Counted from the first letter of the stretch, positions 1 to 48,781 are shown. The stretch is DNA of 48,781 bases from Spirochaetota bacterium (GCA_003246895.1 QKCL01000016.1:1-48781); one strand, 5' to 3'. Program-made: numbers and translations. Notes: generated by a model not told the origin, from the sequence alone.

Positions 1-234
1 TTTAAAGGTAATGCTATTCATGAATGTAAATTTTTCCCGATTTTTCAAAACAAAACTTCTCCTTACTAAAACAAAAAAATGTCGCATTGATTTATTATAT
101 ATATAATATAGTGAATAATAAAAAAAATAATTGAAAATAAATCAAACACTGTTAATATTCGTTCTTAATTAGATTATACATTAAAATTTGCCTTATCCAA
201 AAAATCAAGTACCTATTTTTTTTAGGAGTAAAAT
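1..234. other. AT-rich upstream region of the oxygen-defence operon
   Basis: No gene is visible in these 234 bases. The stretch is very AT-rich, with a TATAAT hexamer at 102-107 inside an alternating TA run, but no convincing -35 box at the right distance. The promoter of the operon starting at 235 should lie here. I could not identify a PerR- or Fur-like palindrome by eye. Confidence 0.4.
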
Positions 235-1398
235 TTGAAACCTGTTCAGCTTAAAAGCAATGCATTCTGGGTCGGGGCCATTGACTGGGATCTGAGAAAC
301 TTTCACGGTTATCTTACCCAGAGAGGAACCACATATAATTCCTATCTGCTTATAGATGATAAAGTTACGCTCATAGATACCGTTAAAAGCAACTATTATG
401 ATGATATGATGTCACGGATTTCTGCCATTATTTCACCGGAAGAGATTGATTATGTAATCTGCAACCATGTTGAAATGGATCATTCAGGAGCTTTACCAAG
501 GCTTATGGAACATATCCCCAATGCAGAAATCATAACCTCCCGAAACGGACAAAAAGGACTTATGGAGCATTACAATGCTGACTGGAAGATCAGAACAATA
601 AATGGAACTGAAAAAATTTCCACAGGAAATATGACACTTAATTTTATTCCCACTCCAATGGTTCACTGGCCGGACAACATGGTTGTATATATGGAGGAGG
701 AAAAAATTCTTTTTTCCAATGATGCTTTTGGGCAGCATATCGCTACTTCTGAAAGATTCGATGATGAATATCATCTCGATATAATGACCGAAGAGGCAAG
801 AAAATATTTTGCAAACATTGTTCTTCCCTATTCGGAACAGGTAAAGAATACACTCGAGATGCTTGATAATATTGATATTGAAATAATTGCCCCAAGTCAC
901 GGGATTATCTGGAGAAGCAATGTTCCGCACATAATTGATAATTACAGACAATGGTCAGGGAACCTGACGAGAAAAAAAACACTTGTAATCTATGATACAA
1001 TGTGGAAATCTACTGAGATCATGGCAAAAGAAATAGCATCTGTCTTTCTGACCCGCGGGTATGAGGTCAGGCTCCTTAACCTTCAGACCAATCACATTTC
1101 GGATATAATGACAGAACTTATTGAAGCGGAATACATATGTATCGGCTCACCAACCCTCAATAACAATATGCTTCCAACGGTGTCTGCCTTTTTAACCTAC
1201 ATGAAGGGGCTGGCCCCCAGAAACAGAAAGGGGCTTGCTTTTGGATCCTATGGATGGGGAGGACAGGGAGTGGATCATGTTCATGATAATCTTACGTCCT
1301 GCGGCTATGAAATGCTGACCCCATTTAAGGTTAAATACATCCCTTCAAGGGATGAAATTAATGATATGAAAAAGAAGCTCATTGCAGCTCTTGAATAA
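235..1398 (+). CDS. fprA: Flavodiiron protein (A-type), O2/NO reductase
   Basis: This 387-residue protein should reduce O2 to water, or NO to N2O, in the cytoplasm, taking electrons from rubredoxin. The N-terminal metallo-beta-lactamase-like domain (about 1-245) carries the di-iron ligand motif H-x-E-x-D-H at residues 78-83, then His in MVHWPDN, Asp in SNDAFG and His in PSHGIIW. A flavodoxin-like domain follows from about 250, with an FMN phosphate loop around DTMWKST and a GSPT segment. There is no C-terminal rubredoxin or flavin reductase fusion, so it is the short A type, and a separate rubredoxin gene follows 24 bases later. The start is TTG at 235, preceded by a good TTAGGAG ribosome site. 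It is first in an operon with cytochrome bd and desulfoferrodoxin. The family is clear; whether O2 or NO is the preferred substrate cannot be read from the sequence. Confidence 0.95.
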   Translation: MKPVQLKSNAFWVGAIDWDLRNFHGYLTQRGTTYNSYLLIDDKVTLIDTVKSNYYDDMMSRISAIISPEEIDYVICNHVEMDHSGALPRLMEHIPNAEIITSRNGQKGLMEHYNADWKIRTINGTEKISTGNMTLNFIPTPMVHWPDNMVVYMEEEKILFSNDAFGQHIATSERFDDEYHLDIMTEEARKYFANIVLPYSEQVKNTLEMLDNIDIEIIAPSHGIIWRSNVPHIIDNYRQWSGNLTRKKTLVIYDTMWKSTEIMAKEIASVFLTRGYEVRLLNLQTNHISDIMTELIEAEYICIGSPTLNNNMLPTVSAFLTYMKGLAPRNRKGLAFGSYGWGGQGVDHVHDNLTSCGYEMLTPFKVKYIPSRDEINDMKKKLIAALE

Positions 1399-1422
1399 AA
1401 AAAATCACGGAGGAGAAATCTA

Positions 1423-1581
1423 ATGAAAAAATATGTGTGCAGCGTTTGCGGCTATGTATACGACCCCGAGGCTGGTATCCCTGAAAGCGGTATTGAACCA
1501 GGTACTGCGTTTGAGGACCTGCCAGATGATTTTGTATGCCCTCTCTGCGGCGTTGGCAAAGATGAGTTTGATCCGGAATAA
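1423..1581 (+). CDS. Rubredoxin, 52 aa
   Basis: This small iron-sulfur electron carrier is the expected electron donor to the flavodiiron protein encoded just upstream, and possibly to desulfoferrodoxin downstream. The translation starts [18 protein letters not shown] and ends in a second knuckle, [11 protein letters not shown], so the two CxxCG pairs that bind a single Fe are both present. The length is the usual 52-54 residues. ATG at 1423 follows a GGAGGAG ribosome site. The gene lies between fprA and cydA, all on one strand with short gaps. It is easily missed because of its size. Family assignment is secure from the motifs; the partner assignment rests on gene order and known flavodiiron biochemistry. 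Confidence 0.96.
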
Positions 1582-1590
1582 TCCGGATCA
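1569..1590 (+). repeat. 9-bp inverted repeat spanning the rubredoxin stop codon
   Basis: A perfect inverted repeat (TGATCCGGA and its complement, four-base loop) includes the stop codon of the rubredoxin gene in its loop. No T-run follows, so it is probably not an intrinsic terminator. It could be an mRNA stability or processing stem that separates the small early genes from cydAB. Confidence 0.5.
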
Positions 1591-1627
1591 AACCATTCTA
1601 CCAGGGAAAATGGATTAGGAGGTCTAC

Positions 1628-2956
1628 ATGGATGCAGTATTTCTTTCAAGAATACAGTTTGGTTTAGCAGCAGGATTTCACTTTATTTTTCCCCCTCTCA
1701 CTCTTGGACTCACTGTAATTATTTTATACATTGAAACAATTTATTACAGAAAAAGGCTTAACCTATACAGAGACATAAATAAGTTTCTGGTAAAAATTCT
1801 CGCCCTTGTCTTTTCTGTGGGCGTTGCCACAGGTATTGTCCTTGAATTCTCATTCGGTACAAACTGGTCCAACTACTCAAGAATAGTTGGAGATATTTTC
1901 GGTGCACCCCTTGCAGCAGAAGGTGTATTTGCATTTTTTCTCGAATCTGTTTTCATAGGTGTTCTTCTTTACGGAAGGGACAGGGTTTCCCCTGGTACAT
2001 ACTGGCTTTCTGCGCTTCTGGTATGTTTCGGGTCCCACCTTTCAGGGTTATGGATAATAATTGCCAACTCCTGGATGCAGACACCTGCCGGATTTCAGAT
2101 TGTTGAAGGGAGGGCTGTATTAATCGATTTCATTGAGGCTGCCATAAATCATTCTACACTTGAAAGATACATTCACACTGTTATTGCCTCATGGCTGACC
2201 GGTTCCATGTTTACAGCCGGAATAAGTTCGTGGTATATACTTAAAAACAGGGAGACACAATTCGCAAAGCCAATCTTAAAAATATCTCTGATACTTTTTA
2301 TTGCCACATCATTTCTGCAGTTCGGAACCGGGCATATGCACGCTGTTCAGGTAGGCAGAACACAGCCTGTTAAAATGGCGGCCTTTGAAGGACTATGGGA
2401 ATCAAAAAACGGGGCTCCTCTTTCGGTATTCGGAATTCCGAGCCAAAAAGATGGAAAGACCTATTTTGAATTCGGAATTCCTAAACTTCTTAGCATAATG
2501 CTGACCGGTGATCCAAATTCAAAAGTAAAAGGACTCAATGAGTTTCCAAAGGATACTCATCCCCCGGTTTTTATTACATTCACAACATATCACATCATGA
2601 TTGCGCTTGGATCGCTTTTTGCCTTCATTTCATTCATTGGAATTTACCTTATCAGGAAGCGAAGACTTTTTGAAACAAAATGGTTTATTAAACTTTTACT
2701 TATAACTTCACCTCTCCCTCTTGTTGCAAATGAAGTTGGATGGATGGCAGCGGAGATAGGCAGACAGCCATGGGCTGTATACAACGTTCTGAAAACAGCA
2801 AACGCCGCTTCTGTAGTTGTTCCTGCCTGGCAGATTCTTGCCACAATAATAATGTTCACACTTCTCTATTCAGTTCTCCTGCTGTTCTTTATCAGATTTC
2901 TCATCATGATGATAAATAAAGGGCCCAAGGAACTGATTAAAAACAGCGGGTACTAG
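1628..2956 (+). CDS. cydA: Cytochrome bd oxidase subunit I
   Basis: Subunit I of the membrane quinol oxidase that reduces O2 to water with high affinity. The 442 residues contain about nine hydrophobic helices. Recognisable ligands and motifs are His18 in AAGFHFIFPP (heme b595/d site), His in RYIHTVIASW (heme b558), Met in YHIMIALG (second b558 ligand), acidic residues in PLAAEGVFAFFLES, and the signature GRQPW. The quinol-binding loop is short, as in the CydA group outside the long Q-loop enterobacterial type. ATG at 1628 follows TAGGAGG. cydB begins 15 bases after its stop. Next to fprA, rubredoxin and desulfoferrodoxin it most likely serves to scavenge O2 in an oxygen-sensitive cell, though energy conservation is also possible. 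Confidence 0.96.
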   Translation: MDAVFLSRIQFGLAAGFHFIFPPLTLGLTVIILYIETIYYRKRLNLYRDINKFLVKILALVFSVGVATGIVLEFSFGTNWSNYSRIVGDIFGAPLAAEGVFAFFLESVFIGVLLYGRDRVSPGTYWLSALLVCFGSHLSGLWIIIANSWMQTPAGFQIVEGRAVLIDFIEAAINHSTLERYIHTVIASWLTGSMFTAGISSWYILKNRETQFAKPILKISLILFIATSFLQFGTGHMHAVQVGRTQPVKMAAFEGLWESKNGAPLSVFGIPSQKDGKTYFEFGIPKLLSIMLTGDPNSKVKGLNEFPKDTHPPVFITFTTYHIMIALGSLFAFISFIGIYLIRKRRLFETKWFIKLLLITSPLPLVANEVGWMAAEIGRQPWAVYNVLKTANAASVVVPAWQILATIIMFTLLYSVLLLFFIRFLIMMINKGPKELIKNSGY

Positions 2957-2971
2957 AATGGAGGTTAAAAC

Positions 2972-3973
2972 ATGGAAACAGTAACAGTTCTTCAGATCAT
3001 CTGGTTTTTTCTAATAGGAATACTTTTTATAGGTTATTCTGTGCTTGACGGGTTTGATCTTGGGATAGGATCTGCCTTTCCAATCCTGACCGGTTCTGAC
3101 GAAAACAAACAGCTACAGCTGATTCATTCAATAGGCCCTGTATGGGACGGGAATGAAGTATGGCTCATAACTGCAGGCGGGGCACTTTTTGCAGCATTCC
3201 CCCATGCTTATGCAACTGTCTTCAGCGGATTCTACCTTGCATTAATGATTGTTCTTCTCGGCCTGATACTCAGGGCAGTTTCTATTGAATTTTTTATTCT
3301 CGATCAGGCAAACAGAAGGCTGTGGTCCAAAACTTTTTTTATTGGCAGCATCATACCATCAATACTTTTTGGTGTTGCTCTTGGGAATGTCATACAGGGA
3401 GTTCCTCTTGATAGCACAATGGAATTCAGGGGTACTTTTTTCACGCTTTTAAGACCATTTCCGCTTGCATGCGGTCTTCTCGGATTCTCTGCAATACTTC
3501 TTCAGGGCCTGACATTTGCATCAGTTAAAACAGCAGGAGAAGTACGAGAGAATGCTCAAAGATATATAACAAAAGTTATTTATGCTTGCGGAATTCTTTT
3601 CATATTCACCATGATCCTCTCCTTTATTTTCGTCGAAAACAGTTACAGAAACATCGGTGCCTGGATTGCGGCACTTTTCTATGCAGCCTTTTTAACTTTC
3701 ACACTCAGATCTTTCAAAAAGCAAAATGACATGATGACATTTATTTTTTCATCGATGGCATTTATTTCGATGTGGGGAATTGCCGGTTTTCTTCAGTTCC
3801 CTGCTCTAGTCAGATCTTCCATAAAAAATATTCATGACATTACGATTTTTAATGCATCTTCAAGCCAGTTGACACTGTCTGTTATGCTTGGAATAGCGCT
3901 CTTGGGGATGCCGCTTGTGATTGTCTACTCCATCTGGGTATACAAAATTTTTAAAAATAAAATAGCAATTTAA
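2972..3973 (+). CDS. cydB: Cytochrome bd oxidase subunit II
   Basis: Subunit II of the bd-type quinol oxidase, needed for assembly and stability with CydA. The 333-residue product has about eight membrane helices and the family's N-terminal features: a first helix ending in GYSVLDGFDLG, and the segment GPVWDGNEVWLITAGGALFAAFP, which is characteristic of CydB. Length is typical. ATG at 2972 is preceded by GGAGGT, and the gene follows cydA in the same transcript. No cydX-like micro-peptide was noticed between cydB and dfx, where only 15 bases remain. No cydDC exporter is visible nearby, so heme insertion factors must lie elsewhere. Confidence 0.96.
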   Translation: METVTVLQIIWFFLIGILFIGYSVLDGFDLGIGSAFPILTGSDENKQLQLIHSIGPVWDGNEVWLITAGGALFAAFPHAYATVFSGFYLALMIVLLGLILRAVSIEFFILDQANRRLWSKTFFIGSIIPSILFGVALGNVIQGVPLDSTMEFRGTFFTLLRPFPLACGLLGFSAILLQGLTFASVKTAGEVRENAQRYITKVIYACGILFIFTMILSFIFVENSYRNIGAWIAALFYAAFLTFTLRSFKKQNDMMTFIFSSMAFISMWGIAGFLQFPALVRSSIKNIHDITIFNASSSQLTLSVMLGIALLGMPLVIVYSIWVYKIFKNKIAI

Positions 3974-3988
3974 TTCAGGAGGACAACT

Positions 3989-4369
3989 ATGAACAAACAA
4001 TTTCAAATTTTCAAATGCAATGTATGCGGTAACATAATAGAAGTACTGCATCAGGGCTCATCTTCACTGACATGCTGCGGTGAACAGATGGAAGTTCTGG
4101 AAGAGAAAACTGCTGATTCAAGTACAGAAAAGCATGTTCCCGTTATCGAAAAAACATCTGACGGTTACAAGATAACTGTTGGAAGTACTCTTCATCCAAT
4201 GGAGGAGAAGCATTATATTGAGTGGATTGAAATTCTGGCTGACGGCATTTCCTACACAAAATTCCTGAAACCTGGAGATGCACCAGTAGCAGAATTCAAG
4301 ACCGATGCAGTAAAAATTACTGCTCGTGAGTACTGTAATGTTCACTCTTTGTGGAAAAACGAAGCCTAA
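3989..4369 (+). CDS. dfx: Desulfoferrodoxin (two-iron superoxide reductase)
   Basis: This enzyme reduces superoxide to hydrogen peroxide without making O2, the usual solution in anaerobes. The 126 residues contain both domains: an N-terminal desulforedoxin-like FeCys4 site (Cys10, Cys13, and the adjacent pair Cys29-Cys30), and a catalytic FeHis4Cys site formed by His49, His69, His75, Cys116 and His119, with the Glu-Lys before His49 that is conserved in the family. The start ATG at 3989 has an AGGAGG site. It is the last gene before a strong terminator, ending the fprA-rubredoxin-cydAB-dfx operon. The electron donor is probably the rubredoxin encoded at 1423. The call is secure. Confidence 0.97.
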
Positions 4370-4371
4370 AA

Positions 4372-4402
4372 AAAACAGGGCATCAATTTGATGCCCTGTT
4401 TT
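4372..4402 (+). terminator. Intrinsic terminator after dfx
   Basis: A perfect 13-bp stem (AAAACAGGGCATC and its complement) closes a five-base loop, and the descending arm ends in TTTT. It lies three bases after the dfx stop codon and should end the oxygen-defence transcript. The A-rich ascending arm would let it work on the opposite strand too. Confidence 0.88.
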
Positions 4403-4431
4403 AATGATAAATATTTTGTTCAGAGGTTTTT

Positions 4432-5793
4432 ATGAAACACTACGATCTAATTGTCATCGGTGGGGATGGAGCCGGCATGGGTGCCGCGTCCCAGGCCAGA
4501 AGAATCAATCCGGATATGTCAATTGCTGTTTACGAAAAGGGAAATTTTGTTTCATATGCGGGATGCGGAATTCCATACTATATCTCTGACATTGTCCATG
4601 AATTCTCTTCACTGCTTGCGATTGACAGGGAAAAATTTTCAAGAACCAGAAATATTGATGTCAATATTAATAGTGAAGTTACTTCTGTTGACTTCGGACG
4701 AAAAATTATTTCCGTTACCCATAATACAATCTCAGAGGAGATTATCTACGATAAACTCATAATAGCAACGGGTGCTCACCCCTTTATCCCGCCAATTGAT
4801 GGAATAGACAGCAGAAATATTTTTCTACTGAGAAACCTGCAGCATGGCATTGATCTTAAAAATAAAATTGTTAATGGTTCAGCAAAATCCGTCATCCTCA
4901 TAGGTGGTGGATTTATAAATCTGGAACTTGCCGAGGCATTCAGAACAAAGGGACTGGATGTGACTCTTATAGAAAAACTTGAATCAGTCGCTCCTATGTC
5001 ATCACCGGAAATACAGCAGGAGATACAGGAAGAGCTGAAAAAGAACGGTATAAATCTGTTTCAAAATACTGATATTCTAGGATTTTCAGATGAAAACAAT
5101 TGTATCTCAGTAGCAACAGACAAAGGGGAGTTTAAAGCAGACTTTGCGGTTCTCTCTACAGGAGTAAGACCCTCCACAGAATTTCTCAGGAATTCAGAAT
5201 TAAAAATGTCATACAACGGTGCAATCATCGTAAATGAAAAATCAGAAACAAATATACAGGATGTTTATGCAGCTGGTGACTGTGCTACTGTCAAAAACCT
5301 TTTAACTGGTAAAGATGAATATATTCCCATGGCAACAACAGCAAACAAGCAGGGCCGTGTTGCCGGGCTGCAGAGTGCCGGTGTAAGAAATGAATCCTTT
5401 CCAGGATCAATCGGGTCACAGGTTTTTAAAGTATTTGATCTTGAAGTTGCCAAAACCGGATTCAACCTTAAGGATGCTGAAAAGAATGGATTATCTGCAG
5501 TAGAAAAAGTTACAAGATGGCATTCCAGAGCCGGATACTACCCTGAATCTGCGGAGATTACCGTAAAACTGACTGTTTTAAAAGATAGTGGTGCTGTAAT
5601 TGGAGGAGAAATTTGCGGAAGGGACTATGCCGGCATAAGAATAAATACAGTAGCAGCAGCAGTGACTGCAGGAATGAATATTAAAGATCTTGCATATCTT
5701 GATGCAGCCTATGCCCCACCCTTTTCTCCCGTATGGGATCCCATACTTGCCGCTGCACAGAATTTTATGAAAAGAGAGCCCGGACAGCAATAA
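4432..5793 (+). CDS. FAD-dependent CoA-disulfide reductase / NADH oxidase-family protein
   Basis: A 453-residue member of the pyridine nucleotide-disulfide oxidoreductase family with a single active-site cysteine. The FAD Rossmann motif VIGGDGAGMGAASQARR is at residues 8-24 and the redox Cys is Cys45 in SYAGCGIPY. The NAD(P)H-binding motif is VILIGGGFINLELAEAF near residue 160, and the second FAD motif, VYAAGDCA, is near 280, followed by a dimerisation domain. The SYAGCGxPY context resembles CoA-disulfide/CoA-persulfide reductases more than water-forming NADH oxidases, but the boundary is not sharp. Unlike some relatives it has no rhodanese fusion. It has its own ribosome site and sits just after the dfx terminator, so it may be separately transcribed while serving the same redox-stress function. 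Confidence 0.82.
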   Translation: MKHYDLIVIGGDGAGMGAASQARRINPDMSIAVYEKGNFVSYAGCGIPYYISDIVHEFSSLLAIDREKFSRTRNIDVNINSEVTSVDFGRKIISVTHNTISEEIIYDKLIIATGAHPFIPPIDGIDSRNIFLLRNLQHGIDLKNKIVNGSAKSVILIGGGFINLELAEAFRTKGLDVTLIEKLESVAPMSSPEIQQEIQEELKKNGINLFQNTDILGFSDENNCISVATDKGEFKADFAVLSTGVRPSTEFLRNSELKMSYNGAIIVNEKSETNIQDVYAAGDCATVKNLLTGKDEYIPMATTANKQGRVAGLQSAGVRNESFPGSIGSQVFKVFDLEVAKTGFNLKDAEKNGLSAVEKVTRWHSRAGYYPESAEITVKLTVLKDSGAVIGGEICGRDYAGIRINTVAAAVTAGMNIKDLAYLDAAYAPPFSPVWDPILAAAQNFMKREPGQQ

Positions 5794-5796
5794 TTT

Positions 5797-6735
5797 CTAT
5801 GAATTTGTAATGATCCTTGCCGGGGCTTTTGCCTGCACAACCTTCGAATCCGGCGGAATATCATCAGTTATCCAGACATTTCCGCCGATTTCAGATCCTT
5901 TGCCTACGGTGATCCGTCCCAGGACTGTTGCTCCTGCATAGATTGTCACATCGTCTTCAACAATCGGGTGCCTGGGGATGTCCTTTATCGGGTTGCCATG
6001 ATCATCAAGAGGAAAACTCTTTGCACCAAGCGTAACCCCCTGATATATGGTGACATTTCTGCCTATAACACATGTCTCCCCTATAACTGTGCCGGTACCA
6101 TGATCGATAAAGAAAAATTCTCCTATCTGTGCACCAGGATGTATATCAATACCCGTTTTGGAATGTGCCATTTCTGATATTATTCTCGGAATAAGCGGTA
6201 CTTCAAGTTTATACAGTTCATGGGCAACCCTGTGATAAGTCAGGGCCATGAGACTGGGATAGCTGAATATTGTCTCTGAAATACTCTGAGCTGCCGGATC
6301 ACCCATATATGCCGCCTTCGCGTCAAGAGCCAGAAGGCGTCTTACTTCAACAAGCGTCTCCATGAAACATGTGGTAAGATTTTTTGCCCTTGCCTCACAT
6401 TCGCTGCAGGCGCTGCTGTCATCATCAGGGCAGAAAAAACAGAATCCCCTTCTGATTTGCTCAGAAAGTATCATATATATCTTGTCAAGTTTTGCACCTG
6501 TATAATATTCCACAGTTCCGGTATGTATCTCAGAATTGCTGAAATAACCTGGAAAGATTACATTTCTTATATGTTCCATAGCAGTTTCAAGCTCAACAAC
6601 GGAAATCATTGGAACGTCATGTTTGGTTATATGAAAAACATCTCTGTATGTTTCCTGATCTGACAGATCCTTGACAATCTGATAAAATTTATCCCTGTAA
6701 AAACTGTCTATTGTACTGCACTTAATATTCTTCAT
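5797..6735 (-). CDS. epsC: Serine O-acetyltransferase, long form
   Basis: Transfers acetyl from acetyl-CoA to L-serine, giving O-acetylserine for cysteine synthesis. The C-terminal half is a left-handed beta-helix with the catalytic loops DIHPGAQIG, FFIDHGTGTVIGE, YQGVTLGAKSF and GATVLG, in the arrangement typical of CysE/EpsC. The N-terminal half is helical and has several cysteines (CFFCPDDDSSACSEC near residues 100-115). I prefer ATG at 6735 (312 aa) because a GGAG site lies upstream of it; the longer TTG start at 6750 would overlap that site. The gene converges with the flavoprotein on its left, with a 3-base gap, and no cysK is next to it. The length matches the long serine acetyltransferases of anaerobes and Bacteroidetes rather than the short Bacillus form. 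Confidence 0.9.
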   Translation of the reverse strand: MKNIKCSTIDSFYRDKFYQIVKDLSDQETYRDVFHITKHDVPMISVVELETAMEHIRNVIFPGYFSNSEIHTGTVEYYTGAKLDKIYMILSEQIRRGFCFFCPDDDSSACSECEARAKNLTTCFMETLVEVRRLLALDAKAAYMGDPAAQSISETIFSYPSLMALTYHRVAHELYKLEVPLIPRIISEMAHSKTGIDIHPGAQIGEFFFIDHGTGTVIGETCVIGRNVTIYQGVTLGAKSFPLDDHGNPIKDIPRHPIVEDDVTIYAGATVLGRITVGKGSEIGGNVWITDDIPPDSKVVQAKAPARIITNS

Positions 6736-6832
6736 TTTGATACTCTCCAAAAATTAAAGAGTGATTTTCAAATTCACTTAGTATTATAATAATTAAAAAA
6801 ATAAAAATCATCAGTGATTTTTTTGTTAATTT

Positions 6833-7579
6833 TCAGCTAAATCTTGATATTATCTCTTCTGTCAATGCCATGTAATCCTCTGCCCCGTTGCTGTCAGGCT
6901 TATACTCAAAAATAGTTTTTCCCCAGCTGGGTGCCTCCTGGAGTGAAACATTTTCGCGTATCAGGGTATTAAAAAGTTTTCCAGGCAGTCTTTTTTCAGT
7001 CTCTTCCACAACTTCACGGTTTATGCTTTTATTGGAACTGTACATGGTTGCAATAATTCCCGATATCTCTATGTTTCTATTGATACGCTTCTTTACCATT
7101 TGTACAGCTTCAAAAAGATTGTACATTCCATGGAAAGGAAGAAACTGAACCTGCAGAGGTACAATAATATAATCACTTATTGCAAGGGCATTAAGAGTCA
7201 GAACTCCGAGTGAAGGCGGACAGTCTATTAGAACATAATCATACCCATCAAGATCCTCAAGAGCCTCTTTCAGCAAAAATTCCTTAGCAGGCAGCGGTAT
7301 AAACTCAATGCCCTTCAGATCAGGGCTTGACGGGAGAAGTTCAATTCCTTTTGTCCTGATTATAATATCTTTATAACTCTTCTCCCCCTTAAGAACTTCA
7401 AAAACTGAATCTTTTACCTTGTTTGGATTTACACCGAGATGATAGGTAGACTGTGCCTGATGATCCATATCAATAACCAGAACCTTCTTTTTCAGAATAT
7501 TCATGGCAGCTGCAACATTTACAGTAGTGGTTGTCTTTCCGACACCACCTTTATTATTTGATATTGATATGATCTTCAT
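6833..7579 (-). CDS. ParA/Soj-family ATPase, orphan
   Basis: A 248-residue deviant Walker ATPase. The P-loop KGGVGKTTTTVNVA at residues 10-23 carries the signature lysine of the ParA/MinD group. The switch regions appear as VIDMDHQAQST and VLIDCPPSLG. ParA proteins form ATP-dependent dimers on DNA or membrane to move chromosomes, plasmids or protein clusters. There is no ParB or parS-like repeat next to it, so it may position something other than the chromosome, or act with a ParB encoded elsewhere. ATG at 7579 has a GAGGATAAC ribosome site. It lies in the same direction as epsC with a 97-base gap, so co-transcription is possible but not obvious. Confidence 0.88.
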   Translation of the reverse strand: MKIISISNNKGGVGKTTTTVNVAAAMNILKKKVLVIDMDHQAQSTYHLGVNPNKVKDSVFEVLKGEKSYKDIIIRTKGIELLPSSPDLKGIEFIPLPAKEFLLKEALEDLDGYDYVLIDCPPSLGVLTLNALAISDYIIVPLQVQFLPFHGMYNLFEAVQMVKKRINRNIEISGIIATMYSSNKSINREVVEETEKRLPGKLFNTLIRENVSLQEAPSWGKTIFEYKPDSNGAEDYMALTEEIISRFS

Positions 7580-7807
7580 GTTATCCTCGATTACTGGTAT
7601 ATAATACTGTTCGGTACCTAATGAACCATTATCAAGGTATTTATGTCAATAATATTCTTCCATGAAATTTCTGATGCTTACTCAACGAAAATACAGCTAT
7701 TAAAAAAACAGCATCCTAAATAATATCTAATTTTCTTTTCATATGAGCAGAAAAATAATTACACAAATTCAGAGAGGGAGTATATTTTAAATATAAGATT
7801 ATTATAT

Positions 7808-10800
7808 TCAGCTTTCAAAAATTGAACGTATCCTTTCATCAAGGTCACTGATTGAAAAAGGTTTTTTCATAAAATCGAAACTGCCTTCCATAACCCCCTT
7901 TTCCCTGATTGCATCCTCGCTGTATCCCGAGATATAAAGAACCCTTATTTCAGGATAATATCTAAGCAGATCATTGCAGATTGAAACACCATTTTTATTT
8001 CCGGGAAGGATGATATCCGAAATTATCAAATCTATTTCACTACCTTTATCTTTCATCAATTTTTTTATTTCAGTTTCCGAACCTGTAATATACACAGTGT
8101 ATCCTATGCCGGAAAGCATATCATTAAGCAGGTTAGCCATAATCTCGTCATCTTCAATTACTGCGATTGTTTCCTTTCCTCCAAGTACTGTTTTTTTCTC
8201 CTCTATAATCCTTGCCTGGATCTCAGAGTTACCAATTACAGGGAAATAGATTCTGAAAACAGTACCCTCTCCGGGTGTACTATCAACATCTACAAATCCG
8301 CCGCTCTGGGTTACGATGCCATGCACCGTGGAAAGCCCCAGTCCGGTACCAGCCCCAACCTCTTTTGTTGTATAAAACGGCTCAAACATATGCCGCATGG
8401 TCTTTTCATCCATCCCCTTGCCCGTATCTTTTATTTCGATGACAACATAATCTCCCTTTTCTATATTATACAAAGTGGTGATTTTTTTTCTTCCTATTGA
8501 CTCCTGCCTTGTAGAAATGGTAAGAATTCCACCTTCAGGCATGGCATCCCTGGCATTGACAACAAGGTTCATCAGAACCTGTTCAAGCTGGCCCTTATCA
8601 ATGAGTATCTCCATGATGCCCTGCTGAAGATTGTTCTTCATGACAATTTTTTCTCCGATAATACGCCCAATCATATTGCTGAAATTATCAATGACCTCAT
8701 TAACATCAATCAAATCGACTTTTAGAATCTGTTTTCTGCTGAATGCAAGAAGCTGCTTAACAAGATCGACGGCCTTGCGTGAAGCATTCATTATCTGTTT
8801 TATACTGTTAGTGCATTCATCAGGTTGCAGGCCCGCAAAATTAAGAATTTCAGCCTCAGCAATTATTACTGATAATATATTGTTGAAATCATGGGCTACC
8901 CCGCTTGTAAACTTACCAAGAGCTTCCATTTTTTGAGATTGATGATAAAGTGCTTCAAGCTGAAACCTCTCATCCTCAATTTTTATTCTCCCCAGTGCTC
9001 CCGCGATCTGGTCGCATACACTTCTTGCAAATGAACAGTGGAAATCCTGTGCTTCAGACTGATTCGGATAACACAGTATTATCCACCCGAAAAATTCATT
9101 TGCTGATCCAATGGGAACAACAAGATAATATCGGATTCCGGGTATTGCTTTTAAATATCCATCTGGGAACTGTTCGTTGAAAAAATATTCGGGAGTTTTT
9201 ATGGAAGAAAAGAAATCAAAGCATCTGTCTGAAATACCGCATCTTGCGCCATCCATTAATGTATTTATCTTTTCCGATAAATATGCATCACAGATATACT
9301 GTTCGGCCAGTTTAATTTCATCCTTGTAACTGTTATACAGTAAAGCAGCAACTACAGGTAAACCATACAAAGTGCCAAGTTCATTACATGCGGATTTTAG
9401 TATGGCCTCAGCCTTCGTCAATTTTAGACTTTTGGCAATTATGCTATTGAGAAGAGCCAGCTCCTCCATATGCATTGTATTATCACGTTCAATTTTTTTA
9501 TTCTCAGTCACATCTATTAAAAATCCCTGGTAATACTTTTTATTCTCTTCCGGATCTGAAATAGTTCTTGCAGAGATATTTACCCAGATGACTGAACCGT
9601 CTTTTTTATAATAGGAAACAATAAAGTTTGAAACCTCTCCATTTTCATCTATCTGTTTTCTGAAGCGTTCGAAGTCTTCCCGGTTAACATAAACCTGATC
9701 CCTGAGGCTGTCAATACTGCTTAAAAGATCCTGAGAGGATTCATACCCAAGAATTCTGGCAAGAGATGGGCTTACACTGAGGAACTCTCCGCATTCAGAT
9801 TCGGGATTGCTGATAAATATACCTTCAACTGAATTTTCATAAATCTCCCGGTATTTTCTTTCGCTTTCAAGCAGACTGTCATGGGCCAGCTGCAGCTCCC
9901 TTGCCTTCTCTTTTACCTTGAACTCCAGCTCCTGATTAAGCTTGTTCAGCCTGTTTGTAACATATTTCCTCTTGTCCATCTCCTCCTTTAAGCGGAGAGC
10001 AACTTTAATCCTGGCTTTAACTATGGGGATATGAAACGGCTTGCTGATGTAATCTACCGCACCCATGTCCAGACTTTTAATTTCGTCTATTTCCTGTGTA
10101 CTTGAAGTAAGAATGATTATTGGAATGTGCCACGTTTTAGGATCATTAAGCCTTTTGCATACTTCATAGCCGTTCATTTCAGGCATCATCAGATCAAGGA
10201 GAATAAGATCAAGATCCTGGTTTGAGAATGCTATCTCCAGTGCCTTCTTCCCGCTGGTAGCAAAGAAAAGGTCATAATCTTTTTCAAGGTTTTCAATGAG
10301 TATATGTATATTATCAGGTTTATCATCTACTATGAGAATTTTTTTGCATTTGCTGCTGGTTTTACAGTCATCAATTATTGTGCGGTAGGAGCTTTCAAAA
10401 AGTTTAAGATCATCCTGAACCTCTTCAAGTTCAAATATCTTTGACTTGATCTCGTTTTCGAGAGAGATACTCGAACCCACGACTTTCTCCTCAATAATTT
10501 TTCTACGCAGTATCTCCTTCCTTATCTTTATGATATTCTTTATTCTGGCCTTGAGGACATATTCATTTACGTCTTTTCTGATAAAATCATCAACGCCGGA
10601 CTCAAGCACAGAAATTTCATCATCATCGTGAGGACTGTCTGTTAGCATTATGACAGGAATATGCGGATGGGCCTGCCGGTCATTGAGTATATTTATTAAT
10701 TTAATATATGAACCGTCCCGGAGCTGTTTCTCCAGCAGTATAACATCAGGCTCAAAATCATCGATAATATTTATAGATTCTGCAATTGTTTCAGAATTTA

Positions 10801-10891
10801 TAAACTGAAAATTAGTCTTGAAAAATTCCATCAAACCGGTAATTTTTTCCGGTTCACTGTCTATCAGAAGAATTTTATTACGATTGCCCAT
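7808..10891 (-). CDS. Soluble multi-receiver hybrid histidine kinase (REC-REC-PAS-GAF-HK-REC)
   Basis: A 1027-residue cytoplasmic signalling protein without membrane segments. Domain order: receiver 1 (about 5-125), receiver 2 (about 180-300, phospho-acceptor in LILLDLMMPEMNG), a coiled coil (about 305-350), PAS (about 350-465), GAF (about 480-645), HisKA with H-box GVAHDFNNILS, an HATPase domain with N and G boxes (VMNLVVNARDAMPEGG, GTGLGLSTV), and receiver 3 (906-1027; IISDIILPG). Receiver 1 has Glu54 (VILLEKQ) where the phosphorylated Asp should be, so it is probably a pseudo-receiver. Its ATG directly follows the stop codon of the membrane kinase, with an AGGGG site inside the end of that gene, so the two are translationally coupled. 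It is the natural recipient of phosphate from the HPt domain of that kinase. The output is unknown, because there is no DNA-binding or cyclase domain. Confidence 0.9.
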   Translation of the reverse strand: MGNRNKILLIDSEPEKITGLMEFFKTNFQFINSETIAESINIIDDFEPDVILLEKQLRDGSYIKLINILNDRQAHPHIPVIMLTDSPHDDDEISVLESGVDDFIRKDVNEYVLKARIKNIIKIRKEILRRKIIEEKVVGSSISLENEIKSKIFELEEVQDDLKLFESSYRTIIDDCKTSSKCKKILIVDDKPDNIHILIENLEKDYDLFFATSGKKALEIAFSNQDLDLILLDLMMPEMNGYEVCKRLNDPKTWHIPIIILTSSTQEIDEIKSLDMGAVDYISKPFHIPIVKARIKVALRLKEEMDKRKYVTNRLNKLNQELEFKVKEKARELQLAHDSLLESERKYREIYENSVEGIFISNPESECGEFLSVSPSLARILGYESSQDLLSSIDSLRDQVYVNREDFERFRKQIDENGEVSNFIVSYYKKDGSVIWVNISARTISDPEENKKYYQGFLIDVTENKKIERDNTMHMEELALLNSIIAKSLKLTKAEAILKSACNELGTLYGLPVVAALLYNSYKDEIKLAEQYICDAYLSEKINTLMDGARCGISDRCFDFFSSIKTPEYFFNEQFPDGYLKAIPGIRYYLVVPIGSANEFFGWIILCYPNQSEAQDFHCSFARSVCDQIAGALGRIKIEDERFQLEALYHQSQKMEALGKFTSGVAHDFNNILSVIIAEAEILNFAGLQPDECTNSIKQIMNASRKAVDLVKQLLAFSRKQILKVDLIDVNEVIDNFSNMIGRIIGEKIVMKNNLQQGIMEILIDKGQLEQVLMNLVVNARDAMPEGGILTISTRQESIGRKKITTLYNIEKGDYVVIEIKDTGKGMDEKTMRHMFEPFYTTKEVGAGTGLGLSTVHGIVTQSGGFVDVDSTPGEGTVFRIYFPVIGNSEIQARIIEEKKTVLGGKETIAVIEDDEIMANLLNDMLSGIGYTVYITGSETEIKKLMKDKGSEIDLIISDIILPGNKNGVSICNDLLRYYPEIRVLYISGYSEDAIREKGVMEGSFDFMKKPFSISDLDERIRSIFES

Positions 10892-13800
10892 TTACCCCTG
10901 TCTCTTCACTTCTAAATCATTCTTTATTCTGCTGACAACACCTAAAGCCTTTTCCGTATCTAAATTATATATATATTCTTCCATTTTTTCAACTTCCTCC
11001 TGAAAAAGTACGGCATTCACAGATTTTTTGAAGGAGATGAAACTTTTTACCACCCTTGAATCATTCGATTTCAAATAAACTTCAAGTTCTGATAGATGTT
11101 CAAGCATTCTTCCGTAATCGAGTTCCTTAAATTCACTTTTGGTATCCGGAATTTCTTCTTTTCTTGAAAATTGGAATCTGTTTATTTCGGCGACTGTATT
11201 TTCAATTACCTCTCCCAGGCCTCTATAATCATCATCATTCAGATTATCACGGTTATTCAACAATTTGCTTTCAAAGGAGGTGACAGTATTGAATAATTTT
11301 TCAGCACCAATGTTGCCTGAAGCTCCCTTGAGACTATGTACCTCAAGAGCCATTTTATCGTATGCTACGTTATTTTTCAGGTTTAGAAGGTTCTCATAAA
11401 AACTTCCGTTCTGTGAAATAAATTTTTCAAGTATAGAATAATATAAAGAACTGTTACCATTAAAAAGTATTAATGCCTTTTCCGAATTCAGCAGGAGATT
11501 GCCGTTTACCTTTCTTTGTACTGACTGTTCTGCCACAACGTCATTGCCTTCATTATCGATGTTTATGTACCTTGCCAGTTTTGAAATCAGTTCATTTTCA
11601 TCAATGGGCTTTGAAACATAATCATTCATGCCGCTTTCAAGACATTTTCTTTTATCCTCATCAAGGGCATTGGCTGTCATTGCAATAACTTTCAGATGAT
11701 TCATTGTTCTGTCATTTCTGATGATTCTGGTTGCCTCATAACCGTCCATTACGGGCATCTGGATATCCATGAGCACAGCCTTGTAATAACTTTCGTCTTC
11801 ACTTAGAGCTTCCCTGATTTTTTTAATCGCATCTTCACCGTTAAATGCAACTTCCACCTGAAAACCGTAGGATTCCAGAATTATTACGGCAACATCACGG
11901 TTTATCTCATTGTCTTCAACAAGAAGAATACGTGACCTGCCATAATCATAGAATTTTTTATTTCTGGATGTATTGTCATCCCTGACAATAATTTCTTTTT
12001 TTGATTTTTCTCTTCCAAAAATTCTGTGAATTGAATTTGCAACCTCAAAAGAATTAAGCGGTTTATAAATTATTCCATGAACAGCATTGTCCTTGATTAA
12101 CTCATCCCGGAATTTTTCGCTTCCGTCATATATGGTTGTAATAACGAAGAATGCACTGTCATTATTCCCGGAAGGATACTCAGACCGAATCCTGTTAATT
12201 AACTCAAAACCGTTTATGCCCGGCATATTCCAGTCGGCAATGACAAGGTCAAATGCAATACCACTGCCCACGGTTTCAGTGGCATAATCTGATAATGCAG
12301 AAATTGGGTCTGTTTCCGTTATAACGGTAAATCCCATGCTCTCAAGGATCTCCCTGAATATTTCACATGAAATACTGCTGTCATCTATTACAAGAACTCT
12401 TTTTCCGCTGAATTCATCGGCACGAAATATAACATAATCCCTGTTCCAGTCACTTATCTGAAACCTCGCATGAAATGTAAATTCAGATCCCTCTCCAACC
12501 CTGCTTTTCAGTTCTATTTCTCCGCCCATGAGATTCACAAAACTTCTTGTAATTGAAAGACCAAGTCCGGTACCTTCATGCCTTCTCGACATGGAATTAT
12601 CCAACTGAGTGAAAGGTTCAAACAATTCATCCTGCTTATCTTCAGCAATACCGACACCGCTGTCTTTCACCGAAAATCCGAGCCATACTTCATCATTCTG
12701 CTGTTCCAGTTCTTTTTTTAAAAATACCTTAACAATAATAAAACCCTGTTCCGTAAATTTAACGGCGTTACCGATAAGGTTTATCAATATCTGCCCGAGC
12801 TTTGTAGAGTCGCCTTTCAGGTTAATCGGAACATCACTATCAATGATATAAAAGAATTCGATCTCCCCGTCAATGGCCTTTAACCTGAACATACTGATTA
12901 TGCGGTCCATAAGATCTCTGAGACTGAACTGATGAATCATCAGCTCAGTCTTGCCTGATTCAACCCTTGAGAAATCGAGGATATCATTGATTATCTCAAG
13001 CAGGTGCATTGAAGAGCTCACAACTTTAGTAAGCTGATTTCTCTGTTCTTCAAGCAGCTGCCCCTTTAAAACAATATTTGTTAAACCTATTATTGCATTC
13101 ATGGGGGTTCTTATTTCATGGCTCATTCTTGCAAGAAACTGGCTCTTTGCCTTTGTGGCATCTTCAGCAAGTTCCTTTGCATCTGCAAGTTCCCTTGTCC
13201 TGATTTCGACCCTTTTTTCAAGATCACGGTTCAGGCTTTCCAGACTGTCCATCATCTCATGTATTGATTTACTCAGAAACTCAATTTCGTAGGCACCTGT
13301 ATACTCAGGCTTCTTCCCGTCTCTAAGATCAAAAATTATATTCTTGATTGGCAGACTCACCGCAAGATAGATAAGATAAATTATTACAGCCATTGCCAGA
13401 AGGAGAAGGGCCGCAATTATCAGGTAAACATTCTGAAGTTCATCTTTAATCCTGTCATATGACCCCGCAGGTTTTAATATATAAATACTCCAGTTCCACG
13501 GATCAAAGGAAACATATGAAAAGTAATACATCTTCTCATTAATAATTATACTGTTAAGCTGCTCGGGCATATATGCCGAGTAGAGCTCATCGGAAGTAAC
13601 AGGCAGTTCTGTGGTAAGCAGAAGATCCTTATTCATGTCAGTAAGCATTCCGTCGGCATAGTAATGGCGCAGGAGATCTTCGATTTCAAGCATGGCACGA
13701 TTTTGAATAATTTTTGTATTTATTTCATCACCGGACTTACCGGATTTAATCATCGTGTCAAGTGAGGAGTTGCATATATTCTGCACCTCCCTGGATAACC

Positions 13801-13957
13801 ATGTCATGTCCTCTTCAATTGACATGGAAATAAAATCATAGACCAGACCATTTACATAATAATTCATGGCCAGCCCAAGCACTACCCAGGTAATAACGAT
13901 GGGGAATATTATTCGAAAGGCAAGGTATCTTGTAAACCTGAACAATTTCCCGGTCAT
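10892..13957 (-). CDS. Membrane hybrid histidine kinase with two receivers and HPt
   Basis: A 1021-residue phosphorelay kinase. A first membrane helix (about 12-35), a periplasmic sensor region of roughly 145 residues and a second helix (about 180-203) precede a short HAMP-like linker and coiled coil. Then come HisKA (H-box ARMSHEIRTPMNAIIGL), HATPase (N-box ILINLIGNAVKFTE, G-box GTGLGLSITR), receiver 1 (LVIADWNMPGING), receiver 2 (VLMDIQMPVMDGYEA) and a C-terminal HPt domain (LEVHSLKGASGNIGAEKL). This is a complete His-Asp-His relay in one chain, as in BarA/EvgS-type kinases. The start codon overlaps the stop of the upstream periplasmic binding protein by ATGA, which suggests that protein is its ligand-sensing partner. 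The next gene, a soluble response regulator/kinase, follows with no gap. Confidence 0.92.
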   Translation of the reverse strand: MTGKLFRFTRYLAFRIIFPIVITWVVLGLAMNYYVNGLVYDFISMSIEEDMTWLSREVQNICNSSLDTMIKSGKSGDEINTKIIQNRAMLEIEDLLRHYYADGMLTDMNKDLLLTTELPVTSDELYSAYMPEQLNSIIINEKMYYFSYVSFDPWNWSIYILKPAGSYDRIKDELQNVYLIIAALLLLAMAVIIYLIYLAVSLPIKNIIFDLRDGKKPEYTGAYEIEFLSKSIHEMMDSLESLNRDLEKRVEIRTRELADAKELAEDATKAKSQFLARMSHEIRTPMNAIIGLTNIVLKGQLLEEQRNQLTKVVSSSMHLLEIINDILDFSRVESGKTELMIHQFSLRDLMDRIISMFRLKAIDGEIEFFYIIDSDVPINLKGDSTKLGQILINLIGNAVKFTEQGFIIVKVFLKKELEQQNDEVWLGFSVKDSGVGIAEDKQDELFEPFTQLDNSMSRRHEGTGLGLSITRSFVNLMGGEIELKSRVGEGSEFTFHARFQISDWNRDYVIFRADEFSGKRVLVIDDSSISCEIFREILESMGFTVITETDPISALSDYATETVGSGIAFDLVIADWNMPGINGFELINRIRSEYPSGNNDSAFFVITTIYDGSEKFRDELIKDNAVHGIIYKPLNSFEVANSIHRIFGREKSKKEIIVRDDNTSRNKKFYDYGRSRILLVEDNEINRDVAVIILESYGFQVEVAFNGEDAIKKIREALSEDESYYKAVLMDIQMPVMDGYEATRIIRNDRTMNHLKVIAMTANALDEDKRKCLESGMNDYVSKPIDENELISKLARYINIDNEGNDVVAEQSVQRKVNGNLLLNSEKALILFNGNSSLYYSILEKFISQNGSFYENLLNLKNNVAYDKMALEVHSLKGASGNIGAEKLFNTVTSFESKLLNNRDNLNDDDYRGLGEVIENTVAEINRFQFSRKEEIPDTKSEFKELDYGRMLEHLSELEVYLKSNDSRVVKSFISFKKSVNAVLFQEEVEKMEEYIYNLDTEKALGVVSRIKNDLEVKRQG

Positions 13958-15108
13958 TTCAGCCTCGGTTTTGCCGTACTAAGTTCTTTTGGCCATACCA
14001 CATGTTTTTTCCCGTCTATCCACTGTATAATCAGATGGAAATATCTTATCTGCATTCCGGTTCTGTCTACCCCGAAACGCCCCAGAAGTGTCATTCTGTC
14101 CATGGAAGAAAGTATCTTTCGTATTCGGTCACGGTTTGTATTCCCCGCCTTGCGTATGGCTACTGTAAGAATATCTCCTGCTGTATATGCTGTTGCGGCA
14201 TGATAGGATGGCTCCGTTCCGTATTTCCCCTTAAAGCTGTAGTAAAAATCCTTCGATCCGGGGAATGGAAGTTTGTCATGGTAAGTCCACTGCGTTGAGG
14301 AAAATGTATTCTCCGACAAAACCCCAAGTGTTGTTTTATATTTATTAAGGACTGGGCCGGCTGAAGCCCAGTATGCTCTGGGATACCATCCGGTTTTTTT
14401 GAATGCAATTCTCATATCTACGGATTCATCAAAATGGCCGCACATGACAACCGCTTCTGCCTTTAAATTTCTGCATTCCCTTGCAAGGAAAGTGAGATCC
14501 CGTGTACCTTTTTTAAATGTTTTTCTTGAAACAATTGAAAGTCCCAGCCTCTTGGACCACCTCACTGCCCCATTTGCGATGTTCACACCGAATGGATCAT
14601 CAGATGAATATATTGCAATGCGTTTTATTCTATGGGTAAGGAGCAGCTCAACAAAACCCAGAGTATATCTCGTTGCCGGAGGAAAAATTCCGAAAATATA
14701 CCTGTACCCTTTTCTGAAAATACTGTCAGCAGCGGCGCCATGGAGAAGCATTGGGTATCCGTATTTCTCTGTTATTGGAAGGATTGCACTTGTAAGACCG
14801 CTGGAATATGGCGGGAAGAGAAAATCCATTTTTTCCTGAACAATCATTCTCCTGTAAATTGCTTTAGCAGTATCCGGATCACTTTTATCATCATATACTA
14901 TAAGCTTGACTTTTCTGCCGAGTATTCCGCCTGTACGGTTTACTTTCTCCTCCCAGAGCCTCAGGGCATTCTTCTGCATGTTGCCTATTGGGGCATACTG
15001 CCCGGTAAGTCCCAGAGAAATACCGAAACGCATTTCTTCCCCGTAGGAGAAATTACTTATAAAAAGAAACAATACTATGGTGAAGGCTGCAAGGGAATTT
15101 CTGAACAA
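13954..15108 (-). CDS. Periplasmic ligand-binding protein, Leu/Ile/Val-binding (type 1) family
   Basis: A 384-residue secreted protein with an N-terminal signal sequence (hydrophobic core LAAFTIVLFLFISNF, cleavage likely after SYG, about residue 23). The body starts MRFGISLGLTGQYAPIG and goes through GGILGRKVKLIVYDD, the pattern of Peripla_BP_6 branched-chain amino acid/urea/amide-binding proteins. No permease or ABC ATPase gene is nearby. Instead its stop overlaps the start of a membrane hybrid kinase. The simplest reading is that it binds a small ligand and presents it to the kinase sensor domain, as LuxP does for LuxQ. The ligand cannot be read from the sequence. Upstream, 15109-15289 should hold the operon promoter; I saw no clear hexamers there. 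Confidence 0.88.
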   Translation of the reverse strand: MFRNSLAAFTIVLFLFISNFSYGEEMRFGISLGLTGQYAPIGNMQKNALRLWEEKVNRTGGILGRKVKLIVYDDKSDPDTAKAIYRRMIVQEKMDFLFPPYSSGLTSAILPITEKYGYPMLLHGAAADSIFRKGYRYIFGIFPPATRYTLGFVELLLTHRIKRIAIYSSDDPFGVNIANGAVRWSKRLGLSIVSRKTFKKGTRDLTFLARECRNLKAEAVVMCGHFDESVDMRIAFKKTGWYPRAYWASAGPVLNKYKTTLGVLSENTFSSTQWTYHDKLPFPGSKDFYYSFKGKYGTEPSYHAATAYTAGDILTVAIRKAGNTNRDRIRKILSSMDRMTLLGRFGVDRTGMQIRYFHLIIQWIDGKKHVVWPKELSTAKPRLK

Positions 15109-15289
15109 ATTATTCTCTCCCTGATATTATTATGGACACCTTTAAAAACTAGTATTTGCAATAATAAACATCTGTTTTACACAATATTTTATCATAAGAG
15201 GAGATCCGAAAGTTAGTTTCCAGAAATCCCCTTATATAGCAAAAATATATATAAATATCCGGGAGAGTAAATAAATAGTGTCTGTTTTT

Positions 15290-16432
15290 TCACTTATTGT
15301 GAAGCATGAAATTTTTTACAGGGTTTGCATATATCTCATAAATAATCTTTTTAACGTCATCTGCAAATTTATCTGAATTTTCAAGAAACTTCTTCTTTTC
15401 ATCTTCAGTATACATTCCAGAATACTCTGGTGAACCGCTTAAAAGATCGTATGCAATATAATTTGTGGGCCATAATCTGTATCCGCCCTGAATCGACCTG
15501 TCCAGCTCTTTTGCCACTTCCTTGTCGTTGGCGTAATCCCCGAGGAGGGGGTCTCCGAAGCTGTAGTGAATTCTTCCCTTGTAACCGGCTATTCCCCTGT
15601 TCATACTCACAAGATCTTCTGTGGCGGATTTTGAGTGTTTCCCCTTTGTCTTTATATTGTACAGCTCAAGTGCCTTTAGCCTGTCACATGGATCATATTC
15701 ATAAGAAATTGCGATAGGAACAATTTTAAGATTCCTGATGAACTCACCAAATGGTTTGTCTCCTTCCCTGCGGGAAAGGGATATCATGGAGATAACTGCA
15801 GAGTTGGTAAGGTCATTGCCGTCCTTTGCCCTGCCCTCCCTCTGTGCGATCCACACAGACTGATTTCTGTGTATTACATAGTTTATATATCCGGAGAGCT
15901 GTTTTGAAGCCCCCAGCTGCTCCATGATTGGAAGATTTCTTTTCACAATAAAAGACTTGTTTACCCTGATGAGGTCGGAAACAAAATCATTCATTAGAAG
16001 ATTGTCACCGAATGCAATTTCCACCGTATCAAAACCGTTCTTCAGTAATATATAATTGAGGAGAGCAGGATCCAGTGTAATATCCCTGTGATTGCTGATG
16101 AAAAGGTATGCTTCATTCTTTGAAAGATTCTCCAGACCTGACGATGTAATTTCATCTACAGTATGTTTGATCATCGGTTCAAGCATACGCTTAAGAACTA
16201 TCTCTCTCTGAAAATCATCAATTGTATTGAGGCTGCTGAATATCTCTCTCAGATCAGTGTTTATATCTATTCTATCAGACTCATCGGCCAGGGAAATATA
16301 CTTCCCCATCATAAACTGCATGCCCTGTTCAAAACCTGAACTGGCTGCCAGCCTCTCCAGTACACCCTTTACCTCTTCATCCCTGAAGGGTCTGATATCG
16401 TCAAATTCTCTGTCTTTATCAATGAATTTCAT
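15290..16432 (-). CDS. Membrane-lipid acyltransferase, PlsB/PlsC superfamily
   Basis: A 380-residue protein of the glycerophosphate acyltransferase superfamily, which transfers fatty acyl groups to glycerol-3-phosphate or lysophosphatidate. The catalytic NHx4D motif is in FISNHRDITLDP, block II is in QREGRAKDGND (similar to the EGxRS region), and a later block, KIVPIAISYEYDP, fits the motif IV region. There is no obvious long membrane helix. It is longer than typical PlsC (about 240) and shorter than PlsB (about 800). I prefer ATG at 16432, which has a CCGGAG site, over the longer reading from 16489. It lies downstream of the SpoIIE-type phosphatase on the same strand with a 121-base gap. Acceptor specificity is unknown. 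Confidence 0.8.
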   Translation of the reverse strand: MKFIDKDREFDDIRPFRDEEVKGVLERLAASSGFEQGMQFMMGKYISLADESDRIDINTDLREIFSSLNTIDDFQREIVLKRMLEPMIKHTVDEITSSGLENLSKNEAYLFISNHRDITLDPALLNYILLKNGFDTVEIAFGDNLLMNDFVSDLIRVNKSFIVKRNLPIMEQLGASKQLSGYINYVIHRNQSVWIAQREGRAKDGNDLTNSAVISMISLSRREGDKPFGEFIRNLKIVPIAISYEYDPCDRLKALELYNIKTKGKHSKSATEDLVSMNRGIAGYKGRIHYSFGDPLLGDYANDKEVAKELDRSIQGGYRLWPTNYIAYDLLSGSPEYSGMYTEDEKKKFLENSDKFADDVKKIIYEIYANPVKNFMLHNK

Positions 16433-16553
16433 TTTTCTATCTCCGGCAAAATAATTGTCCAAGATGACGCATGGCCGCGATTTTGACAACTTTTTTCAGC
16501 ATTCCCGGCCAGAAATATTTCACAATCTGAAACCTGGCATTACTCTATTTTCA

Positions 16554-18650
16554 CTACCTGCTGTATTTCAAAGCAACCAGTGTGACATCATCGTGCTGCA
16601 TTGCATCACCGCGGAATTCCTCAACAGAGGCAACTGTACCTTTAACAAGTTCCTGCATTCCCCTGGATGAATTTTCGATTACAGTTCTCCTGAAGGCATC
16701 ATCTCCGTACTCCTGGCCGGATATGTTCTGCATTTCCGGAATTCCGTCAGTGTACTGTATGAAGATATCTCCTTCCCTGATCTCAAAACTTTTTACCTTC
16801 AGAACCCTCTCAAATGTATCAGCCCCCACAACACCGAGAGCTATGCCCCCAGCCGGAATTTCCTTAATATCACCGTTTCTTATTACATAAGAGGGATTGT
16901 GCCCGCAGCTAACGTACTTCATTGTGCCTTCTGCAGGGTCAAATATTCCCAGAAACATGGACACAAAATATTTTGATTCGGTATTTTTCTGAAGATAGCT
17001 GTTTATGGCACCAGCTATGATCCTGATATCATCGGTCTCCCCAAGGAATGTGTGAAGAAGAGTTCTGGTCATTGCCATAACAAGACCTGATCCCACACCG
17101 TGGCCCGAAACATCTGCGACAGCTATGGCCAGTTTTGAATCCCTGAGCTCAATAAAATCATAGTAATCGCCTCCTGCTTCCGACGCTGACGAATAGTATG
17201 CCGCCAGTTCTACCCTGTCGATTGAGGGGGTTGTTAAAGGCAGGAGAGCCTCCTGTATCTGCCTGGCCGTTTCAAGTTCATTTTCCATACGCTGTTTCTC
17301 AAGTTCAACGGCCCTGGCCCTTTCAAGGTTATCGGCCATAGCATTGAACTGCCGGGCAAGCTGTCCCAGTTCATCGCCGGAATTATGAGTTATACGGTGT
17401 TCAAGATCTCCTTCACCGAATTTCAGGGCCCCGGCGGAAAGTTTTCTGATTGATGTAATTATGAAGCCGGGGAAAAACAGGGCGATAAAAAGGCACCGGA
17501 TAAGTATACTGGCTGAAAGGTTAAAAATTTCGTTGGCAGTTTTCTTTATATCCCCATAGAAAGTCTTTCTGTGAAGAGTAATACCAAGCACTCCCATGAC
17601 ATCCGAATTGTATGCCTTCAGGGCAAGTTCATTTGCGGTTTCATTAAACCTGCAGTCAATTTTCTTCTTCTTCAGATCCCTGAAAAAATTAGGCCATGTG
17701 TCAGATATTTTTCTGCCCTTTTTCATGGTCAATCCATATTTCTTCACATGGTCGTTGAATTCTTTTCTAAAATTAATAAATTCAAATTTGATATCACCTG
17801 AACCAGGGATGACTTTTTCAATGAACTCTGCATAGAGCTCCGCCGGTTTCAGGTTTTTTTCCGGTTTATAATTACCAAGAAGTCTGTAATACAGATACTT
17901 AATGACCTTTTCATCCGATGAAAAACTGAAATTCAGGCTTATACCTGACCTCAGGATTCTTCCGGCGAACTCATTCATAAAGTTTTTTTCTGTTTTTTTT
18001 CTATTCTTCAGTTTGGCAAAATCTGTAAAATCGTTCCTGCTGAACTCAATATAATCTTTATATAACTTCTCACTCGCCTTTGAGTCAAGAACAGGAACAC
18101 CTGCTATAATGAACCTGTCTTCCGCGCTTTTTCTTCCGCTTGCAAAGACCAGGTGCGGATCAAGTGATATATTTCTGTAAAAATATGCTACAATCGAATT
18201 CTTCAGTTCAGGGTCGTATTTTGATCTTGAAAAAATACCGGGAGTATTCCTTTTAAAATAGATGTACTCCTCTTTTACCTTCCCCCTGTTCATCTCCTTT
18301 TCTACAATGAATGATATATCAAGGAGCTTCTCTCTTTTCACCATTTCAGGAAAATGTTCCATGAGAAGTTTAAAGTTATCATTTTTTTCCTTCGATAACT
18401 TCTTTATCTCTTTTCCGGAAGCACTGTCGCCAGACCTGATCTGTTGAATTTTATTCTGTAAATTCAGATATGAACGGGCAAATTCGATGCCACCTTTAAG
18501 GATTGTGCCGCCCAGCCTGAGCATGTCTTCCCGGTTGCTTTTGACCTGGGCATTATAAAGAGCAAGGCCTATTATTGTGGACGCAAGAATAACCGAAGCC
18601 ATGATTACCCCTGTTATCTTGAACCTTATTCCGAACTTTATTTTTTTCAT
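16554..18650 (-). CDS. HAMP-containing PP2C-type (SpoIIE/RsbU) serine phosphatase with extracytoplasmic sensor
   Basis: A 698-residue membrane phosphatase, expected to dephosphorylate a STAS-domain anti-anti-sigma factor in response to an external signal. Helix 1 is near residues 11-30, and a large extracytoplasmic region extends to about 370. Helix 2 is in ASILIRCLFIALFFPGFI, followed by HAMP (KLSAGALKFGEGDLEHRI), a short coiled coil, then the SpoIIE domain (about 480-698) with VELAAYYSSASEAGGDYYD, AIAVADVSGHGVGSGLVMA, and IFIQYTDGIPEMQN. Metal-binding Asp residues in GGDYYD, VADVSGHG and TDGIPE are present. It is preceded by a small two-helix membrane protein 14 bases upstream. The STAS antagonist and HATPase kinase genes at 19.9-20.7 kb are the obvious downstream partners, about 1.3 kb away. 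Confidence 0.92.
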   Translation of the reverse strand: MKKIKFGIRFKITGVIMASVILASTIIGLALYNAQVKSNREDMLRLGGTILKGGIEFARSYLNLQNKIQQIRSGDSASGKEIKKLSKEKNDNFKLLMEHFPEMVKREKLLDISFIVEKEMNRGKVKEEYIYFKRNTPGIFSRSKYDPELKNSIVAYFYRNISLDPHLVFASGRKSAEDRFIIAGVPVLDSKASEKLYKDYIEFSRNDFTDFAKLKNRKKTEKNFMNEFAGRILRSGISLNFSFSSDEKVIKYLYYRLLGNYKPEKNLKPAELYAEFIEKVIPGSGDIKFEFINFRKEFNDHVKKYGLTMKKGRKISDTWPNFFRDLKKKKIDCRFNETANELALKAYNSDVMGVLGITLHRKTFYGDIKKTANEIFNLSASILIRCLFIALFFPGFIITSIRKLSAGALKFGEGDLEHRITHNSGDELGQLARQFNAMADNLERARAVELEKQRMENELETARQIQEALLPLTTPSIDRVELAAYYSSASEAGGDYYDFIELRDSKLAIAVADVSGHGVGSGLVMAMTRTLLHTFLGETDDIRIIAGAINSYLQKNTESKYFVSMFLGIFDPAEGTMKYVSCGHNPSYVIRNGDIKEIPAGGIALGVVGADTFERVLKVKSFEIREGDIFIQYTDGIPEMQNISGQEYGDDAFRRTVIENSSRGMQELVKGTVASVEEFRGDAMQHDDVTLVALKYSR

Positions 18651-18664
18651 TCTGGATACTCCGG

Positions 18665-18967
18665 CTATTCCCTGTTTTCAGGAAACCTGTCGCATAAAAA
18701 ATTATAGAGTTTGGAAAAGGCGTATCCTATTATTACAGAATCAATGATTACATAAAGGCTGTTAATGGCTACACCCGGGAGCTTGCTCAAAAAATTACTG
18801 TCAAGATTTTCAACAATGGACAGTCCTCCGGAAGGATGAACTGATTCAAAAATTTTGACAATAATCAGTCCGAAACCGTTTAAAGATGACCATACAAAAA
18901 GTACAATGGACGGCACAGATATAATAATGGCCATTGTCAGAACAAAGGATTTAACATTTAATTTCAT
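18665..18967 (-). CDS. Small two-helix membrane protein
   Basis: A 100-residue protein with two hydrophobic stretches, residues about 8-35 (FVLTMAIIISVPSIVLFVW) and about 68-90 (VAINSLYVIIDSVIIGYAF), and a short charged C-terminus ending in DRFPENRE. I do not recognise a family. ATG at 18967 has a GGAGAG site. It ends 14 bases before the HAMP-SpoIIE phosphatase, so the two are surely co-transcribed, and it may be a sensory or assembly partner of that phosphatase. It diverges from the gene at 19059, leaving 91 bases for two promoters. Confidence 0.7.
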   Translation of the reverse strand: MKLNVKSFVLTMAIIISVPSIVLFVWSSLNGFGLIIVKIFESVHPSGGLSIVENLDSNFLSKLPGVAINSLYVIIDSVIIGYAFSKLYNFLCDRFPENRE

Positions 18968-19058
18968 AAAAATCTCTCCGGTAATATTTTAAACAAGACA
19001 GATTTTATTTGACAACTGTGATAAATTACAATAAAAAAATTAAAATTTAGGAGTATAA

Positions 19059-19934
19059 ATGAGTCCCGATCATTCAACCATAAAAGAGTATTCCAATATA
19101 ATAAGGCGTCTTGCCAAAAGCGGAAGGTCGGGATATAATCATTACCTCATTAAACCGCTTACAACATGGAGTCCCCAGGACAGTACCGATATTGAAAAGT
19201 ACATGTCCCGGATACATATAGAAAGACGCAAACAGAACATGTTTACACTCCCTTCACTTTATAAAAAGACAATAAGCCGTGCCGTTGCACCTGACCAGTT
19301 TGACCTGTCACGTGTGGGCACACTATGCCTGGAGTTTCTGAAGGAGATGGGAAAGGAAAGCCTTGTCATGAACTCTTCTGAGGCAAGGGAATTCTTTAAT
19401 ATTCTCTCCGGTCCATTCAGGGAATACAGGGAAATAGAGTTTGAAAAGACAAGCAGGTCACTAACCGAGGAGATGATGACTGCCGGTGAATCCGAAGTTG
19501 TCAGTATGCTGAAAAAAAGCAAACGGCACAATGATGAGCTTGTGCAGAAATCGGAACTTCTCATAGATGAAATAATAGATGACATTGTAAAGGGGGGAGA
19601 AAAGCACGAAACTCTCTCTGTTCAGTACCTCGTACATACCGCAACTCCCCAGATGCCCCGGCTCCACAGGGACCTTGAAAAGAGCCTGAAGGATATCGGT
19701 CTCCCTGATGAAAGAATAGATGTACTCTACAGAAATACAGCAGTAATAATTTATCATGAAATAATTAAGTCCATACGTTCCGGAAACCTGAAAAAAGCGG
19801 TAAACCTCATAAGTAAATATACTGTAATTTTCAGAGGCAATCCCGGTACCCCCTACCATCACGAAGTTGATAATTTTGAAAAAAATCTCTTCAAGGTAAT
19901 TGAACAGAAGAATCTCTGGGACTCAATTAACTGA
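19059..19934 (+). CDS. Unknown helical protein, 291 aa
   Basis: I do not recognise a family. The 291-residue product looks soluble and mostly helical, rich in charged residues, with no signal peptide, membrane helix or cysteine pattern. ATG at 19059 has a good TTAGGAG site. The gene diverges from the phosphatase pair, and its 3' end overlaps the converging anti-sigma kinase gene by 12 bases. A location between an RsbU-like phosphatase and RsbW/RsbV-like genes suggests, by context only, a link to that partner-switching circuit. Upstream there is a TTGACA at 19009-19014 and a TGTGA-N4-TTACA near-palindrome at 19017-19030, neither firm enough to name a regulator. Confidence 0.65.
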   Translation: MSPDHSTIKEYSNIIRRLAKSGRSGYNHYLIKPLTTWSPQDSTDIEKYMSRIHIERRKQNMFTLPSLYKKTISRAVAPDQFDLSRVGTLCLEFLKEMGKESLVMNSSEAREFFNILSGPFREYREIEFEKTSRSLTEEMMTAGESEVVSMLKKSKRHNDELVQKSELLIDEIIDDIVKGGEKHETLSVQYLVHTATPQMPRLHRDLEKSLKDIGLPDERIDVLYRNTAVIIYHEIIKSIRSGNLKKAVNLISKYTVIFRGNPGTPYHHEVDNFEKNLFKVIEQKNLWDSIN

Positions 19935-20351
19935 TTTTATTATTTTAAGCCAGTTTTCCCCTTCATTGTGTCTGTAATCAACCTCATCCATGAGGCTCTT
20001 TATCATATATATCCCCAGGCCTCCATCCTTGCCGCTTTTAAAATGTTCCTCAAGATTGGGCATTTTATGATTATTTATATTGTATTCACTGCCTGAATAA
20101 TTAAACGAGCATGAAAAAAGCCCCCCGTTTATCTCTCCATAGACCCTGACTGTTCTGTCATTACACTGGATGTCACCGTGCTCTATTACGTTGACTATTA
20201 TCTCATATATGGCCAGTTCAAGATAGTTAACTATATCAGAATCGACACCGTTATCAGACAAAAAGGATGCAAACCCCCTTCTGACCTTATCGGCCTCATG
20301 GAGGTTCCTTTCTATTTCAAAACTGAGAGACCTTGGACATGGGGCTGTCAA
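19923..20351 (-). CDS. Anti-sigma factor / serine-protein kinase, RsbW-like HATPase
   Basis: A 142-residue GHKL ATPase of the RsbW/SpoIIAB type. It should phosphorylate the STAS protein encoded just upstream and bind a sigma factor or another target when that protein is phosphorylated. The N-box is in YLELAIYEIIVNVIEHGD (residues about 42-59) and the G-box region is GKDGGLGIYMIKSLMDEVDY near the C-terminus, as expected for this small family. The start overlaps the STAS gene stop by ATGA, so the two are translationally coupled. No sigma factor gene is in the window, so the target could be remote. The 3' end overlaps the converging gene at 19059-19934. Confidence 0.88.
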   Translation of the reverse strand: MTAPCPRSLSFEIERNLHEADKVRRGFASFLSDNGVDSDIVNYLELAIYEIIVNVIEHGDIQCNDRTVRVYGEINGGLFSCSFNYSGSEYNINNHKMPNLEEHFKSGKDGGLGIYMIKSLMDEVDYRHNEGENWLKIIKSVN

Positions 20352-20683
20352 TCCATGGCCTCCTCTTCACTTTCATAAATGGTAAAGAGTTCAAGAAAAC
20401 CCAGCAGTTTAAAAATTTTCTTAACCTTTTCATTGAGGCAGCACAGACGAAGGGCGCTGCCCCTTGCTGTAAGTATTTCATTGGCGTTTATGAGAGTTCC
20501 AAGTCCGGCACTGGCTATATACTCGAGATTTCCCATGTTTACCAGTATCACCCTTGGGGATTTTTCGATCTCTCCCAGTAACTTTTTATCCAGAACCGGA
20601 GCAGTTGCCGCATCAAGGCTTCCGCTTATTGAGACAATGGAAACATCATCTATTTTTTTGACAGAATACTGAAGATTTGCCAT
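20348..20683 (-). CDS. STAS-domain anti-anti-sigma factor, RsbV-like
   Basis: A 111-residue single STAS domain. The core strand-loop VSISGSLDAATAPVLDKKL is followed by the phosphorylation region VILVNMGNLEYIASAGLGTLI, in which the Ser of IASAGLG is at the position phosphorylated in SpoIIAA/RsbV. It should release the target of the RsbW-like kinase when dephosphorylated by the HAMP-SpoIIE phosphatase encoded at 16554-18650. It is the first gene of the two-gene pair, with an ATGA overlap to the kinase. A GGGGGAAAT ribosome site precedes ATG. The C-terminal tail is rich in Glu (YESEEEAMD). Confidence 0.92.
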   Translation of the reverse strand: MANLQYSVKKIDDVSIVSISGSLDAATAPVLDKKLLGEIEKSPRVILVNMGNLEYIASAGLGTLINANEILTARGSALRLCCLNEKVKKIFKLLGFLELFTIYESEEEAMD

Positions 20684-20788
20684 TATTTCCCCCTTTTTTC
20701 TTTGACTCTTCCGTTAAGCTACAGGATAATGAAAAAAAGATCAATCACTTCTTACCATTTTTTATATTATATTTTGAAGGAGAGTTCC

Positions 20789-21148
20789 GTGTTTGATTCA
20801 ATTGCAGAGAGAAGGATTCAAGAGGCCATGTCAAGAGGAGAATTTGACAACCTTCCCGGCCGGGGCAAGCCTCTGCCAAAAGATGAAATTGACCGTTTGC
20901 CCGAAGAGATGCGAATGGCCTACATTATACTTAAAAATTCCGGCTATATTGAAGGTGCAGTGCCCCGCCCGGAACAAACCGATTCCGTAGACCCACTTAT
21001 TGACAGATGCATTGCTGCGGAGGAAGAAAACAGCAGAAATAACGGGAAATGCAGAAAAAAGATAAAATTGTTTATGGGAAAAACAGGTACAAAAATCCTC
21101 CAGGGCCGGTACTGTAACTCCATTATTAAAAAAATTTCCGGCAGATAG
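20789..21148 (+). CDS. DUF1992 (DnaJ-C28 domain) protein
   Basis: A 119-residue cytoplasmic protein with the conserved block FDSIAERRIQEAMSRGEFDN followed by LPGRGKPLP and LPEEMRMAYIILKNSGYIE, the signature of DUF1992, also found in human DNAJC28. The function of the family is not established. I place the start at GTG 20789 because AAGGAGAG lies just before it and the domain begins right there; a longer reading from 20702 would add 29 residues with no support. The C-terminal third is basic. The gene converges with the GDPD-like gene with only two bases between the stop codons. Confidence 0.85.
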   Translation: MFDSIAERRIQEAMSRGEFDNLPGRGKPLPKDEIDRLPEEMRMAYIILKNSGYIEGAVPRPEQTDSVDPLIDRCIAAEEENSRNNGKCRKKIKLFMGKTGTKILQGRYCNSIIKKISGR

Positions 21149-21150
21149 AA

Positions 21151-21933
21151 TCATCCGGGGACGTGTACTGCACTTTGCACCCGGGATGACATAATGGCAT
21201 CAACTCCTGCTTCTCTGAGTCTACTGATTGACTGTTCATCACTGACATTCCATACATATACTCTTACCCCTGACCTGTGAAGAATATTCAAAAGTTCTTC
21301 ATCTGCAAAATTTGACAGGCCTATATTCTCCGGAACCTGATAGATATCGGCGTTGAATTTTTTTTTGAAACCAAGCATATTCAGCCGAAACAGTGCGTAT
21401 ACCCTTATAAATTCCCAGAAAGACATGGATGTAACGGCATCTGCATGGGCTTTCCTCACAATCCTGAGATTGGATGCATACATTGAACTGGTAAAGACTC
21501 TTGATTTGTAATCTCCTTCATGAAGAAACTCACTGTATGCTTCTGCCAGTTTAATGTCTTTCAGCAGCAGATTGACATTGAATTTTTTTTCAGGGAAAGT
21601 TACCAGAATCTCCTTCAATGACGGAAAAACATAGCCTTTGCCTCTCATGGAGAACTCCCCGTTCCCATTCGCAAAAGTGTATGCGGCATCATAACCCCTT
21701 AATTTTTCAAAAGTGTAATCGGAAACTCTGCCTGAGGCTTCACAGAGCTGAGAAAGATCCTCCTGTGGAACTGCAACGAGTACACCGTCCGCCGTAAGCT
21801 GCACATTTAATGTAACTGCATCTGCACCAAGTTCAAAGCACTCCCTAAGTGCATCAATGGAACCTTCAGGAAAATTGCCTGCTCCTGAATAATTGCCATA
21901 GATGACCGGTTCACTTTTAAAAAATTCCTTCAT
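21151..21933 (-). CDS. GDPD-fold protein with degenerate active site
   Basis: About 260 residues aligning along their length with bacterial glycerophosphodiester phosphodiesterases: an N-terminal strand, PEGSIDALRECFELGADAVT, LNVQLTADGVLVAV, then VYVWNVSDEQSISRLREAGVDAIMS at the end. Almost every catalytic residue is changed. The HRG motif is YGN, the PENT motif is PEGS (Glu kept), ELDV is TLNV, the second catalytic His (V-x-H-D) is replaced by V-P-Q, and the inner Glu of the E-x-K strand is Leu (NLLLKD). It is therefore unlikely to hydrolyse phosphodiesters and may be a binding or regulatory homologue. The frame is intact with no stops, so it is not a decaying pseudogene. I choose the ATG at 21933, seven bases from AGGAG; the adjacent ATG at 21936 is equally possible. 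Confidence 0.8.
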   Translation of the reverse strand: MKEFFKSEPVIYGNYSGAGNFPEGSIDALRECFELGADAVTLNVQLTADGVLVAVPQEDLSQLCEASGRVSDYTFEKLRGYDAAYTFANGNGEFSMRGKGYVFPSLKEILVTFPEKKFNVNLLLKDIKLAEAYSEFLHEGDYKSRVFTSSMYASNLRIVRKAHADAVTSMSFWEFIRVYALFRLNMLGFKKKFNADIYQVPENIGLSNFADEELLNILHRSGVRVYVWNVSDEQSISRLREAGVDAIMSSRVQSAVHVPG

Positions 21934-22061
21934 CATATAACTCCTGAAAATAATTAACAAAATTTATGACTAAATAAGTTAGAGTATAAAAATTTTATTG
22001 ATTTTAATATACGAATGTATATTATATAGTTATAAATCAAGATATTTTTCGGGTGATTATT

Positions 22062-22607
22062 ATGGCAAAAGCTACATCTCTGATTAAGGCTTACATGACT
22101 GAAACAATTCCATCGGATGGCGGGTTCATTATTACAGCAAACTTCCTCGGCGGAGGCTATACAATATATGAAGTCACCGCATACAGAAATGTTAAGGACA
22201 TTTACAGGACAGGAGATGGAATCACCTTTAAAACTGACGGCAACAGAACCCATTTACTTGTTGAACCCCCGACATTTACAAAGAAACATATTGAACCTGT
22301 CAACCGCGAGGCGGGAAGATCCATTCCTTACAGATTCAATGAAATGGAAATTATGCAGCCCACAACCAACGAAAAGGTAATGATACCCCATAATCCCATA
22401 ATGCTCTATTCATCATTTACCGTCCTTGACAAACAGGCTGATTCCTTTGCATATATTTTCCACCCCACCAGAGACGTTTATGTGGCGATGAAAAAGTTCA
22501 TAGCGGACAGCATCTACAATGACTGCAACATATCAACAGCTGACTCAAAGGAAATTGCTGATAAATTACTGGAAACAATCAAAAAATTCACAATTTTCAC
22601 CGGCTAG
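22062..22607 (+). CDS. Hypothetical protein, 181 aa
   Basis: I do not recognise a family. The product starts MAKATSLIKAYMTETIPSDG and has beta-rich character in its first half, with a conserved-looking basic-aromatic patch (REAGRSIPYRFNEMEI) in the middle and a helical C-terminus (residues about 140-180). There is no signal peptide or membrane helix. I prefer ATG 22062, with GGGTG upstream, to GTG at 22053. The RYxF-like central segment loosely recalls PilZ-type c-di-GMP binding proteins, but I cannot place the RxxxR and D/NxSxxG motifs, so I do not call it PilZ. It precedes a CBS-domain gene by 89 bases on the same strand. Confidence 0.6.
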   Translation: MAKATSLIKAYMTETIPSDGGFIITANFLGGGYTIYEVTAYRNVKDIYRTGDGITFKTDGNRTHLLVEPPTFTKKHIEPVNREAGRSIPYRFNEMEIMQPTTNEKVMIPHNPIMLYSSFTVLDKQADSFAYIFHPTRDVYVAMKKFIADSIYNDCNISTADSKEIADKLLETIKKFTIFTG

Positions 22608-22696
22608 AATGACATGTGGTTCAAATTTAAAAGTTGACAAAATGACATATATCAATAGTATTCCCGTAAATATTATTTTGAGGTATTTAGACACGA

Positions 22697-23527
22697 ATGA
22701 CTTCAGACAACCCCGACCCTTCGAATAAGTCCACAATGAAGAGTATTTTAGGTTACTTCAAAAGAAGTACCAGAACTGACAAAGAAAAAGCTTTTAACTC
22801 TGAAGATTACAAAAATCTTGACCCTCTCAGGCAGGAGATGATTCAGGGTATAGTCAGCCTTTCAGAGCTTGATGCAAAAGATATCATGATTCCCAGAGTT
22901 GATGTTGTTGCAGTAGAATCAGGCATTGAACTCAAGAATCTTGTAAAAATCGTCATGGACGCAGGGCATTCACGCCTTCCTGTATTTGAGGAAACCATAG
23001 ACAACATCGTGGGAATTCTTTATGTAAAGGACCTCATAAGGCTCCTTTCAGAAAAAACCAGAAAATTTAACCTGAAACGACTGCTTCATGAACCTTTTTT
23101 CGTACCTGAGAGCATGCCCCTTGATGAACTGCTTCTTGAATTCAAATCCAAAAAACTCCATCTTGCCACAGTCGTTGACGAATACGGCGGTGTGGGCGGT
23201 ATAGTAACAATGGAGGATATTCTTGAGGTTATTGTGGGTGATATCATTGATGAGTTCGACAGTGAGGAACTGCCCGAATTTGAAAAAACCGGCACAGCTT
23301 CCTATGAAGTGGATTCCAGGATGCTTATTTCAGATTTTAATGACGAACTTGACTTCAACATCCCCACAGATGATTTTGATACAATAGGCGGTTTTGTATT
23401 TGATCTCTTCGGCAGAGTTCCGGAAAAGGATGAAACTGTTAAATATGAAAACGTCACCTTCAGGATAAAGGATATTGAAGGGACAAAAATCATACGTATT
23501 GCGGTCTCCTTCTCGAAACAGAAGTAA
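22697..23527 (+). CDS. CBS-pair / CorC_HlyC-type protein
   Basis: A 276-residue soluble protein with two CBS domains and a C-terminal transporter-associated (CorC_HlyC) domain. Motifs include the CBS start DAKDIMIPRVDVVAVES, the segment HLATVVDEYGGVGGIVTMED characteristic of CorC/TlyC proteins, and a C-terminal DFDTIGGFVFDLFGRVPEKDE. No DUF21 membrane domain is attached, so it resembles the short CorC/TlyC form. CorC proteins are linked to Mg/Co efflux; the hemolysin label in older annotations is doubtful. The stop is followed two bases later by the TTG start of recO, so the two are co-transcribed, as seen in several bacterial genomes where CorC-like and DNA-repair genes neighbour each other. 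Confidence 0.9.
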   Translation: MTSDNPDPSNKSTMKSILGYFKRSTRTDKEKAFNSEDYKNLDPLRQEMIQGIVSLSELDAKDIMIPRVDVVAVESGIELKNLVKIVMDAGHSRLPVFEETIDNIVGILYVKDLIRLLSEKTRKFNLKRLLHEPFFVPESMPLDELLLEFKSKKLHLATVVDEYGGVGGIVTMEDILEVIVGDIIDEFDSEELPEFEKTGTASYEVDSRMLISDFNDELDFNIPTDDFDTIGGFVFDLFGRVPEKDETVKYENVTFRIKDIEGTKIIRIAVSFSKQK

Positions 23528-23529
23528 AC

Positions 23530-24276
23530 TTGGCACTTAAAAAAGTTCACGGTATTGTTCTTTCCGGCTCACCAGCGGGCGAATCGGATATTATATCAAG
23601 TATATTTACACTTGAAGAGGGCAAGGAACGCTTCATATTCAAAGGTCTCAGAAAATCCAGGAAAAGACCCAGAACCGCAGCGGAACCGGCTTCCATTGTC
23701 AGGATTAACTACTACGAAAAGGAAAACAGAAAATACAAAACAGCATCTGAATTTGACATAATCGAATATTTCAGTTCACTTAAAGAAGAAAAAACAAAAC
23801 TTTTCACTCTCTGCTTTATTGCCGAGATCCTTGACAGCACTATCCCGCTGAACAGTCCCGATGAAAAACTATACAGGTTTCTCAATTCGGCATTCAGGAC
23901 TCTTGATTCTACCGGAAAGAGTCTTGAATTCTCTGTTTTCTTTCTTGCCCATTATATGAGATACCTGGGGGTTCTGCCGGACCTGAATGAATGCTCGTGC
24001 TGTGGAGGGGAAAACCCTGGAACAATTATGCAGCTAAACAATTCTCTGGTTGCATACTGTGAAAAATGCTGCGAAACACACAGGATTAAAACGGATTTTG
24101 CGGTTTACAGTCTCCTGAAAAGATACACTGCCAGCAGATTCAGTGTCATAGAAACTGAAAACACAGAAAAGACAAACATGTACAGGCTGTTCCTTGTACT
24201 GGTTGAATTTATTGAGAGCTATTTTTCAATAAAACTCAAATCAAAGGGATTTCTCACAGGATTTTTTAAAGAATAA
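23530..24276 (+). CDS. recO: DNA repair protein RecO
   Basis: A 248-residue recombination mediator. With RecR (and RecF) it displaces SSB and loads RecA at gaps. The N-terminal OB fold starts LALKKVHGIVLSGSPAGESDIISSIFTLEEG, matching the family pattern in which a short strand is followed by GExDxI. A basic patch (KGLRKSRKRPR) fits DNA binding. The C-terminal helical domain has a four-cysteine zinc site (CSCCGG and YCEKCC), present in many but not all RecO proteins. The TTG start at 23530 is two bases after the stop of the CBS gene and lies within the coupling distance. Length is typical. Confidence 0.9.
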   Translation: MALKKVHGIVLSGSPAGESDIISSIFTLEEGKERFIFKGLRKSRKRPRTAAEPASIVRINYYEKENRKYKTASEFDIIEYFSSLKEEKTKLFTLCFIAEILDSTIPLNSPDEKLYRFLNSAFRTLDSTGKSLEFSVFFLAHYMRYLGVLPDLNECSCCGGENPGTIMQLNNSLVAYCEKCCETHRIKTDFAVYSLLKRYTASRFSVIETENTEKTNMYRLFLVLVEFIESYFSIKLKSKGFLTGFFKE

Positions 24277-24288
24277 TTTTAAAAATTT

Positions 24289-24327
24289 TACCCCTGCGTG
24301 AACATCTAAAATGCCCATGCAGGGTAG
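24289..24327. terminator. Hairpin between recO and the small Cys-rich gene
   Basis: A stem formed by TACCCCTGC at the left and its partner GCAGGGTA at the right, extended inward by a G-T pair and a CAT/ATG step, lies between the converging recO and the 52-aa gene. A-rich sequence on the left and T-rich sequence on the right suggest a bidirectional terminator. Confidence 0.6.
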
Positions 24328-24332
24328 AGTCT

Positions 24333-24491
24333 TTATTTTTTTTCAAGGGGACAGGCAAGAATTTTATATTCACCTGTCTTTTCATCAATGGTAGTGGCCA
24401 TTGAATTCATGGCTCCCCCATAGACGCACTGAACCTGATAATTTCTAAGCTCAACATGGTTTTTGCATTTTTTACAATCTTCAAGCTTCAT
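24333..24491 (-). CDS. Small Cys-rich protein, 52 aa
   Basis: An open frame of 52 codons with a GGAGA site five bases before ATG at 24491. The product begins MKLEDCKKCKNHVELRNYQ and contains a CxxC pair (Cys6, Cys9), a single Cys near 22 (VQCVYGG) and one near 47 (LACPLEKK), a spacing that could bind zinc or a metal cluster. I do not recognise the family. Ribosome site, clean stop and a terminator hairpin beyond the 3' end all support a real gene. It converges with recO, and 233 bases of AT-rich sequence to its right, in which I see no other gene, separate it from the HD-domain gene. Confidence 0.65.
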   Translation of the reverse strand: MKLEDCKKCKNHVELRNYQVQCVYGGAMNSMATTIDEKTGEYKILACPLEKK

Positions 24492-24724
24492 AAAATCTCC
24501 GAAAGTAATTCTCTATATGTTTGCCGTTAAATTATGTCTCATAAACGACATTATTATAAGATAATTTACCCCCGGTTATTGTCAATAATATATTTTGATA
24601 TTTTAAAAACCCTGTGTTAATTAAATATGAAATATGACCTGCGGAATAGAAAATATTCATGTTATTTTATGACATCATGAGTTAAATAGTAGACATTTTT
24701 TACAATAATTTCTCTCTTAAAATC

Positions 24725-25276
24725 ATGAGCTACACTACAGAATATCCAGACGAAAAAGAATGCCTGAAGATAATTGAAAAGGAAGGCATGCTTCCAAATA
24801 TCCTGGAACACTCCATTCAGGTAAAAAATGTATCTCTACAGATTTATGACAAACTCCGGGACAATGGCTCCGTAAACCGCGATATACTCATAGCTTCAGC
24901 CCTCCTCCATGACATTGCAAAAACAAGATCAATCAGGGAAAATATTCATCATCACGATATGCTCGGCGGAGAGATGTTACGCGGCATGGGGTACGATTAC
25001 ATAGCTGAAATTGTTGAAAGTCATGTCGTATTCAGGGATTTTCATGAGAATGCCCCGCTTTCGGAAAAGGATATCATCTACTACTCAGACAAGAGGGTAA
25101 TGCACGAAAAAATAGTCAGCCTTGAGACCAGAATCAACGACCTGGCTGTTAGATACGGAAAAACCGAAGAGCACAGACAGAGCATTCTTAAAAACAAAAT
25201 ATTTGTGCTCCGTGTCGAAAAAAAAATAGAACGGTATACCTCCTCTTCGATTAAAACACTGGAAGGACAGGAATGA
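24725..25276 (+). CDS. HD-domain phosphohydrolase
   Basis: A 183-residue HD/HDIG protein. The metal ligands are visible as His in ILEHSIQVKNV, the HD pair in ALLHDIAKT, His residues in ENIHHHDMLGG, and a later His in VESHVVFRDF. This fits metal-dependent phosphohydrolases acting on nucleotides or similar substrates; the substrate is unknown. No strong ribosome site is visible before ATG 24725. The 3' end overlaps the radical SAM gene by ATGA, so the two are translationally coupled and presumably work together. Confidence 0.85.
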   Translation: MSYTTEYPDEKECLKIIEKEGMLPNILEHSIQVKNVSLQIYDKLRDNGSVNRDILIASALLHDIAKTRSIRENIHHHDMLGGEMLRGMGYDYIAEIVESHVVFRDFHENAPLSEKDIIYYSDKRVMHEKIVSLETRINDLAVRYGKTEEHRQSILKNKIFVLRVEKKIERYTSSSIKTLEGQE

Positions 25277-26925
25277 AGCGGTACCTCATTCTTGACTGTT
25301 TTATTGATGAACCTGCCTGCCTCGGTGTTCCGCCCTTTGTTTCACCATACCCCAGGTATCTTCTGGGTGCACTGCTTGACGCCGGTATTGAAGAGGACCG
25401 AATCGAATACCTCACAATTGATGACCTGAGAAACAGTGACTACAGACTCCACGAATCCTTTGAGCATGTCTTTCTCATAGGCGGAGCAGTTGTTCCGGGA
25501 AAATATCTCGGAGCAAGAATCGGAACACTTGCAGAAATAGTAAAAATTGCAGAAAACCTGAAATTCAGAAACATCACCGTAGGCGGTCTCATCAACAGGC
25601 CCTTAAAGGAAAGGTTTCCGGAAATAGATGTTGTTTACAGAGATATTGAAAAGTACGCCCATACAATGATAAAGGGAAAGGCATCGGATGATTACAGGAC
25701 AGCTGACGAAACCATGCGCTGGGCAGAGCTCGGAGCCTGCATTGTAAAAAAACACCCCTGGTTTCCCAACATAATATGCGAAATTGAAACAGGCCGGGGA
25801 TGCCCGAGACTTAACCACTGTTCATTCTGTTCAGAGGGATTATTCAGGGACATTTCGTTCCGGAGCGTAGAGGATATTACAGGTGAAGTTGATTCCCTCA
25901 TTGATTCAGGTTGCCGGAGGTTCCGCCTGGGCAGACAGGCAGATATTATCCAGTACGGAACCCCCTTCAGGGAATTCAGGAACGGCTTCCCGAAACCTTC
26001 ACCAAAGGCGGTGAAGGAACTGTTTTCAGAACTGAAAACCCGAAGGGAAACCGGCAAGATATCGGTCCTTAACATAGACAACGGAAATCCCGGTTCCATT
26101 GTGGCCTGGCCCGATGAATCATCTGAAGTTCTGCAGTCTATTACAGACTCAATAACAGAGGGGGACACCCTTCCGTTCGGTATTGAGTCATTTGACACGA
26201 ACATTGTAAAACTGAACAGCCTGAAAATAATGCCCGATGATGCTCTTACTGCCGTGTCGATTCTCAACAGAATCGGCGGGGTCAGGCGTAACGGACTTCC
26301 GGTTCTTCTTCCAGGCATAAACCTCATACACGGCCTCACAGGGGAAGACAAGAACACATTCAGGACCAATTATGATTACCTTTCAAGAATCGCAGAAAAA
26401 GGTGACCTCATAAAAAGAATAAATATCAGGAAACTCCAGCCCTACCCCGGAACTGAACTCTACGGGAACAGCCAGAAAATCGGCGGACAGGTCCAGAAGA
26501 GATTTGAATTCTACAGGGAAAAGATCAGGGACGAGATAGATACATTCATGCTGAGAAAAATTTATCCCGCAGGTACAGTACTGGGTGATGTATTTATTCT
26601 GGACCGCAGAAACGGCTACTCCATGGGGAAACAGATTGCCAGCTATTCCATTACGGTAAAGGTACCGGGAGAGTATGAACTGATGAAGTTTAAGAACGTT
26701 GCAGTTACCGGACACAGCGAGAGGTCCCTGAAGGGAATAACTCTCCCCCTTGAAATAAACAGGGCCGGACAGAAACTTCTGGAATACATTCCCGGAATAA
26801 GCAGGGACCGGGCATCTGAAATGATTCTTCAGCGTCCCTTCACTTCAACCGATGAAATAGAGAAATACTTTGAAAACACACCCAAAGAGCTCAGGGAAGT
26901 AATTCTGAAAAACATTGTCTTTTAG
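25273..26925 (+). CDS. Radical SAM enzyme with C-terminal helix-hairpin-helix
   Basis: A 550-residue Fe-S enzyme. The putative 4Fe-4S cysteines are in ETGRGCPRLNHCSFCSEG, a C-x6-C-x2-C spacing instead of the canonical C-x3-C-x2-C. The N-terminal third (1-150) resembles a B12-binding-like Rossmann region. The barrel follows with FRLGRQADI and FGIESFDTNIVKLNSL, then a TRAM-like stretch, and a C-terminal helix-hairpin-helix (LLEYIPGISRDRASEMILQR). From memory this architecture matches the uncharacterised group COG1031, common in archaea, whose cysteine spacing is also expanded. The reaction is unknown; the HhH suggests a nucleic acid substrate. It is coupled to the HD gene by an ATGA overlap. 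Confidence 0.82.
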   Translation: MKRYLILDCFIDEPACLGVPPFVSPYPRYLLGALLDAGIEEDRIEYLTIDDLRNSDYRLHESFEHVFLIGGAVVPGKYLGARIGTLAEIVKIAENLKFRNITVGGLINRPLKERFPEIDVVYRDIEKYAHTMIKGKASDDYRTADETMRWAELGACIVKKHPWFPNIICEIETGRGCPRLNHCSFCSEGLFRDISFRSVEDITGEVDSLIDSGCRRFRLGRQADIIQYGTPFREFRNGFPKPSPKAVKELFSELKTRRETGKISVLNIDNGNPGSIVAWPDESSEVLQSITDSITEGDTLPFGIESFDTNIVKLNSLKIMPDDALTAVSILNRIGGVRRNGLPVLLPGINLIHGLTGEDKNTFRTNYDYLSRIAEKGDLIKRINIRKLQPYPGTELYGNSQKIGGQVQKRFEFYREKIRDEIDTFMLRKIYPAGTVLGDVFILDRRNGYSMGKQIASYSITVKVPGEYELMKFKNVAVTGHSERSLKGITLPLEINRAGQKLLEYIPGISRDRASEMILQRPFTSTDEIEKYFENTPKELREVILKNIVF

Positions 26926-26941
26926 AATAGACACGCCGGTA

Positions 26942-28192
26942 TTAAAGGTATTTCCTCACTTCGTCTGCAATTATCTCTATTCCGCTTTCAACTGCCTCAT
27001 TATTCTGTGAGTAGGTAAGCCTTATACACTCCCTGCTGTGCTGCCAGTCCTCCTGAAGTCCCGGGAAAAAATAATGTCCCGACACGATGAGGACCCCACG
27101 TTTCTTCAGTTTTTCATAGAGTTCATGGCTTGTTATTTTAAGTCCCCTGAACCATATCCAGAGAAAGATTGCACCTTCAGGCTTGTGAATAAAGAAGTCA
27201 AGGCCCGCAAGATGTTCACGAAGCTTTGATACAGCAAATTCCATTTTACTTCTGTAATAGGGTTCGATTACATTCCTGCTAATGGATACTATTTCGCCGG
27301 TTTTAACAAGATCAGCGGCAAGAACAGCTCCCACGCTTCCCGGAGCAAGGTTCATTACGGCATTTATCTGGCACACAAGATCAATGACCTCCCTTGGCCC
27401 CACGATGATTCCTGTCCGCACTCCTGGAAGCCCAAGCTTTGAAAGGCTGAAGCAGGTAATGATATTCTCTCCCCAATAGGGCTTTACATCGGTAAATACA
27501 ATATTCGGAAACGGTGTGCCATAGGCATTGTCAATAATAAGCGGTATGCCCTTCTCCTTCGTAAGCTCAACAAGACGGCCCGTCTCATAATCGGAGAGAA
27601 CATTCCCCGTGGGATTTGTGGGTCTGGACACACACGCTGCCCCGATGGTCTCATCAAAAACAAGTCTGTCAAAATCTATGTGATATTTAAAAAGGTTGTC
27701 TTCCAGAAATTCGATCTCAGGTTTAACAGATACAAAGAGCTCTTCCTCTGAAATACCGACATCGCTGTAGCCTATATACTCAGGTGCAAGGGGAAGGAGA
27801 ATTTTCTTATAGCTTCCGTCACGGAACCTTCCGGCAAAGATATTGAAAAGCGCAAAAAATGCTGACTGGCTTCCATTGGTAAGGGCAACGTTTTCCTCTG
27901 TAACATCCCAGCCGTAGTCGTTGCGGAGAAATTTTACAAATTCCGTGATAAAGGCATGGTTTCCCTGTGGTGCATCGTAATTGCCGACACATTCCTCAAA
28001 GCATGTACCGTCATTGAGAATATCAATCATGCCCTTGCGGAGAAGTTTCTGTACTTCCGGGATATGGGCAGGATTGCCCCCTCCGAGCATCTTCATGTCC
28101 CGGTTAACAGACATTGCCTGACCGAGATCATCCATGAGTGATTTGATACCGGATTTCTTTGAAATCTTCTCACCGAATTCTGAAAACTGCAT
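26942..28192 (-). CDS. avtA: Valine--pyruvate aminotransferase
   Basis: A 416-residue PLP-dependent class I aminotransferase that interconverts valine and pyruvate with 2-oxoisovalerate and alanine. The protein resembles E. coli AvtA from end to end: it starts MQFSEFGEKISKKSGIKSLM, then MLGGGNPAHIPEVQ, ALTNGSQSAFFALFNIFAGR, PLAPEYIGYSDVG, SRPTNPTGNV, and the PLP-lysine segment CFSLSKLGLPGVRTGI. The length (417 in E. coli) matches. It stands alone, converging with the radical SAM gene and diverging from the HAMP-TPR gene, with 162 bases between the two starts. Confidence 0.93.
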   Translation of the reverse strand: MQFSEFGEKISKKSGIKSLMDDLGQAMSVNRDMKMLGGGNPAHIPEVQKLLRKGMIDILNDGTCFEECVGNYDAPQGNHAFITEFVKFLRNDYGWDVTEENVALTNGSQSAFFALFNIFAGRFRDGSYKKILLPLAPEYIGYSDVGISEEELFVSVKPEIEFLEDNLFKYHIDFDRLVFDETIGAACVSRPTNPTGNVLSDYETGRLVELTKEKGIPLIIDNAYGTPFPNIVFTDVKPYWGENIITCFSLSKLGLPGVRTGIIVGPREVIDLVCQINAVMNLAPGSVGAVLAADLVKTGEIVSISRNVIEPYYRSKMEFAVSKLREHLAGLDFFIHKPEGAIFLWIWFRGLKITSHELYEKLKKRGVLIVSGHYFFPGLQEDWQHSRECIRLTYSQNNEAVESGIEIIADEVRKYL

Positions 28193-28354
28193 AGGAAAAC
28201 CCCTGAACGATTTACAGGAATAATTTCCCCTGTGCCGGATCCTGTCAAGTAATGTTAAGATTTTACTTCAATTTAAAAAATGATTTACATTTTTTTGTGT
28301 CATATGACATTTTTTTCAGTAGATTAAATATTATTAAATTCTGAAAGGCCTGAA

Positions 28355-29503
28355 ATGTTGGATAGTTTTAAAAAAATGTACCTGAAAAAGAGCTGTGCAG
28401 TTTCCGGCTTTTCGAAAAAATTTCTCCTCACAATAGCACTGGTATATTCTCTCTTTATAGTTGCATCATCTGTAATAATATATCTTACATTCAGTGTTTC
28501 GGAAAAAAAAACAGGCCAGATACTATATACAGAAAACATAAAATACCAGAGCAGAATTCTCAACCTCATAGTTGAAAATCAGGAGAACATTCCTGAATCT
28601 CCCGAAGGCCTAATGGAAATACTCCGGAAGAACTATAAAGGCAAAGAGGGGGTTCTTTCCCTGATCATTTTTAAAAAGACCGATGATGATAACTACTTCA
28701 GGGTAATTGACATCCTGAAACTCTACGGGCTATTTGACCCGAAGATTTCCAGAGGGCAGAACGTTACTGTTAAAAAGGGTGTTGAGATCTTGAAAAACGG
28801 CTTCTCCTACAGCACCTACGACCGGCAGATATACACGGACGGTATAGTAAAATGGCAGAACATATACCAGCCAGTGACCATTGGAAAACAGAAATTCCTC
28901 ATCAACGGGCTAATTTCAGTTGTGGAACAGGAAAAAATCATAAAATCCATTGACAGCAGAAACAGCCTCTACAGGACAATACTCTTTATAATATCAGCCC
29001 TCATAATGCTTGGTGTCATCGTTTCAACATGTCTTTTTTATCAGAATTATTCAGGCATTCTGAAAGGGCTGGCTTCACACTTTGACCAGGCCGCACAGGG
29101 AAATTTTAATGTCAGAATAAAGCAGACAGATGACATTGATTTCAACAGACTGGCCGATTCATTCAACAGTTTTGTCGACAGCCTCATGGACAAAAAGACA
29201 ATTACCATGGGCAGCGAGGATTACCTTGCATATATAAACAGCCGAAGCAACCAGCTCTTTCAGGAAGGAGTATCCCTCATAAAGGAAAATGCATTTGAAG
29301 ATGCACTGGAAAGTTTCAGGGTTCTTGAGATACTGAAGCCCGACAGCCATGCAGTGGTGTTTAACCTTGGAGTAATTTACGCCAAGATGAAACGCTATAT
29401 GGAGGCCATGGTCATGTTTGAAAGGGCAATCAAAATCGATCCTGATCATGAACTATCACTCAGGTACAAGGAAAAAGTAGTAAAACTTCTTAACAGACAA
29501 TGA
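28355..29503 (+). CDS. HAMP-domain membrane protein with C-terminal TPRs
   Basis: A 382-residue membrane protein. Helix 1 (about 22-48, FLLTIALVYSLFIVASSVII) and helix 2 (about 205-232, TILFIISALIMLGVIVSTC) enclose a periplasmic sensor-like domain. A HAMP segment (about 233-285, FDQAAQGNFNVRIKQTDD) follows. The C-terminal part holds two TPR units (ENAFEDALESFRVLEILKPD and KRYMEAMVMFERAIKIDPDH). No kinase, cyclase or methyl-accepting domain is present, so the output should be protein binding by the TPRs. The stop overlaps the uvrC start by ATGA. A likely promoter region of 162 bases is shared with the divergent avtA. Confidence 0.83.
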   Translation: MLDSFKKMYLKKSCAVSGFSKKFLLTIALVYSLFIVASSVIIYLTFSVSEKKTGQILYTENIKYQSRILNLIVENQENIPESPEGLMEILRKNYKGKEGVLSLIIFKKTDDDNYFRVIDILKLYGLFDPKISRGQNVTVKKGVEILKNGFSYSTYDRQIYTDGIVKWQNIYQPVTIGKQKFLINGLISVVEQEKIIKSIDSRNSLYRTILFIISALIMLGVIVSTCLFYQNYSGILKGLASHFDQAAQGNFNVRIKQTDDIDFNRLADSFNSFVDSLMDKKTITMGSEDYLAYINSRSNQLFQEGVSLIKENAFEDALESFRVLEILKPDSHAVVFNLGVIYAKMKRYMEAMVMFERAIKIDPDHELSLRYKEKVVKLLNRQ

Positions 29504-31308
29504 CAGAAAACGAAAAGATCAGACACATACTGAAAAACCTTCCAACAGAACCAGGCGTTTACCTCATGCTTGACGGGGATGAGAACATAATCTATATAGG
29601 AAAGGCAGGATCGTTAAAGAAGAGGGTATCATCCTATTTTCAGAAAAAAGACCATGACGCGAAAACCAGAGTACTGGTAAGGAATATCAGAAATATTGAA
29701 TTTATAGTTACAGATAATGAAATCGAAGCTCTCCTGCTTGAAAACAACCTTATAAAAAAACACAAGCCCAAGTTCAATGTACGACTTAAAGATGACAAGC
29801 GTTACCCCTATATTGCGGTTACCCTTAATGAAAATTTTCCCAGAATAATCTACACAAGAAACATAAAGAAAAACAGGGACAAGTATTTCGGCCCCTATAC
29901 GGACGCAAAGGCCGCAAAAAATACAGTGACCATGATAAACAACACCTTCAAGCTCAAGACCTGCCGCAAGGACCTTCCCCTGAAAAAAGGGGAAAGGCCG
30001 TGCCTGAACTACCAGATAAATAAATGCTCAGGAGCATGTGAAAACAGAATTTCCCGCGAAGAGTACATGGAACTTGTCAATAATGCAGTGAGCTTTCTCG
30101 AGGGGAATATCAGCCCTGTACTGAAAAGCCTAAGTGAAAGGATGAAAGCCTATTCATCAAAGATGGATTTCGAGAAGGCAGCCCAGATGCGTGATATCAT
30201 ATATGATATTCAGAAAATTTCGGAAACACAGAAAGTCGACGTGGCCTCTGGCCTTGACAAGGACTACATGGGGGTATCAATTTTCGGCAATGAAGCGGTT
30301 CTCGTTCTTTTTGAATTCAGAAACGGGGTACTGCTTGGAAGAAAGGTCAACATATTCGACAACGCCGCATATTCAAATGAAGGAGAGCTTATCTCATCCT
30401 TCATTCCTGAACATTACAGGGAAAAGGAGGAGATCCCCTCCGGCATTGTCACCTCAGTACAGGTTGAGGAATCAAAACTTCTCGAAAGTTACCTGTCAGG
30501 TATCGGCAGCAAAAAGGTAAAAATCTCCCACGCAAAATCCGCTGATGACAGGTCAGTCATAAAGATGCTCCAGAGGAACATAGACATTATTGCAGCAGAG
30601 AGAAATGAACCTGAAGAATACTCAGTGGAATATGGTCTAAAGATTCTGAAGGAGAGGCTTGGCCTTGAAAAGGAACCTGAACGGATTGACTGTTTCGACA
30701 TCTCAAACTTTCACGGGAAGGATGCAGTTGCTTCCATGTCTGTGTTTATAAACGGAAGGCCTGAAAAGTCTGAGTACAGGCGCTACAGAATAAGATCCTA
30801 CGACGAACCAAATGATCCAGGAATGATGCACGAAGCAGTTTCAAGGAGAGTGCAGAACATCCACAATGAGGAACTCACTCCTCCTGACCTGATACTGATA
30901 GACGGCGGACCCACACAGCTTACAAGGGCAATTGAGGCCGTGGAAAATTTCAGCATACAGACCAAAGTTATTTCAATAGCAAAAAAGTTTGAGGAGATCT
31001 ACACTTCTCCAAAGGAACCTCCCCTGCACTTTGAGGAATCATCCCCTGCCCTTAAGATACTGCAGAATTTAAGGGACGAGGCTCACCGTTTCGGCATCAC
31101 CTATCACAGGAAATTAAGGGACAGAAGAACCACAGGATCTGTTCTGGATGATATAAAGAGTATCGGACAGAACACAAAGAGGCTTCTGCTCTCCCATTTC
31201 GGGTCAATTGAAAGGATTTCATCTGCAAGTATAGATGAACTCTCTGCAGTTGAGGGAATCGGAAGGAAGACTGCTGAAAAAATCGCAAAGTTCTTTTCAG
31301 AGGAATAA
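29500..31308 (+). CDS. uvrC: UvrABC excinuclease subunit C
   Basis: A 602-residue nucleotide excision repair nuclease that makes both incisions around a lesion marked by UvrB. The GIY-YIG domain is at the N-terminus (PGVYLMLDGDENIIYIGKAG). A cysteine region likely to bind an Fe-S cluster follows (TCRKDLP, RPCLNYQINKCSGACEN). The UVR motif is MDFEKAAQMRDIIYDIQ, the RNase H-like endonuclease domain includes CFDISNFHGKDAVASMSVF and LILIDGG, and tandem helix-hairpin-helix motifs close the protein (SAVEGIGRKTAEKIAKF). The length is normal. Coupling of its start to the HAMP-TPR gene is unusual for this gene. Confidence 0.96.
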   Translation: MTENEKIRHILKNLPTEPGVYLMLDGDENIIYIGKAGSLKKRVSSYFQKKDHDAKTRVLVRNIRNIEFIVTDNEIEALLLENNLIKKHKPKFNVRLKDDKRYPYIAVTLNENFPRIIYTRNIKKNRDKYFGPYTDAKAAKNTVTMINNTFKLKTCRKDLPLKKGERPCLNYQINKCSGACENRISREEYMELVNNAVSFLEGNISPVLKSLSERMKAYSSKMDFEKAAQMRDIIYDIQKISETQKVDVASGLDKDYMGVSIFGNEAVLVLFEFRNGVLLGRKVNIFDNAAYSNEGELISSFIPEHYREKEEIPSGIVTSVQVEESKLLESYLSGIGSKKVKISHAKSADDRSVIKMLQRNIDIIAAERNEPEEYSVEYGLKILKERLGLEKEPERIDCFDISNFHGKDAVASMSVFINGRPEKSEYRRYRIRSYDEPNDPGMMHEAVSRRVQNIHNEELTPPDLILIDGGPTQLTRAIEAVENFSIQTKVISIAKKFEEIYTSPKEPPLHFEESSPALKILQNLRDEAHRFGITYHRKLRDRRTTGSVLDDIKSIGQNTKRLLLSHFGSIERISSASIDELSAVEGIGRKTAEKIAKFFSEE

Positions 31309-31356
31309 TTTTTTCTTTACAAAAACCATGTTAAAAGTTTTTATTGAAAAACATTC

Positions 31357-31430
31357 CGGGGCGTAGCGCAGCCAGGTAGCGCACATGACTGGGGGTCATG
31401 TGGTCGCAGGTTCAAATCCTGTCGCCCCGA
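31357..31430 (+). tRNA. tRNA-Pro (anticodon GGG)
   Basis: A 74-base cloverleaf: acceptor stem CGGGGCG / CGCCCCG, D stem GCGC / GCGC, anticodon stem CATGA / TCATG with loop CTGGGGG (anticodon GGG, reading CCC and CCU), a 5-base variable loop, T stem GCAGG / CCTGT with loop TTCAAAT, and discriminator A. The CCA end is not encoded. It is the left boundary of the downstream island, and its 3' half is repeated at 32481 and 48387. The two partial copies have TTCGAAT in the T loop while this intact gene has TTCAAAT. Confidence 0.95.
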
Positions 31431-31433
31431 ATA

Positions 31434-31461
31434 AAAGCCCTGATTTAATCAGGGCTTTTTC
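31434..31461 (+). terminator. Terminator of tRNA-Pro
   Basis: A 9-bp stem (AGCCCTGAT with a three-base loop and its complement) followed by TTTTT lies four bases after the tRNA. The same hairpin is copied almost unchanged at 32524-32551 and in degraded form near 48424-48450, as part of the repeated attachment unit. Confidence 0.88.
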
Positions 31462-31495
31462 ATGCCCTCATATATCTGCCATCGTTAAAATTACC

Positions 31496-31546
31496 CCGTT
31501 GACCAAATATTGACCAAACTTTTCAAAAATAGCAAATCAAAGTATA
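31496..31546. repeat. Direct repeat D1 with paired TTGACC motifs
   Basis: The block with GTTGACCAAATATTGACC, then CAAACTTTTC and AATAGCAAATCAAAG, recurs with few changes at 32315-32370 (D2). The two flank the small membrane protein gene at 31611-32216. They could be integrase arm sites or a relic of a duplicated element end. Confidence 0.7.
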
Positions 31547-31610
31547 ATATCTGTCATTTCACCACCGTGGTTTTCAACCATACTTTTGACACATTTATAC
31601 AATCTATAAT

Positions 31611-32216
31611 TTATAGTGAATTATAATTACTATTCCCGCTTACGGCTTTAGCTCTCTCTTCAATTTTCAAAATTTTCAAATCTCGATAGTTTTCTTTTCC
31701 ATTGTCAGTCTTAGACGGCATATAATACACCCTAACATATTTGCCATTTGTCAAATGTCCACCATGTGCTATTGTCATGGTATAATATAACGTTGCAACA
31801 TAATAATTTATCTCAAAAGTCTTATCTTTAATATGGACAATATCCCCTTGTGTCTTTCCGTAAGATGGCTGCTGGAATTCGACTTTGACTATTCCCTGTA
31901 CTATTTTCAAATCAGGACTATTTAATTCATCAGACACTCGTGATTTTTCTACTTCGATCAGGCCAAGAATACATACTCCAATTATCACTGCTATTGTGCC
32001 GACAGCGATACTTTGATATATAGGGTCACCTTTAAAAGGAGCATTTATAAAATATTTAATAAGAGTATACAGTGCAGATTTATCACCCCATTTTTTTTTG
32101 GAATACCAACCAATTATACCCAATACAATGAAAATACTACCAACAATTATTGGTGCAAAAAATTTGGATGTATCTAATTGCTGTGTTGTAATATTCCACA
32201 CTTCTATGAATTTCAT
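31611..32216 (-). CDS. Small membrane protein, 201 aa
   Basis: The product starts MKFIEVWNITTQQLDTSKFF and has two hydrophobic helices, about 17-36 (APIIVGSIFIVLGIIGWY) and about 66-86 (SIAVGTIAVIIGVCILGLI). A soluble C-terminal domain of about 110 residues has a beta-rich look. It loosely resembles membrane-anchored DUF3592-like proteins, but I cannot confirm a family. I choose ATG 32216, which has a GGAG site, over the in-frame ATG at 32234. It is the only gene in the first unit of the island, between attachment repeats A and B, and it is more AT-rich than the core genome. Nothing identifies a role in recombination; it is probably cargo. Confidence 0.65.
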   Translation of the reverse strand: MKFIEVWNITTQQLDTSKFFAPIIVGSIFIVLGIIGWYSKKKWGDKSALYTLIKYFINAPFKGDPIYQSIAVGTIAVIIGVCILGLIEVEKSRVSDELNSPDLKIVQGIVKVEFQQPSYGKTQGDIVHIKDKTFEINYYVATLYYTMTIAHGGHLTNGKYVRVYYMPSKTDNGKENYRDLKILKIEERAKAVSGNSNYNSL

Positions 32217-32314
32217 TATAACTCCATACGACAAGAATTACTTAATATAATTGCTGTACAAATTTATCACAAGAATAGAGCTATTTTATTCATAAAGTCA
32301 AGAAGTCTTATTCC

Positions 32315-32370
32315 CTGTTGACCATATATTGACCAAGTTTTTCAAGAATAGCAAATCAAAGCAAAGTATA
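32315..32370. repeat. Direct repeat D2 with paired TTGACC motifs
   Basis: Near copy of D1 (31496-31546): GTTGACCATATATTGACC, then CAAGTTTTTC and AATAGCAAATCAAAG. It lies about 110 bases to the left of attachment repeat B. Confidence 0.7.
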
Positions 32371-32391
32371 GCAATCTCTTAAATACCCAAA

Positions 32392-32426
32392 GTTTTTAAC
32401 CTCTGATTAAATCAGTAGTTAAAAAC
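32392..32426. repeat. Two-step inverted repeat next to attachment repeat B
   Basis: Outer arms GTTTTTAAC / GTTAAAAAC (9 bp) and inner arms CTGATT / AATCAG (6 bp) are separated by two-base bulges and a one-base loop. The position, 55 bases from attachment repeat B, suggests a recombination or regulatory site, or a terminator relic. Confidence 0.55.
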
Positions 32427-32480
32427 ACACAAAAGCAAACTAAAACAATTTAGAGCAACTTTTTCAATTTGGCACTCTGA

Positions 32481-32630
32481 GGGGTCATGTGGTCGCAGGT
32501 TCGAATCCTGTCGCTCCGAATGAAAGCCCTGATTTAATCAGGGCTTTTTCATGCCCTCATATATCTGCCATCGCTGAAAAGACACTCCGCAGGACATATA
32601 TTGGACAAGAAAAACAAATCGAGTATAGTA
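32481..32630 (+). repeat. Attachment-site repeat B
   Basis: The first 93 bases match 31392-31484 without gaps and with only a few substitutions. They include the 3' part of tRNA-Pro with a canonical TTCGAAT T loop, the terminator and the conserved ATATCTGCC block. The 5' half of the tRNA is absent, so no functional tRNA is made. Further right, GGACATATATTGGACAAG is a diverged form of the TTGACC doublet. It marks the boundary between the small unit and the main operon. Confidence 0.85.
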
Positions 32631-32716
32631 TTCCCTACTTAAACCTGTTTTCATGTTATTCTATAATGTTAACTTTATCAAGCATTACGATCCCGCTTTC
32701 TTTGCAGAATAAATTT

Positions 32717-33490
32717 TTACAGGCTGATTTTTATGGATATAATCGAAATATTGTCTGAGGAACCTTCTTCAAGGGCAAACTTCACAAGACTCCTGTTAAC
32801 CTCCTGAAGGTCTTCCGCATTATCTCTAATAATCTCTTTTATATCCTCGTAACATCTGTTCATGTCAATATCAGTAAGACCGTCACTGCACAGAACGAGT
32901 ATATCATTATCCATGATCTTGCCGGTGAGATCGAATGTATCTATGATAATGTTATCAATGCCACCTCCGACAGCACTAACAATAACGTTCTTCGGAACAT
33001 TCCCTCCATAGAGCTGTGCAGCCGAATGGTCTACAGTAATCTGTGAAAGATAAGTATCATGGAACCTGTACAGCCTTGAATCTCCAACATTAAAAACAAT
33101 ACACTTTTCACTATTAAAAAGTGTGCCCACCAGTGTTGTTCCCATACGTTTTTTGTTGCTTTCATTTCCGAAGGAGTTGACCTCCCTGTGTATCCTGAGT
33201 ATGGCTTCCTTTAAAACTTCCGTGTCTTCAATAAATTCCCTGCTCTGTCTGTCAAGAGCCTCTGAGAGTTTCTCAAGTGCCATGCGGCTTGCGACCTCGC
33301 CCGAAGCATGGCCTCCCATACCGTCAGCAACGGCAAAGCACACCGGATCTTCGCCTATCTCCTTTTCTTCAACTTCAGGTGTTTCATAACTGTCTTCCTG
33401 ATTCACGATGAGGCCGTCACAGAAGAGTGAATCTTCATTGGCCTGTCTCACAGAGCCCTTATCTGTCATAGAACTGTACTTAATTTTCAT
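32717..33490 (-). CDS. PP2C-family serine/threonine phosphatase
   Basis: A 257-residue soluble Mn/Mg-dependent phosphatase. All core motifs are present: RQANEDS near residue 15, ADGMGGHASGEVAS (about 53-66, with metal-binding Asp and Gly), GTTLVGTLF, VFNVGDSRLYRF, ITVDHS, ILVLCSDGLTD and the final SDNISIISI. It is of the PstP/PrpC type that pairs with Hanks-type kinases and FHA proteins. Its ATG overlaps the stop of the FHA gene by four bases, so it is translationally coupled. It is the last gene of the island operon. It should reverse phosphorylation by the kinase encoded at 38812-41220. Confidence 0.94.
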   Translation of the reverse strand: MKIKYSSMTDKGSVRQANEDSLFCDGLIVNQEDSYETPEVEEKEIGEDPVCFAVADGMGGHASGEVASRMALEKLSEALDRQSREFIEDTEVLKEAILRIHREVNSFGNESNKKRMGTTLVGTLFNSEKCIVFNVGDSRLYRFHDTYLSQITVDHSAAQLYGGNVPKNVIVSAVGGGIDNIIIDTFDLTGKIMDNDILVLCSDGLTDIDMNRCYEDIKEIIRDNAEDLQEVNRSLVKFALEEGSSDNISIISIKISL

Positions 33491-34104
33491 ATAACTTTAA
33501 ACTCCTGATCGGCAAAGTATATAACATCACCTTTATTTACAGGATAGACCATCTTCGCTTCAAGGAACTGTCCGTTTAACTTCGTCCTGTTTGTAGACTC
33601 GAGATCACTGAGACACCACTTCCCTGAATCAATAACAAAGACCGCATGTTCTCTCGAAATAAACCTGAACCCGTTGAGTCTTGAGCAATGCGGCCCCGTG
33701 GTTCTTCCGATTATATCGTTATGATTTATCTGTAGTTCAAAACCTGTTGAGTGCCTGATGACAAGTTCACCGGCCTGATGACTCCCGGGCGGATTAAACG
33801 CCATGGTAACATTGGGATTAGGTTCTGGAGCTGTATTAACATTAGTTCCGGCATGAACCTGTTCCGGAGCAGAAGTCTGACTCTGCGGAGCCTGTTCCAG
33901 AGACACCTGTTCCTCAGCAGGAAATTCATTTTCATGGTGAATACTTTTCTTCCGCGGTTCAAGCCTGATGCCGTCTTTTGGGCAGAATTTTCCTGTACCG
34001 AAGGTACCGCATTGGGGGCATTCAAGAATTTCCGCTCCGCACTGATCGCAGAATCTAGAATCATCATCTATTTCCATGTGACAGCTTTTTACTGGACAGA
34101 TCAT
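33487..34104 (-). CDS. Zinc-ribbon and FHA-domain protein
   Basis: A 205-residue adaptor. Two or three zinc-ribbon knuckles occupy residues 1-45 (CPVKSCHMEID, FCDQCGAEI, CPQCGTFGTGKFCPKDG). A low-complexity Glu/Gln/Pro/Ala linker (about 50-105) follows. The C-terminal FHA domain (about 115-205) has the conserved GR (DIIGRTTGP), ISREHAVF with the phosphothreonine-binding Ser-Arg-x-His, and the loop SDLESTNRTKLNG. FHA domains bind phosphothreonine peptides, so this is the expected reader of the island kinase. The start overlaps the AAA+ gene stop by ATGA and the stop overlaps the phosphatase start, so the three are translated as a unit. Confidence 0.92.
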   Translation of the reverse strand: MICPVKSCHMEIDDDSRFCDQCGAEILECPQCGTFGTGKFCPKDGIRLEPRKKSIHHENEFPAEEQVSLEQAPQSQTSAPEQVHAGTNVNTAPEPNPNVTMAFNPPGSHQAGELVIRHSTGFELQINHNDIIGRTTGPHCSRLNGFRFISREHAVFVIDSGKWCLSDLESTNRTKLNGQFLEAKMVYPVNKGDVIYFADQEFKVI

Positions 34105-37100
34105 TTGAGGTCCTCCTCTTCAAGTGTATACAGGGCAGGATCACCTGCCTCCAGTGACGGTATTGCTGCAATACGGCTCGCCTGGTTTTTACGGACTTTT
34201 TCAAACAGGTTACGAACTGTTCTTCCGTTTGCAAAGTTTTCGTCACGGTTTGAGTAAATAGCGGCAAGGTGAGAGTTCAGTTTCTCTTTGAACTTTTCAG
34301 TCATTATCATTTTATTAGACCGGGCCATGATGGCAAATATTGCGGAAAGTTCATCGGGCTTATAGTCCGGGAATTCGATGAAGTTCTGGAAACGTGATGG
34401 AAGCCCGGTGTTGCTGTTCAGGAACCGCTGCATCTCCTGTCTGTATCCGGCGGCTATGACAATAAATTTTCCTTTGGAATCCTCCATGCGTTTAAGTATG
34501 GTGTCTATTGCTTCCTTACCGAAGTCAGTCTCTCCTCCTCCGTCAGCCAGTGCATATGCCTCATCTATGAACAGGACTCCTCCCATGGCAGAGTCAATAA
34601 CAGCTGCAGTTTTGGTTGCAGTCTGTCCCACATAGCCTGCCACAAGTCCCTCACGGTCAACTTCCACGAGATGTCCCTTTGAAAGTATACCCATATGTTT
34701 GAAAATACCTGCAAGGATCCGTGCTACAGTTGTTTTCCCTGTTCCGGGGTTACCTGTAAAAATATAATGGGAACCGATCTTTGAAGCTTGATTGTCAGGA
34801 TTTCGCAGTTTCTCCACCCTGATTAAATCGATTAGTTCCCTGATCTCTTTTTTTATTTCACCAAGACCTATTAACCTGTCAAGACCTGCAAGTGCTTCGT
34901 CAAGGGAATACTCATCTTTCTTATCAACCGGGAAATCCTCTGCTTCGAGTATCCAGTAAAGGGAATCATCCATTTCCTGATTTTCAATTGAAAGATTTTT
35001 TTCAAGTTCAGTGAGCCTTACTGTCTGTTTTTGACGCACCTCATCGAAAAGATTACTTATATCCCTGCCGTTCCCGAACCGTTCACCTCTTTCCTGATAC
35101 ATTTTATTGCATACCTGTGAGAGAGACTGTTTTGCACTTTCAGAAAGAGAAAAACCCTCTCCCGAAGACATCATCTGAAATATACTGCTCAATTCCCTGG
35201 GCTCATAGTCTTCAAAATTAAAGGTCTTCTGAAACCTGCTGGCAAGTCCTGAATTTGATTTCAGGAACAGATCCATCTCCTTTCTGTAACCAGCGGCGAT
35301 CACAATGAACTTACCCTTATCATCACTCATACGCTTAACCAGAGTATCTATGGCATCTTGTTTGAAAGAATCACCATTGTCTGACGGAGTAAGCCCATAT
35401 GCTTCATCTATGAAAAGAACTCCGCCCATTGCACTGTCAACGGCTCTGTTAACTTTTTCGGAGGTCTGTCCAACATAGGATGCGATGAGGCCTGCCTTAT
35501 CAACTTCAACAAAACGGCTGGAGGGGAGAATCCCGATGGTATGAAAAATTTCACCGAGTTTACGGGCTACAGTTGTTTTTCCGGTACCGGGATTACCTGT
35601 AAGAATAATATGCGGGACTATACCGGACCCTTTTCCGGAAAGACTCTCCCGTTTCATCTGCATGTTGGTAAACTGTACAAGTTCCCATATTTCTTTTTTT
35701 ATATTATCCATGCCTACCATGGAATCAAGTTTTGAAAGTATATCTTCAACTGTAGGTTTCTTCTTTAATTTATAGTCGATGTCCTCGAGAGTGATGAGGC
35801 GCAGTTTTTCAGGAAGTCTCTCTTCAGGTTTCAGGGCGGAGAGTCTTGAAGCAAGCTTCTGTGCTGTTTTTTCGAATAAAGACCGCACATCTCTTCCATT
35901 ACCGAAATTTTGATCTCTGCCATCATACATCTCCTTCAAAACATCCTCAGACATCCTTGCTGCTTCTTCAGAGAGGGTGTATCCCGCGTTTTTAACCATG
36001 ATTTTGAAAATTTCATGGAGTTCATGGGGCTTGTAATCGGGAAGATTAAAAAAATCTGTAAATCTTCCCTTCAGTCCGGGGTTGGATTTTATAAACCTGT
36101 CCATTTCATTTTTGTAACCCGCTGCAATAACGACAAATTTCCCTCTTGAATCCTCCATACGCTTTAGGATGGTGTCCACTGCTTCCTGACCGTAATCCTT
36201 ACCTGCATCTTTTGGGATCAATGAATATGCTTCATCTATGAAGAGTATCCCTCCCATGGCAGAGTCTATCAGAGCAGATGTTTTCGGAGCGGTTCCGCCA
36301 ATGAACTCGCTAACAAGACCGTTTCTGTCTGTTTCAACGATATGCCCCGAAGGAAGATACCCGATTGCCTTGAGAAGCTTTCCAAGAATTCGTGCAATTG
36401 TAGTTTTCCCTGTGCCCGGGTTTCCTGTAAAAACAATATGTATTCCGAAGTCAACTCCCTTGATCCCGAGTGTTCTTTGTTCTTCCCTGATATTTATTGC
36501 ATGAGCATAGCCTTTAAGTTTTTCTTTGACATCCTCCATGCCAACAAGGTCATCCATTGATGCAATGACCTCCTCGGGAGTCATCTTTTTCACACCTTCA
36601 TCGGGGATATCCTGATCTGTAATCAGAATCAGGCTTTCTTCATCGAAGGTACCGGACTCTGCAAGCCTCTTGCTCTGGAGGTTCAGGACTTTTGGAATAA
36701 CCTCCCTTACCACAAGCCAGCCGTTTTTATATTCACAGCTCTTCGAATACATTACCGACTCAATGTAATCACCAAGCCGTTCAACAGCCACCTCTGTAAC
36801 ATGGAAGCTGCTCTTGCTGAGTTTAATAAGTGTCATTTTAAGAAGCTCATCGGCAGAATAGTCTTCCAGATCAAATAGAAGTATTCTCTGTTTCTCTTCC
36901 CGGTTTTCCTCAAAGTATTTGTTAAGAGGGTCCTTCATACCGGCTATTATGATGATGATATCTTCACCGGTCGTTTCCAGGGAATTGATTATAGTGGTGA
37001 TTGCCTCTGTATTCCTGTGCATCTCATCAAAGAAGAGAATTCCGCCTCTGGCCTTATCAATCCATTTGTTTATTGAGGAGGAGATGTTCTGCCCCTCTCT

Positions 37101-37517
37101 TTTTATTATTTCATTGTCTATTTCAAGGAATGTCCCCTTTGAAAGAACACCGATCCTGTGAAATTCCTCTGCGAAATACCGGCCCATCATGGTTTTTCCG
37201 GTACCTGTATCTCCCATAAATACTGAGTGGAGGTATAGAGGAGTTGAGGGTAGTCCCCTCTTCTTCCTTTCGTTATCAGCAATAACCCTGTTCCTTTTAT
37301 TGCTTATCTGTTCCTTTACTTTTTCGTGGCCCACGATACTGTCCCAGTCTATTGTATGTTCCTCTGAAGTCTGATGGCCGGTTTGATTATTATTTATAAT
37401 TTCACCGCATTCCTTGCAGAATTTGGCAATGGGACGGTTCCTTGTTCTGCATGCAGGGCATACAAGAAACTGTTTATTTTCTTTTTCTCTTTCCTGAGAC
37501 TGTGACTGAACCTGCAT
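34101..37517 (-). CDS. Protein with four tandem CbbX/SpoVK-type AAA+ modules and a zinc ribbon
   Basis: A 1138-residue ATPase. A zinc ribbon lies near residues 18-40 (CPACRTRNRPIAKFCKECG). Four AAA+ modules follow. Module 1 is divergent, with P-loop GDTGTGKT and Walker B GGILFFDEMH. Modules 2-4 have P-loop GNPGTGKTT, Walker B GGILFIDEAY or GGVLFIDEAY, and the sensor strand KFIVIAAGY. Modules 2-4 are CbbX/SpoVK/EccA-like, each with a downstream helical lid ending NFGNGRDV or similar. All Walker residues are kept, so all four may hydrolyse ATP. Single or double modules are usual for this family; four is exceptional. CbbX-type proteins remodel protein complexes by pulling on tails. ATG at 37517 has a GGAG site. 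It overlaps the FHA gene at its 3' end. Confidence 0.93.
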   Translation of the reverse strand: MQVQSQSQEREKENKQFLVCPACRTRNRPIAKFCKECGEIINNNQTGHQTSEEHTIDWDSIVGHEKVKEQISNKRNRVIADNERKKRGLPSTPLYLHSVFMGDTGTGKTMMGRYFAEEFHRIGVLSKGTFLEIDNEIIKREGQNISSSINKWIDKARGGILFFDEMHRNTEAITTIINSLETTGEDIIIIIAGMKDPLNKYFEENREEKQRILLFDLEDYSADELLKMTLIKLSKSSFHVTEVAVERLGDYIESVMYSKSCEYKNGWLVVREVIPKVLNLQSKRLAESGTFDEESLILITDQDIPDEGVKKMTPEEVIASMDDLVGMEDVKEKLKGYAHAINIREEQRTLGIKGVDFGIHIVFTGNPGTGKTTIARILGKLLKAIGYLPSGHIVETDRNGLVSEFIGGTAPKTSALIDSAMGGILFIDEAYSLIPKDAGKDYGQEAVDTILKRMEDSRGKFVVIAAGYKNEMDRFIKSNPGLKGRFTDFFNLPDYKPHELHEIFKIMVKNAGYTLSEEAARMSEDVLKEMYDGRDQNFGNGRDVRSLFEKTAQKLASRLSALKPEERLPEKLRLITLEDIDYKLKKKPTVEDILSKLDSMVGMDNIKKEIWELVQFTNMQMKRESLSGKGSGIVPHIILTGNPGTGKTTVARKLGEIFHTIGILPSSRFVEVDKAGLIASYVGQTSEKVNRAVDSAMGGVLFIDEAYGLTPSDNGDSFKQDAIDTLVKRMSDDKGKFIVIAAGYRKEMDLFLKSNSGLASRFQKTFNFEDYEPRELSSIFQMMSSGEGFSLSESAKQSLSQVCNKMYQERGERFGNGRDISNLFDEVRQKQTVRLTELEKNLSIENQEMDDSLYWILEAEDFPVDKKDEYSLDEALAGLDRLIGLGEIKKEIRELIDLIRVEKLRNPDNQASKIGSHYIFTGNPGTGKTTVARILAGIFKHMGILSKGHLVEVDREGLVAGYVGQTATKTAAVIDSAMGGVLFIDEAYALADGGGETDFGKEAIDTILKRMEDSKGKFIVIAAGYRQEMQRFLNSNTGLPSRFQNFIEFPDYKPDELSAIFAIMARSNKMIMTEKFKEKLNSHLAAIYSNRDENFANGRTVRNLFEKVRKNQASRIAAIPSLEAGDPALYTLEEEDLK

Positions 37518-37648
37518 ATAGATTACTCCATCATTTAAAATATCACCGAATCTGGTTATCCGGTTTGCCTTATCCTTTTATGCTGAAATGTTCTTTAAGT
37601 ATACCTGTTTTCGCTGGAATAGTTGTGTCATTAAAAGAATTAAAACCT

Positions 37649-38722
37649 TCACTGTTTTACAAAAAGCTGCCCTATTTTTTCATTACGGTAATCGATAAAG
37701 TATCCCTTTAAGACCGATCCCGAATCATTTACTCCTCCGCAGTAGCTGAAATGACCTGACCTGCCTTTCATATTTCTCAGCTTTGTACTGTGAAAGCTGA
37801 AGTTGTTCCCATCCCAGGTTCCTTCAAGAGTATATACACACTCCCGTCTTCCGCCACTGTCCAGTGCTATCCAGTGGCTGCTTCCGGTAAGGGTGTTCCC
37901 TGAAAGATTCAGGTTCATGGTTTCAACCCAGGTATCAGAGATGGAAACCCATGTTCCCTCGACCCTTTGCTCATATCGTTCCCGTTCTTTACGGTCCTTT
38001 TCAAGGCGGAGACGTTCGAGTTCCTGCTGACGCTCTCTCTCCTTTCTCTCTTCCCTTTCTTCGATTAACTCATCGACACGGTTTTTTTCCCTTGCAACAA
38101 GCCCCTGCAGTCTTGCCACAATACCTCTCATTTTATCCTGCTCTTCAGGAGTCATTGTTCTTGTACATTTAAACTGGGAAGCGTTATATTCTCTGACCCT
38201 TTCTTCAAGTTTTCTGTAGTTTTCCATTGATTCAAGAACCATCATTTTATCTTTTGCATTTTCAAGTTCCTTGATCACGGCGGTTGACAACAGGTTTTGG
38301 TGATGAGCAATAATGGCCGCAGCATCCTGTTCAGACATTATCTCAACCTCACGGGTTTGTTTCATTTCCATTTCAGCTTCCTGAAGAAATTCCACGAGTG
38401 CTTTGCCGCAGTCAGTGCAGAAATCACCATACTTCATTTCGCTGCAGTTGCTGCAGAAATGCTCCTCAAGAGATGAACCGCACAAAGTACAATACAGGCC
38501 TGTATTCATCTTACCGCAGAGGGGACATTTCCTTTCAGCAGTATCAAATCCTGAACCGCACTCAACACAGAACGCAGCATCGGGTTCATTGATATACGAA
38601 CAGGAAGGGCATCGTTTACCTCCTGTCTCTTTCTTCTCTACCTGTTCCTGGACATCTTCCTGATGCCTCTCCTGATATTGTTCCTGCTTTTCAGGAAGTT
38701 CACTATAATCAAACTTTGACAT
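37649..38722 (-). CDS. Multi-zinc-ribbon, coiled-coil protein
   Basis: A 357-residue protein with no recognised family. Residues about 37-110 hold a run of zinc-ribbon knuckles: CPSCSYINEPDAAFCVECG, CPLCGKMNTGLYCTLCG, and CSNCSEMKYGDFCTDCG. A long charged helical region (about 110-255) rich in Glu and Arg (EEREERKERERQQELER) is a likely coiled coil. The C-terminal domain (about 256-357) is beta-rich, beginning EGTWVSISDTW and with a lipocalin-like repeated GTW pattern (LEGTWDGNNFSF), possibly a small-molecule-binding barrel. It lies between the kinase (89 bases upstream) and the AAA+ gene (131 bases downstream). It shares zinc-ribbon type with the AAA+ and FHA proteins, suggesting they assemble. 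Confidence 0.75.
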   Translation of the reverse strand: MSKFDYSELPEKQEQYQERHQEDVQEQVEKKETGGKRCPSCSYINEPDAAFCVECGSGFDTAERKCPLCGKMNTGLYCTLCGSSLEEHFCSNCSEMKYGDFCTDCGKALVEFLQEAEMEMKQTREVEIMSEQDAAAIIAHHQNLLSTAVIKELENAKDKMMVLESMENYRKLEERVREYNASQFKCTRTMTPEEQDKMRGIVARLQGLVAREKNRVDELIEEREERKERERQQELERLRLEKDRKERERYEQRVEGTWVSISDTWVETMNLNLSGNTLTGSSHWIALDSGGRRECVYTLEGTWDGNNFSFHSTKLRNMKGRSGHFSYCGGVNDSGSVLKGYFIDYRNEKIGQLFVKQ

Positions 38723-38811
38723 TTTTCCCTCTGAATATTCCCATGGCTTCTTTTTTTAAGGAGTTCTTCTGTTATTTTCAAATATATTAAACAGGTTCTT
38801 AATAATATTGG

Positions 38812-41220
38812 TTATCGTGGAGATCCGTGCGGAGATGGATCATATATCCTTTTACTATTGCCGGTTATTACATCGATTTCTTCATCGCATCTGGTTCTTA
38901 ACACTTTCCATCTGTTGAACAGGTGATAAAGCGGAAATGCGAGCAATGAAACTAAACCGACAGTACCTACGATACCGCAGAATACGATATGAAACTGATT
39001 CCTGCCGTAAAAACTGTCTTTTTCTCTGCTTAAAAGCAGGCCGGAAAGAGCTCCAAGAGAAATTACACAGAATATTATCATGGGTATAAAGAAGAAGAGT
39101 ATAATCCTGTCTGCATAGAGCACCTTCAGGTTACCCGCCATCATGAATCCTGTTTTCTCCAAACCTTCTGCATAATATTTTACCGGCACCATCTCGGATG
39201 AACTGAATTTTCTAAACCGGGACTGTGAAATTTTTTCACCGAGAACGATGAACTTGTTGTTTGCCGTTACACTGGCCCCTCTTCTGTTCTCACTGCTGTA
39301 TATTACTGAATTTATTCTGGCTTTTGGCGAAAATGCGTATGGAGAAAATTCTGTAATTTTATAAAAATCACTCATCAGACTTCCCCAGCTGAACAGACAG
39401 AACGCAATCATAACAATGGACAGGGCAGATACAATATTTACCCAGAGCCTTATTCTGTCCGGAATTTTTTCCGCTTCCGCAATCTTCTGTTTTCTTATAA
39501 ACTCTACATTCCCGGAAAGAATCTCTGTAAGGTTCTTCCATGTCTTGCTCATAATACTCCAGTCTTTTTCAAAACTTTCAGGTATATCCTGCCTTATGAG
39601 CCAGAGATAAAGGATTGAATTTCTGTTGGTCAGTTCGTTTATAATATTTGTTCTGTTATTCCAGGGCAGGTTCAGCAGCTCATTGACGCTCGACACCTCA
39701 TATTCATTATTCCTGAATGGTCTTATTTTATTTCCGGCAAAGGAGAGGTAGATTTTGCTTACAACTGAAAGCCTCTTTGAAGAGTCGCCTTCCATCCTGT
39801 AAAACTCAACCTCATTCTCTATGAGCTTGACAATTTGCTCTCCCTCATTACCGAAAGTATTGAGCCATGCAAAGATGTCCGACCTCTTTTCCTGAAGAAT
39901 GAGCTGGGTCATGAGTTCAGGCCTTTTTCTGAGAATGTCTTTAAATTCTTCAATGGTATTAAGATAAATATTTTCATCTATGCGGCACGGCCTTTCCGGA
40001 TTTAGGAGATATATGGCCCTGCTGACTTTTTCATCATCATTCAGGGAGGAGACTGCTATGTCTGATACTTTATCACTCAACTCATCGTTGAATCTCCTGA
40101 GCCACTGTTCTATTTTTGAATCCATGAGCTCAGCTTTGGCAGCCTCTCTGTGCTGATCGAGAAAATCGGAAAGATCCTTAACACCATAGAATTTTATTTC
40201 TTTTTTATTTTCCCTGTCATAGAAGAGATATGGTATATCGTCTATAATTTTAAGAGTGCTGAACTCTTCTATTTCATCTCCTTTGAGCCACCCATCAACC
40301 TGTTCGGCCCCCCATCTCTGTTCGGGCGGAGGAGTAAGCAGACCTTTCAAAAGCTGTTTCATTCTTCGTGAAAGTTTTTTTGCAGCCGGGTCTGTAATCA
40401 TTTTTTTTATGATCGTTCCGTTTGAAGCATATGCCTTAATATCATAATTACTTAAGCCTGTATTCGGATTTTTTCCTGTTAGCAGTTCAAATACTGTAAT
40501 TCCAAGAGAATAATAATCGATTTTGTATCCAATTTTATACTTAAAATCATCTGTATGAAGATGGATTTCCGGCGCAGAATATGCCAGGGTTCTAAATCCT
40601 GTACCAGTCATTTTCTCATCGATGTCATCGTACATTTCCGAAGATATGCCAAAATCTCCCAGAACGATATCCAGACTTTCCGTATCTCTTAAAAAAAGGT
40701 TCGCAGGCTTGATATCACGGTGAGTGACTTTTTTTTCTTTTATATATTTTAATGCATTATTTACCTGTGCTATAATATCTGTCACCTGTTCCTCTGAAAG
40801 CGGCAGGTGTTTATATGTTCCATCGGGATTTCTGTCAGCAAGGGTACCGCCTTCGGCATACTCCATTATTTCATAGAATCTGCCGTTATATCCCTTTTCA
40901 TTAAAACAGATAAGCTTGATGACATCGTCATGATCAAGAGCTTTAATTTTATTCAGAATATTTACTTTAGGCTTATGATTGGAGTGATAATATTTTATTA
41001 CAACCGTTTCATTATCTTTCCGGGCTTTATATATTTCTGCCTCTCCGGAATCACTTGATATTATATCGTCTATGATATAGCCATCAAGATTTGCACCATA
41101 CATGCTTTTGAGAAGATCCCTGTTTACATTATCTGCTGTACTTTCAGGAGCTGAATATTCAAGAGTATCTGTTTTTAAAGGGTCCTGTTCAAATTTCTCA
41201 GTTTCATTATTTTGGTTCAT
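38812..41220 (-). CDS. Membrane-anchored Hanks-type Ser/Thr protein kinase
   Basis: An 802-residue kinase. The kinase domain spans about residues 48-320: catalytic Lys76 in VVIKYY, HRDIKPAN at 167-174 with Asp169, and the DFG at 189-191. The activation loop has several Thr residues before YSAPEIH. The glycine-rich loop is atypical (ISSDSGEAEIY, one Gly). A long region of unknown function follows (about 320-600). Three hydrophobic segments lie near the C-terminus (NIVSALSIVMIAFCLF, LFFFIPMIIFCVISLGAL, IVFCGIVGTVGLVSLLAF). The kinase domain is therefore cytoplasmic, with a short region between helices possibly outside. No PASTA repeats are present. Its substrates may be the FHA, AAA+ or VirD4-like partners; this is inference from operon context. 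Confidence 0.9.
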   Translation of the reverse strand: MNQNNETEKFEQDPLKTDTLEYSAPESTADNVNRDLLKSMYGANLDGYIIDDIISSDSGEAEIYKARKDNETVVIKYYHSNHKPKVNILNKIKALDHDDVIKLICFNEKGYNGRFYEIMEYAEGGTLADRNPDGTYKHLPLSEEQVTDIIAQVNNALKYIKEKKVTHRDIKPANLFLRDTESLDIVLGDFGISSEMYDDIDEKMTGTGFRTLAYSAPEIHLHTDDFKYKIGYKIDYYSLGITVFELLTGKNPNTGLSNYDIKAYASNGTIIKKMITDPAAKKLSRRMKQLLKGLLTPPPEQRWGAEQVDGWLKGDEIEEFSTLKIIDDIPYLFYDRENKKEIKFYGVKDLSDFLDQHREAAKAELMDSKIEQWLRRFNDELSDKVSDIAVSSLNDDEKVSRAIYLLNPERPCRIDENIYLNTIEEFKDILRKRPELMTQLILQEKRSDIFAWLNTFGNEGEQIVKLIENEVEFYRMEGDSSKRLSVVSKIYLSFAGNKIRPFRNNEYEVSSVNELLNLPWNNRTNIINELTNRNSILYLWLIRQDIPESFEKDWSIMSKTWKNLTEILSGNVEFIRKQKIAEAEKIPDRIRLWVNIVSALSIVMIAFCLFSWGSLMSDFYKITEFSPYAFSPKARINSVIYSSENRRGASVTANNKFIVLGEKISQSRFRKFSSSEMVPVKYYAEGLEKTGFMMAGNLKVLYADRIILFFFIPMIIFCVISLGALSGLLLSREKDSFYGRNQFHIVFCGIVGTVGLVSLLAFPLYHLFNRWKVLRTRCDEEIDVITGNSKRIYDPSPHGSPR

Positions 41221-41293
41221 TGCATTTCTGCTCCAGAGTTAGTATTTAAGAATAAATTCCGGCAAAAGAATGCCGGTAAAAAAACTGCAGAAA

Positions 41294-42322
41294 CTAATAG
41301 TAACGGGTTTTTCTTCTTATATACAATAATATTAAAATTACAACTATTGCCCCGCCGAAAAAATCGCTCCAGAATTCTTTCCGTGCTCTGCTTCGTTTTA
41401 CGGTTGCTTTCTTTAACAGCCACTTTGCGGACCTGTGATCCTTATTCTTTTCAAGAATATTTTCGAGTAAATCGATTGAGTCTGAATACTTTTTCTTTTT
41501 GTACAGGTAATATGCCTTTCCATACATACGCCTGGTTTCAATAACCTGTCTTGCGGTGCTAAGTTTCTGTTCGCTTGTCTCAATGGATTTAAAAAGCTGT
41601 ACAATTACCGGATTGTCCTTTTTCAGTTCTTTGTTCTCTGACAGAAACATTTTAATCTGATTCCCGGCTTCGGTAAAATTCTTTCTATTCAGATAATAGG
41701 ATATTTTTGTTCTCAGTTTACTTAATGAAATTTTCATTGCAGGGGTAAGTTTTTTCAGGCTTTCAGCATACTCCAGTTTTTCAATTCTTTTCATAAGCTC
41801 CAGGGCAGTATTATTGTCTGTGTCATATTCCAGTATTTTGCTGACATTTTCTCTGGCAGTTACTGTATCATTTTTCTGCAAACTTACTCCTGCGTTCCTG
41901 ATCAGGGTTCTTATCTCCTCCTTTACCCGGTTACCGATATACTTTTTAGTATTACTGTACTGTTCACTTCCAATTATCACGTCGGAGTCAATGGAGTCAA
42001 GAATAGCGTATGCCCCGTGTGTATCATTTTCAGCTATGGCATCAGGAATAAGTGTATGAAGCTTACGGAACTCATATACAGTAAAGCCGGAGTTTACCAC
42101 AATCATGGTCAGGGCAAAGTACAGCACAGGGGAAACAACAAATCTCTTGTTAAAGGCAACTATTGATACCCAGACTGCAAATACAGCCTGTGTAATGACG
42201 AGTGCATAAAAAGTATTGGTCCTGAGAAAGAAGTGCAGCAGTGAAGTAAGGATCAGGAGAGCTACCGGTATGAGATAGTAGATATGACCTCTGGTATCTT
42301 CAAAAAATTTCTCTAACTTCAT
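41294..42322 (-). CDS. Membrane protein with helical repeats (TPR-like)
   Basis: A 342-residue protein. The N-terminus has three closely packed hydrophobic helices (IPVALLILTSLLHFFL, FYALVITQAVFAVWVSIV, SPVLYFALTMIVV; about residues 16-85). A helical domain of about 210 residues follows, with TPR-like units (AGVSLQKNDTVTARENVSKI, AYYLYKKKKYSDSIDLLENI). One final helix (FFGGAIVVILILLYI) and a basic tail RRKTRYY end the protein. I do not recognise a named family. ATG at 42322 has a CGGAG site. The position next to the membrane kinase, in the same operon, suggests a scaffold at the membrane. Confidence 0.75.
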   Translation of the reverse strand: MKLEKFFEDTRGHIYYLIPVALLILTSLLHFFLRTNTFYALVITQAVFAVWVSIVAFNKRFVVSPVLYFALTMIVVNSGFTVYEFRKLHTLIPDAIAENDTHGAYAILDSIDSDVIIGSEQYSNTKKYIGNRVKEEIRTLIRNAGVSLQKNDTVTARENVSKILEYDTDNNTALELMKRIEKLEYAESLKKLTPAMKISLSKLRTKISYYLNRKNFTEAGNQIKMFLSENKELKKDNPVIVQLFKSIETSEQKLSTARQVIETRRMYGKAYYLYKKKKYSDSIDLLENILEKNKDHRSAKWLLKKATVKRSRARKEFWSDFFGGAIVVILILLYIRRKTRYY

Positions 42323-42392
42323 CTAAACACTCCGTAATTTTTTTAAAATATATTTCAAAGGGAAATCAATTAAATTCTCAATCCCTGCATAT

Positions 42393-44858
42393 TCATTTAT
42401 CAGCCCATTTAAATTTTTTAAAGAGCTTGCTGTTCTTACTTCGATATACTGTTTTTGCAGCAGTTATTCTATTTTTGAAGTCACGGCTGTCTCTGCTTAT
42501 GCCCACTCCCGGTTTCAGGTACATGCCGTTATATTTGTAACACAGAGTAATTTCTTTCTTCTCATCTGCCATGGAATCAATGTTGACCGTGGTATCCGAA
42601 TCCATAATTTTTCCGGCATTATCATAATCTTCCAGATCTTTTTTATAGAAATACAGTTTTTCAGCATTTATTTCCGCCAGCCCTACTGGTACATCTGCAG
42701 CATCTTCCCTTTCTCCTTTTTTTGAAACCAGTTTCACGGAAACGACAAGCCTGTCATCATTCTGAAATCTGTGGAACTGCGGCTGAAATTCACGTGAATT
42801 TTCAAGATCAACTGAAGAGTACAGACGCACTTTCATTGGAACTATGAGTTTAACATTTTCATGATGAATCTCTATGGTACTGGCGATTGGTTTTTTCTGC
42901 ATCCATTCCGAAAAGTATGCCATGTTCCGTGTGATAAACCCGTTCAGGACATTACCTTCAATTTCTTTATAATTATCAGAACCCGGAACGACAACATCCT
43001 TCTGTGAAATAAAATCATATCCGGGATCTCCTTCAGATAAAATATGTCCATGCCATACAGAATGTTCATAATAATCATTTACAGGTCTCAGGCGTACTTT
43101 GTAGAGTTTTAAAGGTATTTCAAAACTACGTTCCATATTAAATTTTTTATGGTACAGTTTCTTTTCCAGAAAAACCTGATCAAAATATTTTGAACTATTT
43201 ATCTTTCTGATTTTATTTCCAAAAGCGGAACTATCGGGTTTTGAAAAAGTCATTACCTCCGATTTGATATAGTAATCCCCGAATGCAAATCTGTTATAAA
43301 TCGAAACTGTTGGGTACAGAGCCAGAATTCCTGATATAACATAGGTAACAAGGGAGATCTTTATTATCCCGTGCCTGAAAGACCGGGATTTATTAATGCT
43401 ATTCCATGTAACTTTGTCGAATTGTTTGGAAATGAAACTTACAGACAGGGTGATCATCAGCCCCATGCCGATGCAGCTTGCAAGGAGTCCGAATGCTATC
43501 AGTTCCCATAAATCCGGACTGGAGTTTGAACTTATTATAACAAGCCAGGCCAGTATAGGTAAAATTGAAGCGGGAAGAATGCCTGCGATAACCCCCGGCA
43601 TGACAGATCTCTTTATGGAGTCACCCATTGTATTGACAACATCACTGAAAAAAGAATCACTCATCGTGTTGGCGCGGCAGGGATTTGATTTGCATCGGTT
43701 TTCAATTATTTCAGCAATTACAGGAGATTTTAAAAAAACCGCAAGACTTCCGGTGAGCGACTTGTCAGGGAGAAGAGAGAAACGCTTCTGGCCGGAACGG
43801 GACTTTTTTATATTATTAAGGTCTCTGTTAAGGAGAGTATCCAGTATATGCCTGAAACTGAATATTTTCTGCCGGGGCCCTATGCCGTAAATACTGAACC
43901 GGACACCGTCTATTTCCAGCTTCAACTCCGTAACAAGTGCCCTGTACTCATAATATCTTTTAAAGGACATGCCCTCAACCCCGCAACTTACCTGATTGAT
44001 CTCTGTAAGAGATTTAAGGAGGCTGAAGTCAAGGCGATTCAGTTCAGATTTATGTTCAGCATTCTGTGTGAGCGGAGAATTAATCCTGATACTGCGGATA
44101 TCACATTCCACACTTTTATACATATGGAGAATACCGGTTCCATTACATGTGGAGCATGTGACATATCCTGACCCTCCGCATCTGCTGCAGACTACCACTC
44201 CACGGCCTGAACAGGTATTACATCTTTGTTTCCCGCCGCCCCCGCAGCTGTAACATGTTTTTTTTCCGGAGCCGCCGCATGATGAACAGTTTGCCGCCTT
44301 CTGAACAGTCATGCCGTTGAAATCGGTTGTATTATACTTTATTGTGCCGCTGCCCCAGCATGAGGAGCAGGTATCGTATCCACGGCCGCCGCAATGGTAA
44401 CAGTTTACTTCCCCCCGGCCGCCGCAGTTATGACAGGTAACCTCTCCATGGCCCCCGCATGTGGAACATGTAACTTTCCCTGAACCTCCACAGGTTCCGC
44501 ATGTCCAGGAGGTCCCGAAATAATATGGCCCCTGAAAGAACAGTTCTTTTCCGGGAGAATCATCACTATGTATGCTGTTACCTTTCCACCTGTCCAGCTT
44601 TGATTTAAAACTGCTTTTTTCCCCATTTATCGAACTGTTTACATCACTGTCAATGTCTGAACTTTTTGCAACATAACCCGGCAGGGAACCTGTACCGTTT
44701 ATTTTTCTTATATTGAATGATACATCATAGGTAACATCATACCGCCCATCTACTACAGAGGTTATACAATCAAGAACCTTAACAGAAGACATGGTGAACC
44801 GTGTTCTTGCGGTTACAACATCCGAAATCTGGCTGTACATATATTCATGATTGTTCAT
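42393..44858 (-). CDS. Membrane protein with ten DnaJ-like CxxCxGxG motifs
   Basis: An 821-residue protein. Residues about 120-250 contain ten CxxCxGxG-type motifs (CGTCGGSG, CSTCGGHG, CHNCGGRG, CYHCGGRG, CSSCWGSG, CSSCGGSG, CYSCGGGG, CNTCSGRG, CSRCGGSG, CSTCNGTG). DnaJ normally has four. No J domain is present. An N-terminal beta-like domain (1-115) precedes the array, and two or three membrane helices lie near residues 420-520 (AGILPASILPILAWLVIISS, LIAFGLLASCIGMGLMITL, ISLVTYVISGILALYPTVS). A C-terminal domain of about 300 residues is unrecognised. It ends ahead of the next gene by 70 bases and begins nine bases after the lipoprotein stop. The Cys array probably binds zinc and polypeptides; a chaperone-like role is inference. 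Confidence 0.82.
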   Translation of the reverse strand: MNNHEYMYSQISDVVTARTRFTMSSVKVLDCITSVVDGRYDVTYDVSFNIRKINGTGSLPGYVAKSSDIDSDVNSSINGEKSSFKSKLDRWKGNSIHSDDSPGKELFFQGPYYFGTSWTCGTCGGSGKVTCSTCGGHGEVTCHNCGGRGEVNCYHCGGRGYDTCSSCWGSGTIKYNTTDFNGMTVQKAANCSSCGGSGKKTCYSCGGGGKQRCNTCSGRGVVVCSRCGGSGYVTCSTCNGTGILHMYKSVECDIRSIRINSPLTQNAEHKSELNRLDFSLLKSLTEINQVSCGVEGMSFKRYYEYRALVTELKLEIDGVRFSIYGIGPRQKIFSFRHILDTLLNRDLNNIKKSRSGQKRFSLLPDKSLTGSLAVFLKSPVIAEIIENRCKSNPCRANTMSDSFFSDVVNTMGDSIKRSVMPGVIAGILPASILPILAWLVIISSNSSPDLWELIAFGLLASCIGMGLMITLSVSFISKQFDKVTWNSINKSRSFRHGIIKISLVTYVISGILALYPTVSIYNRFAFGDYYIKSEVMTFSKPDSSAFGNKIRKINSSKYFDQVFLEKKLYHKKFNMERSFEIPLKLYKVRLRPVNDYYEHSVWHGHILSEGDPGYDFISQKDVVVPGSDNYKEIEGNVLNGFITRNMAYFSEWMQKKPIASTIEIHHENVKLIVPMKVRLYSSVDLENSREFQPQFHRFQNDDRLVVSVKLVSKKGEREDAADVPVGLAEINAEKLYFYKKDLEDYDNAGKIMDSDTTVNIDSMADEKKEITLCYKYNGMYLKPGVGISRDSRDFKNRITAAKTVYRSKNSKLFKKFKWADK

Positions 44859-44867
44859 AGCAGTACC

Positions 44868-45779
44868 TTAATTCAGTTTTTCAATTTCACCATCAGGTTT
44901 TTCACCAGGCAGATATCTCCTGATTATATATTCCCTGACCGGTTTACCCTCATTGTTATAATGTGTTTCCCTTTCCGGAAGCCCGTTCCCGCCGTACATA
45001 TATTCAACAGCTTCTCTCTTTCCCCTTTTTCCCCGTTCCATGTATGCCGCAGTGTAGTAATTTGACTCTCTGGTTATCTTCCGTTTATCATTGAAAACAA
45101 TGACCGACCTCCGTACGATGAGATTCTTTCCATTATAGAACAGTTCTTCAATACTATGAGGATCTATGAGACACGATTTCGAATAACTTACGAGTTTTCC
45201 GGATTTATTATAGATCTCACTTGATTCTCTGCTTACAAGACCGTGTTCAGGGGAAAGGCGTGCAAAATCCGGATTACCGAGAATAAAGCTGAATCCCGTA
45301 GGTTTCCCTGCTTTATTAAAGTGATATTCTTTCAGCAGATTTTTTGAATCTTCATTTTTATAGACTGTGCTGGTGATTTTTTTCCCATGGCTGGAGAGTA
45401 TATTTTTTTCACGTAAAAATTTCCCTGAGTATATGAACTCAGATCTTTTCAGGATTTTGCCCCTTCCATTTTTATGAATAATGGACGAAAGCCTGCCCTC
45501 TGAGTCATATTCGTATTCATCAATGGAGCCGAGTTTTATTCCTGCATTGGAATAACTCTTTTCTGTCCCGGGAGTGCCGTTCTCTGTATAGTCCCTTTCA
45601 AGCCAAAGAACACCTTTCGACTTCACTCCTGTTTTAGCGTTATATGAATATTCATAAACCCTTTCGTATCTGAAACCGTTTTTTTTAATATTCTCCGCAA
45701 AATCTGTATCAGGTAAACCGGGAGTTTCAGAACATGCAGAGACAACAAGAATCAGGAACATAAATATTCTTATGTACAT
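44868..45779 (-). CDS. Putative lipoprotein with YD/RHS-like repeats
   Basis: A 303-residue protein starting MYIRIFMFLILVVSACSE. The lipobox VVSAC places the modified cysteine at residue 16, so it should be anchored to a membrane outside the cytoplasm. The mature part has repeated short strands of the YD/RHS kind (YEYSYNAKTGVKSKGVLWL, YEYDSEGRLSSIIHKNGRGK, YNKSGKLVSYSK, YNNEGKPVREY), similar to lipoprotein beta-strand ladders. ATG at 45779 has a GGAG site; a longer in-frame reading from 45836 would bury the signal and is not supported. This is the only clearly exported protein of the operon and implies an envelope role. The function is not recognised. Confidence 0.78.
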   Translation of the reverse strand: MYIRIFMFLILVVSACSETPGLPDTDFAENIKKNGFRYERVYEYSYNAKTGVKSKGVLWLERDYTENGTPGTEKSYSNAGIKLGSIDEYEYDSEGRLSSIIHKNGRGKILKRSEFIYSGKFLREKNILSSHGKKITSTVYKNEDSKNLLKEYHFNKAGKPTGFSFILGNPDFARLSPEHGLVSRESSEIYNKSGKLVSYSKSCLIDPHSIEELFYNGKNLIVRRSVIVFNDKRKITRESNYYTAAYMERGKRGKREAVEYMYGGNGLPERETHYNNEGKPVREYIIRRYLPGEKPDGEIEKLN

Positions 45780-45878
45780 AAAAACTCCATCAGTTCTGGA
45801 TTTTTTCAAAGCAATTCTTATGGGTTTTAACCGCAAAATCTCAAATCACAGTTATTTACATAAAAAACACTGCTATTT

Positions 45879-45905
45879 GCTATACTAATCACAGACTTAT
45901 GTCAA
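45879..45905 (-). promoter_or_regulatory. Possible internal promoter before the lipoprotein gene
   Basis: On the minus strand, TTGACA at 45905-45900 is followed 15 bases later by TATAGC at 45884-45879, about 100 bases upstream of ATG 45779. The spacing is slightly short. The 177-base gap between the VirD4-like gene and the lipoprotein is the largest in the operon and would suit a second start site. Confidence 0.4.
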
Positions 45906-45956
45906 TTTTTTTTGATTATAAATATTTAGAACCTGTAAAATCATGACATTACTATA

Positions 45957-48065
45957 TTAAGAACCGAAGAAAGGAACAAACCCACCGTTCTCATTAAACC
46001 TGCCGGTATACCTCAACTGGGTCTGATCCGTAATTATGGGTAACGGACCTTCAATGGGCTCATCATCTGCCATTTCTACCATACCATCTCTGGTTATTTC
46101 AAATTTTGTATTGAAGAGACTGTCTCCATATATCACTACAGCTTCCATTAACCACTTCTCCCCGGTCTTGTCATAGGAGACAACCCTTGGTGGAAAGATC
46201 TGATTCTGTAAATGCTCAATATAGGTTTTTTCCGGGTTCTCCAGCCATCTGATTTCGTAGGCATTATCAACAATAAGAAACCTTCCCTCATCGCCGTAAA
46301 CACTGGTGCAGAAGAACTCAAGGTATAATCTTAAATTTTTCCAGTTTAGATTGATTCTGTTTTCATTAATCTCATGTATATGTGAAGACCTGCCGTCCAG
46401 GAGACTTGAATTATTGCTGTTCATGGCATAATAGCTGTGGTAGCCTATGTTTGTTCTGGCATCTTCAATATGGTACCAGTCAACATCATCATAGAATGGA
46501 AGTCTGCACCGCCGTACCTCTACATTTGGATTATCCCTGAAACTCCTGTTGGTTATACCAGCAAGGTCAAAACAGTTGTTTCTCTCTTCTTCCTCCAGGC
46601 TCTCCCATTCACTTTGCGGGATCGGATGGAAAATTCTGTTAATCTGAACAAGTCCGTTTTTTATACCATTATCATTTTTTTTCGGCGCAGGTGCTTTGGA
46701 CTTTCTGAAAACAGGCCTTGCCCTGAGTACCCTTTCTTCGGCTTCATCCAGTTCTTTATAAAAGGGGTTATTATCAAAAAGTCCCTTAAAAACTGTGTCA
46801 TACATATAATTCGGTTTCGCTGCAACAACCGCCTCATCCCCCTGTATATTCAGAATCAGTTCATCATCTTCCAGATCCATGACAAGTTCCGGTGTACCGA
46901 AACCGGAAACGTTGCATACAGCATTTGCAGACATGCACGTTGTTGAACCGAAATACTGCTGAATACGGCTGTTGTTCAGTATTGTTTCCCAGTCATTTGG
47001 GTAAAGGTTAATAAGCTGACTTAAATCCTGCCAGAAACTCCAGACACGTACTCCGTAACCCCTGAGAAGAGTAATAGCCTGTCTCAGCTGGGGGAGTGTT
47101 CCCAGTTGCGCTGCTTCATCCAGAAGCATGAGAGTGGAATTCTCCGGCTGAACCCGCCGCCTTGTAATTACTGTTATTATCGTTCCTATCCATAATCTCA
47201 GTAGAGATGAATGACTCTCGAGTTTGGAAGGAGGGATGACCAGATATATGGAAAGAGGAGATCCATCATAGATCTTGTTGAGGTCAAGATCAGAACTGGA
47301 AAGATGTTCTTTCATCTGCTTACCCTTAAGGAAATCGAGCTGGTTTACGGCAAATGCGAGGTAGCCTCCAACAGTTGAGTCTGCAGGATTCTGAAGGAGA
47401 CTTGCCAGTTTCTGCAGTTCTTCATTACCCGAGGACATCCACTGCTCTGACCGGGCAACGAGAGATTCATATGTGCCGTTAAGAAGATCCCGCACAGCAG
47501 GAAGAGTAGCAGTGTCTGAATCGGACATTGTAAGAACATCAATTATTGCCGCAGTAACAAGAGATCTGCCCATTTCAGACCAGAAAAGGTTGTCTGAATT
47601 GGTCTTTTTCTGGTCTGACGCTATAAGTGTAGCAATGGTTGATACATCTTCAATGAACTGTTCAGATAGAGGGTCAGCCAGATCAAGGGGGTTGAACCTG
47701 TGTTTTTCAGTCTCTCCTGTTATATTAAATGGATCGAGCAGTATTACCTCCTGCCCCATCTCTCTCCTCCGGCGCGCAGTAACTGAATAATTTTCACCTT
47801 TGGGATCGACAACCACAACCGGACCCGGATAGCGCAGCAGTGCAGGGATTATGCATCCGGTTCCTTTCCCTGCACCTGTAGGCGCGACTGTTATCAGATG
47901 GCCCTCGCCTGTATCGAGTATGGGTTCAAGAAAGAATGCCGTGGACCTGGACTTATCCTTCGTTTCCGATTCCTTAAAGCCCACAATGGATTTTCTGCAT
48001 CCCGATTCAAGTGACCATCCAACAAGAAGTCCCTCATGGGATATGGTTTCAGGTAGTTTTCGCAT
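45957..48065 (-). CDS. VirD4/TraG-like coupling ATPase, soluble, with new C-terminal domain
   Basis: A 702-residue P-loop ATPase of the VirD4/TraG/TraD (FtsK-HerA) superfamily. The Walker A is VAPTGAGKGTGCIIPALL near residues 59-76, then VVVVDPKGENYSVTARRRRE, Walker B LMLLDEAAQLGTLPQLR near residue 315 and GVRVWSFWQDLSQL, all typical of T4 coupling proteins. The usual N-terminal membrane helices are absent. After about residue 470 comes a domain of more than 200 residues without recognised family. No relaxase, mating-pair genes or oriT are visible. It is the first gene of the island operon, with ATG at 48065 and a GAGGAG site. Hexameric pumping of DNA or protein is likely from the family; the substrate here is unknown. 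Confidence 0.88.
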   Translation of the reverse strand: MRKLPETISHEGLLVGWSLESGCRKSIVGFKESETKDKSRSTAFFLEPILDTGEGHLITVAPTGAGKGTGCIIPALLRYPGPVVVVDPKGENYSVTARRRREMGQEVILLDPFNITGETEKHRFNPLDLADPLSEQFIEDVSTIATLIASDQKKTNSDNLFWSEMGRSLVTAAIIDVLTMSDSDTATLPAVRDLLNGTYESLVARSEQWMSSGNEELQKLASLLQNPADSTVGGYLAFAVNQLDFLKGKQMKEHLSSSDLDLNKIYDGSPLSIYLVIPPSKLESHSSLLRLWIGTIITVITRRRVQPENSTLMLLDEAAQLGTLPQLRQAITLLRGYGVRVWSFWQDLSQLINLYPNDWETILNNSRIQQYFGSTTCMSANAVCNVSGFGTPELVMDLEDDELILNIQGDEAVVAAKPNYMYDTVFKGLFDNNPFYKELDEAEERVLRARPVFRKSKAPAPKKNDNGIKNGLVQINRIFHPIPQSEWESLEEEERNNCFDLAGITNRSFRDNPNVEVRRCRLPFYDDVDWYHIEDARTNIGYHSYYAMNSNNSSLLDGRSSHIHEINENRINLNWKNLRLYLEFFCTSVYGDEGRFLIVDNAYEIRWLENPEKTYIEHLQNQIFPPRVVSYDKTGEKWLMEAVVIYGDSLFNTKFEITRDGMVEMADDEPIEGPLPIITDQTQLRYTGRFNENGGFVPFFGS

Positions 48066-48129
48066 TATAACTCCTCGAGTCTCTGGCTGGACAAATAGTA
48101 TTTTTATACTTTTCTACACTAAAACTTTC

Positions 48130-48138
48130 ATTATAGCA
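48130..48138 (-). promoter_or_regulatory. Extended -10 promoter of the island operon
   Basis: On the minus strand, TGCTATAAT (extended -10 TGN plus TATAAT) lies about 65 bases upstream of the VirD4-like start. No good -35 is present, which fits an extended -10 promoter. A 5-bp inverted repeat AGTAT / ATACT at 48097-48110 sits between this site and the ribosome site and could be an operator. Confidence 0.5.
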
Positions 48139-48383
48139 AGAAATTATTTTTGCAGACTGCCGTGAAAACCGGTACTTACTATAATCTCCGGGTAATCTTC
48201 ATCATAAAATTTATTTACCCGAATTAACTGTCATCAGACAATCGTATACATATAGAACCAGCAAGTATTAAAGGATTTACATTTTTGAATAAATTACAGA
48301 AGAGAATTCAAATTAGTCCGCCATGGTTTGGGCGATTTTTTATAATTATATCTTATACATGACGCCTTGTTATATATTTCCGG
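48139..48383. other. Non-coding AT-rich stretch between island operon and repeat C
   Basis: I see no gene, RNA or clear repeat here. It ends at attachment repeat C. Confidence 0.5.
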
Positions 48384-48386
48384 AGA

Positions 48387-48520
48387 TCATGTGGTCGCAG
48401 GTTCGAATCCTGTCGCCCTAATAAAATCAAAATTTGATCAGAGCTTTTTTATGGCCTCATATATCTGCCATCTTTAAAATACTGCGTTGCACAAATATTA
48501 CACAGTCTAAATCACTTTTA
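48387..48520 (+). repeat. Attachment-site repeat C (attR-like, diverged)
   Basis: TCATGTGGTCGCAGGTTCGA and following bases repeat the tRNA-Pro 3' half with the canonical T loop, then a degraded terminator stem and the conserved block CCTCATATATCTGCCAT, with a two-base deletion relative to repeat A. Beyond it, GCACAAATATTACACAG is a diverged TTGACC doublet. The acceptor end is mutated (GTCGCCCTAA), so it is a relic. It marks the right end of the island. Confidence 0.82.
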
Positions 48521-48692
48521 TCAGATGAACAGCATCACTCATTTTATCGGACTTATCCCGAACATTTAGTTTCTCTACTCATCTATTTTTATTTCACAAT
48601 CGACAATATTCATAGTCAAATAATATATTGACAATCAGGATACATTAGGTATTTACTCAAGTCTTGTCTATAGTAGAATCAGGAATATAATA

Positions 48693-48781
48693 ATGGATGA
48701 AGCAAAGATAGTATTTATTGTAACAAGAACTGTATTCCTTTTTGTAAATATTACTTTAACATATATATTTTTAACACCTGC
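48693..48781 (+). CDS. Possible start of a gene cut by the window end
   Basis: ATG at 48693 follows AGGA with eight bases of spacing, and the frame stays open to the last base (29 codons). The start reads MDEAKIVFIVTRTVFLFVNI, which is hydrophobic, so a membrane protein is possible. A TTGACA at 48628-48633 and a TATAGT at 48669-48674 lie upstream but their spacing is too long to pair. It would be the first gene beyond the island. The call rests on little sequence. Confidence 0.4.
   Translation, partial: MDEAKIVFIVTRTVFLFVNITLTYIFLTP

What the first reader, a model, noticed from the sequence alone, without database searches (positions are those of the whole stretch)
32717..48065. Nine-gene island operon joining a phospho-threonine circuit to AAA+ and VirD4-like ATPases
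On one strand, in one operon, the sequence shows a membrane Ser/Thr kinase (38812-41220), a zinc-ribbon-FHA reader (33487-34104), a PP2C eraser (32717-33490), a four-module AAA+ protein (34101-37517), a zinc-ribbon coiled-coil protein, two membrane proteins, a lipoprotein and a VirD4/TraG-like ATPase (45957-48065). Kinase, FHA and PP2C regulate T6SS in known systems, and CbbX-like AAA+ with FtsK-like ATPases occur in T7SS, but no sheath, tube, WXG100 or channel genes accompany these. The set does not match a system I know. A phospho-switched translocation or defence machine is my inference. The location on a tRNA-integrated island fits defence or secretion cargo.
Basis: partly seen in the sequence, partly recalled or inferred. 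Interest (0 to 1): 0.92.

Follow-up and report, generated by a model that had tools for sequence, protein, structure and literature searches.

The report
Phosphothreonine-switched quadruple AAA+ module
A five-gene set (kinase, phosphothreonine reader, phosphatase, zinc-ribbon protein and a four-motor ATPase) is kept together in dozens of Bacteroidota and Spirochaetota genomes and looks like an undescribed switch for a protein-remodelling motor; the VirD4-like gene beside it here is a local addition, and nothing shows that the set is a secretion or anti-phage machine.

Summary
The nine ORFs exist at the stated coordinates, with intact kinase, PP2C and ATPase motifs. The operon fills a 15.9-kb segment bounded by direct repeats of a tRNA-Pro 3' half, with no integrase inside. 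Comparison splits it in two. (1) A five-gene core (ZnCC, STK, AAA4, FHA, PP2C) is a real conserved module: all five genes lie together in 26 examined loci of Spirochaetota and Bacteroidota, AAA4-FHA-PP2C in that order in 33. Distances co-vary, and the module's AAA4s form their own clade. The kinase has a private middle domain and an N-terminal tail of repeated Thr motifs (held-out test: T-x-R 36 observed, 8.5 expected; S-x-R 0), which I predict are docking sites for the FHA protein. (2) VirD4 accompanies the core only in the window's own family (3 of 3 genomes, other orientation in two); CXXC and lipoprotein genes were seen only in the window. VirD4 has no predicted membrane segment, and the genomes lack VirB4, TssC and WXG100, so a known secretion channel is not supported. 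In Prevotella the core sits mostly at one chromosomal site, not a defence island. Best reading: a phosphothreonine switch on a CbbX/SpoVK-type remodelling ATPase, target unknown. I found no description of it in the papers and libraries held.

The parts
32717..33490 (-). PP2C-type Ser/Thr phosphatase (core)
   Evidence: Pfam PP2C_2 2.7e-14; motifs intact; ortholog downstream of FHA in 33 loci
33487..34104 (-). Zinc-ribbon + FHA phosphothreonine reader (core)
   Evidence: Pfam FHA 9.4e-13; invariant zinc-ribbon cysteines and FHA G-R, S, H, N across 11 orthologs
34101..37517 (-). AAA4: zinc ribbon + four CbbX/SpoVK/EccA-type AAA+ modules (core)
   Evidence: Pfam AAA x4, AAA_lid_6 x3; four Walker A/B sets; PDB matches CbbX 3syk/3zuh and EccA1 9lur
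37649..38722 (-). ZnCC: double zinc ribbon, charged coiled-coil-like stretch, conserved C-terminal domain (core)
   Evidence: Pfam DZR 1.8e-8; conserved C-terminal domain; orthologs in Spirochaetota and Bacteroidota
38812..41220 (-). STK: Thr-rich tail, Hanks-type kinase, private helical middle domain (about aa 312-590), three predicted TM segments (core)
   Evidence: Pfam Pkinase 3.1e-38; middle domain only in kinases of this module, no PDB fold match; tail motifs
41294..42322 (-). TPRmem: membrane protein with four predicted TM segments and a repeat-like region (family-level accessory)
   Evidence: 32% identical orthologs at the same position in G014 and G016; TM prediction
42393..44858 (-). 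CXXC: several CxxCxGxG DnaJ-type zinc-finger repeats + three TM segments (accessory seen only in the window)
   Evidence: Weak Pfam DnaJ_CXXCXGXG 5.6e-6; only zinc-finger-level matches in 148 relatives
44868..45836 (-). Predicted lipoprotein with YD/RHS-like repeats (accessory seen only in the window)
   Evidence: Pfam RHS_repeat 0.024, weak; lipobox-like LVVSAC in the translation; not found in G014 and G016 loci
45957..48065 (-). VirD4-like ATPase without predicted membrane anchor, with an extra C-terminal domain of about 240 aa (family-level accessory)
   Evidence: Pfam T4SS-DNA_transf 7.3e-59; 60-61% orthologs in G014 and G016; no TM; soluble relatives on Sinorhizobium and Runella plasmids
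31357..31430 (+). Intact tRNA-Pro (GGG), the likely attachment gene
   Evidence: ARAGORN
31392..31490 (+). att-like repeat copy 1 (tRNA 3' half + terminator)
32481..32579 (+). att-like repeat copy 2, left end of the operon island (95% to copy 1)
48387..48480 (+). att-like repeat copy 3, right end of the operon island (86% to copy 1)

Best explanation
A conserved five-gene phosphothreonine switch that controls a CbbX/SpoVK-type AAA+ remodelling motor. Proposed order of events: the sensor kinase receives a cue through its variable C-terminal region and phosphorylates threonines in its own repeated N-terminal tail; the zinc-ribbon FHA protein binds these phosphothreonines; through zinc ribbons present in the FHA protein, ZnCC and AAA4 it gathers the motor and its client at the kinase; AAA4 remodels or extracts that client; PP2C removes the phosphates and resets the switch. 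In the window's family the module has gained TPRmem and a soluble VirD4-like ATPase, probably as further clients or outputs. Shown: the genes, intact motifs, conserved linkage and order, co-variation, Thr-motif tails, swapped kinase C-termini. Inferred: tail phosphorylation, FHA docking, zinc-ribbon assembly, client remodelling. Unknown: cue and client.
For: Linkage: 26 loci hold all five genes, 33 hold AAA4-FHA-PP2C in order. The other 69 tandem-AAA loci, some on short contigs, show none of these partners. Pairwise distances co-vary, r = 0.91-0.99. Module AAA4s form one group apart from other tandem CbbX-type proteins, support 94/96. Kinase tails are Thr-rich (12.6% against 4.5%) with repeated Thr motifs; in 19 held-out tails T-x-R 36 observed against 8.5 shuffled, S-x-R 0 against 5.3. 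The middle-domain profile finds module kinases not used to build it (1.6e-21, 1e-10, 2e-6) and no others searched. Kinase C-termini vary: 3 TM, MORN, WG + TPR, ankyrin + TM, 4-5 TM. Intact catalytic motifs. AAA modules match CbbX and EccA1.
Against: No experiment exists. The T-x-R motif was chosen after looking at the first set and tested on related Bacteroidota tails, which are not independent of each other; the spirochaete motif (T[EQ]x[ILVF]) has no held-out test. Tail phosphorylation and FHA binding are inferred. AAA4 could act on nucleic acid instead of protein. Correlated distances partly reflect shared species history.
Confidence: 0.55

Rival explanations
1. Anti-phage or other conflict system: the kinase senses infection and, through FHA, switches AAA4 (with VirD4 here) into an abortive or blocking response, as kinase-phosphatase modules such as KKP do.
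For: Patchy distribution: 25 of 301 sampled genomes of the Prevotella family and few spirochaetes. tRNA-bounded island in the window. KKP pairs kinases, an FHA domain and a PP2C in defence (PMC11341870). Soluble VirD4 relatives lie near caspase, patatin and STAND-TPR genes on Sinorhizobium and Runella plasmids. A DUF4062 protein sits next to one Bacteroidales clade of the module.
Against: No system-specific PADLOC match. Fixed chromosomal site between M13 peptidase and MetA/U32 genes in most Prevotella loci. No nuclease or recognised toxin in the core. No copy found in viral contigs.
Confidence: 0.17
2. Two cassettes side by side: the core switch and an unrelated soluble VirD4 gene share an island or locus without working together. 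(This concerns VirD4 only and is compatible with the best explanation of the core.)
For: VirD4 was not found in Bacteroidota and other spirochaete loci with the core; its orientation differs between the window and G014/G016; its relatives elsewhere live without the core.
Against: Adjacent to the core in 3 of 3 family genomes across two genera and two unrelated chromosomal sites, with orientation changed but neighbourhood kept.
Confidence: 0.3
3. A phospho-switched translocation machine in which VirD4 passes substrates to an unknown channel formed by the membrane proteins.
For: VirD4-type ATPase beside CXXC and TPRmem membrane proteins and a lipoprotein; EccA-like AAA modules.
Against: No VirB4, TssC or WXG100 in five genomes. 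VirD4 without TM segments. CXXC and lipoprotein genes missing from the closest related loci.
Confidence: 0.07

Closest known systems
T6SS threonine-phosphorylation pathway (PpkA-PppA-Fha; PMC3953482)
   Same: Ser/Thr kinase, FHA reader and PP2C eraser controlling an ATPase-bearing machine
   Different: No T6SS sheath (TssC absent); the machine here is a four-module CbbX-type AAA+ protein; zinc ribbons in three components
KKP kinase-kinase-phosphatase defence module (PMC11341870)
   Same: PP2C and Ser/Thr kinases with an FHA domain in one cluster
   Different: KKP has an FHA fused to one kinase and a cold-shock domain on the other, and is defined as a three-gene cluster without an AAA+ gene; here FHA is a separate zinc-ribbon protein
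CbbX / SpoVK / EccA AAA+ family
   Same: AAA4 modules match this family best
   Different: Four modules in one chain with an N-terminal zinc ribbon, linked to a kinase circuit; no WXG100 in the genomes tested
VirD4/TraG type IV coupling proteins
   Same: Walker A/B and TraG-D_C core
   Different: No N-terminal membrane segments, an extra C-terminal domain, no VirB4 found in the genome
Kinase-PP2C-vWA and GTPase-centric systems (PMC7159879; TerY-P from memory)
   Same: Kinase-PP2C pairing with zinc ribbons
   Different: No vWA or GTPase component recognised in the window operon

Membership tests
T6SS with threonine-phosphorylation pathway | Sheath protein TssC/VipB in the genome | tested here: not met
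   PF05943 absent from G000, G014, G016, G162, G192; control genome rings
T4SS / conjugation | VirB4-type ATPase in the genome | tested here: not met
   PF03135 absent from the five genomes; control rings. Window genome is 95.7% complete
T4SS / conjugation | Coupling protein with N-terminal TM segments | tested here: not met
   No TM in the window VirD4 or its ortholog; a Sphingobium conjugative VirD4 in the same alignment has them
T4SS / conjugation | VirD4-type nucleotide-binding motor domain | tested here: met
   PF02534 7.3e-59; motifs
T4SS / conjugation | Relaxase in the genome | not tested
   Not searched
T7SS/ESX | WXG100 substrates | tested here: not met
   PF06013 absent from the five genomes; control rings
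CbbX/SpoVK/EccA-type AAA+ family | AAA core with AAA_lid_6 and intact Walker motifs | tested here: met
   (three of four modules have the Pfam lid)
KKP defence module | PP2C followed by two kinases, one with a cold-shock and one with an FHA domain | tested here: not met
   One kinase in the window, FHA on a separate protein, no cold-shock domain match; definition from PMC11341870
Known defence systems in PADLOC 2.0 | System-specific profile matches | tested here: not met
   Only generic kinase and AAA matches
Integrative element at tRNA-Pro | Direct repeats of the tRNA 3' end at both ends | tested here: met
Integrative element at tRNA-Pro | Integrase within the element | tested here: not met
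   No integrase among the ORFs between the repeats; contig ends 301 bp after copy 3

The most novel reading that the evidence does not exclude
A separate class of bacterial signalling machine: a kinase with a multivalent phosphothreonine tail assembles, through a zinc-ribbon FHA adaptor, a single-chain four-module AAA+ remodeller on demand, with exchangeable sensors and lineage-specific outputs (a soluble VirD4-like motor in one family).
Probability: 0.35. Interest if true: 0.8.

Novelty: new variant of a known kind. Interest (0 to 1): 0.63.

Why it matters
It would add a phosphothreonine-gated AAA+ machine to the few known kinase-FHA-phosphatase switches. It occurs in Prevotella and relatives, several from rumen or gut samples, where I found no function assigned to it. 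The tail repeats, the private kinase domain and the fixed gene order make the circuit directly testable.

Tried and rejected
First genome-contig scan with the VirD4 protein found nothing. The VirD4 C-terminal domain model was poor (pLDDT 41.5, two sequences) and was not searched. The kinase middle-domain model (pLDDT 78.8) has no PDB match better than E 1.8. Patterns T-x-[VIL], T-x-[VILF]-[DENQ] and T-x-x-[DE] were not enriched in kinase tails. The strict AAA4 search in the Prevotella family undercounts, since the source genome of L061 itself was missed, so prevalence is taken from the FHA profile. Rejected: nine genes as one conserved unit; a T4SS, T6SS or T7SS variant with channel genes elsewhere, within the markers tested. 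A plasmid search found no place covering 80% of AAA4. Literature searches found no description of the set (open-licence papers only).

Full report
Observation. The window is a whole contig (G000:C11, 48,781 bp) of a 3.57-Mb assembly, 95.7% complete. All nine ORFs are present as described, with the expected Pfam domains and intact catalytic motifs. Gaps are -4 to +131 bp on one strand.

Island. The intact tRNA-Pro at 31357-31430 overlaps the first of three copies of its 3' half and terminator: 31392-31490, 32481-32579 and 48387-48480. The operon occupies the 15.9 kb between copies 2 and 3. No ORF there is an integrase; the contig ends 301 bp after copy 3, so an integrase beyond it cannot be excluded. 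A 1.1-kb segment with one unrelated ORF lies between copies 1 and 2.

What is conserved. In G014 and G016 (same family, another genus) PP2C, FHA, AAA4, ZnCC, STK and TPRmem occur in the same order at 32-63% identity, with VirD4 next to them but divergently transcribed; CXXC and the lipoprotein were not found there, and no tRNA was found in the stretches read. Three other spirochaetes, G162, G192 and G238, have all five core genes without VirD4; G285 has AAA4-FHA-PP2C and G356 STK-AAA4.

Beyond the phylum. A scan of GTDB genomes with the AAA4 alignment brought Prevotella, Prevotellaceae and Bacteroidales loci that carry ZnCC-STK-AAA4-FHA-PP2C or most of it. An FHA profile matched 25 of 301 genomes of that family, and 20 of these regions, some truncated, show the same order. 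In total 26 examined loci hold all five genes and 33 hold AAA4-FHA-PP2C in order. The remaining 69 loci, with other tandem CbbX-type proteins, show no such partners, although several are short contigs. VirD4 was not found in four Bacteroidota genomes with the core. The module's AAA4s group apart from other tandem CbbX-type proteins (94/96) and the spirochaete ones lie on one side. Distances among AAA4, FHA, PP2C and STK correlate at 0.91-0.99, part of which is shared species history.

Where it sits. In most Prevotella loci the core lies between an M13 peptidase and MetA/U32 peptidase genes (these names are by my recognition of the sequences). Other clades have other neighbours. This fits mostly vertical inheritance with occasional relocation and loss, rather than defence-island traffic.

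The kinase. Its tail is Thr-rich (12.6% against 4.5% in the rest) and carries repeated motifs that differ by lineage: T[EQ]x[ILVF] in spirochaetes, T-x-R in Prevotella. T-x-R, chosen on the first set, was then tested on 19 further tails: 36 observed against 8.5 shuffled, with S-x-R 0 against 5.3. Examples are DDKTMVY-like repeats in L195, LDGTVRAPG repeats in L196 and AT[IL]RP repeats in L211. The middle domain is found only in module kinases, including three not used to build the profile, and its predicted structure has no PDB match. C-termini differ: three TM segments in the window, MORN repeats in its relatives, WG and TPR in G162, ankyrin plus TM in G192, 4-5 TM in Prevotella. This fits a fixed kinase core with exchangeable sensors (inference).

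VirD4. It has the VirD4/TraG motor but no predicted TM segment, unlike a conjugative Sphingobium protein in the same alignment. Soluble relatives (43.6% identical over aa 2-461 in Sinorhizobium) occur on Sinorhizobium and Runella plasmids near caspase-family, patatin, ankyrin and STAND-TPR genes. Part of its extra C-terminal domain recurs in a 1275-aa protein elsewhere in the same genome. VirB4, TssC and WXG100 are absent from five core-bearing genomes, with controls ringing.

Mechanism. The evidence fits a reversible phosphothreonine switch on a CbbX/SpoVK-type remodeller (CbbX and EccA1 are the nearest solved structures): kinase tail phosphorylation, FHA docking, recruitment of AAA4, reset by PP2C. 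Docking, recruitment and client remodelling are inferred. The T6SS pathway (PMC3953482) and KKP (PMC11341870) work on the same principle, but this set fails membership in both on defining features.

Limits. Annotation rests on ORF calling and profile searches. Transmembrane calls are hydropathy only. Many loci are metagenome assemblies. The literature held is open-licence PubMed Central only, so 'undescribed' means not found there, in Pfam, NCBIfam or PADLOC.

Noticed in passing
L042 (G209) 944-8802 and L043 (G064) 3025-10618: A different cluster joining a related STK with a ClpA/B-like AAA+ protein, a radical-SAM-like protein and, in L042, a zinc-ribbon FHA protein; its kinases did not match the middle-domain profile described here.
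   Followed up: partly
L140 6089-12853 and L141 9198-15162: A shorter (about 860 aa) relative of AAA4 next to a ZnCC-like protein and a large unknown protein (YYRGSxSYE... start), without kinase, FHA or PP2C nearby.
   Followed up: partly
L012 9585-13412 (G000:C57): A 1275-aa protein with repeat-like sequence and no Pfam match that contains part of the VirD4 C-terminal domain.
   Followed up: partly
L147 15185-17500 and L149 6667-8469: Soluble VirD4-like ATPases on Sinorhizobium and Runella plasmids beside a small unknown gene, with caspase-family, patatin and STAND-TPR genes near: possibly a conflict system of their own.
   Followed up: partly
window 31611-32234: A 207-aa membrane-protein-like ORF without Pfam match alone between att-like repeat copies 1 and 2.
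   Followed up: no
L206 12018-15131, L070 14595-17657, L069 10302-13364: A DUF4062 protein of about 1020-1037 aa downstream of the module in one Bacteroidales clade.
   Followed up: no
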